A stretch of 64,000 nucleotides of DNA, taken from positions 34,860 to 98,859 of the forward strand of contig NDFF03000041.1 in NCBI GenBank assembly GCA_002150815.3, read 5' to 3'. Origin of the DNA: Grammothele lineata (taxonomy: Eukaryota; Basidiomycota; Agaricomycetes; Polyporales; Polyporaceae). Below the pieces are notes generated by a model. It was not told the DNA's origin. It did no database searches and saw only the letters and a list, made by a program, of their open reading frames with translations. The stretch's first letter is position 1; every line of letters begins with the position of its first letter. A program made the translations under genes and the position numbers. Below are positions 1 to 64,000 of the stretch, piece by piece.

Positions 1-2
1 AA

Positions 3-119
3 GCTGCGTTCCACCCTTCCAATTCCGCCTACCTCCATAGCATTCTACGCGATCTTGCCCGACGGGAATGGAGAGAGGCCCAGTATCCCAACATCGAGAC
101 TATTTTGGTAGAGGCTTGA
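3..119 (+). CDS. 3' end of a second PD-(D/E)XK-type family gene (cut by window edge)
   Basis: The frame starting at base 3 reads to a TGA at 117-119 and ends in a peptide containing L-R-D-L-A-R-R-E-W-R-E-A-Q-Y-P-N. This closely matches the C-terminus of the nuclease-like gene at 9798-12150 (L-R-D-I-A-Q-R-E-W-R-E-A-Q-Y-P-Y). It is therefore the last ~38 codons of a paralogue on the opposite strand, with the rest upstream of the window. Whether that gene is intact cannot be seen. The nuclease core lies outside the window, so the assignment rests on the shared tail only. Confidence 0.7.
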   Translation, partial: AAFHPSNSAYLHSILRDLARREWREAQYPNIETILVEA

Positions 120-1375
120 CGTATATTTCTCATAGGTCCTGCAGGTTGTCCGTACAGATCATCCTAATGGATGATCCCCCGGTATTTCTAACTATTCCTG
201 CACCTTCGACACCATGTACTGTATGCATGGCGTATCAATATGCCCCTATGTTTTATGTACCTCTATGCCGGTAGTATCCGCCCGTGTACTCTACTCATCG
301 TCATTCATTGCTCGACGGCCGTGTGCCATGCTTGACATTTGGTACTTACACCCACGGTGGTCTGTGTACTATGTCTAGTTTGGAGAGTGATAGAGATCCT
401 CCGTGATAGTCATTCTCGAATCAGCATAGATGTCAGGGAATGTGTCCCTTGTTGTGCCTTGCACTGTATTTTCCATGTTCTTAAAGTGTCGCTTCTTGAA
501 CGGCGAAGACGGCTTTCGCAAATCAAATTATGAGATTCTAAGCTGGTGCTTGTTCTGGAAGACGAGAAATCAGTGCTATATTCACTCTGAGGGCCATGTT
601 ACACAGGATGAGTGTGTGTGCCGGAAAACGTCACACTTTTGCACTTCAGTTATTGCCCTCTTGACCGAGACTCCAAACCGCCATGATTTAAAGGGTCGGG
701 AACATTTAACAGTTAAACAATGCGCGCACAATGTTCCCGCGCGTGTGCAAGGAGCAGTGTCGTCGCCAAGACGAGAGACTGGACGCAGCGACTTCAGCAG
801 GTACAGTATTTGCTAAGGGCATCCGTGGGAGTACGCGTAGCGATATCGCACACGGCAGGAGTTGCACCAGCGTGTGCCCTGAGACCGGCGACTGCCAGCG
901 TCCTCGTGAGTTGGCAGTGCTCAACATAAGTGCGGCGATGCATGCAAAAGACGAGGGTGGAGATGGCGCGGGTACTCGCCATCTTTTTCGTACTCCCTAT
1001 CTCTTCCTATTCGTGGGCTTCTAATCATCTGCGTCCATCTGGAGGTTCGGACGCGGAAGCTAGACACTCAGGGGCGGCGCGCCCAGAGTAGTAGCGAAGA
1101 TAGAGGCTAACGAAACTCCAGGAGAGCTTACATGGGACAACTTGTGAGATACTCTACTGTCGTCGTGCCTCACAGCGATGTATGCGCATCCACCTCGTCG
1201 GGGAAGCGAGCGCGGTCTGCGCCAGTCTGGAGGGTGTCGGAGCTAAGTAGCCAACACGTCTCACTAGCGGCATCTAGCAACGGGCTGAAAGCAATATACA
1301 TGATATGAGGTACATTGTAGGGATACATGGTGGCTGGTCGAGATATTAGTACGGGTACAACAGCGCGCGTCATCG
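120..1375. other. no recognisable gene
   Basis: This is the 3' flank of the truncated plus-strand gene. Open frames are short (the longest plus-strand one is about 128 codons at 430-816) and have no recognisable motifs or plausible exon structure. The stretch at 1020-1375 leads into a decayed minus-strand family copy. I see nothing I can support as a gene. Confidence 0.5.
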
Positions 1376-1385
1376 GCACGTACCA

Positions 1386-2817
1386 ACGTGTCCGTCTTCA
1401 TCTGCTTCGCGTAAACACGAGCAAGTTCCTCGCGATACAGGCGTAAGTGCTTGTGATTCTCGTACATCTTGGGTCCAACGCATCCGGTCGCTAGACAAGA
1501 AATGTGTCTGGGTGTAAGCGAACAGTTCAAATGGGATCTGCACAAACATACGCACTATACTTGACACGCGGGAAATAGCAATGCACAGACTTGGCGTATC
1601 AGAAAGGCGGCGACTCGTTAAGAAGACGAGGTAACCGATAATCGGCGCACAATCGCGCAAAGGAAGATTAAGTCGCGGACTGCCGCGATTGACGATCCCG
1701 AGTCTACAGCAAGGAACGCAGACTATTCGATCGACGTCCGGCTGATGCTTGCGGCGAACGCTCATGGCGCACGCTCATCTAAAGGAAATTGGGACTGTCG
1801 AGGGGATATGGCTCTAGATCGAAATACATATCGGCGAGAACGATTGGCCCAGTGTTGTTGACTGCATTCTGGGTGTAGTCACAGGCCTTCTATGCAAAGG
1901 CATGCAATCATCTCTGAGAAGACGAAGCCATGGGCATGGGTGTAGATAGAGACAAAGACGTCCGGACGAGGAGCAGGTGAGGCGGGTGGTGCGGTCGTGG
2001 ATGCAGAACGCTGACCCGAAGACAGTCGAGAAGTGGAAGACACGGTGCGCGAAGAGACCTTCGCAGAAGATTTGAGGACATGTTGAGGCTTTACGAAGCA
2101 TATCGGCGACAGTGATGCGATCGCCTGGCCTGGACAGTAGCGCGTCAGGCATGTGTCGGCCCTTGTGGACGTCTTGACGTGAATGCCATGAGTACTAAGC
2201 GACATCCAATCCATGAAACATGCTACTCACAAACTCGAGGAGCGCTTGTATCTGCTTCAACCTCTCGTTCACAATGTCAGTCACCTTAGAAGTGTCACCA
2301 GGTTTGTAACTGACTCAACGGTTATGTGAATCGTCCGAGCTCATAAGTGGTCAGAAGACTTACGTTTCCTATTCAAGACGTTAGACTTCACAATCGCGCC
2401 ATGAGTACGAGGGAAACGCACCATGATCATTCCGAAGCGGCTGAATATTAATGCTGCGTACGCCGTCTCCAGTTCTTGCAAAGGGTCCACCTAAGGGGAG
2501 CCTTTGCGGTTACCGATTCGGAATGGTGTAAGTCAACGACGGTCCGTCGCGAGTAGGTTGATGAAGTACTTACGGTGGCTTTCCTAGTTCTATGCCAATC
2601 TTTGTTCTGTCTGGAGCAAGAATCTCGGGCATGAAAGGTGGTCGAGGGCGAGGTAATGGTCGCAGCGCGTGGGGCGGCAACAATGGAGTATTGCTCGAAA
2701 GATTTTCTGCTTGCCGTGTTGTGTCGCTCTACAGGGGCGTAGATCGCATATGTTGGGGGATGATCCATGGGCATGGATGGTACGGCAAGGGTACTTACTT
2801 GTAGTGAAGGCACGCAT
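1386..2817 (-). pseudogene. decayed copy of the TRKRARE/GFVF family
   Basis: Pieces of the family gene can be followed in order on the minus strand but in several frames and with stops. Exon 2-like sequence (P-V-E-R-H-N-T-A-S-R-K) lies near 2640-2720. An exon 3 relic near 2450-2500 reads D-P-L-Q-E-L-E-T-A-Y-A-A after a stop. An exon 4-like helix (I-V-N-E-R-L-K-Q-I-Q-A-L-L-E-F) lies near 2230-2285. Exon 5 fragments include H-G-F-V-F-S-E-M-I-A-C-L-C-I-E near 1900-1960, A-D-M-Y-F near 1830 and C-R-L-G-I-V-N-R-G near 1700. An exon 6 relic (G-P-K-M-Y-E-N-H-K-H-L-R-L-Y-R-E-E-L-A-R) lies at about 1405-1480. No clear first exon was found. This is an old, non-functional family member. Confidence 0.72.
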
Positions 2818-4155
2818 GCTGGGGATCAGCAGAAAAAGAACAAGTCATGGCGCTTTTCCCGCCTACTCTTGCAACCCGTTAGAGTCACTCATCCCGGTAC
2901 AGGGGCAGAGAAATTGACACATGCGCCTCAATCAGTGACGAAGACAGATTCTAGCATATCTTAAGGGACCTGGAAAGTTGCAAAGAAGTACCGCGTACCG
3001 ACATTCCAACGCCCAACCTTAGCTCTCCTGGAGTGTCGACACAATAACAGACATATCTCCGTCGCGAGAGGAAGCCTGTCATGGACTTCTGAGGTTGATT
3101 GGAGGAGCGACGTGATGAGCAACCAAGGGAATGGCTTGATGTGCTGAAGTTTTGGACGCGATGATGTCGAGTCGGAAGAGATGGCTTGAACCAATTCGGC
3201 TTTGTTGACGGATCTCGGACACGATCTTCCCAAGCTTGAAGGGCTGTCATAAAGTGATAGTATAGGACACAAGGTTACGGGCGCACAAGGGGCCGAAAGG
3301 TCCAGAGGAAGATTAGCAGTCTGAGATCGGCGGGTACGCTCGCGAGTACAAGTTTACAGCCTCTGAGACGAGTTCGTCACGTGAGGTCATCCTTAGCTTG
3401 CTCAGGCAGCGGTTGATGCGCTGTCAGGCTGATGACCTGGCACTGCTAGGTGATGGCGCGTCCGTGCCTTGAGGCGACAAGCCGCCAATGCATGTGAATG
3501 CCATTGCGCTCAGGCGTGGTGGTGTAATGTGGGAGACAAAAACCTCACGTCTCGACCAAACGGGCGTTGAGATTTCGGCGAACCGCTGGAGAGGACGAGG
3601 AAAAAGTCGCTAGCAATACGTAGCACTTGTCTCTTGAGCGGCGCTGAGGCGCCCTGGGTTCCGATTCTTTCGAACATGGAGCGGGACTCAAGGCGACCAG
3701 AGTTGCGTGTGCGTAAGACTACAGGTTCACATTCTGGGCATCTGGTATCCATCCCGATACGTCCTCCCGCTGCCGCTCTTGCTCAAATACACTCTCGGGC
3801 ACACGAAAAAGGACGGAAATTGCAGACTCCACGAAGGACGCGCGCCAGACACCGTCGCTTCGCGGACGAACCAAGGCACACTCGCACAGCACTGCATCCA
3901 TCGCGGTGAGGTGGATGGGGGCAGGCGCCCCATGAACTGCTTTGAGTTGACCTTGGTCGTGGCGTCGTAAAGGGGGAAGTGTAGTCGCCAGGGTTCGCAG
4001 TGAGAAGCGGGTGATGATCTCGGGTAAGGTCCGCTCACTTGGTCAGACGTTATACCTGTCAGGGAGACACGCAACTCGGCGATCTTAGCCAGCAGCGCTT
4101 GAGCGCTGTCACCTGTGCGAGCATTTCGCTGTACTTGCGGCCGTTGAACGCAACT
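2818..4155. other. intergenic, no supported gene
   Basis: Several minus-strand open frames of 60-120 codons occur (for example 3510-3752, 3719-3901 and 3727-4074), but none has recognisable motifs and they overlap in conflicting frames. The part near 3290-3420 weakly resembles 7110-7260, consistent with an old duplication of intergenic DNA with the family genes. No gene is called. Confidence 0.45.
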
Positions 4156-4259
4156 TGCAGCGAGGGTGGGACTCAGTTTAGACGCTTGCCAGCGAAAGTC
4201 ACGTGCAGCGAGGCTTTGGGAATGGCCTTCAGTTTAGACGCCTGCCAGCGAAAGTCACG
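4156..4259. repeat. two-unit direct tandem repeat ending in CACGTG
   Basis: Units at about 4156-4203 and 4204-4259 both begin TGCAGCGAGG, share CAGTTTAGACGC and GCCAGCGAAAGTCACG, and differ by an 8-bp length change. Each unit end forms a CACGTG palindrome (E-box-like core). The repeat lies about 240 bp beyond the 3' end of family copy A. Function is unknown. Confidence 0.75.
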
Positions 4260-4329
4260 TGAAACGCGAAATTTCCGGTATAGAACACCGATTCTCTTTA
4301 AAGAATCGGAACGTTGGTAGCATCAAGCA

Positions 4330-4360
4330 ATCTAATACTGTACAAAGAAATCTAGTAGTC
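4330..4360 (-). promoter_or_regulatory. conserved 3'-flank element of family copy A
   Basis: A short stretch containing CTAATAC-TGTACAAAG-AATC resembles sequences downstream of every other GFVF-type family gene in the window (near 7437-7475, 14770-14810, 17465-17505, 20530-20570 and 61525-61560). It lies roughly 110-200 bp beyond the stop codons. Conservation where flanking sequence has diverged suggests a shared 3'UTR or processing element, though a common-descent remnant is an alternative. Confidence 0.45.
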
Positions 4361-4496
4361 GTACGGAAAAGACTAAATGCACGGGTAACCCAAGAGTATA
4401 TCCGGATACTGGGTTTTGTCAAGACATCAGCGGAATGTCAAACAACAGGTACTACTGAGGATACATACCACAAACGGACTGAGGCCTGTGCCGATG

Positions 4497-6252
4497 CTAG
4501 TCTAGGAGGTATGTAACCGGCAGGCGAGGTGGCTGCAGGCGCTGTCAGCGAAAAAGAGGTCTGATGAAAAGAGAGACTTACTGTGGCGACATCCTTCAAT
4601 TTATTCTCTTCCATCCATTCACGCGCAAGCTTCTCCCGCTTGATACGCACGCACTCATGATTCTCGACCATCTTGCGACTAATGCAGCCAAAGACTAAAC
4701 GCGCAGATGTTAGTCAAACGCCGTTCCGATCATCGAGGCGCGTTAAGACATACCTTCGAGATCGTGTGGATACTCGCGCTGCAGATACTTCACGCCCCTG
4801 TACGTAGCCGATTCACGCAGTCGTCGCGGAAACCAGAAATCTGCGTATGCCTCTGCCTCCTTGTCGAGAGGAAGATTTGGACGCTTCTTGCCGTGCCGCA
4901 CGATGCCCACCCTGCATGGAAGAAGCCAGCCCTCGCCGTCAACGTCAGCGCCGTCAGTTCTGTACCGAACGGGTACCGGAATCAGGTTGGGGCTGTCGAT
5001 GGGGTACCGTCTTTCGAAATACATAGCCGCGAGATCGAGGGGCCCAACTTCCTCAAGCTCGACGGTTCGGTAGTTGTAAGCCTCGACGCAGAGGCGTCCG
5101 ATGGTGTTCTTGGGGAATACAAACCCCGCTACGTAGATATTGACTTGTACTGCAGGCTGAGCGGGATCTGAGGGTAGACGATGCGCTTTTGGTCCACTAG
5201 ATTGGGGGTTCGGGTAGTGGTTGCTGGCGAGCTGAGCCAGCGTGGTTGGCTTGTTGCTCGGTTTCTGTTTCCGGACATCTTCCTCTGCTTCCCGATCGGC
5301 ATGTTTGGATGGTGGTGCGGAAGACGGTGGACTGTGTACCTGAGGTGAGGCTTCTTCTGCGCCTGTCTGCTGCGTTTCGGATGTCTCTCGGTTCACCTAC
5401 TAAAACGTTTTCATACTCGATCAAAGCCTCGAGCCCGGGTCTGCTCACCTTTTCTGTTGTCATTTGTTCCTTCAATTTCTTCAGCCTCCTGCTCGCAAAC
5501 GCTAGTAGGATGGTGTGTTCGCCCTGAATGCTGATCGATGAAGTGGTTAGCCGTTCCACGGATCAGTTCTAGAGTGGTCACTTACTCAATCTGCAGCCAA
5601 TGTAAGTATACTTATACGAAAATGCGGGGATACGACGTACCAGAAGCTCTGCGCACTTATCTAGTGCGGTAGAAACCTCTTCCAGCTCCTCCAGTAGGTC
5701 TGCAAGTGGACGCTCCTGAATATGAGGGCTAGTGGCAGGGGATCTCAATGAAAACGTTACAGCAGGAGAAACAATTGCGCTCACGAGTCACTGCTTGTTT
5801 GCATGTCGATCTTCCTTTTCTTCCTAGACCTGGCCTCCTGCGGTGCGGGGTCGTCTGGACGAGTAGAAAGGAGAGGAGTAGGGGCGAGTGAGGTCGTGGA
5901 TCGTTGAAGAAGTGCGTCGACTTTTCTTGAGGACGAAGGTGGCCGAGGTACAGCAGAGGAATGTTCTCGTGTAGCAAATTTGCGGGCCATGTCGTGTTGC
6001 TCTACAGGGCAGGCCGACGAAGTGTGTTGAGAGACGGTCGATGCGGCGGGATCGTTGTCAACGGGTGGTCCGGCAGCATACACCACGATATCGCGCGAGC
6101 GTAGGCCTGGCTGCACCGGGTCCTGCCCAGCCGTTGTTGAACTACTCGCGTCATGAGTCAACAGCGGCGAGCAGAGCAACCTATTGGCAACCTAGGCCGG
6201 CTTACGGGATAGTGCAATTTTCCCTAGCGCGTTTCCTTGTTGTGCCGGCCAT
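4497..6252 (-). CDS. TRKRARE/GFVF family protein, copy A (intact)
   Basis: Seven exons can be placed. E1 6206-6252 begins M-A-G-T-T-R-K-R-A-R-E. E2 ends at 5785 with S-R-K-K-R-K-I-D-M-Q, a basic nuclear-localisation-like motif. E3 5641-5715 and E4 5449-5523 are 75 nt each and encode charged helices (E-R-P-L-A-D-L-L-E-E-L). E5 4754-5396 carries a Pro/Ser-rich linker, then the family domain: Y-V-A-G-F-V-F, G-R-L-C-V-E-A-Y, P-I-D-S-P-N-L-I-P-V-P, L-L-P-C-R, W-F-P-R-R-L-R-E-S. E6 4582-4694 is a Lys/Arg-rich helix. E7 4497-4532 is exactly 12 codons (P-P-R-L-P-V-T-Y-L-L-D-stop). No stops interrupt it. The domain is not one I recognise. A nuclear location is inferred from the basic motifs; DNA or protein binding is possible but unproven. 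Confidence 0.75.
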
Positions 6253-7612
6253 GTTCCTGTAGGTGAATAGAGCGGAAAACGGTTGCGAGTGGGGCGGTGA
6301 TATCTGTTGTATGAATATGGATGTCCTGGCGCGGAGGCGGTTCAATTTCAGCGAAATCGAACCTCCAGTACGCCAAAGACCGAACTGATCCGCAGGATAC
6401 AATGGGCTCACCGTGGAGAATGGATGGAGACTTGACGCATATCATATCCTTAAATAGGCGACAATAGATACTGACTAGGTTTGGATGGTCGCTTCAAAGG
6501 AAGAAAACATCTCCCAGACATGCTATAATGGCGCGTCTGGGCAAGGATAGTGCGAAGACTAAGTGGTCAGTAAATCCCGTCTCACTGGGGCAGACCCTTT
6601 GACACACATCCTCGCCCTCGAAGGCCGGGCCCATGGATGTTATTTCGTCGATTTGCGCGTCAGGAGTTCAGGGCGCGTGTGGGCATTACAGACGTGCAAA
6701 TGGCCTTATTCACGGCGAAGGGATACAACAAGGGTATACGAAGCGTGTGTACGCGTATTGGTGACCAAAAGAGAGGACAGGACCTACCACTTCCGCTACA
6801 TATGACTGACAGCTGCCCCAGTTACTTATCCCCGTACGTGTGCAGCCACGACGCGTGGCGGCGACTCTGACACACATTAAGAGCACGAATAAGCAGCAGA
6901 GAAGTGCTACGCACCAATATCCTAACGTCCAATGCCAACACAGCTTCAACCTAGACATGACAATAGAGGTGTCTTGTCTCAGCGTCGCACTGAGGGGATC
7001 CCTGGCTTGCGTGCTTGAGGTTCGCGACGCGGATAGACCCCGGTCATGTTTGCCTTTTAGGTACTGTCGCAAGGCCGCGGCAGGGTGCACGGGTTGACTA
7101 GCGTATGACGGGCCGAAGGGATCAGAGCAAGACGTCCAGCAGCCTGAGATTAGCGGGTGAGCTCGTAAAGTGCTCATAAGCAGACAAAACATGCTCTGGG
7201 CCGCCGAGCAAGACATAATGATACTAGGCCTCGGCGTTCAACACGTGACTTCTTCTCAGTCAGGCCTTTCGAGCCGTCGCCCCATTATTTGGTGAACGAA
7301 GTAATCGACAACGTAAACACCAACGCACCCAGGAGTAGCAGGTTACGGTGGGACACGTGGCGTTTCAGCGCGAACTCTGGGCAGACTGCTAGAAAGGACG
7401 AGGATATGGCCAGCGATGCGTGGCGCTGCAGTACTATTAAACAATCTAACGGAACGTACAAACGTGACAAAGGAATCTAGTAGGTACAGATGGAAAGCAT
7501 GGAACAGGTAACACGAGGGTATTCCCGGGTACTGTCTTTCGTCCAGACGTCAGCTACGACGTCAAACGTGGCGGTCTAAGACACATACCAGAGACAAAGG
7601 AATACGCCGACG
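6253..7612. other. intergenic between copies A and B
   Basis: This stretch holds the upstream region of copy A and the 3' flank of copy B. The part at about 7430-7612 is clearly homologous to 4320-4496 (same order of short blocks up to the conserved last exon), so copies A and B arose by duplication of a unit of about 3.1 kb that includes flanking DNA. The minus-strand frame at 6710-7216 (168 codons) has no recognisable features and is not called. Confidence 0.55.
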
Positions 7613-9129
7613 TTAATCTAGGAGGTAAGTAGTTGGAAGTCGAGGCGGCTGCAAGCTTTGTCAACGGAAAGAAGTTTGGATGTGGGGAGGCAAACGCACC
7701 GTTGCAATATGCTTCAGGCCATTCTCCACCATCCACTTGCGCGCGAGCCCCTCCCGCTCGATACGCACGCTTTCCTGAATCTCGAACATCTTGCGACGGA
7801 TGCAACCAAAAACTGAACGCGTGAATGTGAGTCAAACATCTGCTCGGTCGAGTCGCCGTCTCAGGACGTACCCTCGAGATCGTGCGGATACTCGCGTTCG
7901 AGATACTTCACGCACTTGTATCCGGCCGATTCACGTAATCGTCGCGGAAACCAAAAGTCCGCGTACGCTTCCGCTGCCTTGTCAAAAGGGAGGCTCGGCC
8001 GCTTTCCGCCGTGCCGCACGATGGCTATCCTACATGGAAGAAGCCACCCTCCTCCTTCTATCTCGCCGCCCTCGGTCCTGTATCGGACGGGTACCGAGAT
8101 GAAATCGGGGCTGTCGATGGAACGTCGTTCCTGGAAATACATGGTAGTGAGGTCGAGAGGTCCGACGTTCTTCACATTCGCGGGAAGGTAGTTGTATGCT
8201 TCTACGCATAGGCGTCCGACCGTGTTTCTGGGGAAAACGAATCCCGCTACGTAGATGTTGACCCGCACATCCGCTTGAGTCAGGGCTTGGGAAATAGTGG
8301 GGGGTAAACGGCGCGATTTGGGACCACTGTACGGGGGAGTTGGGTAGGACTTCCGAATCATTTGAGTCGACGTGGTTGGTTTGAGGTTCGACTCGGGTCT
8401 CTGAGTGTCACCGACATCCTTCTCGGTGTCTCGATCGACATGTTCAGACGGCGATGCAGAGGATGTCGGGGTTGGCAGCGAGGGGGAAGCGTCCTTTGTA
8501 TTGGTTCGCTGTGCTTCCATCATTGCACTATTCGTCTGTCGAGGACTCTTGAACACCCCGCGAGAGGTTCATACAAAACTGGCTCACCTTCTCAACCACC
8601 ATATATTCCTTCAACTTCCTCAACCTTGTGCTCGCGAACTCAAGTAGGGTGGCGTGCTCGCCCTTGACGCTAATTGGTTGTATAATTGGTTGTATACTTA
8701 GCTTCTGCGCGCACTAATCCGACAACGGTCACTCACTTATTCTGTTGCAACATTGCAATGATAAGAGTATGCATATACCACGAACTGGGATACAACGTAC
8801 CAGAAGATCGGCGCACTTGTCCAGCACGGTGTAGACCATCTCCAACTCTTCCAACGGGTCTCCAAATGGACGTGTCTGTATATGAGAGCTAGCAAGAAAA
8901 AATGTCCATAAGGTTATGGTATAGAAATGCGCGTAGCACGCTTACAAGTCATCGTTGGTTTGCATGACAGTCCTTCGTCTCTTCCTGGACCGAGTCTCCT
9001 GAGGTGTGGTGGTCATGACCGGCTCTGAAGGGCTGAAGTAGTTATGAGCCTAGGAAGAAACAAGGCTGTTTGGAAGACGTACCCAGCTAGTTCTACATCC
9101 CTAGCACGCTTTCTAGTCATTACAGGCAT
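7613..9129 (-). CDS. TRKRARE/GFVF family protein, copy B (intact)
   Basis: It has the same exon plan as copy A. The start M-P-V-M-T-R-K-R-A-R-D is at 9129. Exon 2 ends S-R-K-R-R-R-T-V-M-Q near 8955. A helical exon lies near 8815-8880, another near 8600-8670, and the large exon at about 7873-8556. That exon encodes a Pro/Ser linker followed by Y-V-A-G-F-V-F-P-R-N-T-V-G-R-L-C, S-I-D-S-P-D-F-I-S-V-P-V, L-L-P-C-R-I-A-I-V and W-F-P-R-R-L-R-E-S. A C-terminal basic helix exon and the 12-codon last exon (P-P-R-L-P-T-T-Y-L-L-D-stop) at 7613-7648 complete it. It is the closest relative of copy A in this window. Function is not known. Confidence 0.72.
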
Positions 9130-9797
9130 GGTGATTGTTGGGGGACAGTCGAAGATGGTGGCCGTAGTCAAAGTGGGTTCGGATTTCCGGATAGGGCGGA
9201 TGGGCGCCTCAGCCTTGGTTGTGAATGACCGGACCGGGCTCCTTGATCGGCGCTCTAGCTGAGTGTAGCACGTGAGCATTTCCAGCGTTCACAATCAGGG
9301 AAGCGCCGGAGGAACTCGGTCAACTCGGCGATACGCACTCAAGTACGTACCCTGCCAGCCGTGTAATTTGCTTCCATTGTAGCCGCAAACATCAAAGGTT
9401 GTATGAGTACTTGAGCTCAGTGAATCTACTAGACGGCTCTATCCCAAGGCGCTTGTTGTGCTGCCGCCGGCACGCCCTCACTGTTATGCTATTCACACTC
9501 GTGCCAATGAGTCCGCCAGCGCTAGGTAATCATCCTTTGTGAACAATCATGCTACTATCGGATTAGAGGTGATCAATACAACACGGTACGAACAACCATT
9601 TGATATGCAGATTTGACGGGGACATGATCATACACAGAGGCATAGTACAACATTACAGTAAAATTGGACTCGGAGGAGATAAGTACATAGCGTGAGGAAT
9701 GGGTGTACTAAACACCGAAAGGAGTACTTGCATCTGTCTCGTGAGTTGTACGATGAGAGCATCCACCATTGTCGCACTCAGATAACATCTCTTCCTT
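9130..9797. other. intergenic, no supported gene
   Basis: The region lies between the start of copy B and the stop of the nuclease-type gene, both on the minus strand. Open frames are short and featureless. It probably contains the promoter of copy B and the 3'UTR of nothing I can identify on the plus strand. Confidence 0.5.
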
Positions 9798-12150
9798 CTA
9801 CGGTGCCTGAAGAACATCCTCGGTATAAGGATACTGAGCTTCTCTCCACTCGCGTTGTGCGATGTCGCGTAGTGTGTTGTGGACGTATAAGCTACTAGCC
9901 GGCCAATAGGGTTCACCTAAGCCGCGTCCCGGGGGCAGGATTGTTACAACCTGATCGTTCTCCTGGGCCCTGTCTCGGTGAGCAAGCATAAACTCAAGAC
10001 CAGGACCATCGCCGTTAACCGACCGGCACCCTAGGCCTAGGACTTCGAGGTTTCCAGAAAAGCCCTCCAAGTACCGGGAAAGTTGGCCAAGTGGATCGTC
10101 CTCGACTTTGTCCTCCACCACAATCAATGGTTCGTCCGGTGCACCATCAATGCCAACCCTGACCACGATGAAATCGGGTATGCCGTGTTTCGCGCGACCC
10201 TTCCCTCTTCCGGGAACCACGCGCCCGAAAGAGTCCTCGGATTCATCGCCGGAAGGGGCCTGAAAGGTGGATACCTCCAGTAGAGATCCCTTGCTTGCAA
10301 CCTCACTGGAATGAAACTTGTGAAAGCTGCTGACGTCCAATGTGTTATCAGGAACGTCGGAATGTGTGTTTGGATGGGTTATTGGAGCTGGGACGGGCGA
10401 TGATCCTCCTAGTCCCTCGGGAGACTTCAAGGGAGGAGGGGAGAGCTTCTCTCTGACCACACGAAGATCGATACCATCCAGCACCTTGTTGCCATTTGAC
10501 TCAGAATTCCCGTCCGTCGCTCTGGAGCTTTCGTGGGCGTCGCGAGATTGACCTTCATCCGCACAGGCCTTGTCGTCGTCTTCGTGCCACACAAGGCTGA
10601 TGTTTGCGTTAAACTCGGGATCAGCGGCGACAGATCTCCCCGGGATAGGTGTCGAGCAGTTAGGTATGTGGGCATGAGTGGGGATGCGGCTGGGTGTCTG
10701 ATTGCTCTCGTCGATCCACGCAGGCTCTGGAATATTGGAGGGAAACTGTCCCGGAGGTGACATAGGCAGTATTTCCGAGTCTTGTGCATCTGTGCTGAGA
10801 GAAGACGTATGGCAGTTGTCGGTGTCGGTAAGGAGACGTGGAGTAGCTGCATGGTTGGGACTGGCATGTTTCTCTCGATCCTTCCAGTGTGCGCATATGT
10901 AGTCCCAGTACGTGACAATGTCTTCTTCCTGAACACGCACTTCGTCTCGGAGACGATATTGGGCCACCACCTTGAACATTCCACGAGGTGGGAAGTACGA
11001 AAGAAGAAGAGTGAGTACCACGGCATCGATTGAGCACTCATAGCGTGGTTTCTTCATCTTAAACAGTTTCGTCCATACAAACAGCGGTACAAGGGACGTC
11101 CTGGCACGCTCATCTTCGGCCTTCTTCTGTTTGTCTTCTTCTTCGAGACGCTTCTCTTCGTGCTTGCCAAGGTCGACTCGCGCAGAATCCAGCTCCTCCC
11201 GAACATTTTGGAGTTCTGCGCGCGCCGAACGGAGGTCCTCCTCAATTTCCTCGCGCCCGCTCTCTGCTTGAGAAAGAGCGTCGACTGCGGCCGTACGCTC
11301 CGCCACCGCTGTCGTCCGTTCTGCCACCGCTTCTTCCAACTCACCCTAATGTCAAGTCAGTTTTAGGCCAATTAAGATCGCACCTAATTCGGAGATCAGT
11401 ACGCACACGCTCAATTGATGCCTTCCTCCTTAACTCCTTCAGCCGATCTCCAACAGACTCTACAATCTCCAAGAAATCCTTCCGAACTCCTCGTATGCTG
11501 ATATTCGTGCAAATTTGTGGTCAGCGGCTGATTGATTAGAAGTAACAATTGTTTTCCAGACACTCACTCGCGCTAGACACATCGGTGGTCAGCATTGACA
11601 TCCGTAAGTACGCGCTGTAAGCTCTGCACTCACCATGAGCCTGACACTCGACTTCAGAGTATCTTCCATTTCCTTCAACTCCTGTGTTGTTTCCCGCAAC
11701 GGTCGCTCCGTGGTGGTCGGGCTACGGAACCGCTGTAGTTCAGGCTCATGTGCTCATCATCGAATTCCAGAGAACTCACAGAGGCTTGATTGATAGGGGT
11801 ATAGGCTTGCGTGCCTTTCGCGCTGGTTCCCTTTGCGACCCCGAGGCACTGAAGGTGGTCAGGACCGCGACCACCCGACCAGAATGGCAAGAGGAGCCAT
11901 CAGCGAGTTTCGAACGAGATGGTAGGTAAATACTCTCTCACCCATCTTGATCTGTGTCTCTCTTGCGTTTCTTGGGTGGCATTGAAAGGTCTTGTGTGGC
12001 GCTAGGTGGGTGGACTGAACAGAGAGTGGTCGGGTCCCTATTGTCGTCGGAGGGGTAATAACATCGCCGTACCGGGCCGAGCACTGTCGCACTGTCTCGA
12101 TCACGTGGTCTAGGTGGTCGGGAGGAAAGCTTTCGAGTTCGAGTTATCAT
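9798..12150 (-). CDS. family N-terminus fused to coiled coil and PD-(D/E)XK nuclease-like domain
   Basis: The start M-I-T-R-T-R-K is followed by P-P-K-K-R-K-R-D-T-D-Q (NLS-like, ends near 11940). Next come E-R-P-L-R-E-T-T-Q-E-L-K-E (11630-11705) and a helix V-E-S-V-G-D-R-L-K-E-L-R-R-K (~11405-11500), matching the first four exons of the GFVF copies. The last exon (from ~11340) differs: a coiled coil rich in Ala-Glu-Arg, a conserved hydrophobic patch near 11020-11080, a long acidic/Ser-rich linker, then G-I-P-D-F near 10184 and I-V-V-E-D-K near 10107, followed by Q-L-S-R-Y-L. The order PD...EDK...QxxxY fits the restriction-endonuclease-like fold with the extra Q-Y motif of RecB-like nucleases. 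Nuclease activity and target are inferred. The frame is open to the TAG at 9798. Confidence 0.68.
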
Positions 12151-13719
12151 CGTGCAATGACATCTCTGATACAATAAAAATGAGATTTTCTGAGAACAGA
12201 AGCTCAGGTATACATGAATGTACCTTGAGGGGCGATCTATCATTCCAGTAAGGATACTGTCTATTCAGCACCGTGACTAAAACTGCTAGCCCCGCACCGT
12301 GGAACAGCTCAATACATTTGCTATGTCACGTCCTTTAGCGTCGGCCTGTGTTCAATCACTCCATCTATGAGAGTGGCAAGCTTTCTGTTTTTTTAACTGT
12401 GGCAATGACTGGTGAGAAAAGGGTCTCGATATCACGTTCCGTGAAGATATCCAGCGTTGCCTCGGGCTGGGGTGAACGCGATAGCGGAGGTCTGCAGACC
12501 GTCATCGTTTATTTCTCAGTTCTACCTCTTTCATCGTTTGCAAGTAATATGACAAGGATGAACGAGTCACAACCATAGGCGTACATTCCGCATACCGCCA
12601 AGGCTGACGAAATACGTGATGCTACCTGACGTTTCGATTAACGCCTTCGGAAGAACAGTCACAGGCTGAGTGGGTTGAGATAGAAATCAATGGGCTTCAG
12701 GAATTCAGGAAATTAATATAGCGACAGTCGAGATGCCGTTCACACTAAGACGTGCCGGTGGAAGGATCTCCAGGTAAGAAGTCAGCATTAAAAGTGTGGA
12801 ACGCGCGACGGAAAGCTCGCGCTAGGAGAAGAAATGTGAGAGAAGCACGAAAATTGGGAATGACGTTGGGAAGAGAGAACATACCATATGTTTGACATGA
12901 TACTAGACCACTCCTCTGCGAGCCACGCCGTCGCGACGCGCATTCACTTTTCGAAGGACGCGTCGGGATATCCCGAAGGATCAGTCTCCTAACTTCCAAG
13001 GAATCCAGGCGACGGAGGGCACACGGTACCGGTTGCGCAGATGAACACTCTACATGTATCGAGCTTTCCTGTACACTCCTGGCACCACAGATGGTGGGGA
13101 TCCATCCACTCCACTAGACGGATCCTTGCCGCCTCATACCTGACGCCCGTAATGTAATGCCCATATATATACCCACGACAATGTCGCGCACGGTAAAGGT
13201 TGCTCTGAAGCCGAATTGCTATGACCAATTTGCTGGCGCCCCAGCCAGAGACGACACGCCTAGAGGGTGCAGCTCACAGGCTGCTGCGTGCGATGCTCCC
13301 AACGAGAGCGCGATGTCGAAGTGAGACACCCCAGCGGTTGTTCCCCATCGATGTCGATAAAGGTGTACCAGAATGGCACGGCGTGCGAGAATGAGCATTG
13401 CGAGTTATCGCATCCTTCACCAAACGCCTAACCTCGAAACCGCTGCGCGTCGTGACACCGACAACTTGACAGAGCACCTGGCACGCCGGCGCATGATGAG
13501 GTATGACGCGCCCGCAACGGTCATCTAAACAGAGGGTCGTAAAGCTCAAGGGAGACTCACACGAGGCGGCACAACTGACATCATCTCTCACAACAACGTC
13601 CTGCACATCCAGGATGCCGTGGAAGAGGATGAGGTCCACACCAGCCTGGTCCGCGACCCGCTCTGCACGGTCCTAACCGTCTACGCTATTGCCCAATGCT
13701 GAACTTAGTTGAGATGGTG
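12151..13719. other. intergenic, no supported gene
   Basis: The region lies upstream of the nuclease-type gene. Two minus-strand frames (12989-13228 and 13274-13639, 80 and 121 codons) could be fragments of an unidentified gene, since both contain several cysteines. They share no recognised motif and no convincing splice link, so I do not call them. Confidence 0.4.
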
Positions 13720-14830
13720 AGCGAGCGGCAACGGCTCCTTACGCCGTGCCGGGAGAATGCTGAGTGCGTTGGTGGGCATATGGCAAACGTTCCTCAGCGT
13801 AGATGTGATTGAAACGGAGAGGCCAGGACGGAAAAGGGGGGATATAGAGGTGGCATCAATGTAAGATGGCGTAAATCGAGACTCACCGGAAAACGCTAAC
13901 ACGGGATAGGATGAGACGAGCGCAGTTGCACTCTGGGAAAGACACGATAGTGAGCGTAGCATCTGTAGATTAAGGCAATGAAAATGACCACGTATCGTGT
14001 CCCGTATCCTAGCCACATCGCTTCTATCCAGCTCCTGAGAGCGGGAAAATATTACCGGAGTAGCTGAACAGCTCGCATGGAAGACGCAAGATGCGGCAAT
14101 AAAAGAGCGAGGGAGACGTTGTGGAGGGCAAAAGCAAGCGAGGGAGAATACCTCCGAGCTGGTGCTTTGAGGTCGGGTCAACACTTCACTTTGAACCTCC
14201 GCAAGCGAGGAATTTGCCGTTGAGGATGTCTTGGTACGGCATGCCAGGCAATGAGGGGGCGTAGACGTTGCGACCTTGGGGCGGTCGAAGGGAGAGCCCA
14301 GCAGGTACGATGGATCGCGGAGCCATACACACGGAGCAGCGTCCGTCGAGCGAGGAGTATTGAGCTCGGGTGAGGTCTCAAGATCTCAGCTGAGTAAAAG
14401 ACAGAGGCGAGTGCATGGAAAAAAGGTGGGAAGGGACGGCGTTGCGCCCCGGCCACGCGAGCCTACGCCCAGGGGCGCTTGGGCGCTTGATGATCGGTAA
14501 TGCATCAATCCGAAGTACATCTGAGCGTTGCGGCATTTGGAGACGCTAGCTCCTCGTTCGGTGATTATCTCGCAAGCCGCATGCTCGTTTCCACACGTCG
14601 CATGACTCAGATCTTAGCTCTGAAGCCCAACACTCCCGTCTTTCGGGTAACGGGTAAGTATTCAACTGCCCGTACCACTGCGAGCCTCAGTGAGCTTGAA
14701 TGCGACGACGGAGATCTGCCAGTGGCCGGCCCAAATCCTCGTGCTCGACCTTCCCGGATAGAGACTGGATTGTCCAGCAAACCGACTAATAGTACAAAGA
14801 ATCCAACATGAAGTCATTGGCAAGGGGGGA
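13720..14830. repeat. duplicated intergenic block, unit 1 (partner 16590-17540)
   Basis: This block aligns collinearly with 16590-17540. Shared landmarks include AAGATGGCGT, TCGAGACTCACC, GAAAACGC, CATCTGTAGATT, ACGTATCGTGTC, GAGAGACGTTG-like runs and the closing GGGCGCTT. It lies directly downstream of copy D just as the partner lies downstream of copy E. Minus-strand frames in the two units are partly conserved and a GTGAGTCTCGA donor-like site is present in both, so it may be a decayed spliced gene. The reading frames are broken in at least one copy and no product is recognisable. Confidence 0.7.
14770..14810 (-). promoter_or_regulatory. conserved 3'-flank element of family copy D
   Basis: The stretch around CCGACTAATAGTACAAAGAA matches the elements downstream of copies E, F and J (ACTAA or ACTGATAGTACA followed by A-T-C-C-A-A-C-A). 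It is about 130-170 bp beyond the stop codon, inside duplicated block 1. It is probably transcribed as 3'UTR. Its role is unknown. Confidence 0.45.
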
Positions 14831-14941
14831 TTTAAATCTGACATTATGACGATGCGGCGGAACGCTGTTAATGTATGAGATCAGAGAGTGCAGAGCATAT
14901 AACAGAAAGCTCTTACCATGGCACATATACAGAAGATGGAA

Positions 14942-16416
14942 CTAGTCAAAGAGGTACAGCGTAGGTAGTGGAGGGGGCTACGGAGATGATATCAGGACAC
15001 AAGATTGATCACGATGTACTCGGAGAACGCACCATAATTTGGACATTATTCTGTTTCATCCATTCCCGAGCGAATTGCTCACGTTTGGCAAGCACTGATG
15101 GGTAACACTCCCTCATTTTACGAAGAACGCACCCCGTGGCTGGCATCCACGCGTAAGCCAAGGAACGCAAGGAAAATGAGTAGAAGATTCTTACGATATT
15201 CATCGCGGGGATATTCCCACTGGATATACCGCACTTTCCTAAATGCGCTCGACTCTCGCAGACTGCGAGGGAACCACCGATCGGCATATGCTTCGGCATG
15301 CTTGTCGAAAGGAAGGTCGGGCTGCTTTCCACCAGCGCTCACGATTGCCAATCTACACGGGAGCAACCAGGCGGCATTTTCATCGTCTGGCTCGGGTTTG
15401 TAGCTCCCGGGAATCTTGATGAGGGTCGGACTGTCGATGGCCCGACATCTTTCGAAGTATAGGCAAGCGGCGTCAATCGATGACAGCCCACGGAGCTCGC
15501 TTTGGGGGAGGTGGTAGCCCTCGAGGCAAAGACGGCCGACCATGCTCCTTGTGAAGACAAAGCCAGCAACATAAGCGTCAGCAGTTAGCTCGCAATCTCG
15601 CGGGACACGGGTGGGAGGGGTAGGTCGATAACTCGGGTTCGGTGAGGGGTCTGGGACAGGTGAAGGTGATTTCTCAGCAGCTTGTACCGGTAACGCGTCT
15701 TGACTTTGAATGACGGACGGGTCGGGTGCTTTCGAGGATGGTCCGGGAGCGGGAGATGTTGGTGGCTGTTGAGCTGTTGACTGCTGTTCCGTGTACAAAT
15801 GGATGGGTGTAAGTCATAAGCACCCTTTTGACACGAGAAGTAACATGTCGCCCACCTGCTCCTGCTCAAGCATAAATGCGTCCCTAACCTCCTTCAGCCG
15901 TGAACTCGCAGCTTCAAACACGTCGGAATATCCACCCTCAAGCCTAGCAGAAAGAAGCACTAAATGACACCGAAGCATGACGTGGGTGGTCAAGGCACTT
16001 ACTCCCGCTGCGGAAAGAGTCAGACAGCAGAAAACGCAATATTTGAGATGGAAAACATACCATAAGATCTGCACAAGCGTGCAAGCCTTCATAGACATTC
16101 TGCAGTTCCTTCCATGGGTCTCCAAGGGGTTCGCCGTGGTTGAACGAGGGGCTACACAAAGGTATGCTGAGTATACGGCCTACTTCGCTAAAGTAGAGAA
16201 TCACTCACAGAGAGGCTGTAGATTTTACGTTTACCTTCTGCTTCTTCCTCGAACGAGGGTTTCGCGCTCGGGTGGTTGTGGTGGCTGCTGCCTTGGGCGG
16301 CGCGGGGCTGTCACCAGGGTTATCTGGCATAAGCAGACTAAGAGAGAATGAGATTGCAAATGAGCTTACGCTAGGTTTTCGGCTTCACGAGCGCGCTTCC
16401 TCGTTGTCACCGGCAT
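14942..16416 (-). CDS. TRKRARE/GFVF family protein, copy D (intact)
   Basis: Exon 1 begins M-P-V-T-T-R-K-R-A-R-E-A-E at 16416 and ends at a GTAAGC donor. Exon 2 ends with S-R-K-K-Q-K-V (near 16225). Exon 3 reads G-E-P-L-G-D-P-W-K-E-L-Q-N-V-Y-E. Exon 4 (~15850-15945) reads L-E-G-G-Y-S-D-V-F-E-A-A-S-S-R-L-K-E. Exon 5 (~15205-15798) has a Gln/Pro/Ser linker, then V-A-G-F-V-F-T-R-S-M-V-G-R-L-C-L-E, A-I-D-S-P-T-L-I-K-I-P, L-L-P-C-R-L-A-I-V and W-F-P-R-S-L-R-E-S. A basic helical exon 6 and the 36-nt exon 7 (14942-14977, P-P-P-L-P-T-L-Y-L-F-D-stop) follow. All frames are open. Function is unknown; a nuclear location is inferred from the basic motifs. Confidence 0.75.
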
Positions 16417-16589
16417 TCTGTGTGAGGGATGCAAGAATGAATCGAAGACGCTTCCAAGTCGACAAAGTTTCAAGTTGAACTGAGTCGGCGTTTAACACCG
16501 TTGTTCGGGATTCAAACTCCGCTATGGCTCAGCGTCCTAATCTTATCTGTCTTCTTAAAGGAGGCGCTTATTCTCGGGCGTCGCACTCA

Positions 16590-17540
16590 GCCGCGTTGCA
16601 GCGGCAAACGTACATAACTCAGCGTAAACGTGTTTACAACGGGAGAGACCGGGATGGAAAGAAGAGGATAGGCATGTAGCCTCAACGTAAGATGGCGTTG
16701 ATCGAGACTCACCAGAAAACGCCAACATGGAATAGGATGAGACGAGGGCAGCTGCACTCTAAAAAGATAGGATAACTTGAATGGGCGCACGGCATCTGTA
16801 GATTGATGCGATGGAGACGACTACGTATCGTGTCTCGTTTCCTAGCTATATCATGTCTATCCATGTCCGGAGCGCGGAAAACTACTACCAGAGTAGCTGA
16901 GTAGCTTACATGGAATGCGGACAGTAGAGGAGCGAGAGAGACGTTGCGGAGGGCAAAAGTGACTCAACGAGGGAGGATACCATCGAGCTGGTGCTTCGAG
17001 CTCGGTTCGACACTTTACTTCGAGCATCCGCGAGCGAACAACTTATTATTGAAGGCGTGGTGGTATATCTTGGTATGATATGCTGAGCAATGGGCGAACG
17101 CAGAGGTAGTTGCCTTGAGGCCACCGAAAGGAAGAGCCCAATAGGTACGATAGATCGTGGAGCGATCCACGCCAATCAGTGTGCATCGAACGATGAGTGG
17201 TGGACCCAGGCGAAGTCTCGTTATCTCAAGAGTAGAAGACAGGTGAGTACGTGGAAAAAGGTTAGAAGGGACAGGACGTGTGCCGTGCATGTGCGGCAGC
17301 GTGAGCGATTGGGCGCTTAAGCATCAGTAAATCTACCCGGCCGTTCTGCACAAGTTCTGCACGTGAGCGAGCCTTCGTGAATGCCTGAATGCGACGAACG
17401 TGGAGATCTGGCCGGAGACCCGCTGTCTCGATCTTCGTGAAGAAATGACCACATATTAACTAGATTGTCCAGCAAACAGACTAAGAAGACAGAGAATCCA
17501 ACATAGCGCTATTAAACAACTGGGATAGATCCAATATTGC
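16590..17540. repeat. duplicated intergenic block, unit 2 (partner 13720-14830)
   Basis: This is the diverged second copy of the block downstream of copy D, here immediately downstream of copy E. Together with the following gene it makes a tandem unit of about 2.7-2.9 kb. Many substitutions and small indels separate the two blocks, so the duplication is not recent. It includes a counterpart of the conserved 3' element near 17465-17505. Confidence 0.7.
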
Positions 17541-17645
17541 GAAGATGCAACGAGAGGCTGCCAGCCTTTAATGCACAAACTTGTTAAAAAGAGTGTAGGG
17601 CGTATCATGGAGCTCTTACCATGACACATACGACAGAAGACAACG

Positions 17646-19646
17646 CTAGTCAAAAACGTAGAGTGTAGGTAGTGGAGGAGGCTTCAAAGACAATGTTAGG
17701 AAATGTGATGAATCGTAGTGCGAACAACACACCATGTGTTTGGTGCCATTCTGAATCAGCCATTTCTGGGCCTGCCGCTCACGCTCGGCACGTACTGCTG
17801 GGCGGTACTCCCTCATTTTCCGAAGAACGCACCCCGTTGCTGGAACACCCAAATATGAGCCAAGAGGAATAGGGAAGCTTAGTAGAAAACTTATGCTCAC
17901 CATCCCCATCGCGAGGATACTCGCATTGTACATACCGCACCCTTCTGAATGCGTCCGATTCTCTCAGGCAGCGGGGGAACCACACATCAGCATAAGCCTG
18001 AGCGTCCCTGTTAAAAGGTAAGTCGGGCGGCTTTCCACCAGCATTGACGAACGCGATTCTGCACGGAAGCAGATAGGCGATGTGGTAGAGCCGTAGGCTC
18101 TACTCGCGCTCGCGACCAAGTGCGAAGCGCCCAACACCGCCACTGCCGCATGTATACCGTCCGCCGTGCTCGTCCCGCTACTATAGTTCTACCTAGCGCT
18201 CCTTAGATCTACGTTTCCTTGTTTCTATTTACTTACGCTCGTTTACTTATTAGTTCAGCCACTGTCACGGCACGTTACTATATTCCGACTACACGCGACT
18301 GCGTCTCGCGCGTCACGTCTCAGCCTCCGTGAAGTACTATACAGTTCCTACTATAGAGTTCATCCCGATCCGGACTGAGAAGGGCGCGCCCGCCGTCCGA
18401 CGTGTAGACAGATTAGGCAATCCCGTTGTATTCAGCACGCTACGCTACTACATCCGACTACTAGACATCGAATCCACCCTCTCATCAGCTGTCTACCTGC
18501 CTCGCACTCGACTCAGCGTTCGACACGCGCCCGAGAATTCTGTCTACGGAAGATACGAGTCAAAACTCTCTTCTACGACAGCGACTTCGTCGACATCCGG
18601 TGCATCTGTATGAGATATTGGGATGGGTATGAGGGTAGGACAGTCGATAGGGCTACATCTTTCAAAGAACAGAGTAGCCATGTCGATCGGTCCATAAGTA
18701 TCGAGTTCACTTTGGGGACGTTCGTAGCCCTCTATGCAAAGACGGCCTACCAAGCACCTTGTAAGGACGAATCCAGCTATGAAGGCGTCGACGTCACGAG
18801 ATCTCCTAGAGGGAGGAGGTCGTGCGAAAATGTCGAGAGGGGAAGGAGGGGTAGGCTGAGTAATGGAAGGAGGTGGAGGCACAGTCGGATTTTCGACAGC
18901 TTGTCCTGAAAGCTCGTTATAATTCCGAGTGGCGGGCGGATTCTGTGCTTCCGAAATTGGCGCTACAGAAGAGAGTGGGCCTGGTAGGCCCTGATTTTGC
19001 ATTGGCGACTCAGGCTGCTCGTGTACGAAGGCATATGTGTAGTTCATTAGAACCATTAAATACACCTGAAGGCCAAGTTATTCACCTTCTCAAGAAGGAG
19101 AGCGCTCCTGATCTCTTTCAGCCGCAAGCTCGCTGATTCGATCGCATCAGCGTATCCGCCCTCCAAGCTAGTCATGGGGAAAGAAGTGCTTAACGAGACC
19201 GAGGCACAACGCGGGTGGTCAACATACTTACTGTCGCTGAGGGAAGGGTCAGACAGCAGAGACGCAGTACTTGATATGAGAACATGCCATGAGATTCGCA
19301 CAATCCTGCAACGCTTCATAAACGTTTTGTAGTTCGTTCAGTGGCTCTCCTAGGGGACGAGCCTTGAACGAGGGGCTACACGAAGACACGATAAGTCTAC
19401 TATATCCCATGCGATAGAACAAATTTGCTCACAGAGCAACCGAGGATTCCATGTTGACCTTCCTCTTCTTCCTTGAGCGAGGGTCTCGCGCTCGAGTGGT
19501 ACTAGTGGCCGGCGCCGTTATCTTCTCGGAGGGCACGACGCTGCGAGACACGTCTCCGATTGAAGATTCAGAGAAGACAATGGAAGATTACAAGCTTACC
19601 TTGTTCTGTCAGCTTCTCGAGCCCGTTTCCTCGTTGTAACCGGCAT
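17646..19646 (-). pseudogene. TRKRARE/GFVF family copy E, split by a 500-bp LTR-like insertion
   Basis: Exon 1 (M-P-V-T-T-R-K-R-A-R-E-A-D from 19646), exon 2 (R-A-R-D-P-R-S-R-K-K-R-K-V near 19460-19500), the two helical exons (about 19300-19350 and 19080-19165), the linker and GFVF part of exon 5, exon 6 and the 12-codon exon 7 (P-P-P-L-P-T-L-Y-V-F-D-stop) are all present and open. The single visible lesion is the insertion at 18081-18580 inside exon 5, between D-V-D-E-V-A and Y-L-L-P-C-R. The frame on the two sides is otherwise collinear with paralogues. In the interrupted state translation stops shortly after the junction. The gene was apparently functional until the insertion. Confidence 0.78.
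18081..18580. mobile_element. solo-LTR-like insertion (500 bp) in family copy E
   Basis: The element begins TGTGGTAGAG and ends CTACGACA, so it has TG...CA ends and a short inverted repeat (TGTnGTAGA at both ends). It is flanked by the 4-bp direct repeat GCGA (18077-18080 and 18581-18584). Near the left end GTAGAGCC and GGCTCTAC can form a hairpin. There is no transposase or gag-pol coding sequence. These marks fit a solitary long terminal repeat left by recombination. A non-autonomous DNA element (MITE) is the alternative. Boundaries are supported independently by the interrupted, otherwise collinear coding exon. Confidence 0.75.
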
Positions 19647-19714
19647 TCTGTGCGAGGGGCTCAAGGGGTCGGAGGTGCAAGGTGAACCCAGCGTTCAACA
19701 TGATCGTTCAGTCA

Positions 19715-19722
19715 GTATATAA
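19715..19722 (-). promoter_or_regulatory. candidate TATA box of family copy E
   Basis: The minus strand reads TTTATATAC about 70 bp upstream of the copy E start codon. It is embedded in a segment (GCGGAGTTT preceded by a GCTCAG-like motif) that is also recognisable upstream of copy D near 16525-16545, where the TATA core is replaced by TGAATC. The position is plausible for a core promoter; no further evidence is available. Confidence 0.4.
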
Positions 19723-19797
19723 ACTCCGCTGAGCTCCTGAGCGCCATTGAATCTTAGCGCGCATGTTGAAGTCTATTTGTTGACACTCCGCAGAATA

Positions 19798-20395
19798 CGC
19801 GTGAATCATTCATTCTCGAGCCACTTGCTCACGTTCGACGCGCACTTCTGTGCGGTAAGCCCTCATTTTCCGGAAATCGCATCGCATCGCTGGCACGCCA
19901 GGCGCGATCAAGTCACCCTCAAAAGAAGTAAGTCCACTAGCTACAAATCACTGTCCTCTAGTACGCGGGGGTATTGGCGCCGTTTGCCATACTACATTCT
20001 CCTGAACGCAGAACTGAAGTTGCGTACACGGCGTGGAGACCACTGATTAGTAGGTGTTTCCGCATCCTTGTTCAAGGGCGGGCTGGGCGACTGCTGACCA
20101 GCGCTTAGAAGCACTACTGCACGGCTCCAGTAGCTGGCAGGAGACGTCAACTTGACAGCAGTCGGTGTGTGCTCGTAATGTGCTCGAACGAGTATAAGCA
20201 CAGACCTATCGCAAGAGTAACATCTTTCAAAGTGCATGATGGCGAGTCCGACCTACCTAGCCCGTCCGAGCTTGCTTTACTAGACGCAGTGGTAGCTCTC
20301 GAAGCAAAGATGCACGGCGGTGTTTGCTATGTGAACAAAGGCTTCAACATAGGGCCGCGTCAACGGGTATTCCGGGTCGTGGAGGAATAGGTCCT
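19798..20395 (-). pseudogene. decayed fragment of the GFVF family (relic G)
   Basis: Only the C-terminal half of a family gene is recognisable. An exon 5 relic has A-F-V-H-I-A-N-T, L-C-F-E-S-Y-H-C-V followed by stops, then M-H-F-E-R-C-Y-S-C-D and N-K-D-A-E-T-P-T-N-Q-W-S-P-R-R (about 20010-20340). An exon 6 relic (F-R-K-M-R-A-Y-R-T-E-V-R-V-E-R-E-Q-V-A-R-E-stop) lies at about 19810-19900. Front exons are missing. It sits between copy E and copy F and is a clear dead member. Confidence 0.7.
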
Positions 20396-20703
20396 GCACA
20401 AAGGAGTATTGGGGAAGAAGGAATCATTGGATGAGTAGGCCAGCGTGGAGTCAAGAGCCTGAACCATATACAATCAACTCATCGACAACTCCGTTCGATG
20501 GTCGCTCGTTCTAGGGACAACGAGTGATTGAGCAGTGAGACAACTAATGGTACAAAAGTCCAACAAAGCAGTATTGACACAAGAGATGGCTGAGATGCTA
20601 TGATTCTGAGATGCGGCGGAAAGCTGTTTGTATATTAACAGTCAACAGTCACATTCAAGGGCACAGGGAAACACGCTTACACGACACGTAAGACGAGATA
20701 AAA

Positions 20704-22193
20704 CTAGTCGACTAGGTAGACGGTTGGAAGTCGAGGTGGCTAAATACAACATGAATACGAAGAATATGAGCTAACCCAAGACACGCACCATTATTGCAAC
20801 ATTATTCTGTACCATCCGTCTGCGTGCGGACTGCTCGCGCCCGACACGAACTTTTTTGGGGTACTCGCTCATCTTCCTGAGAACACAATCGAAGACTGAA
20901 CGTTCGGACGTGAGTCAAGCGTCTTGCGCGGAAGCATCTGGTACTGACCATTCTGATCGCTTGGATACTTGCATTGAATATACTGCGTCCTCCTAAATGC
21001 TTCCGACTCCCGAAGAAGACGTGGGAACCACTCTTCCGCATACGCCTCTGCGTCCTTATCGAAGGGTCAATCGGGCTGCTTCTGGTCACTGGTGACGGTT
21101 GCTACCTTGCATGGAAGGACCTAGGTTACACTGTCGATATCTGGTTCGTGTTTGTAATGCACTGGAATCGGTATGAGGTTGGGGCTGTCGATAGGCCGAC
21201 GACCTTCGAAGTGCATGGCAGCGAGGTCGATCGGTCCACATTCGTCGAGGTCGCGTTGGGTGAAGTTGTAGGCGTCTAAACAGAGGCGTGCAACTACGCT
21301 TCTAGTGAAAACGAACCCAGCGATGTAAACCCGAGCTGGCATTCCTATGGGTTTAGGTATGGGATGCATGACAATGTCGTCAACTGCGGGTCGTCCGCTA
21401 CGCGGATTGCTAGGACACGGCGGGGGAGCGACATTGTGTGGACAATTTGACTTGGCGCCGTAGGTCTTGAGACGTTCGAAGAGCGGGCATGTTCGTGGTT
21501 CTGAGCGACAGGAGTATCGACCACCTGAGACGATGGAGCTGAGGAAGGGAGTGCTAGGAGGAGGTGAGCCGCTAGCGAGTTGTCCGTGGGCGACACGTTC
21601 TTCCATATAACAAGTTGTCAGTATGTTTACCAGAAGGAGGAGAGAAACTTACCAGTTTATGCCAGAGCACCCCACGGACCTTTCCTAGACGCAAGCTTGC
21701 TGATTCAATTGTGTCCGCGTGTCGCCTCTCCAAAGTGGAGAAACGGAACGGTCAGAGTTGCGGGTATAATAGTCCGGTGGCCAGAGTACTCACTTACGCT
21801 GTCAACGCAATCAGTTGGTGGGAACAGCGAGCATCAACTATTGACGTACAAGGTGGTTCGCACAATCCCGCAAGACTTCATAAATGGCCTTGAGCTCCTC
21901 CAACGGATCGCCGACGGGCCGATTTCTGAAGCAGCGGCTAGCGGCACACATTATGGTCTAAGAGACAACGATGGACACAGAATGTGCTCACATATTATCT
22001 ACAGATTGCATGTTTACCCTCCTCTTCTTCCTGGTTTGAGAAGCTTGTGTTCTACTCGTTGTGGCTACCGCGGCGAGAGGGTCCTGTGCGGGACTACAAT
22101 AGTCAACGTGAGATCAGGACCCGGAGAACGTGCTATCTGGGCTTACGGTGCATTTTCCGCGACCCGAGCGCATTTTCTGGTAATCACTGACAT
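20704..22193 (-). pseudogene. TRKRARE/GFVF family copy F with two in-frame stops
   Basis: The exon plan is complete. The start is M-S-V-I-T-R-K-C-A-R-V-A-E at 22193. Exon 2 ends T-R-K-K-R-R-V-N-M-Q. Exon 3 contains R-P-V-G-D-P-L-E-E-L-K. Exon 5 has Y-I-A-G-F-V-F-T-R-S-V-V-A-R-L-C and P-I-D-S-P-N-L-I-P-I-P. The last exon is P-P-R-L-P-T-V-Y-L-V-D-stop at 20704-20739. In exon 5 a TAG replaces the invariant Trp codon before the L-P-C-K motif (near 21121), and a TGA follows Q-P-D (near 21065). The sequence beyond both stops still matches the family. Two nonsense changes make this a recent pseudogene unless there is assembly error. Confidence 0.75.
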
Positions 22194-22399
22194 TTTGTCT
22201 GTGAGCGAAGAGATGAAGGAAGATGAAGGTGGCGGTGAAGGTCAAGGACGTGATTCGAACCATGATTCGGTCCGATCGCGAGTCGGCGCTTCTCGCGGAC
22301 CGCGAAAGGCGCACGTGCCCGGAACCTCAAGCTCAAGTGAAGGTGTATTGCCTACCATAGGGCTCGGCCCTCAAGGGCAATAAACGAGGATACCAAAAA

Positions 22400-22950
22400 A
22401 AAAGTGAAGGTGTACGGTACGTGGCAGCAGATCCCTCCAGTGAGCATGTCTCAGTTTTCTCCTTGAAGCTTGGCCTACTATCCCGAACTGGTGGGATATA
22501 GTTTTTAGGACAAGCACGGCGACGTGAAGTGGTCAGGACACTCACTTCCGCTGCGAACATGATCAGATGTTTAGACACACGTATAAAGCATGAGTAAAAC
22601 ATACCAGAATTTTACACATTCGCGCAACGTTTCATACACTACCTGCAACTCTTTCACCGAATCTCCAAGGGGACGGTTCATCATGCTGGGGTGAGCGGCC
22701 CTTATGAGACCTTGGCGTTGCGAGTTCTACAATTTGACGATGAATGAAACTCACATTGGCCTCACGCTCCCAGTATCTAACTTCCTCTTCTTTCTAGACT
22801 TAGTGTCTCGTGTCCGAGCGGCTGTACTTCTCGCGGCCAAAGGCCCGAAGCTACAACAACTGTACATTAGCGAAAATCAAACGCAGGTGAAGAAGCTTAC
22901 AGTGTGCCTTCTGCTTCGCGAGCACGCTTGCGGGTGCCAATGACCGCCAT
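22400..22950 (-). pseudogene. truncated family N-terminus (relic I)
   Basis: The front exons are well preserved. Exon 1 starts M-A-V-I-G-T-R-K-R-A-R-E-A at 22950. Exon 2 contains R-T-R-D-T-K-S-R-K-K-R-K-L-D near 22790-22840. Exon 3 reads R-P-L-G-D-S-V-K-E-L-Q-V-V-Y-E near 22610-22680. Beyond a weak exon 4-like trace near 22440 no large exon follows. Instead an A-rich tract occurs at about 22396-22405 and then the upstream region of copy F begins. It appears to be a copy whose C-terminal half was deleted. Confidence 0.65.
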
Positions 22951-23221
22951 TTCTTCACGCGAGAGGCAGTGGGATGGATTGCTCTAGAGTCAAGGGGGCA
23001 AATGGTGAAAGAGAGCGCTGAGCGCTGAACGGCCAATTGCGTCACGCGACGCACTGTCGGCGATCTGGATCTGGAGACAGAGACGCGCCGCACCAGGCTA
23101 CCCCTTGCTTGAGAGGCATGGTGCCTCACGCCGTTCCCCCCCTACCCCCCACGCCTGCCCCGCTCAATCTCTATAACTCCCAGAACTATCATCCTGACAT
23201 TCTAATGCACCTCTCGGCGTA

Positions 23222-25717
23222 ATGGCCACAAGTCTCTCTACGAGTATGAAAGAGTCCGAAGGGAAGGAGAGCACGACGATCCGATTTGAATGGACGCTCC
23301 GGGGCCTTGCGAACATCTTCGAGAACAGGTACGCATACACCTCGAATGTTCCTTCTGCATGCTCTTATGCATTTATAGCAAGGGAGATGCGAAGTCAAAG
23401 GTGATCAAGTCCCCGCGGTTTGGCGATGGTCGATGGCAAGTCAGTCTTGCGCTGAGGGCTCGTGGGAGGTGCGAAGTTCAGTCCGTGCGCAGATCCTGTT
23501 CTATGCGAACTCGGGGAACGTCGGAACGGACGGGCAGACGTTTGTTAGCCTCTATCTATGGTGCGAAGTAAGTTCATCAGCATGTACACCCGGAGTCGCC
23601 TCCTTTGACCTCGTGGTGCAGCCGACGACTCAGGAGAAGGAAGCCGCAATCAATGGAAAGTGGGTTCAATATTGCTAAACTCACAGCATATTGTTGAATT
23701 TATACATGTATGCTATCGAAGGTGGTCTCGGGAGGGCTTGTTCAACTTTGGTTTCGAGATTCGAAAGTAAGCCCTATCAACCTTTCTTTCTACACACACC
23801 TCTAACGCATGGAACATGCGTAGTCTGACCAAAACCATGGTTTACAATCACAAAGAAGCTCACGACCATGCTTTCTATCATCCTGGGGTGAGTCCAGTCT
23901 TGTTCACCTCGCCCAACTCTCACAGAATGCTGAGTACATTATAGGCGCAGAACTGGGGATGGGCACAGTTTGCGAAACGAGAGATGGTATACTACCAACC
24001 TGCCGCCGTCAAACAGAATGATGCCTTTGTGATAGTTTGCACTATCACGTCCGCCCCCACACCCCCAGGGCCGGTACCTGCCATACCCCGATACGTCGTG
24101 TCCAAAGATTTCTTGGATTCTATAGGAGGGCTTCTTGACGAGTAAGTTCTGTGTCGCCGTATAATGAATGCCTCTCATGTCTTTACAGCCCATTATATTC
24201 GGACGTCGAGTTCATACTACCCCGGCGTGGAAGTGCCCTGCCACGCAAGATATATGCGGCTCGAAAGCTGCTCCAGCGGGTCGACTACTATGATGCGAGT
24301 CCGTGCTTCTTGCCCGAGCACGCAGGAGTCCGACTCACGTTCGTGCAGTGTTCCACTCTGGATTCGCCGAAAGCACTTCAGATCTTGAATCGTTCCGAGA
24401 CGTCAATGTGCCCGACGATGCTAGCGTCTCTGACGTGGGCGCGTATGCGCAGCACTTCGACGATTCCGACGCCGAAGACGACGATACGTTCTATGTCGAC
24501 CAAGACTTCACCAATGACGACTCGGAGCCACATGAAGACTCACGGATCGACTATAGGCCGCCGCAAGCAGATCCTCCGACTATCAGGCCAGTTTCAATGT
24601 GTGTCGATGATAATCCAGAACACCGGCGGACTGACGAAGACGACGAGGAAGGTCGTAACACGCGGCAGAAAACTTCCCACCCGTCGACTCCGCGCGCGCG
24701 GGAACTAGCGCTGGAACAGCTCGAGGCCCGGTCAGTCAATGCGTCCTTATTGGATGCTGGGCCCGATCAAGCCGATACCGACGTCCCTGGCCCAAAGAAG
24801 ACACGCGTGCTCGTCAGAGATGTGGCATATACCACCTACCGCGCTGTGTTATACTACGTACGCTCCGTCCCTCCGTGTCTCCTCTTCGTTGCTAGCTAAC
24901 GCTCTACCTGCGCATATATCCAGCTCTACACCAATACCATCGTCTTCGCGCCCCTATCATCCTCCTTCCTCACTTCCACCTCCGTCTCCGCGCCTACCGC
25001 ACTGTCGTTCTCCGCTTCCGCGTCCGGCACGCCTGCGGCGCTCGCCGAAAGCCAGCACAATCACGCACACTCCAACTCGCACGCGTTCGTGGGCTCGCGC
25101 GTTTCGGAGGTGCCTATGGCCGCGCTCCTCGGCCCACGATCGCGTCGGGAGTGGATGACGGATTGGGAACGCGCAAACCCGGGGCGTCCCCGGCCCCCAT
25201 CAGCAAAGAGCGTATACCGCCTCGCGGATAGTGAGTGCACCCCTTCTTCTCCAAGGCTCGGGGCGCGCCGTAGGCATGGGCTGACCACAGCACTTGCCTG
25301 TAGAGCTCGGGCTGCAGGAGCTCAAGGAGCGCGCGTTCCAGCACATCGTCAAGTCGCTTACCGTTGACAACGTCACGCACGAAGTCTTCTCTGCGTTCTG
25401 TGTCGCGTTCGAGGACGTGCGCAAGGTGCGATTCTTATTCTCGCCGTCGCTGTCAACTCGCTGATCTGGCTGTAGGTGGAGCTCGACTACCTGTTCGAGC
25501 ACTGGAAGGATGTGCGTAAGGGCGCGATGCTCTCGATCGGGCAGCAACTGCGGTTGGGCAGGTTCCCCGGGTTCGAGGAAGGTGTGTATCCCATTCAAAT
25601 TTCGGGGCTTGAGGCTTCTCGCTCATGATCTATAACGTAGTGTGGCCCATGATCTTGCAGAATCTCATGACGGAGGACAAGAAGAGCGAAAATGGAGACG
25701 CTGCCAGCGTCCGCTGA
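23222..25717 (+). CDS. MATH and BTB/POZ domain protein
   Basis: A spliced plus-strand gene starts with the ATG at 23222. The N-terminal half is MATH-like (F-E-W-T-L-R-G-L, G-D-G-R-W-Q-I-L-F, F-V-S-L-Y-L-W-C-E, N-D-A-F-V-I-V-C-T-I). A BTB part follows: P-L-Y-S-D-V-E-F-I-L, M-F-H-S-G-F-A-E after an intron at about 24299-24349, and L-Y-T-N-T-I-V-F-A-P. Between the BTB halves is an acidic, Pro-rich insert of about 180 residues containing a P-K-K-T-R basic patch. The C-terminal helical part has L-A-D-K-L-G-L-Q-E-L-K. MATH-BTB proteins act as substrate receptors for Cullin-3 ubiquitin ligases; that role is family knowledge here. About ten short introns are needed. The stop is the TGA at 25715-25717. 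Exact splice sites are inferred. Confidence 0.8.
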
Positions 25718-26362
25718 TGACGATGCTCTTGCCGTCCCTACAGGCGGCATATCTCAATGTCTTGCTATCTGATGCTTGCTGTCGCGTCCCGCACCGTTCT
25801 TTGTACGTTGTCAATGTTGCTGTGTTTAATTGGGCGCATATAGTCTCCTCTTGATATCATCGTACTTCACGACCGGTTTGGCGATCTGTCGAATCGTTGG
25901 CTGTGAGTGGAGCATGGTGCAAGATTATACGGAGATGTTCTCGTGAGTGACGTGACCAACTTGAATTTGGACAGGCCATGATGGCTGTTCCCAAAGCTTC
26001 AAGGCGAAGTACGAAGTTAACGCAAGATCCGCCAGATCTAAATTCCTAAAACACATGGAAAGTGGTGTTACCCACGTTGGTACGACATCTAACGACTTTC
26101 ATTGAAAGCTTGTTTTATGTGCTAGTCATGAGAACGCGGTCCCACCCCCCGCTTGCGTTTTTCAGTCCCAGCCGCCCGAAGCGTTACTGAGTCGTGGAGA
26201 GCGTTCAAACTTTCCGGCTCCGTGTATCCCCGCCAGATGAAGACGCCATTACCCATATACCATAGCAGTACGCCGCAGGCCAACGCCTGATCGGCACCTC
26301 TCACTGAGATGCGCAAGTGACCTCGCGAGTCGCCCTGATCGCTGTTTCTCAATCGAACCACC
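25718..26362. other. intergenic between MATH-BTB gene and hydrolase gene
   Basis: This 645-bp spacer between two plus-strand genes holds the 3' flank of the first and the promoter of the second. A run of C residues lies near 26142. No gene or recognised motif is seen. Confidence 0.5.
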
Positions 26363-27667
26363 ATGTCCTCCCCATCTTTCTCTGAGACCTGGCTTGACGG
26401 TCCCGGCCTCCACCGCTTCTACACACGCACATACCATGTGCCTCAGGGTACACCGCCCAAGGCCATCGTCGTCTTCGTTCACGGCTTCAACGACCACATC
26501 TCGCGCTACGAGGACATCCATACATGCTGGGCACAGCGCGGTGTCGCCGTCTTCGCGTACGACCTCCGCGGGTTCGGCCGCACCGCGCTCGATGCTGAGC
26601 ATCGCAGCCCGAACGCGGCGTACGGCCGCACGAATCGCACGCAGGAACTGCGCGACTTGGAGCACTGGGTGGGACACGTGGCGCGCATGTTTCCGGGCAC
26701 GCCGCTCTTCGTCATGGGGTACTCCGCGGTGAGCTTGGCACGTCCGATTGAATCGGCGGAGTACTTATGTCTTTCGCACCGAATGTCATGACATTGGACG
26801 CGTTTGAAGAGCGGCGGGCTAGCGCTGTCGTTCGCGACGCGCGCCGAGGGGCCGCCTTCCTGCACGACCGTATCAAAGGTATCTGGGATCATTGCTCAGG
26901 CACCGCTCATACGCTTGGGCTACGAAGAGTCACAACTCACGCTGTGGTTTGTGTGGTGCGCCAGCAAGATTGCGCCCAACCTGCCTATTCCCTCCGCCGC
27001 GATGGAAGAGGCAAGTCCTATCCGCATCCTTCGATGATCGCGCGTTGATGCGGACAATGAGTAGTTCTACACTCGAGACAAGGACGTTGTCGAAATTATC
27101 AAGAAGGACCCGTTGCGAAGAATACAGGGGACCGCGCTGGGGATTGAGGATATGCTATCTCGGGTGCGAAGACCCTCTAGCCGCCTGCAATTTGGTGGTT
27201 CAGTGCTCACCATCTGCATTGATTTAGAACGCCGAGCTGCTTACCCACGAGGAGTACAACCGTTGGCCCAAAGATCTTCCGGTGTGTGCAAGTACGAGTC
27301 GCTTCGTTGGTTCAAGCTCACGCAGCATGATCCTCGACGCAGCTCTTGATGGCATGGGGCACGGCCGACGTCGTGAGTGCGCAAGAACCTCGACAAAGTT
27401 CAGCTTGCTGACGACCTCGTGTAGGTGACTTCTCCGAAAGCTGGGATCGAGTTCTTCAATAAGGTCGACATTCCGGACAAGAGATTAGCCCAGTACGAGG
27501 TGAGCCCGGGATGCCTCGCGTAGAATTGTGGTCCTCATGTATGACTGTGCACTTCTCGACAGGGAGCGTTCCACGACCTTTTGCATGACGCTGAGGGCGT
27601 TCCGGAGAAGGCCACCGACGACTACATCTCCTGGATAGAGGCCCATATCCGCAGGCCGACGGCCTGA
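26363..27667 (+). CDS. alpha/beta hydrolase, monoacylglycerol-lipase-like
   Basis: The first exon begins M-S-S-P-S-F-S-E-T-W-L and contains V-V-F-V-H-G-F-N-D-H (oxyanion-hole HG motif), F-A-Y-D-L-R-G-F-G-R and V-M-G-Y-S-A just before an intron donor at 26729. After it comes G-G-L-A-L-S-F, so the nucleophile Ser lies in a G-Y-S-A elbow split by the intron. Later exons give L-M-A-W-G-T-A-D-V-V-T-S-P-K (acid residue) and A-F-H-D-L-L-H-D (catalytic His). The stop is the TGA at 27665-27667. The order fits serine hydrolases of the monoglyceride lipase group, acting on glycerol esters. The precise substrate is not shown. It converges with the Prp24-like gene, 133 bp away. Confidence 0.8.
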
Positions 27668-27800
27668 CCCAAGCGCGCGCATTCAACTCGCTACACCAAT
27701 TGCGCTGTAGATAACACGCCTAGCCATTCTGAGGTTCATTGTACTAATACATGAAGATGGAGCACATACGAATCGTAGACAAATGAACACATATGAACCA

Positions 27801-30800
27801 TCACTTCCCCCCCATAAGCATTTTCCGGAAATCATCCTGACCCTTCCCGGCACCTCCGTCTGTCGTCTGGGGAGCAGCAGCAGCCGAGCCGCCAACAGTG
27901 GAAGAACTTGCGCTCGCAGCTGGCTTGAAGCCCAGGCCGCGCTGCTTGCTTCCCAGGCCGGCACGCGGGCGCGAGGCCGCTGCACGGGGAACAAAGAGCC
28001 CCGCATTCGCGGTAGGAGGCGCGATCGGTCGTGACGATGACGCTGATGGGCCTGGTGCGCCTTCGGCGGCGACGATCGTGAGCGTGGCGCCATTGAAGAC
28101 AATGGAATCAGGCCGGAGAAGTAGCTTTCCTGCCTCCTGGAGGGCGTGCGCAAGACATTAGAGGGAATAGCGGTAGTGCAGAACCTAAAGACTTACCGCT
28201 GCATTTTCGAGTTCGACCTCTGCTTCGTTGAGATCCTGGAAGACTTCGACGCGCTTGACCTGAGCATGCTTCTCAAGAGCCTGCTGAAGGAGGCCCTCTT
28301 GCGTTCTTGCGGGGAGGTTGCGCACCCGGACAGAACGGTTGCGAACTTCTGCGCGATACCCTGGCGCCCTTTAACGTCTGTCAGAAGTCGCTCTTATGCT
28401 CACAACATAAGAAAACTCACTTGTTCTTTCCACGAACGCGTGAATCAGCAAGTGTTACAGCCATACGCCGCTTTTTGAGCTCATGATTGTTAGCGGCAAG
28501 AGCTGAGCGCGCGTCGTCCTCGTTTTCGAACTCGACGAAGGCAAAGCCCTTGGAGCGGCCTTTATCATCCAGGATCATCCGCACGTCTTTCACCGCTCCG
28601 TACTGGACACCATCCCAGTGAGTATACGATAAAGGTACGTCTCACAATGACTTACCGTCTTAAACACATTTTCCAGGTCTTCTTTCGTCACCATCTTGCT
28701 AAGGCCGGCAACGTAGACCTCGCGATCGTTCGCATCGCTGTCCGTGCGCTCCTTCTTGCGCTCGGGGTTGGAGATGTACACAGACATCTTGTGGCCGTCG
28801 TCCATGTCAGTCCCGTTGAGCTCCAAGGCGCTTTCGGCGGACGTCTGACACAGAGATCAGCATGTGAACACGAAAGAATAGATGAATGACATACTGGGGA
28901 AGTGTACTGCACATAGCAAAATCGACGCGTACTCTTGAACTTCTTGCTTGGCCAGCGCACGTCGAAGATTTCACCGTACTGCATAGAGATGAGTAATGCT
29001 CTCGAATACCTGAACAGTAACATACCTTGCCGAACAGTGTCCGGATGAAGGTGTCGTCTGCCTTCTCAGGGAAGTTCGTGATGTAGAGCGTAGACCGCCA
29101 TGCAAGATGAACGGCGATCTCCTTGCCACGGACTCGCTTCTTATCTTTTGTGAGCGCAGCGGGGACGCTGTCCTGGAGAAGACGCTGCGTTAGCGCATTG
29201 CAAGAGGCCAAATTCCGTCCCACTCACCCGTTCCATGAACTCGACAGTTGCGACCAACGAGTTCGGAAGTTGAGTGATCTTGACCTCGCGTACGTCCCCG
29301 CACTACACGTAGTCAGCACCAGTCTACCCAACGCAAGATCTCGGTGCTCACGTCTTTGAAGAGCGCCACCAGCTCGCCGTCCTCAACACCTGAAGGCAGT
29401 TCGGCGACGAAGACGGTACAGTTTTCGCGATCTCTGTAGGCTCGACGTTCAGTTCTTGTAGCGTCGGTACTATGTGGCGGTCAACGCACCTCTTCAACTT
29501 TGCAGGTTCCTCCACCCGCGCCTTCTTACTGCTCTCCGCAGCAGGTTCCTCTTCCGCCTTCCGCTTGCTCCCCTTCTCTGAAGTGGCCCCCACGTCGACA
29601 TCCATGGCAGCCGGCTCTGCCCTTGCCCCTACTGGCGCGACGGCTGTTACCGGTTGTGTCGCGGCCACAGTGGCAGCCTCTGTCTCAGCGACGAGCTGCG
29701 CGGCAGCCATCTCGGCCTGGGCCTTTTCAGCCTCCTGTGTGACAAATGCGTCAGGAATCAAACTCGCAACCACAGGGACTGACGTACCTTGGCGCGACGG
29801 GCGGTGACCTGCGTCTGGGCACGCTGCACACGGTCTAGCGCGTCTTCGAGCTCCTGGATGGTGCCGTGGAGCTGCTCGAAGGCAATCCAAGCCTCCCAGA
29901 TCATCTCGGGCCAGTCGAGGTTCTTTCCTACAATGTCCTTGTAGACTTTTCGGACTTCGCTGTGCAAGTCCTTCCTCCTGTATAAGGAGGGCAGATAAGG
30001 ATCTGAGTAGACGGGATTGTCAAGTCACTTACATTAGGACATCGATATATGCCATCCATGCCACGTAGCTTGTCTTGTAGAACTTGGTGGCTTCTTTCCA
30101 AAGGGGAAATACTTGGTCTGCGGGATCTCCGAGGGAGAGGCACTATGCTACCTGTCAGCAGGAGAAATTGATTTCAGGACAAGAGACACCTACAGCATTC
30201 GAAAAGAACTTCTCTATCCGAACCCTTGGATCACCAGTGGGTGAGGCTACAGTCCAAGTCAACCATCGGTTTCCGATGCATAGGAGATGAACGCACCCTT
30301 GCGCACTTGAGTTATGCCGTCGTGGATGTTTCGTACCCAGGGAACCAAGTCCGCTGCAAATATCTTCAGTTCGCGTACACGACTCGTCTTGAGATTAACT
30401 GACAAACTGTGCCAGCGTGCAATGCACGCCATTCATAACTAGCGCGAGCCATGATGACAGCCACAAGCCCTTCAACGTCGGATTGCAAGGGGCCAATAGT
30501 CTTGGCCTTTTCGTAAACGGCTATAATCATCTCCAATCAGGCTGAGACGGGACAGGCAAAACAGATTCCCCACCGTCGATCTGAGAAGCAGCGTCATCTT
30601 CACCAAGCACTTCCTGAGCATTACGTTAACGTGGCAGATTAGCTTGCGAACGACTAACAACCCACCAAGAAGCGTATATAACGGGCTAGAAGCTCGCCCG
30701 ATGCAGGGACGCTCCGCACACCCCGTTTGAATGTTTGTAGCACTTCTTCGTCTTCGACATCTTCCGTGCGCTATCGGGCAAGGATGCCGTCAGAACGGCG

Positions 30801-32365
30801 CGAAGCACGACGCAGACACAGCATTCCGGAGCCGCACGCACCAACAAGCCCACATAGTCCGTCCAGAACGATTGCAGTGCCTGCTCGGCGCCGGGCTCAC
30901 CCGCGAAGCGGCGTTTGTCCGCCTCGGCGATTGCACGCTCGTACAGGCCCTTGAGGATGAACATGTCCGGTTTCTTGGCCCGCCGTTCGGAGGCGATGTA
31001 GTAAGCGTAGCCCTCCAGAGAGAAGCCAGATTGTGCCTGTATCCAAGTGAGCATGCGAACGTCGGAGTTTCGCTGAGCGAGTGGACTTACTAAGGAGGTT
31101 TCCAGAGCTTCGCGGCGTTGGAATGCCTTGACAGCTTGCCCACGGGATTTAGAAGCGTTCACTAGAAGGGACTCGTACTGCTCTGGAGGCTTGTAGTTGG
31201 TGGTGAACGAAGAGTACGCTTGAAAAGTCTCGTCGTGATCTGTAGGTAGCTATGAGCAAACAGAAGGTCGATAGAAGATGCTTCAAATATAAGAAGGGTG
31301 CGGTACGAACGCATATAAGCACCGTCTTATACCGTACGGCTTAATGTAGAATGGGAAATCCCTGTCTGCTTGCCACTGCCACTGCCCGCTGCACCCATGG
31401 AAAGGGCGGAAGAAACAATCCTACTCGCCGAACATGAACACCTCGAGCAGTCAAAGGAAGAATCGTAGCCAAGCTTCCGTCGATCCCTCGAGACATTCTC
31501 CAAAATAACCTGACCAGCGGTAGCTGCTGTCGAAGGCGTTTGGCATGTATAGCACCTCTCCATATGCCCATCGTAGCTAATTGCGCTCCGCAAATCCGAC
31601 ATGAACGAAATATACTCACTTGAATGGGGTTGCTTGAGACGTTCCAGCAACAGCGTCTCAATGGCTCCTACGAGAGTTGCCCTGGGAGAAAGTGTGGGTC
31701 GTGTGGATATATGCTATGAAAGAAGGGCTCACTTTTCTTCTTCTGATGCGTTTTGTAGTCTTTCGAGCTCCCAATCCCGCTGTAGATCCCAGAGCAAGTG
31801 ACTCTACCGATCAAGGGGTGAGAAGAAGACATGTACGTAGGACGCGGTGCATACCTGGGTGACGTGCATGACGCCCCGTGCCACAATTTGAGACATAGCC
31901 TCGTGCATCCAGTCCGGAGAAAACATGTCCTCCAGCGCATCAGGGCGTCCACCCGCCTCGTTGAAGTGCTCATAGCGTGTTAGGAGGAACTCGAGGTGTT
32001 TCTGGAGGATGGAAATTGCTGCATGAAACTCAAGATTACGTCCGCGTGGGATGTGTGCAACACGTACATAGGTAGTCCCCCTCGGCGCGGGTGAAGAGTT
32101 CTAGAATTGCCTTGAGGTCGTCTGGGGATTGAAGGTCGCTTGCGGCGATCTTGTGCTCGAGCAGAGGCAGCCACACCGCATCGCCCGCGGCCCAGAACAC
32201 AGTCATCATGTCCAGTGCAGAGTCGACCTGGTCTTCCATGCCAGTAGCACGGGCAATACGGATATGTTCGACATGAAGGGCGATGTCGTACGGGTTCTCG
32301 GTGAGGCGTTCAAGGATGCCAGCGAGCGCGTCGAGCGCGTCGGCCTCGGTCATATCAACGTCCAT
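27801..32365 (-). CDS. U4/U6 snRNA recycling factor, Prp24/SART3-like (HAT repeats + three RRMs)
   Basis: The gene starts M-D-V-D-M-T-E-A-D at 32365. The N-terminal ~600 residues are HAT-type helical repeats with spaced aromatic residues (F-W-T-D-Y-V-G-L-L, W-E-A-W-I-A-F-E). A Lys-Arg/Ala-rich stretch follows (about 29500-29700). Three RRMs follow: T-V-F-V-A-E-L-P near 29400, T-L-Y-I-T-N-F-P near 29080, and V-Y-V-A-G-L with K-G-F-A-F-V-E-F between 28770 and 28520. The C-terminus ends D-D-F-R-K-M-L-M-G-G-K, the Lsm-binding-type tail of Prp24/SART3. Family role: annealing U4 and U6 snRNAs during spliceosome recycling in the nucleus. Many short introns; one between about 31243 and 31618 is unusually long. 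It is head-to-head with the next gene. Confidence 0.85.
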
Positions 32366-32802
32366 GGCGACGAGCGAGGCAACAGAAGGATAGCAAGGGG
32401 CGAGGTTTCAGCACAGAGACGAATCTGGACGTCACCGATGGCGACGGCGGCGACGGCAGAGAGCACGGCAGCGGCGATGTCGGCGCGCGTTGCTCAAGGG
32501 CGAGGCGCGTTTGGCAACAGGCAGACTTGGGTTAGGGTCATGATATGATGCTTACGCGCCCCATCCGCAGCCTGGAAGAGTCGCTGGTGGCCTTCGCGAG
32601 CCATACGTGGCAATGCGCGTGCGGGAGCCGGTAGGCGCTTGGGGCGACGCTTAGCCGGGGCGTGGGCGGCTGCTCAGCTCAAGTCCTCCCGTCGCTCTCT
32701 CCCCTACCATCATCTTCAACTAGGGCTCTCGCCGGCGGTCGCTCGCGTCTTGGTCCATCCGAGGCATCCATTCTCTTCTTCCTACACTCTTTTAGACGGT
32801 GT
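32366..32802. other. bidirectional promoter region
   Basis: 437 bp separate the start codons of the divergent Prp24-like gene and the one-TM protein gene. It probably contains both promoters. No specific motif is claimed. Confidence 0.45.
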
Positions 32803-34427
32803 ATGACCCAGCCTATCGTCTACACCAACCCTCCTCTTGCTGGCCGCCCGCCTTTCGCAACCGACGAGCCCGACTCTATCTACGAACAACGCCAGCAAGA
32901 GCCCACCCGTAGGCTTAGACAGGCCCCACCTCCCGATCCCAACGCTCGCACATCTGCATACAACATGTAAGTCATCCTCTTCCTCGTACAGGAGTGTCGC
33001 GGAGGGGGTGTCTGCTCGGTCTCCTGCGACGCGCTGCGTCGCTTGTCTACCGAGAGAAGGACTGGAGATATCTTGGGGATGGTGTTTGGGACGTCTCTGT
33101 GTGGAGTACGCGGTCACGGCTGCGCTTCCCAGCTGTCGAAAAACTCTCAACCGTGTTTCCCGCTGTCTCCTGCAGGATACGGCTCCACAGTGCATTCATC
33201 CGCGTTTCACCCTTACATTCGCGACGTCCCGCATCCGATTCTGTTTTCTGGCGCGATCCGGGTTCGGTGCATCTTTTGTGCTGAGTTCGACGCGATCAGT
33301 TCTGCGCTGGCATGAGAGTAGATCTTCCACTCCAGCACCTGCTATAATTAGGTTCTCTCCCACCACCTTTTCCTATCCGTACCAACTGTCTAAGTTTAGC
33401 TGAACCGGGTTCTCCAATATTCAAACTCGACACCAACATACTCACCATGTTCATAGGTACGACCAATATATCAACGAGAAGGGGAACCCCTTCGATGACA
33501 GCAAGGCAATGAACCCCCAGCCTATTCCCCTTGCCGCCCCTCGGCCTGGGTATGCCGCTCCCGTATCCGCCCTCATGCCCCCCAACCCCGCCGCTACTCC
33601 CGATGGCCGTATGCACGCCTCTCCTGAGATGTCGGAGTACGGCCAGGGCGGGATGGTCAGCCAGGGTGGTGTGCCCAGCACCCCGCATCCGCTTCAGCCT
33701 CCCATGACTCCGATTGCACCCGTCTTCGCTCGCCCATCAACTGCCACCTCCCGTGATGTCAAGTTCGCATCGTCAACTCCCATTATGCGTGGAGAGTCTG
33801 AGGACACGGTGCTCCCTCGGCGAGGCAACCGCGGAGACGATTTCTGGAGGAGGTTCAGTATGGTTGTAAAGGAGGATATGTCGACCCCCGCCGCTCAGAA
33901 GCAAAGGTAAGCTTCATTATTGATTAATCCCTGACCAAAGTTAACATTTTCCTCCCTAGCATCTGGCTCAGGAAGACCCAGAACGGCACCACACGCATGT
34001 CTCGTTGGGTCTGGGTTATTGGCATGACTCTCCTCATCGTATGTGTTTCTACTTGCCGTTGTAAGCAGTCTCCTGAAGCATCTTGCGTATGTAGATCATT
34101 GCCGGTGCCATTGGTCTTGGGTGGTGGGTCTCGCACAACAGCACTACCCACAGCACTGTCAAGGCTCTTGGTGGAAGCGAGGGAGAAGTGTCTACCTTCA
34201 CGAGTTCCACCACCGCGGTCGCCAGTGCTAACGGCGCCCTTGCCTCGTCTACTTCCCTTCACGTCTCACCAACCAACACCGTTGCCCGGCGCGCTGCTGA
34301 ACCAGTACCTACAGCAGAAGCTTTATACCCCGGCATGGCTCGCAGTGATGGTTCTCATCGTGTCCACGTCTTGAAAACCCACCAACGGATTGGTCGGCGC
34401 AGCACCCCGCTGAATCGTACTCATTAA
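32803..34427 (+). CDS. single-pass membrane protein of unknown function
   Basis: The start M-T-Q-P-I-V-Y-T-N-P-P is at 32803. Exon 1 is Pro/Arg-rich and ends before a long (~490 bp) intron. The next exon (about 33456-33907) starts Y-D-Q-Y-I-N-E-K and is Pro/Ala-rich and disordered. A short exon R-M-S-R-W-V-W-V-I-G-M-T-L-L-I continues after an intron with I-I-A-G-A-I-G-L-G-W-W-V, forming one transmembrane helix split by the intron. The Ser/Thr-rich tail contains N-S-T sites and ends with the TAA at 34427. The layout suggests a long N-terminal cytosolic or disordered arm and a short C-terminal extracytoplasmic or lumenal tail. I do not recognise a domain. Confidence 0.65.
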
Positions 34428-35214
34428 ATTGATGCGCGAACCCCCGCGTCATTATCCTGGGATGACCACAACCGGCACTCGTTGAAACTCTAGAGGCCGA
34501 TTGTTCACGTCCTGTCCGCTCGTTACGACCCTACCCACACTTTCGTCCGTCAACATCCTATCTTGCTCTCGCATTCCTCCCCTTCGCGAAGACTACTCGC
34601 ATTCTTCACGAGTCGGATACCGCTGCTATGTTCGCTGCTACACAGGATTTTGGATTGCCGTAACGCCTTCTTGACGCGCGCCGTGTCCTGCTTTCACGAA
34701 CCCCTACTTATTCGCTGTCCGGATCCCCCTCGATACCCGTTCGGAAGGTTTTCGACACCCCCGCCCCGATGTACTTACTACGCCCGCGACGATTGTGGTA
34801 TATAGTTACTGACATCTACACATTTGGTTTGCTACTCGCTCGCTTCGCTTCAAGACGTCATACATTTGTCCCTGAACTCGCATGTGAGAGACGTTCGCCG
34901 GCTCGAAACGAGGCCAAGCACAAATTGACTTCGAGCCTGTCACGGCTTTAGACGGAAGTCGCCATCAAAGCAACAGCGCAAGCGGGAGAACCCGGAGGAG
35001 TCGACTTCAACCTGGTGCTGCGGGCGAACGCCCGAGTCACATCACGTGCGGCACGTGAACGCGTGTATTTGCGCCTATTTGCAAGCGTCAGCGCGTCGCG
35101 ACGCGGCCGCGGTGCTTTAGCCGGCTTGCCTCCCGACCCCATCTCTCCCTACGCTCCCTGGTCCTCAGACCCGGCCGGTTGGCCCTAGCGCACACCACAA
35201 TCAAAAGGAAACGC
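34428..35214. other. intergenic between one-TM gene and SMC6
   Basis: 787 bp hold the 3' flank of one plus-strand gene and the promoter of the next. The stretch near 35040-35060 has a GTGCGGCACGTGAACGC segment with a CACGTG core about 160 bp upstream of the SMC6 start. No gene is seen. Confidence 0.45.
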
Positions 35215-38200
35215 ATGGCGAAACGCCGAGCACTCGTAGAATCGGACGACGAGGACGCCTATGGCTCCCATGAGCCCGCCTCGAAGCGCTCCCGCACGGC
35301 GGATAGTGAGGGCACGGACGAAGAAGTGCCGCGCGCCACCAATGGCGGCAGGAGTAAGCGCGACAAGGGCAAAGAGCGCGCCATAGTCGACGATGGGAGC
35401 GACATGGACGAAGACGACGACGAGGTCGCCATCGAGCAGCCGGACGAGGACGAGGAGAAGAAGTTCGAGGAGGAAAACGAGGAGCGCATCCGGGAGCGGC
35501 TGATGAGCAAGGCGAAGGTGCAAGGAGTGAGTGATTTGTCTAGTCCTTCATGCATCCGGAGAATGGAGACATAAGTTTTGCGAGGAGTGGCGTTGCGCGC
35601 GTTGATTGGGAGTAGTGGCACTGTTTATAACATCGTCCCCGCCCAGAAAAATGTCTGCGGAGGAGTGACTGATCTCATAATCGTTTTCTTAGGGCATTGC
35701 GGAGATGGGTATCGTCGAACACCTTGAAATGCACCAGTTCATGTGCCACAAGTTCCTTACGTTCACGTTCGGGCCACAGATCAACTTCATCATTGGTACG
35801 CACTTTCTCTGCTGGATATCTCCTCATATGCTGACCAAATCGTTGCCAGGGCATAACGGGAGTAAGTATTTGTGTTACAGACGTCAGATTATGCGCCTCA
35901 CAAGTTTGTATAGGCGGTAAGAGTGCCGTCCTCTCCGCGTTGACCGTCGCCTTGGGCGGCAAGGCCACGTCCACCGGTCGCGGAGCCGGCCTTAAGTCGT
36001 TTATTCGCGAAGGCCAACCGTAAGTCATGCGCTCTGTGTATCCCGTCTACTCTTTCTCATTCGCAATCGCCCCTGTAGCCAAGCCGAAGTCACGGTCACC
36101 CTCAAGAACCAGGGTGAGGAAGCGTACAGACCGAAGGATTACGGCAAGAGTATTGTCATTACCCGCAGGTTCGGGAAGGACGGTTCATCGTCCTACAAGA
36201 TCAAGAGCAAGGATGGCAAGATCATCTCCAACAGCCGTCAGGAGCTTCAGGCCATCTGCGACCACATGAACATCCAGGTTGACAATCCGATGAACATCCT
36301 CACGCAAGGTTAGATATCTCTGCTATACGCGTAGATGAGGCTGTCACTGATCTTGCCCCTATACAGACTCTGCGAGGTAGCTTGTACCAATCTCTCCTCG
36401 CGAGACACTACTGATCCTTGTAAACAGGCAGTTCCTTGCGGCGTCTTCTCCTGCCGAGAAGTACAAGGTACGTCCGACGAATTTGCATGAGTTGTTCTTG
36501 TGCTGACTTGAGTTTTAGTTTTTCCTGAAGGGCACGCAGCTCAGCCAACTCAGTGAAGAGTACCAGACGTGCATGGAGAACATTAGCCAGACTGCGAAGG
36601 TCCTGAAGCGCAAATCAGAAGTCCTTCCTGACCTCGAAGAGGCTTACAATAAAGCCCACGAGCGCTATGAGGAGGCGCAGAAGGCTCGCGAGCAAGTCAA
36701 GAAGGCCGACGACCTCAAGAAGGAACTCGCCTGGGCTCACGTCGCCACTAAGCAAGAGGCGAGTGTTCTCTTTGTAGACAGGCTCGGTTAACTGACCATC
36801 TAATCTCCCTACAGGAGTTGACCCAGAGGATCAAGGAGGTGCAGCAGGCCGAACACCGGGTTCAGCGCAACGAGGCCGCAGTTGATGAGGCTAGAGTACG
36901 TATCGTGCAAGGTTATGACACTCGAGTCTAACACTTGCAATCAGGCTAGACGTGAGCTGTGCAATACGGAAGTCGAGAGCATCGAGGCGGAGGTAGAGGA
37001 GCTTGGCGATGTGGCAGACTTGGAGAAGCAGAAGAAAGAACATCAAGCGATCGTCAAGACGCTCCGCGACGAGCTGAATAAGCTCCGTGTACGTCTCTCT
37101 TTCACCACCACCCCCCATCAACGCGTACTGATTGGATTCTTTCAGGAGGACGAGAAGACCATCACAGAGTCCAAGAAGAATGTTGACGAGAACATCAAGG
37201 ACTACCAAGCCAAGATAGAGGCCGAGCACGCGCGCCTTGCCAACCACTCGCGTGAGAAGCGCGACAGAGCCACTTCTAGGCTTCAGCAGGTTAACGCAGA
37301 CATCACCGCGAAGAGCAATGAACGCGTGCATGCCCTGGCAGAGAGAGATCGCCTTACAGTCGAGGCGGAAGCGGCGAAGGCGGAAGACCAGAGGCTTGGA
37401 ACCGAAGAGCATCAAGCGCGAGGCCGCGTTATGGAGTGCGAGGAGCAGATCCGCCGCAGCGCCGACATGGAGCGGAGCAAGCTCGCAGCATTCGGCCACA
37501 AGATGGACTCCGTTGTTGAACAAATCAAGGCGATGAAGTGGTACGGTCAACCGCCTGTCGGTCCATTCGGCCAGTACGTCAAGGTGAAGGATCCCCAACG
37601 GTGGGCGACTGTGTTGAGGGTCATCATCGGGAGCCACATGAGCTCTTTCGCGATCACGGACCCGCGGGACCGCAGTCAGCTGTGGAACCTCCTTCTGAGG
37701 TCTGGGAAGTGAGTCAGCCTCTTGTCAAAGTTGCATGCAAATGGCTAAGTATGCCCATAGCAAACATTGCTCGATCGTTATCTCGGAGGTCGATCTATTC
37801 GACTTCAGCTCCGGCGAGCCTCCTCAGGAGTACCTGACTATTCTTCGGGCACTTGAAGTGCGTTTGGGCGTCTATTTCAACTACGGTTTTCTTACATCTT
37901 CTCGCCTCTTCTAGGTATCGAATCCGTATGTCCTCCGCCAGCTGGTCAATACAGCGCATATCGAGTCCACTATGCTCGCCCCGACGCGCGCAGATGGCGA
38001 CCAGATGCTTTTGACCTATGGCAGAGGTGCAACGGCAGTCACTGCCGATCTGTTCAGGGTCGTTCGGTTCCCGTAAGTTTTTAGAATTCAATACGACTAC
38101 TCTTTCTCATGGCATCCGATGACTTTTCAGAGAGGGTGGTGGTCAGTCAAGCGTAATCCCTCCCCCGAGGGGCTTGAACGACTATCGGCTTCAGCTCTTC

Positions 38201-39979
38201 CGCAACAGCGACAAGGAAGCTGACAAGAAGTACTCCCTTTTCTCCTTCGAAATCATGTGTCCGTTGACTAAATGCGGCATAGATACTGGCTAGGCCAAAA
38301 GATGGAATACGAGAATAGGCTCAGGGACGTCTCGGCGCGCCGGCAGCAGGTGCAGATGACGGAGCGGAACAGCAGGTCGGCCGCGAAGATGTGGAGTGTA
38401 TGTGCAGGAGCCCTACTGTTTCCGGATTGCGCTTATGCTCTCACAGGACACGGCCGAACGGCTACGGATCGAAATTCGTAATCTCGAATCGACGAAAGAT
38501 GACTTGGAGCTAGAACTCAAGGAAGAAGAACCCGCAAGCATCCAAGCGCTCCAGGATGCCCTCGAAGTAGGCTACTAGCTAGTCCTATATGCCTTGTGCG
38601 CTGATTGACCTAACTTCGTGTAGGAATCGGAGAGGGAGAAGGCGTCAATCCTGCAACAGTTCGAACAGCTCTCTCAGGAGAAGGAGCGGGTCAAGGCGGA
38701 GATGCGTGAACCTGTGGCGGCTGTCGATAGGTTGCGTGTTGAGATCGCGCGGTTCGGTGAGAGCCGCGCTGCGATACACGTGCGTTCTCAACACTTTCGT
38801 TTCATAGCGCCGCTAATGGTGAGAACAGGAGCGCCTCAACGAAGCCGCCAGGAGGCGCATGACAGAGGACAATGCGATCAACCATTACACGTCCAAAGCT
38901 GACGCCGAGCGCCTGAAGCTCCAGGCTGCTCAGCAGGCTGAGCAGGTCGTGAAGGATGAATTCGAAGTGCGTACTAGACGCTCTATTACAGAGGTCGTCA
39001 TTGCTAAATCCTGCACATTCGCGGATAGGAATGGACGAGGAAGGCGCTGGACTACTGTGCTCCGGTCGAGAACCCGCGCTCACCCGAGCAGGTGCAGCGT
39101 AGTCTGGACGCCGTACAGAAGGCCCTGAAGGAGCGCGAGCGGCGCCAAGGTGCCAGCGTCGAAGAGATTGCGGATGAGATGCAGCGGAAGAAGCTTGCGC
39201 TGGACACGGCGAAGAAGGAACTGAAGGCGCTCATGTCTCTGAACAAGGTCGGTCTTCGCAGCGCCAATATCTCTTGTTAACATGCCCCGCTCATTCCTGT
39301 CGTGTAGGCATTGAAGAAGTCTGTCAAAGTTCGCATCGCGCGTTGGCACGAGTTCCGCAGGCACATTGCTCTCCGGTGCAAAGTGTACTTCGGGTACCAT
39401 CTCTCGAACCGTGGGTACTACGGGAAGGTCCTCTTTGACCATGTCCACGGGAGGTTGGATCTCAAGGTCAGTCGGCGATTGAGCAGTCCAGGAACACGGT
39501 TGTTCTGACGCATATATAGGTCAACACCGACGATCAAAACCTCACACAGACCACCAGCCGTGAGAAAGACCCCCGGTCTCTGAGTGGTGGTGAGAAGTCC
39601 TTCTCGACCATCTGTCTGCTCCTTTCGTTGTGGGAGTCTATTGGCTGCCCCATCCGTTGCTTAGGTATGTTATTTGGTAGCCTACGTCGTACTCCTTGTG
39701 CCTTGTGGCTGACCAGCGCAAAGACGAGTTCGATGTCTTCATGGACGCCGTCAACCGCCGGATCAGTATGAAGATGATGGTGCGCTATCTCCCTAATAGC
39801 TTCGTCTACTATTGTTACTAACGGCCCAACGATAGATCGAGACTGCCAACACGTCCGACCGCAAGCAATACGTGCTCATCACGCCGCAGGATATGACGAA
39901 CATCCACATTGGTAACACTGTCCGCGTACATCGGATGACCGATCCCGAGCGCGGTCAGGGTACTCTAGCGTTCACTTGA
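35215..39979 (+). CDS. SMC6: SMC6, ATPase subunit of the SMC5/6 complex
   Basis: The ATG at 35215 opens [11 protein letters not shown] and an acidic, Lys/Arg-rich N-terminal extension. Then follow F-I-I-G-H-N-G-S-G-K-S (Walker A), Q-D-S-A-R-Q-F-L, a long coiled coil, a hinge region ([12 protein letters not shown], about 37540-38060), the second coiled coil, [10 protein letters not shown] (ABC signature) and L-D-E-F-D-V-F-M-D (Walker B). The D-E-F-D-V-F-M-D sequence and the position of the signature are typical of SMC6. The protein is about 1,150 residues over some 22 short introns, including a 12-nt exon inside Walker A. Role by family: DNA repair and chromosome segregation as part of SMC5/6, with its associated SUMO ligase. 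The stop is at 39977-39979. Confidence 0.93.
35850..35861 (+). other. SMC6: 12-nt microexon encoding part of the SMC6 Walker A loop
   Basis: The sequence GGCATAACGGGA is preceded by TTGCCAG and followed by GTAAGT. Joining the upstream exon (ending ATTG before GTACGC at ~35797) and the downstream exon (GCGGTAAGAG from 35914) gives the in-frame loop I-G-H-N-G-S-G-K-S. Without it the ATP-binding loop is incomplete. Confidence 0.85.
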
Positions 39980-40414
39980 GAGCGCGATTGGCTCCCATGG
40001 GGATTCCCGTCGTGTTGACGAACCTACGAATGCTTGGCCTCTTTCTGTCACTATGCTACTGTACTATCTGGGTATCTAGTTTGTATCGCAGCATCTGTAT
40101 AATGTCTTCCTACATGTCGTAAGAGTTGAGTAGTTGTGAATTGAAGTTCGTTTGGTATACTGTGGTGACCGTGTCTCATACTTTTTACTTCAACGCGATA
40201 CCAGTCTGTAAGCGCCCCGCGGACTCCGGGGTCCAAGGGAACCTAGATCGCCTTGAGGCCTTCCAAATCCGATATCGACGCTTGTTATCGTCTTGCTCGA
40301 GCCACAACAAACAAGCAGGTCGAGCCGTCCTGTCGCCTCCTGGCTCGTACACAGTATGTGCCTTCACCTCGAGCATGCGATATTTGAGCTACTCGAAAAC
40401 TCACGTGTACAGAT
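39980..40414. other. intergenic between SMC6 and FOL3-like gene
   Basis: 435 bp between two plus-strand genes: the SMC6 3' flank and the folate-synthase promoter. No recognised elements. Confidence 0.45.
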
Positions 40415-41992
40415 ATGTCGATAGATCTCTCGCTGGAGAGAATCTCCAAACTTCTTGCGCATCTTCCTGTGCCTTACACTCGACCCACGATACATATCGC
40501 AGGAACGAATGGCAAAGGCAGTGTCTGCGCCTACGTCTCGTCTATCCTCTTGGCCTCCGGTCTTCGCGTCGGGCGCTTCAACACGCCGCACTTGCTCAAT
40601 TTTCTCGACAGCATTTCCATCCAGGGCAAGCCTGTCGCCCCTGAGGTTTTTTGGCCGATCCGCGACCAGATCGAAGCGATCAATGCAGAAAAGGGAACTG
40701 GCGCAAGCAACTTTGAGCTATTCACTTGCTTTGCCCTAACCATTTTTGAGCAAGCAAACGTCGACGTCGTCGTTCTCGAGGTGGGCATGGGCGGCCGTCT
40801 TGACGCCACCAACGTCGTGCCCAACGACGCCATTCTCGTCTCTGCGCTCACCTCAGTGGACCTCGACCACCAAGCTCTTCTCGGTGACACCGTGGAGAAG
40901 ATAGCACGGGAGAAGGTCGCTATTGCTCGTCCCGGAAAGCCATTCGTTCTCGGTCCGCAAGAACATGCTTGCGTCGAAGTCGTTGCGAGATCCGCGGTTG
41001 AGGCGGTTGGCGGTACCTTGCTCTCCGCATGTACAGTCCTTCCAGCTACTTGGGATGTCAATCTCGACTTCCCAGTGCCCCCCAAGGAGACACGGATGCG
41101 CGTTCCGCTCCTGCAACCTGTTGAAATTGCCATGCCATGCTTCCCTGTACCTGTTCGCACACTCCTCCCACTCCATGGAGCACACCAACTGGAAAACCTA
41201 GGCACAGCCGCTGGAATTGTCAATGCCCTCCTCATCCACCCGTCCTGCGCACGGCCGGGGCTAGACTTGCAGGGTCGCCTCACCCCGGACGCGGTCGCTC
41301 GCGGCGTGAAGGCGACGCGCTGGCCAGGACGTCTTTCCTACCACACCATCGCCCTCCCTGTTGATCCCCACACCGGCAGTGAACAAGGTCCGCGCCTGCT
41401 CGTCCTCGCAGACGGCGCGCACAACCCCGCGTCCGCGACAGCCCTCGCCGCATACCTCACCACTCTCCTCTCGGATCCAGGGTCAGTGGCCCGCCCAATC
41501 ACGCTGACGTATGTCCTTGCGCTCTCGCACGCGCCCCCAAAGACACCTACACAGACACTCGCTCCACTCCTCAACGTGCGTGCTCGCGTACAGGCTCAGA
41601 CCGGACGGCAGGTCAATCTGGGCGCAGCGCTTCTCGCGTTCACCCCGCCACTCCGGATGCCATGGGTCAGCTCGGTTCCACCCACAGAAATGCAGGCCGC
41701 TGTCGATGGGCTCATAGCCACAGGAGAGACCGAGGTCGAAGTATGGCGCGACCCGCATGAGGGCTCGGACGACTTCGCACGCGTGCCGGACGGTGACGCT
41801 GCGGAGCGGGAGACGCCTATGTACACGGCGCATGTCGAGCGTGCCCTACGCTGGGCGGCGGCGCGATCAGAGGCGCAAAATGCTCAAAGAGACAGCCTCA
41901 TCGTGCTCGCAGGCAGCCTGTACCTCGTTGCGGACTTTTATCGGTTATTACAGAAGTTGGGCCAGGCGGATGAGATCTGGGGCGCAGAGTGA
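40415..41992 (+). CDS. FOL3: dihydrofolate synthase / folylpolyglutamate synthase
   Basis: A single uninterrupted exon of 525 codons, M-S-I-D-L-S-L-E-R-I-S. It has H-I-A-G-T-N-G-K-G-S-V (ATP P-loop of the Mur ligase/FPGS superfamily), F-N-T-P-H-L-L-N-F, V-V-L-E-V-G-M-G-G-R-L-D-A-T-N (FPGS signature), D-H-Q-A-L-L-G-D-T-V-E-K-I-A and L-A-D-G-A-H-N-P-A-S-A in the C-terminal domain. The reaction is ATP-dependent addition of glutamate to dihydropteroate and/or folates. No clear mitochondrial presequence is seen, and the start close to the P-loop fits the short Fol3 type rather than Met7-like FPGS. The symbol choice between these is inference. Intronless in an otherwise intron-rich block. Confidence 0.88.
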   Translation: MSIDLSLERISKLLAHLPVPYTRPTIHIAGTNGKGSVCAYVSSILLASGLRVGRFNTPHLLNFLDSISIQGKPVAPEVFWPIRDQIEAINAEKGTGASNFELFTCFALTIFEQANVDVVVLEVGMGGRLDATNVVPNDAILVSALTSVDLDHQALLGDTVEKIAREKVAIARPGKPFVLGPQEHACVEVVARSAVEAVGGTLLSACTVLPATWDVNLDFPVPPKETRMRVPLLQPVEIAMPCFPVPVRTLLPLHGAHQLENLGTAAGIVNALLIHPSCARPGLDLQGRLTPDAVARGVKATRWPGRLSYHTIALPVDPHTGSEQGPRLLVLADGAHNPASATALAAYLTTLLSDPGSVARPITLTYVLALSHAPPKTPTQTLAPLLNVRARVQAQTGRQVNLGAALLAFTPPLRMPWVSSVPPTEMQAAVDGLIATGETEVEVWRDPHEGSDDFARVPDGDAAERETPMYTAHVERALRWAAARSEAQNAQRDSLIVLAGSLYLVADFYRLLQKLGQADEIWGAE

Positions 41993-43504
41993 TGATACTG
42001 ATGATGATGTTGGTCTCATATGCGTAGAAGGGTGACTGACATTCCGAGTGTGTAGAATCGCGGAAGGTCGGTACGTCTTGTCGGGAAGCGAGAGGGCGGC
42101 CGAGACCATAGTCGAGAGGTAGAACTAAAGCAGATACAGGAGTAGCCAATCGTGTATGTTGTCGCGTCGTTGTACGTTCTTCCTCTCGTGAGAAGGGCGG
42201 CTGAGTCGGAATCATTACACGAACTCGCCTTCTAGATCGGTCTCTGCCCGCTAAGCGAGGTATGCGAATATAGCAGTACATCAATGTACCAGCGTTCGGG
42301 GGTGCCGAGATTTGCTCAGCAGCGTTTTCCAAAATACAATGTCACTGACTGTGACCTCCCCGAACTCCGAGCAGAGTTCGAGCCCAAGGGCCACTATGCA
42401 TGGACGTTCGCTACATACTGCACAGCCCGAAGGCGCCGTTTTTCCGACGCTTTTCCCGCGAACACCGGGCACCTGAGCGCGACGCCGCCGCGGGTCTCAG
42501 CTGCCCTCTGCCTGAGAAGCGCTGTCAATTGAGAGGGCCCTCGAGCATGGGACTGCCCTTCGAGTGCGGCCATTCAGCCGCGGGGCCGCGATCGGCGATG
42601 GGTCTTAGAATTGTCAGGCCCATCTGCCCATCTGGATTCCCTGCGCGTAGCTGGAAGGACTGCCGCTCAGGCTCAAGCTCGTCGCGCAAGTATCCGCTGC
42701 GCCGCACCGAACGCGTCGCGAAGCAAGCATCCCCCACATCCATTCCCCAACATCAGTGCTGCCGACATGAACGGTCCGCACCGATGGGCTTCCTCACCCA
42801 ACTCAGAGGGCTTGTGACTGGTCTGCGTACCTCGACGATGAAACCCCTTGGAGCGAACCGGGCCCGACGTGATGGCAGTGGCCAGGCATGCCCCGGTGTC
42901 CTTCAAGATTCAATGACCAACATTCAATCGCTCCGCGTGCGCTCGCTGCGGTCGGCAACCTGCAAGTAACTCGGGGCAGCCTCGGGGCACGGCGGCGGCG
43001 CGTGTGCACGCGTCGTACACACTACCGGGGCCGGCGCTGGGGCGATAGCGATCGCCATTCAAAGCTTGTTTCCGCGGCAGCACGCTAGCCGTGTTTGGCC
43101 TCCCGAGGTGGTTTCTCGCAGACCGGTTGTGGGAGCGCGGACGGGTCGGCGGAGTGGCGACGGGGCAGAGAGGGCGCGGCGGGCCTTTTGTGGGGGCGGA
43201 GGCGCCTCACAAGCGAAGACAAGCGGCTCGCAGAAGGCGGGGGGCGGGGCGCCGCTAGGTGGTGCGCGGCGGAGGCTGGGGAGAGCCAGATGCTTGGAGT
43301 GAGAGTGGGGAAAGGTCGGACATACTCTGTAGCACGGCACGTAATACATGCAACGAGTCGTGGCGGCGATAGACAACATCTGGACAATACCTGCTCCACG
43401 CTGCCTCCCAGATCTCCTCTGCTCTCGCTGCGCCATGGGGACCGCCTGCATCTTCGGTCTGGTGAGCAGCACAATTTTGAGGTGGCTATCAAGAGTGTCG
43501 AGCC
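41993..43504. other. 1.5-kb intergenic region, no supported gene
   Basis: It lies between the convergent folate-synthase and AOS1 genes. Plus-strand frames at 42284-42532 and 42400-42969 and several minus-strand frames exist, but they overlap in different frames, are Arg/Pro/Ser-biased as expected from GC-rich DNA, and have no recognisable domain. Nothing is called. Confidence 0.45.
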
Positions 43505-46294
43505 TTATGGCATGCCCATGCGGACGACGGTGCCTCCGCCGAGGGTTCCGTCGAAGGTAAAGAAGTTGGCGATGGGCGGCTCGCGCGCCGCAAGCGCCTT
43601 GAGTATATCCTGCGCCAGCAGTCCGCCCACGACTGCGCATACAGGCGAAAGCTCGTGCGCGGCGGTCGTCGCAGCGCTCCTACATGAGTAGTAGGCGGCA
43701 TCATGAGGCGCACCAGCCAGATAGGGCCAGCCAGCACGCGGTGCGATAACGCAGATGAGCATGAGCAGGGGATGGAAGGTGATGAAGGCAAGAAGACACG
43801 CACTCGACGAGCTCCCGGGGGACGCCTGGAAGAGCCTGCTTGTTCACGTCCGCGTCTGCGATGAGCTTATTCGCAATCGTCTCGAGCTCCGGGGCTGCCG
43901 CCGGGTCGTCCGGCAGCGCGCCGCCATGCGTGGCCTGGTACTCCCATAGTGCTGGTGGAAACGGGGAAGAGGTAACGTCAGAGGCACCGATCTCGAGCAA
44001 GCTTATCGTCCCGGGAACATGCCGGGAAGGATGTGCAGATGGGCACAGAAGGACGGGTGTAATGGTAGAAGGAGGCAATGGAGCGTGCGTGGACGAAACA
44101 CCACGTACCGAGCACGGCGAAGGGCACCGCCGGGTTGAGCTCCTTGGTTTGTCGACGGGTGAGACCTGTCCAGCGATGCTGGAGGGCGGCCCGGAGCGGG
44201 ACGTACGCCGCAGTCTGCTTCACGCTCTTCGCCGCGTCCTTCTGTGCTGAGCGGTCCCTGCGGAGATGGACGACTGTGAGAGACGAGCACATGGGTGGCG
44301 TCGCGGAAAAGGAAGCGCCATAGCGCGAGATGGAGGCGGTGCGAGGCGAAAGGGGCGGTGGCGTTAAGGGTCGCAGACGTACGGTGCGATGTAGTCGTGC
44401 TGGAGCAGATCGCAGAAGATGTAACCCAAGAGGCCGTACGTTCCGCCGGCGTAGAACGGCTTCCCCAGGCGACGACATATGTCGTTGAAGCGTATCTGAG
44501 CGGCTGGTTCATCAGCGCAGCACAGCAACGAGTAAGGAAAATTTGCGCACCAGGTTTTCACGGTCCAGCTCAGTCGCGCAAACCAAGTCGACGCCTGCAA
44601 GGAGCTGCTCGAGAGCGGCATCTTCGGACAGGGCGGAACCGTCCGAGAGCGTTTCCACTGTGACGAGAGGGTTAAGGCTTTCTATTCTCGCCTTAGCGGC
44701 GTCGACGCGCTGACGACATCATGTGGTCAGTATGACAGAATGACGGAAGACAGAAGAGTAGAGAGGAGTGACGGTCAGAAAGAGCTCGGCGACGACGAAG
44801 TCATGTGTGAATATGCTCGACGCGGGGAAGGAGCGCTCATTTCCGTGCGCGAGAACGGTGACGGACCGGCGCCCTCGTCGTGCGCACGCTGCGCGACCTT
44901 TAGGGCACGTATGCGGCCTACGTGAGAGCGTGCGGTGGACTGAGGCGCCATGCGGCCTGCCCGACGGACGGGCTATGAGCCCTGGATGCCTCGTAGAGCC
45001 TTGTTCGCACAGAGCCTCTCGCGTTCTTGAGCTCTATATGAGCGCTATGACGTCGCTGCGCCCTGTCCCAGACGAGCAGCTCTCTAGCACCTCATCCGCC
45101 ATTTTCTCGTCAGTGGGAACACAGCCGCTTTCGAGCCGTCGTTAATTACGCAGGAACGAGCGATGGACGGGCGAACCACCACCGTGTCGCGCTTTGTCTC
45201 CGCGTTCCACGCACTCACACACCGAACCGGTGCTGCCGGGCCGAAAATACCGCTCACCTTCTTGCCAACGTCCTCGTCTCTGAAGAAGAAGCTGGCGGCG
45301 AGGTCCTCTGGGGCGACATCGTCCGAGTCTACGACAATGAGTTTGCCAATGCCGGCGAGAACGATGTTCTTGATCGCTTCTGTAGCGACGCCCTTGAGCC
45401 GAACCATGAGGATGGTCGCATTCCGCATCCTACATAACGTCGAGCCGACCCATTTCGGGGAGGGGCACGAACGCAAAAGCATCGAACGTCAGCCACATGA
45501 TCACGAATATACCCTGAATCCAAACGCCCGGGCGCGCGAAGCACGCCAAGCATAGCACAGAAGGACGAACGACGGTACCCGCCGCTGGTACAGACGCTGC
45601 ATGCGCGTCCGGGTGGTATACGGGCACGGATCGATGAGACAGGCTGGAATGTGCGGCACGCTGTCCCAGGATATTGCAGGGTCCTGAAGCGAAACCACAC
45701 GGTCCGTTCCTTGTCTGCTGACACAGGCCCGCCGTGCAATCCCGCCCGACGCGGTCCAGAGCGCGCCAATGGCGACGCGTATAATTGGGTGCACGCGCGC
45801 CGGAAGTAGTAGCAGTTCCAGGACAGACAGCTTCTGCTGGGCACGGACAAAAGCACTGGCACGGCAGGCCCCGTGGTAGAGGTTCTCGCAATGGACGCAC
45901 AGAGGGTTCGGAGCAGAGAACATAGGCTCGGCGTCGGACGCGGCGTTCGGTGCCCACGTGAACGGTGGGCGGCAGGAGGGTTACACGCGCACCTTTGCTG
46001 GGCCTCCAGACCCCAGAGACGGATTTGCCTATCATACACGGCAGCCTCATCTGTAGAAATTTGAGAAGGGAGTAAGACACACAAGTCAGCATGTAATTTT
46101 CCGATGCAGCAAGAGACGTAGAACGGAAAATGGTGGTCCCGGCGACGGAACTCGAGACATTGGTGGCAAAGCGCATTGATGGCGGTGACTTTGGGGTCGC
46201 TCGGTGCCTTTAGCCAACACGCGCCGGGGGCGGAGTACGCACCTTCTGTGATCGCGAGTGGGACGGCCTTTGTTCCTGGATCGAGCGCGGCCAT
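43505..46294 (-). CDS. AOS1: SUMO-activating enzyme E1 subunit AOS1/SAE1
   Basis: The start M-A-A-L-D-P-G-T-K at 46294 leads, after introns, to D-E-A-A-V-Y-D-R-Q-I-R-L-W-G (near 46010-46050, the ubiquitin-like E1 opening motif). The adenylation-domain core follows: V-R-L-K-G-V-A-T-E-A-I-K-N-I-V-L-A-G, then V-D-S-D-D-V-A-P-E-D-L and F-F-F-R-D-E-D-V-G. A middle exon has F-Y-A-G-G-T-Y-G-L-L-G-Y. C-terminal exons have L-T-R-R-Q-T-K-E-L-N-P, then E-L-S-P-V-C-A-V-V-G-G and N-F-F-T-F-D-G-T-L-G-G. The stop is at 43505-43507. Aos1 pairs with Uba2 to adenylate SUMO; the catalytic Cys is on Uba2, consistent with its absence here. Several exons are separated by introns, two of which exceed 200 bp. ULA1 (Nedd8 E1) is a less likely alternative. 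Confidence 0.83.
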
Positions 46295-48192
46295 AACGAT
46301 GGCGATGGAAGAACGGCGACGGCGGCGACGACGACAAGTTACGACAGCGACCACACCGTGCAGCTTGCAGCAATCTCAGCAGCAAAACTCTGGCAGAAAC
46401 TTCCAGGGCTGCGAGTCTGCGGGTGTATGAGCGTGCGATTCGAGGCCGAGAGCCGGGTCTGCGCCTCTGCGCACATACCTGGGTGCTTCAGCCGCTGTCC
46501 TCGGGCGAACTTCAACGAACGCGTCGTGAGCGTTACGGGACAAGGATGCGCGTGACCGCCCGCGCCACCACGCCACCGAGGCCATCGCCTTTTGCGGCAG
46601 GCGCCTCCCTACGCGCGGCGTTGGCCGCCACCCGGCCCGGGACCGGGCCGCTCTGGCACCCACGAAGTCAAGCAAGCCTGGGCCTGCACTCGAGATCTTC
46701 GTAGGATGGCAGTCGCTACGCTTCGGTGACCTCGGACGACGGAAGTCCTCGCAGCCCACCACATCAGGAACAAGGTCGAGATGTCAACGATCCAACGCTA
46801 GAGACGAGTATCCTAACACCAGCTGCGACTCAGGGCCCGGCAGCTCTGGCAGTAAAGGTACAGTACCATGCCACCACCCCTGAGGCTGAGGCCTGGAGTT
46901 ACTTACCCCACACGGCCCCCCGACTCACACGGAGCACATGGCCGTGCCCGGTCCCCCTCTCCCGGAGTAACGGGCCACTGGGAGAAACGAACACCCAGCG
47001 AGCTGAGCGAAATCAGGAAATGCCGGCGGGGAGTTTCCCCACGTTTTCGTCGGCTCAGGAGAAGGGGGCCCCGCCGGATCAGAATTCACTAAGTGCCTCT
47101 TGAGTACTGAGTCCTCGCGTGCGCCGAGAAGCGTCGCCTAGCTGGGGCCTCGCGTGGTCGACGGTCGACGGTCGACCGAAGTGCGTGCCGGTCTTCTATT
47201 GCGAAGGCCCACTCACGGCAGTAACTTAGCAGGCTCAACTTTCACGAGACAGTGATATTCCGCTCACCGTCGGACCGTCAGACGAGGGCGCGGGGGTCGA
47301 ACGGCGGGGATCAACGACGTCGACACCAATTATTACTATGAGCACGCACGGGTCGGCGAATACGCTTTAACCGCAGATATTCTCGTTCCGTCTGGACATC
47401 TGGGGTGGGGTAGGTATACAATACATCAAAAAGCATAACACGGGACAGCCGACATAGACGAGGAGCGGGAGCGGAGCGCGCGCGACGGAGTAATGGTGAG
47501 TGTGAGCGAGAGTGGGAGTGGGAGTGAGAGGGGGGAGCAAGTGTGGCGGGTATGTAACGGGGGCCACTGCGCGAAAGAGCGTGAGGGGCGTAGGGTCGTA
47601 GGGTCGAAGGGGAGGGAAGGCGCTCCGGCACCGCGATAGAGATAGGTCAGGAGAGAGCACGAGCGGGAAGACTAGACTGATACATCGGATCCGGCAGCGG
47701 CGGTAGCGGTAGCGGTAGGCGGGTAGGGAGTAGTACTAAGTAGAATAGATAATCGTCGTGGCGCACCGTCCGGGCGCAGCGTTCGGGGGGTCCGGGGGTG
47801 CAGGATCGGGATGGGGCAGGCGCGGCAGCGCTCGCTCGGATCAGGATCAGGAGAGCAGCGAGCGCTCCGGATCCGCGCCGCCATTAAACAAGAACGAGTC
47901 GCACCGTGCGCCCCGACGCGCGGCCCAAATATACGGAATAATAAACATCGTGATGTGGACGTGGGGGAAGCGTTGCGGAGAAGCGGCGATGATGGATCAT
48001 GGCGAACATCAGTGGGGCGAAGGGCAGCGCGCCGAAGCAGGGAAGAGAGGCCCCGTCCGTCCGTCTGTCCTTGGCCACCACCGCGGCACGGTGTACCGGG
48101 ATCTGCGGTCTGCGGTCTGCGGTTTGAAGCCTTCGTGTAGAGCGCGCACACGCACGCGCGCGCGAGAAGCAAGGGTCTTCTTGGTCTCGGAC
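46295..48192. other. GC-rich intergenic region, no supported gene
   Basis: About 1.9 kb between the AOS1 start and the stop of the Zn2Cys6 gene. It contains a palindromic GGCCCGGGACCGGGCC (near 46635) and a short GTCGACG-type tandem (47160-47177). Plus-strand frames (46726-47103 and 47758-48468) are low-complexity Arg/Ser/Pro/Gly sequences without domains. The AOS1 promoter and the 3'UTR of the regulator are expected here. Confidence 0.45.
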
Positions 48193-51100
48193 CTAGTTGC
48201 CCATGAGCGGCATGCCCGCGTCGTTCGCCACGCCGTCCCTGTCGTCGTCCAACCTGCAGAGCGACATCAGCCGTTAGCGTCGTCGTCAACGTGCGGGGAA
48301 ATCGGGCTACTCTCAGCCCCTCAGCCCTCGGCCGCTCAAACTCCAGCCCCTCGCCCCGAATCTCGGATCCCGGACTCAGACAACTCTCGGGACCGGAACT
48401 CGGAGCTCGGAACGCGGGACGCGGAAGCTCGGGGGCTCGGAGTTCGGGCTCGGAAGCCAAGACACTGAACATCACTCACAAGTAGTTCCGCTCGATCTCC
48501 GACAGGATAGACAGGAAATCCCCTGGAGAACAGAGACAGGTACGGTCAGCCGGGTAGTCCGTGACGGGGGCAATGAAGTCTAACGAAGCGAAGTAGAGGA
48601 ATCAAAAGAAGAGAGGAGCAGGGAGGAGCCGGCGCGTCCGCTCCGAGCGAAGGCGTTCAGGCGAAAAAGGGAGCGCCACGAAGACGAAGAAGAACGAACC
48701 GAGTGCACAACCGAAAGACGCGTGGAGAACAAAGAAAACGAAGCACATAGTGAATCAAAAACTCACAGAGGTACGCATGCGCACGCGCAGCGGAAGCGGG
48801 CGCCGTCTCCGCCTTGCGCACCGCGTCGAGCAGGGTCGACGCGACGAAGCGGACCTTGTGAACCTGCGCGAAGCGTCAGCCGTGCGTTCCTCATTTCGAG
48901 TTCCAAGCTCCCCCTCCCCCTTCTCTGCCCTCTTCCTGCCGGAGCCGGGCAGGCCCCACAGGAAGGCACGGGGGCACGGGGAGCGGGAGAAGCGCGCGGA
49001 GCTAATGCCCGCCACTCAGTACTCACCAACGAAGGCCCGTTCGTGGCGATCGACTGAATCGGTATACTACACGCTCCATCAGCACCGGATACCGGAAAGG
49101 CTCCGCTCCCAACACAGAGCAGAGCAGAGCACAGCGCAAAGAAGGGAAAGGAGGAAGGGGCGAATGCGTACCTATGCAAGATATTGAGGAGGTCCGACGC
49201 GACCGCCTCGCGGTCCTCGGCGACCCGGTGCTCGTCCACGCTCCCTTGGAGGGACGTGATCAGCTCGTCGCGGTACTGCTCGATCACGAACCGGACCAGT
49301 TGCTACATCATCACCCATCCCCTCCCAAGTCAGCTCTGCGCCCCAACTCCCCAACTCAGCACACACGGGGACAAACGCACCTGCGTAACATATAGATTGG
49401 CCTGCATGACCAAGAACGGATTGAGCGCATTCGCCCGGCTCGCGTTCGGATTATCAAAGAAATCCTTAACCTCCGTGAACGCCGCCTGCCTAAAGCCCGC
49501 CCCTCCATACTCCGGCGGAATATGCGATCCCGAGCCCGAGACCGACTGCCCGTGCGCGGGCTTCAACCTGAGCGGCTCTGGGGCATGCGCGAGCGCCGCG
49601 ACGATGCGCGCGTGCAGCGCCTGCACCTCCTCCAGGCGCGCGGTGAGGAACTGGCCCTGTGGGGGGGAGCGCTTGTCCACGCGGATGCGCACGAGGATCT
49701 CCCCGAGGAGCGCGAAGATGCGCGAGGTGTAGTTGAGCCCGGACACGATCGCCGTCTTCCCGTGCGGCTGCGGGAGGTATGCGCTTGGGGTGATGCTGCG
49801 TGGGCGTGGCCGGGTGCAAGGGGGGGGGGGGGGGGGGGGGGGGGGAGGGGGTGGTTATTTCCGGGGGCAGGGGGCGCGGGCGGGTGACCGCGGGGGCGGG
49901 ACTCACTACTCGTCGTCGAGCTCGCGTGGAAAGTTGCACGTGGTGTCCTCGTCGCGGAGGCAGATGGGGCGGCCGAGGAGGATGGACATGGACTTGTCAG
50001 CTGTCGGACGCGTGCGCGCGCGCGTAGGTGCGGGTGGGAAAGCGTGCGAGGCCGCAGGATCGATGAGAATAGAGTTTCCCCGGGGAGATCAGCCGGGGGA
50101 GGCAGTCGCAAAAACCGAGACGCTTACCCCCAAATAGTAACCAGAACGTCCTCCGCCGGACCTCGCACTCGATTAGGTCGAGGCCCTCGTACGAGGACTC
50201 CTCGTGCATCCGGAGCGTGACGGCGATGTGCGCTGCTTCGCCGAAGGCGGCGTGCTGCGTTGCGTCATGACCTTCGCAGAAGTGGTAGACGCAGTCGCTG
50301 CGGGGGGAACGAGCAGCGCGGATCATGATGAGCATGAGAACGCGCGTGCGAGCCGGACGCCGCGGGGGCAGGCCACTCACAAGTAGCGGATGACGACGTG
50401 CATCGACGTCGGGGGGTCGTACGAGGCAACGGAGATGTGCCGGCTCGCCTCATGGCATGTCTGCGCGAGCTTGCGGACCGCATGGCGCTCCATGGGGAGG
50501 TACGAGCGGGGGACCTGCACAAGCGTCGACGCAACGGTGGACATGACGAGCGCGAAGAAGAGCGGGTCGCGCTCCTCGCGCCGCGAGTGCACGTCCGCCA
50601 TAAACGACGGCTTGTGCACGCACGGCGTTAGCGGGTATACAAAGTCGAAGAAGAGCGCGATGATGAGCAGGATCGTGTCCCGGGGCGCGACGTCCTCGAG
50701 CCGGTGCGGACGGTAGTAGTACGAGAGCGGGGGGATGGCGGAGGGCGGGAGGGCGGAGAGGGCCTGGTGCTGCTTGTACGACCAGTTGTGGAGCGGGTAC
50801 GTGCTGAACTGGTCCGAGGGCGACCCGAACGGCTGGACGTCGTCTTGTCGGGGGGAGCGCGAGAGCCCATTGGAGAGGCCGTGGGGGTCGGAGACGCGCG
50901 AGTTGCCGAAAGTGGAGGGGACGGACATGGAGAGTGGGGGGAACTGCGAGTGGAAGCCATCGGCGGCGATGGGATACCGCGAGGGCGGGAGGGCGGAGGT
51001 GTGGACGGGGCCGAGGGCGGAGGTGTCGATGAACGCGCTGGGGACCTGACCCGAGGGCGAGAGCGCGGACTGGACGGGGCTCGTCGCGCTCTGGGAGGTG

Positions 51101-51826
51101 GACGAGGGCGACTGGGGGACGTCGGAGCCGCTCTGGTTTTCCTGCTGGGCGGCTGCGGCAGCGGCAGCAGCCTCTTGGAGCCGGCGGAGGTACCTGCGCG
51201 GTGGTGCGTGTCGGCATTCTCGCTCCCAATCTCGCCCTCTCATACTCGCACTCCCTCGCTCCACACGCAGGGAAAAACGAGAGAAGGGACTCACAGGTTC
51301 GGGGGACCGCGCTTCTTGGGCTGGTAGTCGTAGGTGCAGGGGATGCCGAGGGTGATGCAGTGCTTGCAGGATCCCTTGGGATCGTCGGGGTTCTCGCGTG
51401 CGCACCTCACCTTGCGCGCACGACACGCATCGCAGCCTGTATGCGCGATGAGGGGCCGAGACGAAGAAGGAAAAAAGGCGGACGCACTCTGGGATTGCCG
51501 CCTGTTGGCGGCGAGGAGAGAGGAAGACATGGTCAGCGTCGGTGGTGGAGGGGACGGAGGAAGGGGCACAACATGGAGAAGGTACGCGACGGTGTGCGGG
51601 GGAGGCGTGGAGGCGTGCGGGGGAGGGGAGCGGGCGGGACAGACGTTGGGGACGCGGGGGCGGGGAGAGCGACAGGGGGCGCGGGGTGAAGGGGGCGGGG
51701 AAAGCTCGGAGAAAGTGTCACTGACTTTCTCTTGATCTTGCTCGATTCGGACGCGTCCTTGGCCCCGGGCTCGTCAGAAGGGGGCGTGGGCGAGTTGGGT
51801 TCTTTTTTTGCGCGCGCAGAGGGCAT
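48193..51826 (-). CDS. Zn2Cys6 fungal-specific transcription factor
   Basis: The inferred start M-P-S-A-R-A-K-K-E-P-N is at 51826. Exon 1 (51726-51826), a 14-nt exon (51488-51501) and exon 3 (from 51436) splice in frame to K-R-K-R-Q-S-Q-S-C-D-A-C-R-A-R-K-V-R-C. The binuclear cluster has spacing C-x2-C-x6-C-x11-C-x2-C-x6-C. The linker P-K-K-R-G-P-P-N-L-Y-L precedes a coiled region with poly-Ala. The middle homology region follows (L-T-P-C-V-H-K-P-S-F, R-R-R-T-F-W-L-L-F, S-I-L-L-G-R-P-I-C-L). The C-terminal exons end N-D-A-G-M-P-L-M-G-N at 48193. It is a DNA-binding regulator by family; targets are unknown. A shorter start (M-S-S-S-L-L-A-A-N-R-R at 51530) is the alternative. Strong GC bias. Confidence 0.85.
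49820..49845. repeat. G26 homopolymer (C26 in the mRNA sense) within an intron
   Basis: An uninterrupted run of about 26 G on the plus strand, followed by A and five more G. It falls between the exons ending D-D-E-Y and beginning I-T-P-S-A-Y-L-P of the Zn2Cys6 gene (intron about 49788-49905). Its exact length may be unreliable in sequencing. Confidence 0.85.
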
Positions 51827-53320
51827 CGTCGACGGATGGGGACGCGGACGAGGGACGGCCGTGGGTGGCAGCTCGGAGCGTGGGCGTGGGTGCGGGAGCG
51901 ACGGGCTCGGCGTGGACGGGACGGAGGCGCTGGGCAGGTGGGCGGGGCACTGGCACGCGGCGGTGGCGGGTACTAGTAGGTCGCGGCGGTGGCACTGGTG
52001 GCGACTTGCGGGGCAGCGGCTGGTAGCGGGCGTGCAGTGGGACGAACCGCGCGATGATATGAGGCTCGAGCGGGGGCGCGCGGACGGGCATGGTTTTGAG
52101 CGCGTCCGGATTTGTTTGTTCGCGTGTGGGCCGCACCGCTGCGAACTCGCGTGGATTCGATTCCGAGTCGTCTGTTTTCGACTGTTTTCGACGGCCGCTC
52201 CGACTCGCGCGCGTGGGCACTAGAGGCATCCGCACCGCGTGCGTCCCATATGCAGCAGTCGTTCGTGAATCGTGGCAGCCGCGGCTCCCAACCGCCGTCC
52301 TCGGCCGTGCGCCCCTCGCCGGCCCCCCGCGGCCTCCCCGCCAGCATCCCCGGACGCTTTCCGCATCCGGCCCCCTTCTTCGCCTTCGACACCCCCACAG
52401 ATATCCGATCCGCCTCCGATCCGCCCTCCGAGCCTCCCCAATCCGTCTGTCACGCGAACCCCCGCGAACGCCTTCCAGCGCCGTCCACTCGTCCACCTGC
52501 GACCAGCTGCAACCTCCCCCGCCTCCGCCGGCTCATCTCCGGCCAAACCGCCATCCGCGCCCCCGGGCCCTCGCTGCCGCTCCTGGCCATCGCTCCCTCA
52601 ATCAAGGTTGCGTCCAAGAGCGCGCCCCATCCGTCTCCCATGCTTGCATGCATTGCCATTGCCATGTCCGCCCAACAGAACCAGCTTCGCGCCCGCCATA
52701 CCCCGCCGCCACTTGACCGCGACGCATGATCGCCCCCGCGCACGTCCTCCTCCCGCCCGAGGCGCCCACCCGTCTGAGCAGTGTACACATGCCTCGCCCG
52801 CTGCGCCCGCTTCGATTACGACAGCCTCCGCGGCTCAAACAGTACTGTACTTACGTCTAACCTAATGTCCCCGCCTTCCCGTCGTCATCGACCCCCAACC
52901 CCGCCCCCGCGGCCCAGTGCCCACCCGTCCATCCTGATTCTCATTCCTCTCTGCACGCCCTTCCCGGAACACGTGAGCGCCCCCGCCGCCGTCCGTCCAT
53001 CACCCGGCGCGCGGGCCAAGTGCCAGAAGCCCGCACACCGCGCACGCGCGCGCGAGCCCGTGGGCAGCCCGGGCTCCCCCATGACCCCCGCGGCGCCTCC
53101 AGCAGCGCGGCCCTGCACGACGCCCCCTTCGATCCCCCCCGCCCGGCCTTCCATCCGAACCGTCGATGGTGATCACCCGCCTCGGGCCCTTTAACCTCGC
53201 CACGCCACGCTCGCCTGCCGCGCTACGACGCACAGGCGCAGGCGCGTCGTCACTGCCAGCGGCCCAGCGCCCGCCCCCGGGTCCGCTCCCTCCCTGCGCC
53301 CTGTCCCTGAGGCCCGAATC
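51827..53320. other. very GC-rich intergenic region
   Basis: About 1.5 kb between the Zn2Cys6 gene start and the stop of the PPR-like gene, both on the minus strand. Long open frames occur on both strands (51774-52496 minus, 52090-52865 plus), but they are Pro/Arg/Ala/Ser low-complexity and mutually overlapping, which GC-rich DNA produces by chance. It is probably promoter and 5' leader of the regulator. Confidence 0.5.
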
Positions 53321-56110
53321 CTACCCCTCTGCATCCGCGTCCTCGTCCGAGTCTTCCTGCGCGTCCTCGTCCGGCTCGTCCGATGCAGCCCGCCACACGC
53401 CCATGTCGTCGATCCCCGCGCGCTCCCGCTCCAGCCGCCGCCTCCGGCGCGCCAGCACCAGCAGCGCGTTCGGGTCCCTATACCCGAGCGCAGACACCAT
53501 CGCGCGCGCCCGCTGCTCGTCGAGCCACCCGCGCGCGTAGTGCGCCTCGAGCGCCTCCGCGATGCCCCGCCGGAGCGCCACCTGCGCGCGGTCGTCCCAC
53601 TCCGCCTTCCCGTGCACGAGCTGCCGCCAGAACGCGAACGCCGTCGCCGGCTCCTCCGCCGCGAGCGCCGCGCGCACGCAGTCCCGCGCCATGTCCAGCG
53701 TCGGCACGACCCCCGCGCCGAGCATCGTGTCGAGGATGCCCCGCGCGTTGTCGAGCCGCGCCGCCGGGCTCGCGCCCGCGTCGAACTCCGCGCGCCCCCC
53801 GGCGCCGAGGATGCTGCCCATCGTCTTGAACGACAGCCGCTCCACGCCGTGCGCGCGCGCGAGCCGGAGCACCTCCCCGACGAGCGGCACGTCCCCGTGG
53901 AAGATCGCCCAGTGGACGACGGTCCCGAACGACACCGCGTCGGGCTTGAGCCCGCCCTCGATCATCGTGCGCAGCCGCGCCGCGCCCGAGGCCGGGTTCG
54001 CCTTCGCCACCGCCGCGAGCGCGACGTTGAGGTCGTGCAGGTCCGAGCGGATGCCCCGCGCGCGCATCAGCGCGAACGCCTCCGCCGCGGCCGCGTCCCG
54101 CCCGAGCACGAACGCCGCGCGCGCGAGCGCGTTCAGGTCCTTGTGGTCCGCCTGCGCGAGCGGCCGCTTGCTCTCGCGGAACGCGTCGAACACGCGCCCG
54201 GCGAATCCCCGGAGGTCGGCCGCGCGCGCGAGGAGCTCCTCCCGCGTCAGCGCCGCGAACCCAGTCCTTCCTCGCTTGCTCGTCCCGTCCTCCGTGGGCG
54301 CGCCCGGGGGCACAGCGTTCGTGTCCGTGTTCGCGTTCGCGGCCGCGTCCCCGTGCGGGGGTGGGGGTGAAGGTGACTGTGGAGCATCAGATGCGGGGTG
54401 ATCGCCCTCCTCGTCCGGGGTATTGGATCGTGCCTCCTGTGCGGCCGCGTTTACGGATTTCGTTCGCGGGTTTATCCGGGGTGCGACCGGTTTGCCCGCG
54501 AACCGCCGGGCCTCCGCAGTTCTGGTAAGCGTTTCGGCCTTGACGAAGGCGGCGACGAGGCGGAGCATGAGAGAGCGCCGGCCGACGACAGAAAGGTTGT
54601 CCAGCCCGACGGAGTAACGCTCCCAAAGCGCGCGTGCGGACGTCAGAAACCCAAGAAGTGTGACTTTCAAGACGAAATCGGCGCGGCGGTAAGGTGGGAG
54701 GCATTCCGTAGGGTCGTCGGCGACGTGAGCAGCAAGTTCACGAGCAAGGTGAGTATATCGGCTCTTCTCGAGGTATTGCATGAACACGATGAGCGCCTCT
54801 TTGCGCGGTGGCGGATAGGATTGACCCTTGGCCTCACGAGACTTCCTGTACACAGCTTGAAATAGTTCCATCTTGCCGAAGTTGTACGCGTGTTCGTAAA
54901 AGCGCTGGAGCACGTCCTCAGGGATCGAGTACTTTCTCGCGCGTTGACAGAGCATGACCAGCATCGACGCTACCGAAGCCAGGTCATTCGGGTGGGGATC
55001 AGTCAATGTGGCATACAGCCACTCTTCCGCTATTTGCGCGAAGGGTGGAAGGATGGGTTTCTGGGAGGTGACGGCTGGGATAATAATACGCGCAGCGCGA
55101 TCATACCAGCCATACATGAGGCAGGAGCGTGTCAAGACCGATGTGACGACGTAGAGGTAGTCCTTCGAGGATAGGTCCGTGTCGTTGATAGCGGTGGAGT
55201 GGACACGCCGCACCTCGAGAAGCTTGGCGAGTAGGGACGAGGCGACAATCCGCTTGTCGGCGATAGCGAGCTCGAGGGTAATCTGGTAAAGCAGCCAGAC
55301 GACACTAGGCACGCTCTTGGACTTGCTGGTCTTCTCGAGACTGAGTTCGACAGGATCGACGTTCAGGAGCTGCAACAGCCATGGTCCAAGGATGCTATAA
55401 AGCTCTCCGTCTACTTCCCGGTATGGGGGATAGCGCAGTATGGCCCACGAGATGGAGAGCCGGGTTTGTGGGGAGACGAACCGTAGTTCGTCATGGGTGT
55501 GGAGGGTACGCAGAAGAGTCAGGATTTGCGTCTTCTTCAACAGCCGCTCCTTGCACATAGCGAACAGGAGCTCCGTGATGACGATACGGCCACGGACCCT
55601 GGCATGCGAATAGATGCGCACCGCATTATCGACCACATCCTGGACGGTGCGGTCGTCCTTGAGGGCAGCTGCCGAAAGGGCCACCGCGAGGAGGTTGGGC
55701 GAACGAAGATCGAGCAGGAGGGAATCGTCGCGTGCGCGTAGGTCGCGGTACGTAGTGAGGGGATCTTCGGTGAACTTCTGCTCGAGCGCGGCCTCCTCTG
55801 GCGAGAGACAGCGGGACGAGTCTTCGGGCGTGTCCATCCGGAAACCTGATCCGCCATCGTAACGAGATGTGTCAATTTTCGGAGGATACTTTGAGGTGGG
55901 TTCGTCGTATGTACCCAACTTTGGCACCGCTGGCCGGTCGTCGTTCCATACATGAGCCGGAGAGGAATTGGAGAAGCGGGAAACATGGCGCGGGAGCGGT
56001 ACGGAAGGTTCGGAGAGGATGCCGCGAGGATGAACGCGTCTTGTCGTGCATAGGGTGGAGAAGAGTCGCTGTACAGGTGCTCGCAGGAGTTGGTGCCGAC
56101 AAAAGAACAT
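53321..56110 (-). CDS. mitochondrial pentatricopeptide-repeat-like protein
   Basis: One long open exon. I choose the ATG at 56110 because the following residues (M-F-F-C-R-H-Q-L-L-R-A-P-V-Q-R-L-F-S-T) form a typical Arg/Ser-rich, acid-free mitochondrial presequence. The product is then about 929 residues. The body is helical repeat-like. The C-terminal third has PPR-style units such as A-F-A-L-M-R-A-R-G-I-R-S-D-L-H, G-L-K-P-D-A-V-S-F-G-T-V and L-G-A-G-V-V-P-T-L-D. A Pro/Ser/Asn-rich linker (about 54280-54470) separates two helical halves, and the tail is very acidic. PPR proteins bind organellar RNA; that role is inferred. The frame stays open upstream to 56776, so a longer product is possible. 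GC rises sharply toward the 3' end. Confidence 0.72.
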   Translation of the reverse strand: MFFCRHQLLRAPVQRLFSTLCTTRRVHPRGILSEPSVPLPRHVSRFSNSSPAHVWNDDRPAVPKLGTYDEPTSKYPPKIDTSRYDGGSGFRMDTPEDSSRCLSPEEAALEQKFTEDPLTTYRDLRARDDSLLLDLRSPNLLAVALSAAALKDDRTVQDVVDNAVRIYSHARVRGRIVITELLFAMCKERLLKKTQILTLLRTLHTHDELRFVSPQTRLSISWAILRYPPYREVDGELYSILGPWLLQLLNVDPVELSLEKTSKSKSVPSVVWLLYQITLELAIADKRIVASSLLAKLLEVRRVHSTAINDTDLSSKDYLYVVTSVLTRSCLMYGWYDRAARIIIPAVTSQKPILPPFAQIAEEWLYATLTDPHPNDLASVASMLVMLCQRARKYSIPEDVLQRFYEHAYNFGKMELFQAVYRKSREAKGQSYPPPRKEALIVFMQYLEKSRYTHLARELAAHVADDPTECLPPYRRADFVLKVTLLGFLTSARALWERYSVGLDNLSVVGRRSLMLRLVAAFVKAETLTRTAEARRFAGKPVAPRINPRTKSVNAAAQEARSNTPDEEGDHPASDAPQSPSPPPPHGDAAANANTDTNAVPPGAPTEDGTSKRGRTGFAALTREELLARAADLRGFAGRVFDAFRESKRPLAQADHKDLNALARAAFVLGRDAAAAEAFALMRARGIRSDLHDLNVALAAVAKANPASGAARLRTMIEGGLKPDAVSFGTVVHWAIFHGDVPLVGEVLRLARAHGVERLSFKTMGSILGAGGRAEFDAGASPAARLDNARGILDTMLGAGVVPTLDMARDCVRAALAAEEPATAFAFWRQLVHGKAEWDDRAQVALRRGIAEALEAHYARGWLDEQRARAMVSALGYRDPNALLVLARRRRRLERERAGIDDMGVWRAASDEPDEDAQEDSDEDADAEG

Positions 56111-58805
56111 ATAGTCAACTACTTCCGCCGGGGCGGGTGACCGGTCATCGAGGCGAGATTCAGCAAAGTCTGGACGTGCGCAGTAATGCATACGAGTACG
56201 CACCACATGCCGCAACCCTCCGTATCGTTTCGACCACACCGCGAGCGCACCGGAGACGCAAGAGAGGAAGGCCGAGACGGTAAGTTTTCGCGCGAGGAGG
56301 GAAGTGTTGAGCGTCGTCCAGCCCAGAGCTCCGACGTCAGCAAACTGTGACCTTGGGTCACACCTTTTCCTTGCTGCACGTGATGGAGCGTCACGATCAG
56401 TCACGCCCGAAAAAGTCGTTCCAAGCAAGTTCCAAGTTTGCTCAGCGTCCAGCTTAATCGCGAATCGGCCTCGGTGGTTCTGAAATGGAACATTGCTAGA
56501 GAAGATTTGAAGTGTAATGTTATGGTTGGGGAGAATATTCTGGGATACTGCGTGACATCTCGTGAAAGCGCCATGAACGAAGCTACCTACGACCTCGTGA
56601 TCCCGACAGAACGAGAGTTCGGCGCTTCTGTACCTCGTACCTCTGAGCCTTGAGTAGCCACCATCATGATGACCCCAAGGAACCACTGCCTCACAAGCTG
56701 CAAGAGACGACATCTTTGAGTTTTCGGCGTCTTTCATCATATCCATGATATCTAGGTCAAGACTATGATCATACATTGCGGATTAGTCACTGCATCCTGA
56801 CCAAGGCTGAGTTTCGCCGTCAAGTCGTCAAACTCGGAACGACCGTCGCCGATTGGGAGCTGTTGTCACGTTCCATGCCACAATTGGTCTTCCACGTCTG
56901 CAGATCTAACAAAAGCGGCTGGCGGGCATACTATTGCAGTACGTGCTTTTTACGGGTGTAGGTAGTACTCCTCGGAGTCGTACGTTCCTGACGTTTTAAG
57001 CCATTGTGGCTGGAACTCGTTAACGTTCAAGCGTTGAGGCAAAGACCGTTCTATCCCCAACGTTGCACGCGACAACCGACTCCATCTCCTCCCGCTGGCT
57101 TTACACGTCGGCGTTCCAAGCTAAGTCCACCGGGAATCATCCCGCCAGGATCTGTGCAACCAATCTCTGGCTCACATTTCTCAGCCAGCGGGCCCGCGAT
57201 GAGATATGTTGAGCGCCCGTAAAGACGATCACGAATCCTCGGATAATCATGAGGTCACCAGTCCTCTTGATCACTACTGGTCACTTGGCTCGCTTCTTAT
57301 TGCCTCCGGCCTAGTCAGTTTTCTCGATGGTGCTTCGGAATTCAGTCGCGCCCGTTCTTGCACACACTGCCGCTGCTCGTGCGCCCCATCTACATCGGGC
57401 GCGGCCCTGTGAACACAGGTTGCGTTATGAGAACCCCGCAACGCTCCGCCATGTTGTTGCGGACTTCTCGGCAAGCCATTGTGATGGGTGCTATGATCGG
57501 CAGCATTTCCCCCGGCCTCTACCAGACTATCTCCCAACGACCACGCGAGCACTCGTGGGGATCGCGTCGGCCGGAACCGCCCTCCCCGGCTAGAACACAT
57601 ACCATCTCTCGCTTCCAGGATTCGCTCGAGTCTCGGAGGGTATAGGCTAGAAGAGGCCATATCGTACCTGTCGCCCGTGGAGCACCTCGGGAGCCGTCCC
57701 ATTAGACTCTTGGATCCGTCGAATGCACTCCCGCCCGACCGGTCATCGCCAGCAGCTTCTGGAGCCTGCTGACTTCTTTCGCTGCCGAGGACGTCGTTCG
57801 CGGCTGATGCTCGGAGACACCTTGGGCTCAACGCGGAAGAACTTTCCCCGCTGCGCTGAGGATGGGAATTGCTGCTACTGGTCTCCGGAAGAGGTGATGT
57901 GCAGTAGGAAGTTCTTAGAGCATATCCGGGGGGCGAGCTGCGTTAAACCACCTCCCCTCAGCTCGTGGAGTTGGAGGTGCAGATGGACGCCCGTTTGCAT
58001 TGAGCTGTGGTAGCCAGTTTGGCAGTGTGCTATAGTAGTACGCCGATTGAATGGTAGCTTCTCAGCGCCACGACTGAATGGAGGACGCTAAGACATTACA
58101 GGCAATCTGTTGAGTAGATTCAAGTGGCATAAGGGAAGTGCCGTGCCGATGTAAGTCTCGCGTGCGGAGGTGAAGGTCCGTTGATCGAATGAATCAGGGG
58201 TCCGAGGCTCAATCGGTTAAGTGGGCGACGACATCTGGAAGGTTTTTACGGGCGTTCCGGCACGGTCTTCTAGATTGGCCCAAGGAAATTAGCTCATGGC
58301 TCATTGAGGACTTGCTCGGGTGTTCACAAGACTCACTCCGGAGCCATGCTTGTAAATCTCGGAAATACCCTGCGGAAAAATAACACCGCTGTAAGCGACT
58401 GGCCCGCCGGACTTTCACGGTTTGCTTTCGACGGGAACTTGACCGGCGTCTGTCCTGACATCAGGAACTTGCGACGACATGAGTCCGTTACTCAAATTAA
58501 ATGACAAACTATAGCCTTGTCTTACTTCGGGGAGGGGAGGCGTGTAGGAAGGCATCGACTTGAGAGTTGAAGCACGATGAGCCCGGCCGGGAACTTGAAG
58601 ACCTTCCATTTTCAGGGTCGCACAGCGCCTTGAGCGCTTGCTGGCAGTAAGCAGCGGGTGCAGTTGGGTTACCGCGTCACCGCTAACACGTCTTCTGCGC
58701 CTGCGTCCCTGGTCTGTTCTCAGTGCTCACCACCGTCTCCGGAACGACTTTGCTTGGTTCCGCATTGCACACAAAAACACCTGAGCCGGTTCTGCATCGA
58801 GCGGG
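56111..58805. other. 2.7-kb region without a supported gene
   Basis: The upstream part (56111-56776) is open in the PPR frame but looks non-coding in composition. In 56800-58800 there are overlapping frames on both strands (for example 57274-57831 minus and 57358-57645 plus), with no recognisable motifs or consistent splicing. It likely contains the promoters of the divergent PPR and GRASP genes and possibly a decayed gene near 57200-57700. Confidence 0.45.
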
Positions 58806-60403
58806 ATGGGGGCAGGTCAATCCACAGCAGCACACACTCCTCCACGCGCCCTCCACGTCCTCCGCGTGACGCCTGCGTCTCCTGCCTCGGAAACGAACAT
58901 CGAGCCATATTTCGATTTCGTCGTTGGATACAGGGGCGACACATTCGACTCGACCACCAACGTAGACGCGTCGGAGCTGGAACGAATCGTGGAGAGTCAT
59001 GAAGGGCGCATGCTTAACTTGTTGGTGTGGAATAGTAAGAGCCAGGAGAGCCGCGGTACGTTGGATACGTCTGCTTTACTCTGCCACTGTCTCCTCAAAT
59101 GGTACCTTAGTTGTGCCTATCACCCCTTCCCGCGACTGGTCATCTCCGCATGCAAGCATACCCGACCCCCAAGAGCCAGAAGCGGAGCGCAAGCCGTCTC
59201 TGCTCGGCCTGAGCATGCGCGTATGCGAGCCTGAATTCGCCATGGACAATGTCTGGCATGTTTTGGACGTTCTCGAAGGCAGCCCCGCGGAGAGTGCTGG
59301 ACTCGTTCCGTATGGTGACTGGATCATCGGCTGGTCGGGCGGCGTCCTTGCTGCGGAGGGCGACTTCTATGAGGTGGTCGAAGCAGTGCGTCTTCTTCTT
59401 CTTCCTCTCCACTCTCGTATGTCATCCGTACCTGACATGACGTGTCCAGCATATTGAGAAGCCCCTTCGCGTCTACGTTTACTCCTATGATTTCGAGTAC
59501 GTACTTGTTTTGGCCCCACACCGGCCTCTGTCCATGCATCTAATGGTGTATGCTTCAGCACAATACGCGAAGTTGTTCTAATTCCGAACCGACACTGGGG
59601 TGGCGAAGGTCTCTTGGGTTGCGTGTTCGGGTGCGTGCACAAATTCAATCACTACCCTCTTCGAAGACTCATTTCTGACCACGAAAACGTCCCGCAGCTT
59701 TGGACTTCTGCACCGTATTCCTCCACTCCCTGCCGATCGCGAGCCGGGCTCGGTTCCTCCGGAGCTCGCGAATGAAGCAGACGACTACGAAGAACAACAA
59801 CTGTTTGTCCCCGCAGACCTTCCCGGCGGTGACACACCGGAAGAACTGGAGGAGCAGGCACAGTGGGAGCAGGAGGAGTGGGAACGCGTCCAGTCGTACG
59901 GCGAAAGCTACGTACACGACCATGACCCTGCGTATCAAACATCCTCTGCGTATTCCAGCCGCGCTGCGCCATCCTCGCACGCGCATGGGTACGACATCGA
60001 CGCCAGACAAGGACCACACACCACTCATGAGCACATACACGACCATCACGACCACGGTCACGGCTATGCCCATGATGAACATGTCCACGACCATCCTCAC
60101 CACTACCACCGTCACCCCCACTCGCCGCCTCACCATCACAACGACCATGATCACGGACCGGACTCCGACCACGGCTATTCCCAAGATTCTAGCCCTGAAC
60201 TTGTCCAAGCTCCCATTTCCCCCGCACCCCCTGCCGCGCCGGCTCCCATCGCCCAACCGCAGCCTGTTGCACCGACACCCCGCCCAGCGGCGGTCCGTTC
60301 ACCGTCGTCCTCGGTCTCCGTCACAAGCCCCGTGCGCGGCTCGACGCCGACGCCCACGCGCCCGTTCGGCGCATACATGAACGGTGATTCGTCGCGCTCC
60401 TGA
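58806..60403 (+). CDS. GRASP55/65-type Golgi reassembly-stacking protein
   Basis: M-G-A-G-Q-S-T at 58806 gives an N-terminal Gly suited to myristoylation. Two PDZ-like GRASP domains follow: P-Y-F-D-F-V-V-G with N-L-L-V-W-N-S-K, then P-S-L-L-G-L-S-M-R-V, W-H-V-L-D-V-L-E-G-S-P-A-E-S-A-G-L, D-W-I-I-G-W-S-G-G, R-V-Y-V-Y-S-Y-D-F, P-N-R-H-W-G-G-E-G-L-L-G-C and G-L-L-H-R-I-P after an intron at about 59632-59696. Family role: tethering of Golgi membranes and unconventional secretion. The C-terminal half is disordered with a striking His/Asp-rich stretch (about 60010-60170). The frame stops at TGA 60401-60403 but continues open for about 118 codons to the TAG at 60758-60760, see findings. Confidence 0.88.
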
Positions 60404-60760
60404 GCCTTTCCGCGCCGCTCGCTCAACGTCGCTCTCTTTGCCGCCTTCCCGCCCACGCGTCGCCACGCGCCCTTCTCTTCATACCGCCAAATCTCTTGCC
60501 GTTCTGTGGACGCACTGGACTATACCGTGCGCCGGCCCAAAGGCCTCGGAAACTCTCCCAGGATGATGAGTCCCCGTACGGCGTCGTGGATGCAGGCGCG
60601 TCCGAGTCCGTCAGGTGTGGGTGCAATGGGCGCAGGCGCGAGGGGCATGATCACTGTGGCGAACGCAGAAGACGACAGCGAAGATGTAGATGACGACAAC
60701 GTTACGGATACGGACGTGACGGACGCAACGTCGCAAGGCAGCCTGACAAGTGTGGACTAG

Positions 60761-61681
60761 GCGCAATCTAGTAGTGGGGGTGGGTTGGGTGATGTGGAGG
60801 CGGGTACTTTCGTTGTACACGCGTGAGCCATGTTATCTGGGATTTTGACGAGGTTCGTGTTTTTCGGATACACTCTCACTACCCCGCGTGGTCGAGGTGT
60901 TGCTCAGACAAGATTAATTTGGGTTTGTTCATTCTCCCCGGCTGGGACGGCATCACGGATCTGCATATTGAATATCGTTCGTAGATGAATTACGAGTGAT
61001 ATCGGGCTTATGAAGTGTTAGAACTGTGTCGTTGGGGACCTACGGCGATCTTTCTCATCTCTCTTTCTGTGATGTGCTCTCTGGGGCACCCGCTATGTGT
61101 CCGCGTACGCTTTTTTTGATCTTTGATCCTTTGTTCTGACGATTGAACGGAAATTTGGAAGCTGACGCAGTGCCGAGGACGAATCTCGATGTGGGTCACT
61201 TGGGGAGCGCGGCGGATCCCCAGGAAGCTGCATTGCGCGCGGGCGTGTGGCTACAGTCGAGTTGTAGCCATGTGAGAACTTGAATATGGAAGAGCTGACG
61301 AGCGAGAGTGAGAGTGATTTCGATACGAGGTCAATGGTCCTTAAGGTTGGTCTGAAGGATAGATGCCTCTGATTCATGTCGACCGCATGCGCTCTGTACG
61401 GTAGAAGAAATCGAGTGGAACCGGTCATCACATGTCTAGCGTGACGAGAAATGCTCAAGGCAACCTCGCACAGCATCTCACGGCTATCCGGACAAAGAGA
61501 ATTCCGTAGAGAGAATAGGTTGCAAAGTTAAACGACTGATAGTACACTGAATCCAATATTGCGTTATCGATACACGAGGGAAAAAGGGCCTGACCTGCAA
61601 TTGAAGTCAATGTCAATGAATGGCTCTGAGGGGGACATATGATGAGCTGTTCTTACTATGGCTCGCGAGAGAGGGACGCCA
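60761..61681. other. intergenic between GRASP and family copy J
   Basis: It holds the 3' flanks of two convergent genes. Near 61525-61560 the sequence CGACTGATAGTACA-CTGAATCCAATA matches the conserved 3' element of the other family copies. The minus-strand frame at 61093-61476 has no recognisable features. Confidence 0.5.
61525..61560 (-). promoter_or_regulatory. conserved 3'-flank element of family copy J
   Basis: About 125-160 bp beyond the copy J stop codon. It aligns with the elements near 14770, 17465 and 20530 (ACTAATAGTACA then AATCCAA), although copy J is 40 kb from the array and most other flanking sequence differs. Confidence 0.45.
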
Positions 61682-63159
61682 CTAATCCATCAGGTAGAGA
61701 GTAGGTAGTTCAGGGGGCTACGAAGACGACATCAGTATCCCGAATAAGACATAAGATGTAGCGTAGAAAACGCACCATGACTTGGACGTTGTAGTAAATC
61801 AGCCATTCTCGGGCCGTCTGCTCACGCTCTGCACGCTCTGCGGGGCGATATTCCATCAATTTCCGAAGAACACAGCCCGTCGCTGGCATACCGAGATATA
61901 AGCCGAATGATCAACGGGAAGCCGAGTAGAACCTACTCACCCAGTCCTTCACGCGGATACTTGCACTGTATGTACCGCGCTCTCCTAAATGCGTCCGATT
62001 CGCGTAGTCTACGGGGGAACCACTGGTCGGCATAAGCCTCTGCATCCTTATCAAAGGGTATGTTCGGCTGCTTTCGACCAGCTTTGACGATTGCTATCCT
62101 ACATGGAAGTAGCCAAGCAACGTCTTCGACATCCGGTGCGTGTTTATAGCGTGCGGGAATCGGTATGAGGGTAGGGCTGTCGACGGGATCACATTGTTCG
62201 AAATACATGGCGGCGCGGTCGATCGGTCCGTCCCGTTTAAGCTCGTTCTCAGTGCAGTGATAGGCCTGAAGACAAAGACGTGCAACCATGCTCTCTGTAA
62301 GAACAAAGCCACCGACGTAAGCTTCGACGGTCGTCCCGCAGTATGGAGGTAGGGAGCGTGCGCAAAGAGGGAGGGGGGGAGGAGGGGTAAGTTGACGATT
62401 GGGGTGATGTGAAGGATCCGAATCAGGAGTAGTGGTTTTGTCCACAGTTTGTTCGGGTACCTCGTCATGGCTCTGGATGACGGGTGTGTCCGATGCTTTT
62501 GATGATGGAGCGGAGGGAGGTGGTGTTGGTAAGTTTTGAGGCGTTGACTGCTGCTCCGGGGACGAATGCATAGATGTAACTAATCAGCACAGTTGCGTGC
62601 CCATGGAGGAGACGTCGCGCACCTTTTCAATAATCATCGCATCTCTGATCTCTTTCAGCCGTAAACTCGCCGATTCCACAGCGTCGGCATATCCCCCTTC
62701 CAAGCTAGCAGAAAAAGCGCTGAATGGGCAGAAATGTAACGAGCGTGGTCAAGGTACTTACTTCCGCTGCGAGCAGAGTCAGACAGCAGAAAACGCAATA
62801 TCTGATACAATTACATACCATGAGATTTGCACAATCGTGCAAGGCTTCATAAACATTCTGCAGTTCCTTCAATGGTTCTCCAAGGGGGCAGCCCTTGAAC
62901 GAGGGGCTACCCGAAGACACGCTAAGTGTATATCCTAAGCCACTAGAAAAGGTTAACTCACAGAGAAACGACCGGTTCCATGTCGACCTTCCGCTTCTTC
63001 CTCGAGAGCGGGTCTCGCGCCCGGGTTCTTGTTGCCGCTGCTGCCAACGGCACGGGGCTGCGAGGTTCATCTCTGAGAGGTTTAAGAAGAATGAGGTGAT
63101 GAATGGGCTTACGGTACGGTTTGGGCTTCACGAGCGCGTTTCCTGGTTATAACCGCCAT
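61682..63159 (-). CDS. TRKRARE/GFVF family protein, copy J (intact)
   Basis: Exon 1 starts M-A-V-I-T-R-K-R-A-R-E-A at 63159 and ends at a GTAAGC donor. Exon 2 ends S-R-K-K-R-K-V-D-M-E near 62985. Exon 3 has E-P-L-K-E-L-Q-N-V-Y-E-A near 62825-62890. Exon 4 has A-V-E-S-A-S-L-R-L-K-E-I-R-D near 62630-62700. Exon 5 (about 61940-62571) has a Pro/Ser/Gln linker, then Y-V-G-G-F-V-L-T-E-S-M-V-A-R-L-C, P-V-D-S-P-T-L-I-P-I-P, A-W-L-L-P-C-R-I-A-I-V and W-F-P-R-R-L-R-E-S. The basic helix exon 6 (~61785-61890) and 36-nt exon 7 (61682-61717, P-P-E-L-P-T-L-Y-L-M-D-stop) complete it. All frames are open. It is closest to copies D and E. Function is unknown. Confidence 0.75.
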
Positions 63160-64000
63160 TATGTGAGGGTGAAGAGGGGAGTAAAATTCAAGGACGATGG
63201 TTGTGTGCGAGGTGAAAGAGTGGTCAGGCGGCTTCGCGGTCGATTCGAACCCGCTGGGCGCTTCGCCTGTTTCGGAGATCGGCGACTTCCGAATCTCCTT
63301 CCGGGCCCTCGGCCCGGGCTTCAACTTGCTTCAACTTGAAGCTTGAGTGAGAGTTGAACGGTTCTTTTGTGACAGAATGCTTAGGCGTGTTGTATCCCGT
63401 CTTCCGGATCCTCATTGCGAGCGAAGCGAGCATTTTCAGTGCCTAGGGGGCGAACGCGGAGCACTTCCCCCGGACAAACACAACCAAACATGCACTACAA
63501 CTGGGCATTTGGCGCCGAGGACCGAGTGAAGGCACCAAGTGCTCTCCATACGCACGAAACACCACGAAAACGCATATGCATGCTATCTAATGCTGTTTCA
63601 GTACGCATGGAAAGTTTGAAGAGGCTAGGTGCCCTCCTTCGTACTGGAGGGCAACATTGCATTAGGCGCCTATCCTCACGGTGGTCAAGACGGGGAGCAT
63701 AATCCCAGTTGTAAAGTACCGCAGGTCCGCAACAACAACTTTAGAGGAACGGTATGACCAATTCCAGTTAGAGGCGCATACCAAGAAGTCTTACCTCATC
63801 TTTGAGTAGGGTCTCTATGGAAGAGCCTGAGTGTTGAGTGGTCAACGTTTCTGAACAGCGAAGTGGCACTGTGGCAGCCTGCGGCTTACTAGCTCACTGA
63901 AAGCAGGTACGAAGTTCTCTTCTAGTACTGCCCACAGAAGTGTGCACGCCGTCACGTACTCGGACTGCGAAGCGAGCTATTCGTGCTGACGATGGCTAGT
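63160..64000. other. upstream flank of copy J, no supported gene
   Basis: A GGTTCGAATC motif on the minus strand near 63242-63251 also occurs upstream of copy F (near 22250), both less than 100 bp before the start codon, so it may be part of a shared promoter. A dyad CGGGCCCTCGGCCCG lies near 63301. No gene is recognisable to the window end. Confidence 0.4.

What the first reader, a model, noticed from the sequence alone, without database searches (positions are those of the whole stretch)
4497..22950. Gene family with a constant nuclear-targeting front and exchangeable C-terminal modules
Seen: copies A, B, D, E, F, J and relic I share exon 1 (TRKRARE), exon 2 (S-R-K-K-R-K basic motif) and two short helical exons (75 nt each in copy A). 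The gene at 9798-12150 has recognisably the same front (T-R-T-R-K, P-P-K-K-R-K-R, E-R-P-L-x-E-x-x-x-E-L, R-L-K-E-L-R) but a different C-terminal part. Inference: the front is a delivery/oligomerisation unit and the back is the variable effector, as in other modular effector families, joined here by exon shuffling at intron boundaries. I know no described family with this exact layout.
Basis: partly seen in the sequence, partly recalled or inferred. Interest (0 to 1): 0.8.

Follow-up and report, generated by a model that had tools for sequence, protein, structure and literature searches.

The report
Fungal genes sharing front, different backs
A cluster of related, probably fungal genes shares one front half, recognisable by a predicted five-letter exon, but carries one of two different back halves, one of which looks like a DNA-cutting enzyme.

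Summary
Copies A, B, D, J and the gene at 9798-12150 (here C) share a front of basic, NLS-like exons and two short helical exons. The two fronts are homologous by profile comparison (hhalign 96.6%, E 6.7e-10). The helical exons are 88 and 82 nt in A, not 75, and a predicted 5-nt microexon lies between them. It is present in all 15 copies whose exon 3 I recognised, of both gene types. Two further C-type genes elsewhere carry the same front, so C's front is unlikely to be a separate gene. Two backs were found: a ~130-residue alpha/beta module without known relative (20 loci) and a long back with a PD-(D/E)XK-like signature (3 loci). Four alpha/beta modules show no front, as joining of modules at a phase-0 intron predicts. 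Best reading: nuclear proteins that pair through a shared helical front, one type probably a nuclease; the function is inferred. No relative was found, but the collections searched may hold few fungi, and no RNA data were available.

The parts
6206..6252 (-). Copy A exon 1 (MAGTTRKRARE, basic)
5785..6144 (-). Copy A exon 2 (long, ends in SRKKRK basic patch; its start is one of several possible acceptors)
5641..5728 (-). Copy A exon 3, helical by appearance, 88 nt
5586..5590 (-). Copy A 5-nt microexon ATTGA (predicted)
5449..5530 (-). Copy A exon 4, helical by appearance, 82 nt
4754..5396 (-). Copy A exon 5: linker and A-type alpha/beta module
4582..4694 (-). Copy A exon 6: basic tail
7700..9129 (-). 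Copy B, A-type gene, open throughout: exons 9129-9083, 9032-8946, 8888-8801, microexon 8741-8737, 8669-8588, 8547-7872, 7812-7700
11942..12150 (-). Gene C exon 1 (equivalent to exons 1+2; TRTRK and PPKKRKR)
11634..11721 (-). Gene C exon 3, 88 nt
11568..11572 (-). Gene C 5-nt microexon CGCGA (predicted), same letters in all 3 C-type genes found
11407..11497 (-). Gene C exon 4 (RLKELR), 91 nt
9798..11345 (-). Gene C last exon: coiled-coil-like start, small middle domain, low-complexity linker, PD-(D/E)XK-like domain (about 9798-10295)
15195..16416 (-). Copy D, A-type gene: exons 16416-16370, 16337-16209, 16151-16061, microexon 16007-16003, 15943-15856, 15783-15195; exon 6 follows downstream
17730..19646 (-). 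Copy E, A-type, module split by an insertion between about 18580 and 18081; microexon CGACA at 19236
20790..22193 (-). Copy F, A-type, degenerate (stop codons in the module); microexon CGTAA at 21798
22546..22950 (-). Relic I: front only (exons 1-3 and microexon CGGAA at 22550-22546), no back module seen
61945..63159 (-). Copy J, A-type gene: exons 63159-63113, 63072-62962, 62906-62819, microexon 62766-62762, 62704-62623, exon 5 from 62550; exon 6 follows downstream
19956..20378 (-). Relic A-type module with 4 stop codons

Best explanation
This is one nuclear protein family with two sub-types. A shared front (two basic patches likely to act as nuclear-localisation signals, then two helices whose coding parts are joined through a 5-nt microexon) is spliced at a phase-0 intron onto either an alpha/beta module (A-type) or a coiled-coil plus PD-(D/E)XK-like nuclease back (C-type). 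Each join seems to have happened once, before tandem duplication built the present array. Likely mechanism (inferred): the front takes the proteins to the nucleus and lets members pair with themselves or each other; the C-type back binds and cuts nucleic acid; the A-type back gives regulation or specificity. The microexon must be included for a full protein, since skipping it shifts the frame and removes the back. Step by step: shared descent of the fronts about 0.95; microexon real about 0.9; one joining event per back about 0.7; nuclease fold in C-type about 0.75; active nuclease about 0.5; nuclear location about 0.7; pairing through the front about 0.5; A-type acting as partner or regulator of C-type about 0.2.
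For: Identical intron phases and similar exon lengths in A, B, D, J and C over exon 3, microexon and exon 4. The 5-nt exon with AG and GT borders is in 15 of 15 copies whose exon 3 was recognised, including 3 of 3 C-type genes; 13 of these 15 also came up in exon-3 searches that did not use the microexon. hhalign E 6.7e-10 with shuffle control. The genome search gave three C-type backs, all with the front. Four A-type modules have no exon 3 within 2.5 kb upstream: best scores 5-16, downstream controls 11-20, positive controls 97 and 117. On the module tree these four fall on one side of a branch with support 89/94. D..E-x-K is invariant in 3 of 3 C-type backs, and QxxxY is present in 2 of 3, QxxxH in the third. 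dN/dS of the A-type module is 0.07-0.25 in 5 pairs. Skipping the microexon truncates 5 of 5 models before the back.
Against: No transcript supports any splice site here. C39:27633 has an exon 1 of the family, but no exon 3 or microexon was recognised in it. The nuclease fold is not confirmed: no Pfam match; in the PDB by sequence HincII comes second and third at E 0.92 and 1.2, behind an unrelated isocitrate dehydrogenase at 0.37; the single-sequence model has pLDDT 40 and no useful fold match. The A-type fold is a medium-confidence model without a significant match. NLS and pairing are read from the sequence, not measured. C231:742 groups with D but shows no front, in only about 740 nt of upstream sequence, so a front may be lost; counted as front-less it makes two changes on the tree, not one. 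The exon-4 frame of C54:350158 is unclear.
Confidence: 0.6

Rival explanations
1. The two backs are ancient divergent forms of one ancestral back rather than two unrelated modules joined to one front; no shuffling took place.
For: The introns from exon 2/3 to exon 4/5 are shared, and both types sit in the same arrays.
Against: The genome search with the C-type last exon returned no A-type module at E up to 10 (6 matches), and the search with B's last exon returned no C-type gene at E up to 10 (22 matches); only the best candidates are scored in these searches. C-type backs have a coiled-coil-like start, a middle domain and a D..E-x-K signature not seen in the A-type. A-type modules exist without a recognisable front. 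The two backs were not compared by profile or solved fold.
Confidence: 0.08
2. The front near 11407-12150 is a separate small gene or relic that happens to lie before an unrelated nuclease-like gene.
For: A front-only relic exists (I), and the coordinates alone would allow it.
Against: Both other C-type genes (C39:33522-34966 and C54:354392-356029) have the same front, the same CGCGA microexon and the same order; frame and phase join cleanly in C.
Confidence: 0.03
3. Modular host-targeting effector family like Crinklers: front for delivery into another organism, backs as toxins.
For: A nuclear, modular layout with a nuclease-like back resembles the described Crinkler plan (PMC5289972, passages).
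Against: The Pfam scan gave no family for A, and only below-cut-off hits to coil families, DUF4407 and an adenovirus family for B and C; no NTPase or kinase family. No LFLAK and no G-x4-GK(S/T) pattern in 5 of 5 models, and no hydrophobic start. The A-type back is under strong purifying selection.
Confidence: 0.07
4. Selfish toxin and antidote genes: the C-type nuclease kills cells or spores lacking the locus, and linked A-type members with the same front neutralise it.
For: Spok killers pair an N-terminal coiled coil with a PD-(D/E)XK domain bearing QxxxY (PMC6660238, passages). All 3 C-type genes found lie within a few kb of a fronted A-type gene.
Against: Adjacency is expected from tandem duplication alone. 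No kinase domain as in Spok was found, there are no polymorphism or cross data, and the activity is untested.
Confidence: 0.12

Closest known systems
PD-(D/E)XK nuclease superfamily (C-type back only)
   Same: Invariant D..E-x-K in 3 of 3 paralogs, followed by QxxxY in 2 of 3; weak HincII match, E 0.92, ranked below an unrelated hit.
   Different: No Pfam model matches; fold not confirmed.
SPOK spore-killer proteins of Podospora (PMC6660238, passages read)
   Same: Reported layout of N-terminal coiled coil, unstructured stretches and PD-(D/E)XK domain with QxxxY, similar to C-type.
   Different: No kinase domain found here; a shared front with a second sub-type and a microexon are not mentioned in the passages read; drive untested.
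Crinkler (CRN) proteins (PMC5289972, passages read)
   Same: Modular: N-terminal header with various C-terminal parts, some REase nucleases, reported in nuclei.
   Different: No LFLAK and no G-x4-GK(S/T) pattern in 5 of 5 models, no NTPase family hit; the front here is basic patches plus helices.
Microexons in fungi: P450 genes of Phanerochaete (PMC1184071, passages) and Xlr2 of Trichoderma (PMC11121469, passages)
   Same: Very short internal exons in fungal genes; the shortest reported in the Phanerochaete P450 set is 6 bp.
   Different: Here 5 nt, not a multiple of three, and kept in both sub-types of a family; predicted only.

Membership tests
PD-(D/E)XK nucleases (C-type back) | D and E-x-K catalytic residues in order | tested here: met
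   IPD..(I/V)VExK invariant in 3 of 3 paralogs
PD-(D/E)XK nucleases (C-type back) | alpha-beta-beta-beta-alpha-beta core fold | tested here: inconclusive
   single-sequence model pLDDT 40.3, strand-strand-helix-strand order seen but unreliable; Foldseek no match at E 0.001
PD-(D/E)XK nucleases (C-type back) | nuclease activity | not testable with these tools
   needs protein
SPOK spore killers | PD-(D/E)XK domain with QxxxY | tested here: inconclusive
   D..E-x-K 3 of 3, QxxxY 2 of 3 and QxxxH 1 of 3; fold not confirmed; no direct comparison with a SPOK sequence was made
SPOK spore killers | C-terminal kinase domain | tested here: not met
   Pfam scan of the full C protein at E up to 10: no kinase family; the protein ends with the nuclease-like domain
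SPOK spore killers | meiotic drive | not testable with these tools
   needs crosses
Crinklers (CRN) | LFLAK motif in the N-terminal header | tested here: not met
   absent from 5 of 5 models; the passages read say that some CRN headers lack it
Crinklers (CRN) | ubiquitin-like fold of the header | tested here: inconclusive
   no such Pfam match in A, B or C; the front was not modelled
Crinklers (CRN) | NTPase or kinase with REase in the C-terminal part | tested here: not met
   no NTPase or kinase family in A, B or C, no G-x4-GK(S/T) in 5 of 5 models; REase-like signature in C-type only
Basidiomycete homeodomain mating-type locus | homeodomain gene at the locus | tested here: not met
   PF05920 matches on C11, C38 and C50, none on C39; pheromone-receptor genes were not searched
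Exon-shuffled two-module family | same-phase intron at the junction | tested here: met
   phase 0 at exon 4/5 in A, B, D and C and in J by the corrected model; splice sites predicted
Exon-shuffled two-module family | a module that also occurs alone | tested here: met
   4 A-type modules without recognisable exon 3 upstream; no stand-alone C-type back among 3

The most novel reading that the evidence does not exclude
A two-component nuclear system encoded by linked sister genes: a nuclease (C-type) and a partner (A-type) that recognise each other through a common helical front, with a frame-shifting 5-nt microexon acting as an on/off switch that makes either full proteins or front-only peptides able to block pairing.
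Probability: 0.1. Interest if true: 0.85.

Novelty: new variant of a known kind. Interest (0 to 1): 0.5.

Why it matters
It is a clean case in which intron phases plus a predicted 5-nt exon show that two kinds of gene with different back halves share a front by descent. No Pfam family matches it above cut-off, and so short an exon is easily missed by gene prediction (inference), so relatives elsewhere may be mis-annotated. If the nuclease reading holds, a fungus keeps an array of nuclear proteins of a DNA-cutting and a non-cutting type with a common pairing part, which bears on fungal self-recognition and genetic conflict.

Tried and rejected

Other fronts with a third back: exon-3 searches with J (8 hits), C-type C54 (3 hits) and C39:29962 (3 hits) sequences and one exon-4 search with J (4 hits) returned only places that I assign to the family. 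Reach is limited: single short sequences miss distant copies (one search missed A, C and the C-type and C39:29962 groups). The C-type microexon pattern hit 8 places, the 3 C-type genes and 5 others (the reversed control pattern hit 2); the 5 others show no front. A window pattern meant to catch the microexon and its donor with a fixed tail was badly designed and gave 0 matches. Mating-type locus by homeobox: rejected. The duplicated segment 13782-14437/16603-17272 shows no long conserved open frame and was set aside. One early C model ended exon 4 two bases short and read out of frame; corrected. J's exon 5 start was provisional and corrected.

Literature (open-access PMC only): searches showed no title or abstract start describing this layout; PMC6660238, PMC5289972, PMC1184071 and PMC11121469 were read as passages, the rest as listings only.

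Rows dropped: one search labelled C231:742 and C39:27633 as fronted; later checks found no front in the first and only exon 1 in the second, so repeats the tree with 14 rows, dropping C39:27633 and testing C231 both ways (1 change if left uncounted, 2 if counted as front-less). Three relic loci (C39:36431, C39:54815, C212:4319) and the broken E and F were left out of both trees, and the three relics of the front test. The front profile used 7 of 11 fronted A-type copies, the spacing test 10 of 15, the front/back identity table 5 copies.
Full report
What is there. The window is G000:C39:34860-98859 of an unnamed 41.8-Mb, 252-contig genome. Short introns and gene style fit a basidiomycete, but I did not identify the organism. 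All copies named in the finding lie on the minus strand. I built spliced models for A, B, C (the gene at 9798-12150), D and J; all five are open, C to its stop codon. A, B, D and J share this plan: exon 1 of 47 nt (TRKRAR(E/D)), exon 2 ending in a second basic patch (SRK(K/R)(R/Q)(K/R)), exon 3 of 88-91 nt, a 5-nt microexon, exon 4 of 82-88 nt, then the long exon 5 with the A-type module. A and B have a modelled sixth exon; in D and J it was seen by eye. Intron phases are 2, 2, 0, 2, 0. C has exons 1 and 2 in one open exon of 209 nt, then exon 3 of 88 nt, the 5-nt microexon, exon 4 of 91 nt and the last exon, with phases 2, 0, 2, 0. Weak points: D's first intron is 32 nt, C's first is 220 nt, and A's exon 2 start is a choice among acceptors.

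The microexon. Between exon 3 and exon 4 every copy whose exon 3 I recognised has AG, five bases, then GT: 15 of 15 (14 listed plus relic I). Fourteen have a pyrimidine before AG and 13 have the donor GTRAGT, the other two GTACGT. Copies were first found with a scan that uses the microexon, but 13 of the 15 also came up in exon-3 searches that do not. C39:27633, with exon 1 only, gave neither exon 3 nor microexon. The five bases keep the frame in A, B, C, D and J. In 10 of 10 intron regions tested the spacing of five occurs once (one copy also has a spacing of 15); dinucleotide shuffles of each region give five in 1 to 19 of 1000. Leaving the microexon out gives a shifted frame and an early stop in 5 of 5 models, before the back module. 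The three C-type genes have the same five bases, CGCGA.

Are the fronts homologous? Yes. A scan for exon 3, intron, five bases, intron, exon 4 with A, B, D and J as references scores C at 42.8; the best of 145 candidates in window 23001-61000 on both strands is -10.0. Profile comparison of 7 A-type with 3 C-type fronts gives probability 96.6 and E 6.7e-10; a repeat scored 49.6 against a maximum of 17.4 in 300 column shuffles, and each C-type front alone scored 32.6-39.1. The other two C-type genes, C39:33522-34966 and C54:354392-356029, carry the same front in the same order, so the front of C is very probably part of that gene.

How constant is the front, and how exchangeable the backs? Among 10 pairs of A, B, D, J and C39:1387, identity over exons 3-4 is 21-69% and over the A-type module 47-74%; the module is more alike in 9 of 10, the exception being D-J. 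Exons 1-2 were not compared. The genome search with A's module gave 21 matches at E up to 0.001, at 20 loci since E counts twice. Eleven have the front with the microexon (one, C212:45009, seems interrupted in exon 3), C39:27633 shows exon 1 only, five show none (C96:232411, C212:38288, C212:19604, C54:282152 and C231:742, the last with only about 740 nt of sequence upstream), and three relics were not tested for fronts. The four clearly stand-alone modules fall on one side of a branch with support 89/94. C231:742 groups with D and looks like a copy that lost its front; counted as front-less it makes two changes on the tree. The search with C's last exon gave three C-type loci (plus one weak hit, C45, E 0.35), all three with fronts. 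Relic I has no back. Searches with front exons found no third back, within their limited reach. The simplest history is one joining of the front to the A-type module and one change of back at the phase-0 intron, then tandem duplication. Which back came first is not settled.

The backs. The A-type module is about 130 residues. It has no match in Pfam or PDB by sequence. A model from 7 window sequences (pLDDT 73.5) is alpha/beta with no significant fold match. dN/dS is 0.07-0.25 in five pairs (dS 0.93-1.53, so near saturation); the one C-type pair was saturated in dS. The C-type back starts with a coiled-coil-like stretch (Pfam coil families below cut-off, best E 0.05), then a middle domain of about 80 residues (37-45% identity to C), a low-complexity linker and a C-terminal domain (47-48% identity to C). 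That domain has IPD..(I/V)VExK in 3 of 3 and QxxxY in 2 of 3. These are marks of PD-(D/E)XK nucleases (motif recalled; QxxxY as in PMC6660238); the fold itself is not confirmed.

Mechanism. Shown by sequence: shared front, two backs, junction at a phase-0 intron in the models, conserved microexon signal, purifying selection on the A-type module. Inferred: nuclear entry from the basic patches, pairing through the helices, nucleic-acid cutting by C-type, modulation by A-type, and obligatory or regulated use of the microexon. I found nothing that points to delivery into another organism; the first 40 residues of 5 of 5 models have no strongly hydrophobic stretch.

Neighbourhood. The three C-type genes lie within a few kb of a fronted A-type gene. 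The right end of C39 is identical over 506 nt to the right end of C54 in reverse, so J, the C54 C-type gene and C54:350158 probably form one array. Adjacency is expected from tandem duplication and is weak evidence for joint function. The homeobox search gave no match on C39.

Known relatives. The C-type layout recalls SPOK killers, reported to have an N-terminal coiled coil and a PD-(D/E)XK domain with QxxxY (PMC6660238, passages), but no kinase domain was found here. Crinklers (PMC5289972, passages) are modular in the same spirit; no LFLAK or NTPase pattern was found here. Tiny exons are known in fungi (PMC1184071 and PMC11121469, passages); a 5-nt exon kept across a two-module family was not seen in my searches. 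I therefore rate it a new variant of a known kind.

Noticed in passing
window 63495-64000 (C39:98354-98859): Identical over 506 nt, in reverse, to the right end of contig C54: the two contigs probably join here, which would link J with the C54 C-type and A-type genes.
   Followed up: partly
window 13782-14437 and 16603-17272: Duplicated segment, 73% identical, downstream of D and E; the genome search returned only these two places, and no long conserved open frame was seen.
   Followed up: partly
window about 18081-18579: Insertion splitting the A-type module of copy E; origin not determined.
   Followed up: no
L024/L050, C212:43058-44703: Exon 3 of this copy seems to be in two halves about 1.5 kb apart, suggesting another insertion.
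   Followed up: no
L018, C54:350158 copy: Exon 4 has a stop in the expected frame; either a pseudogene or another acceptor is used.
   Followed up: no
copy E, window about 19290: Exon 3 ends before GC rather than GT, a possible GC-AG intron or a decayed donor.
   Followed up: no
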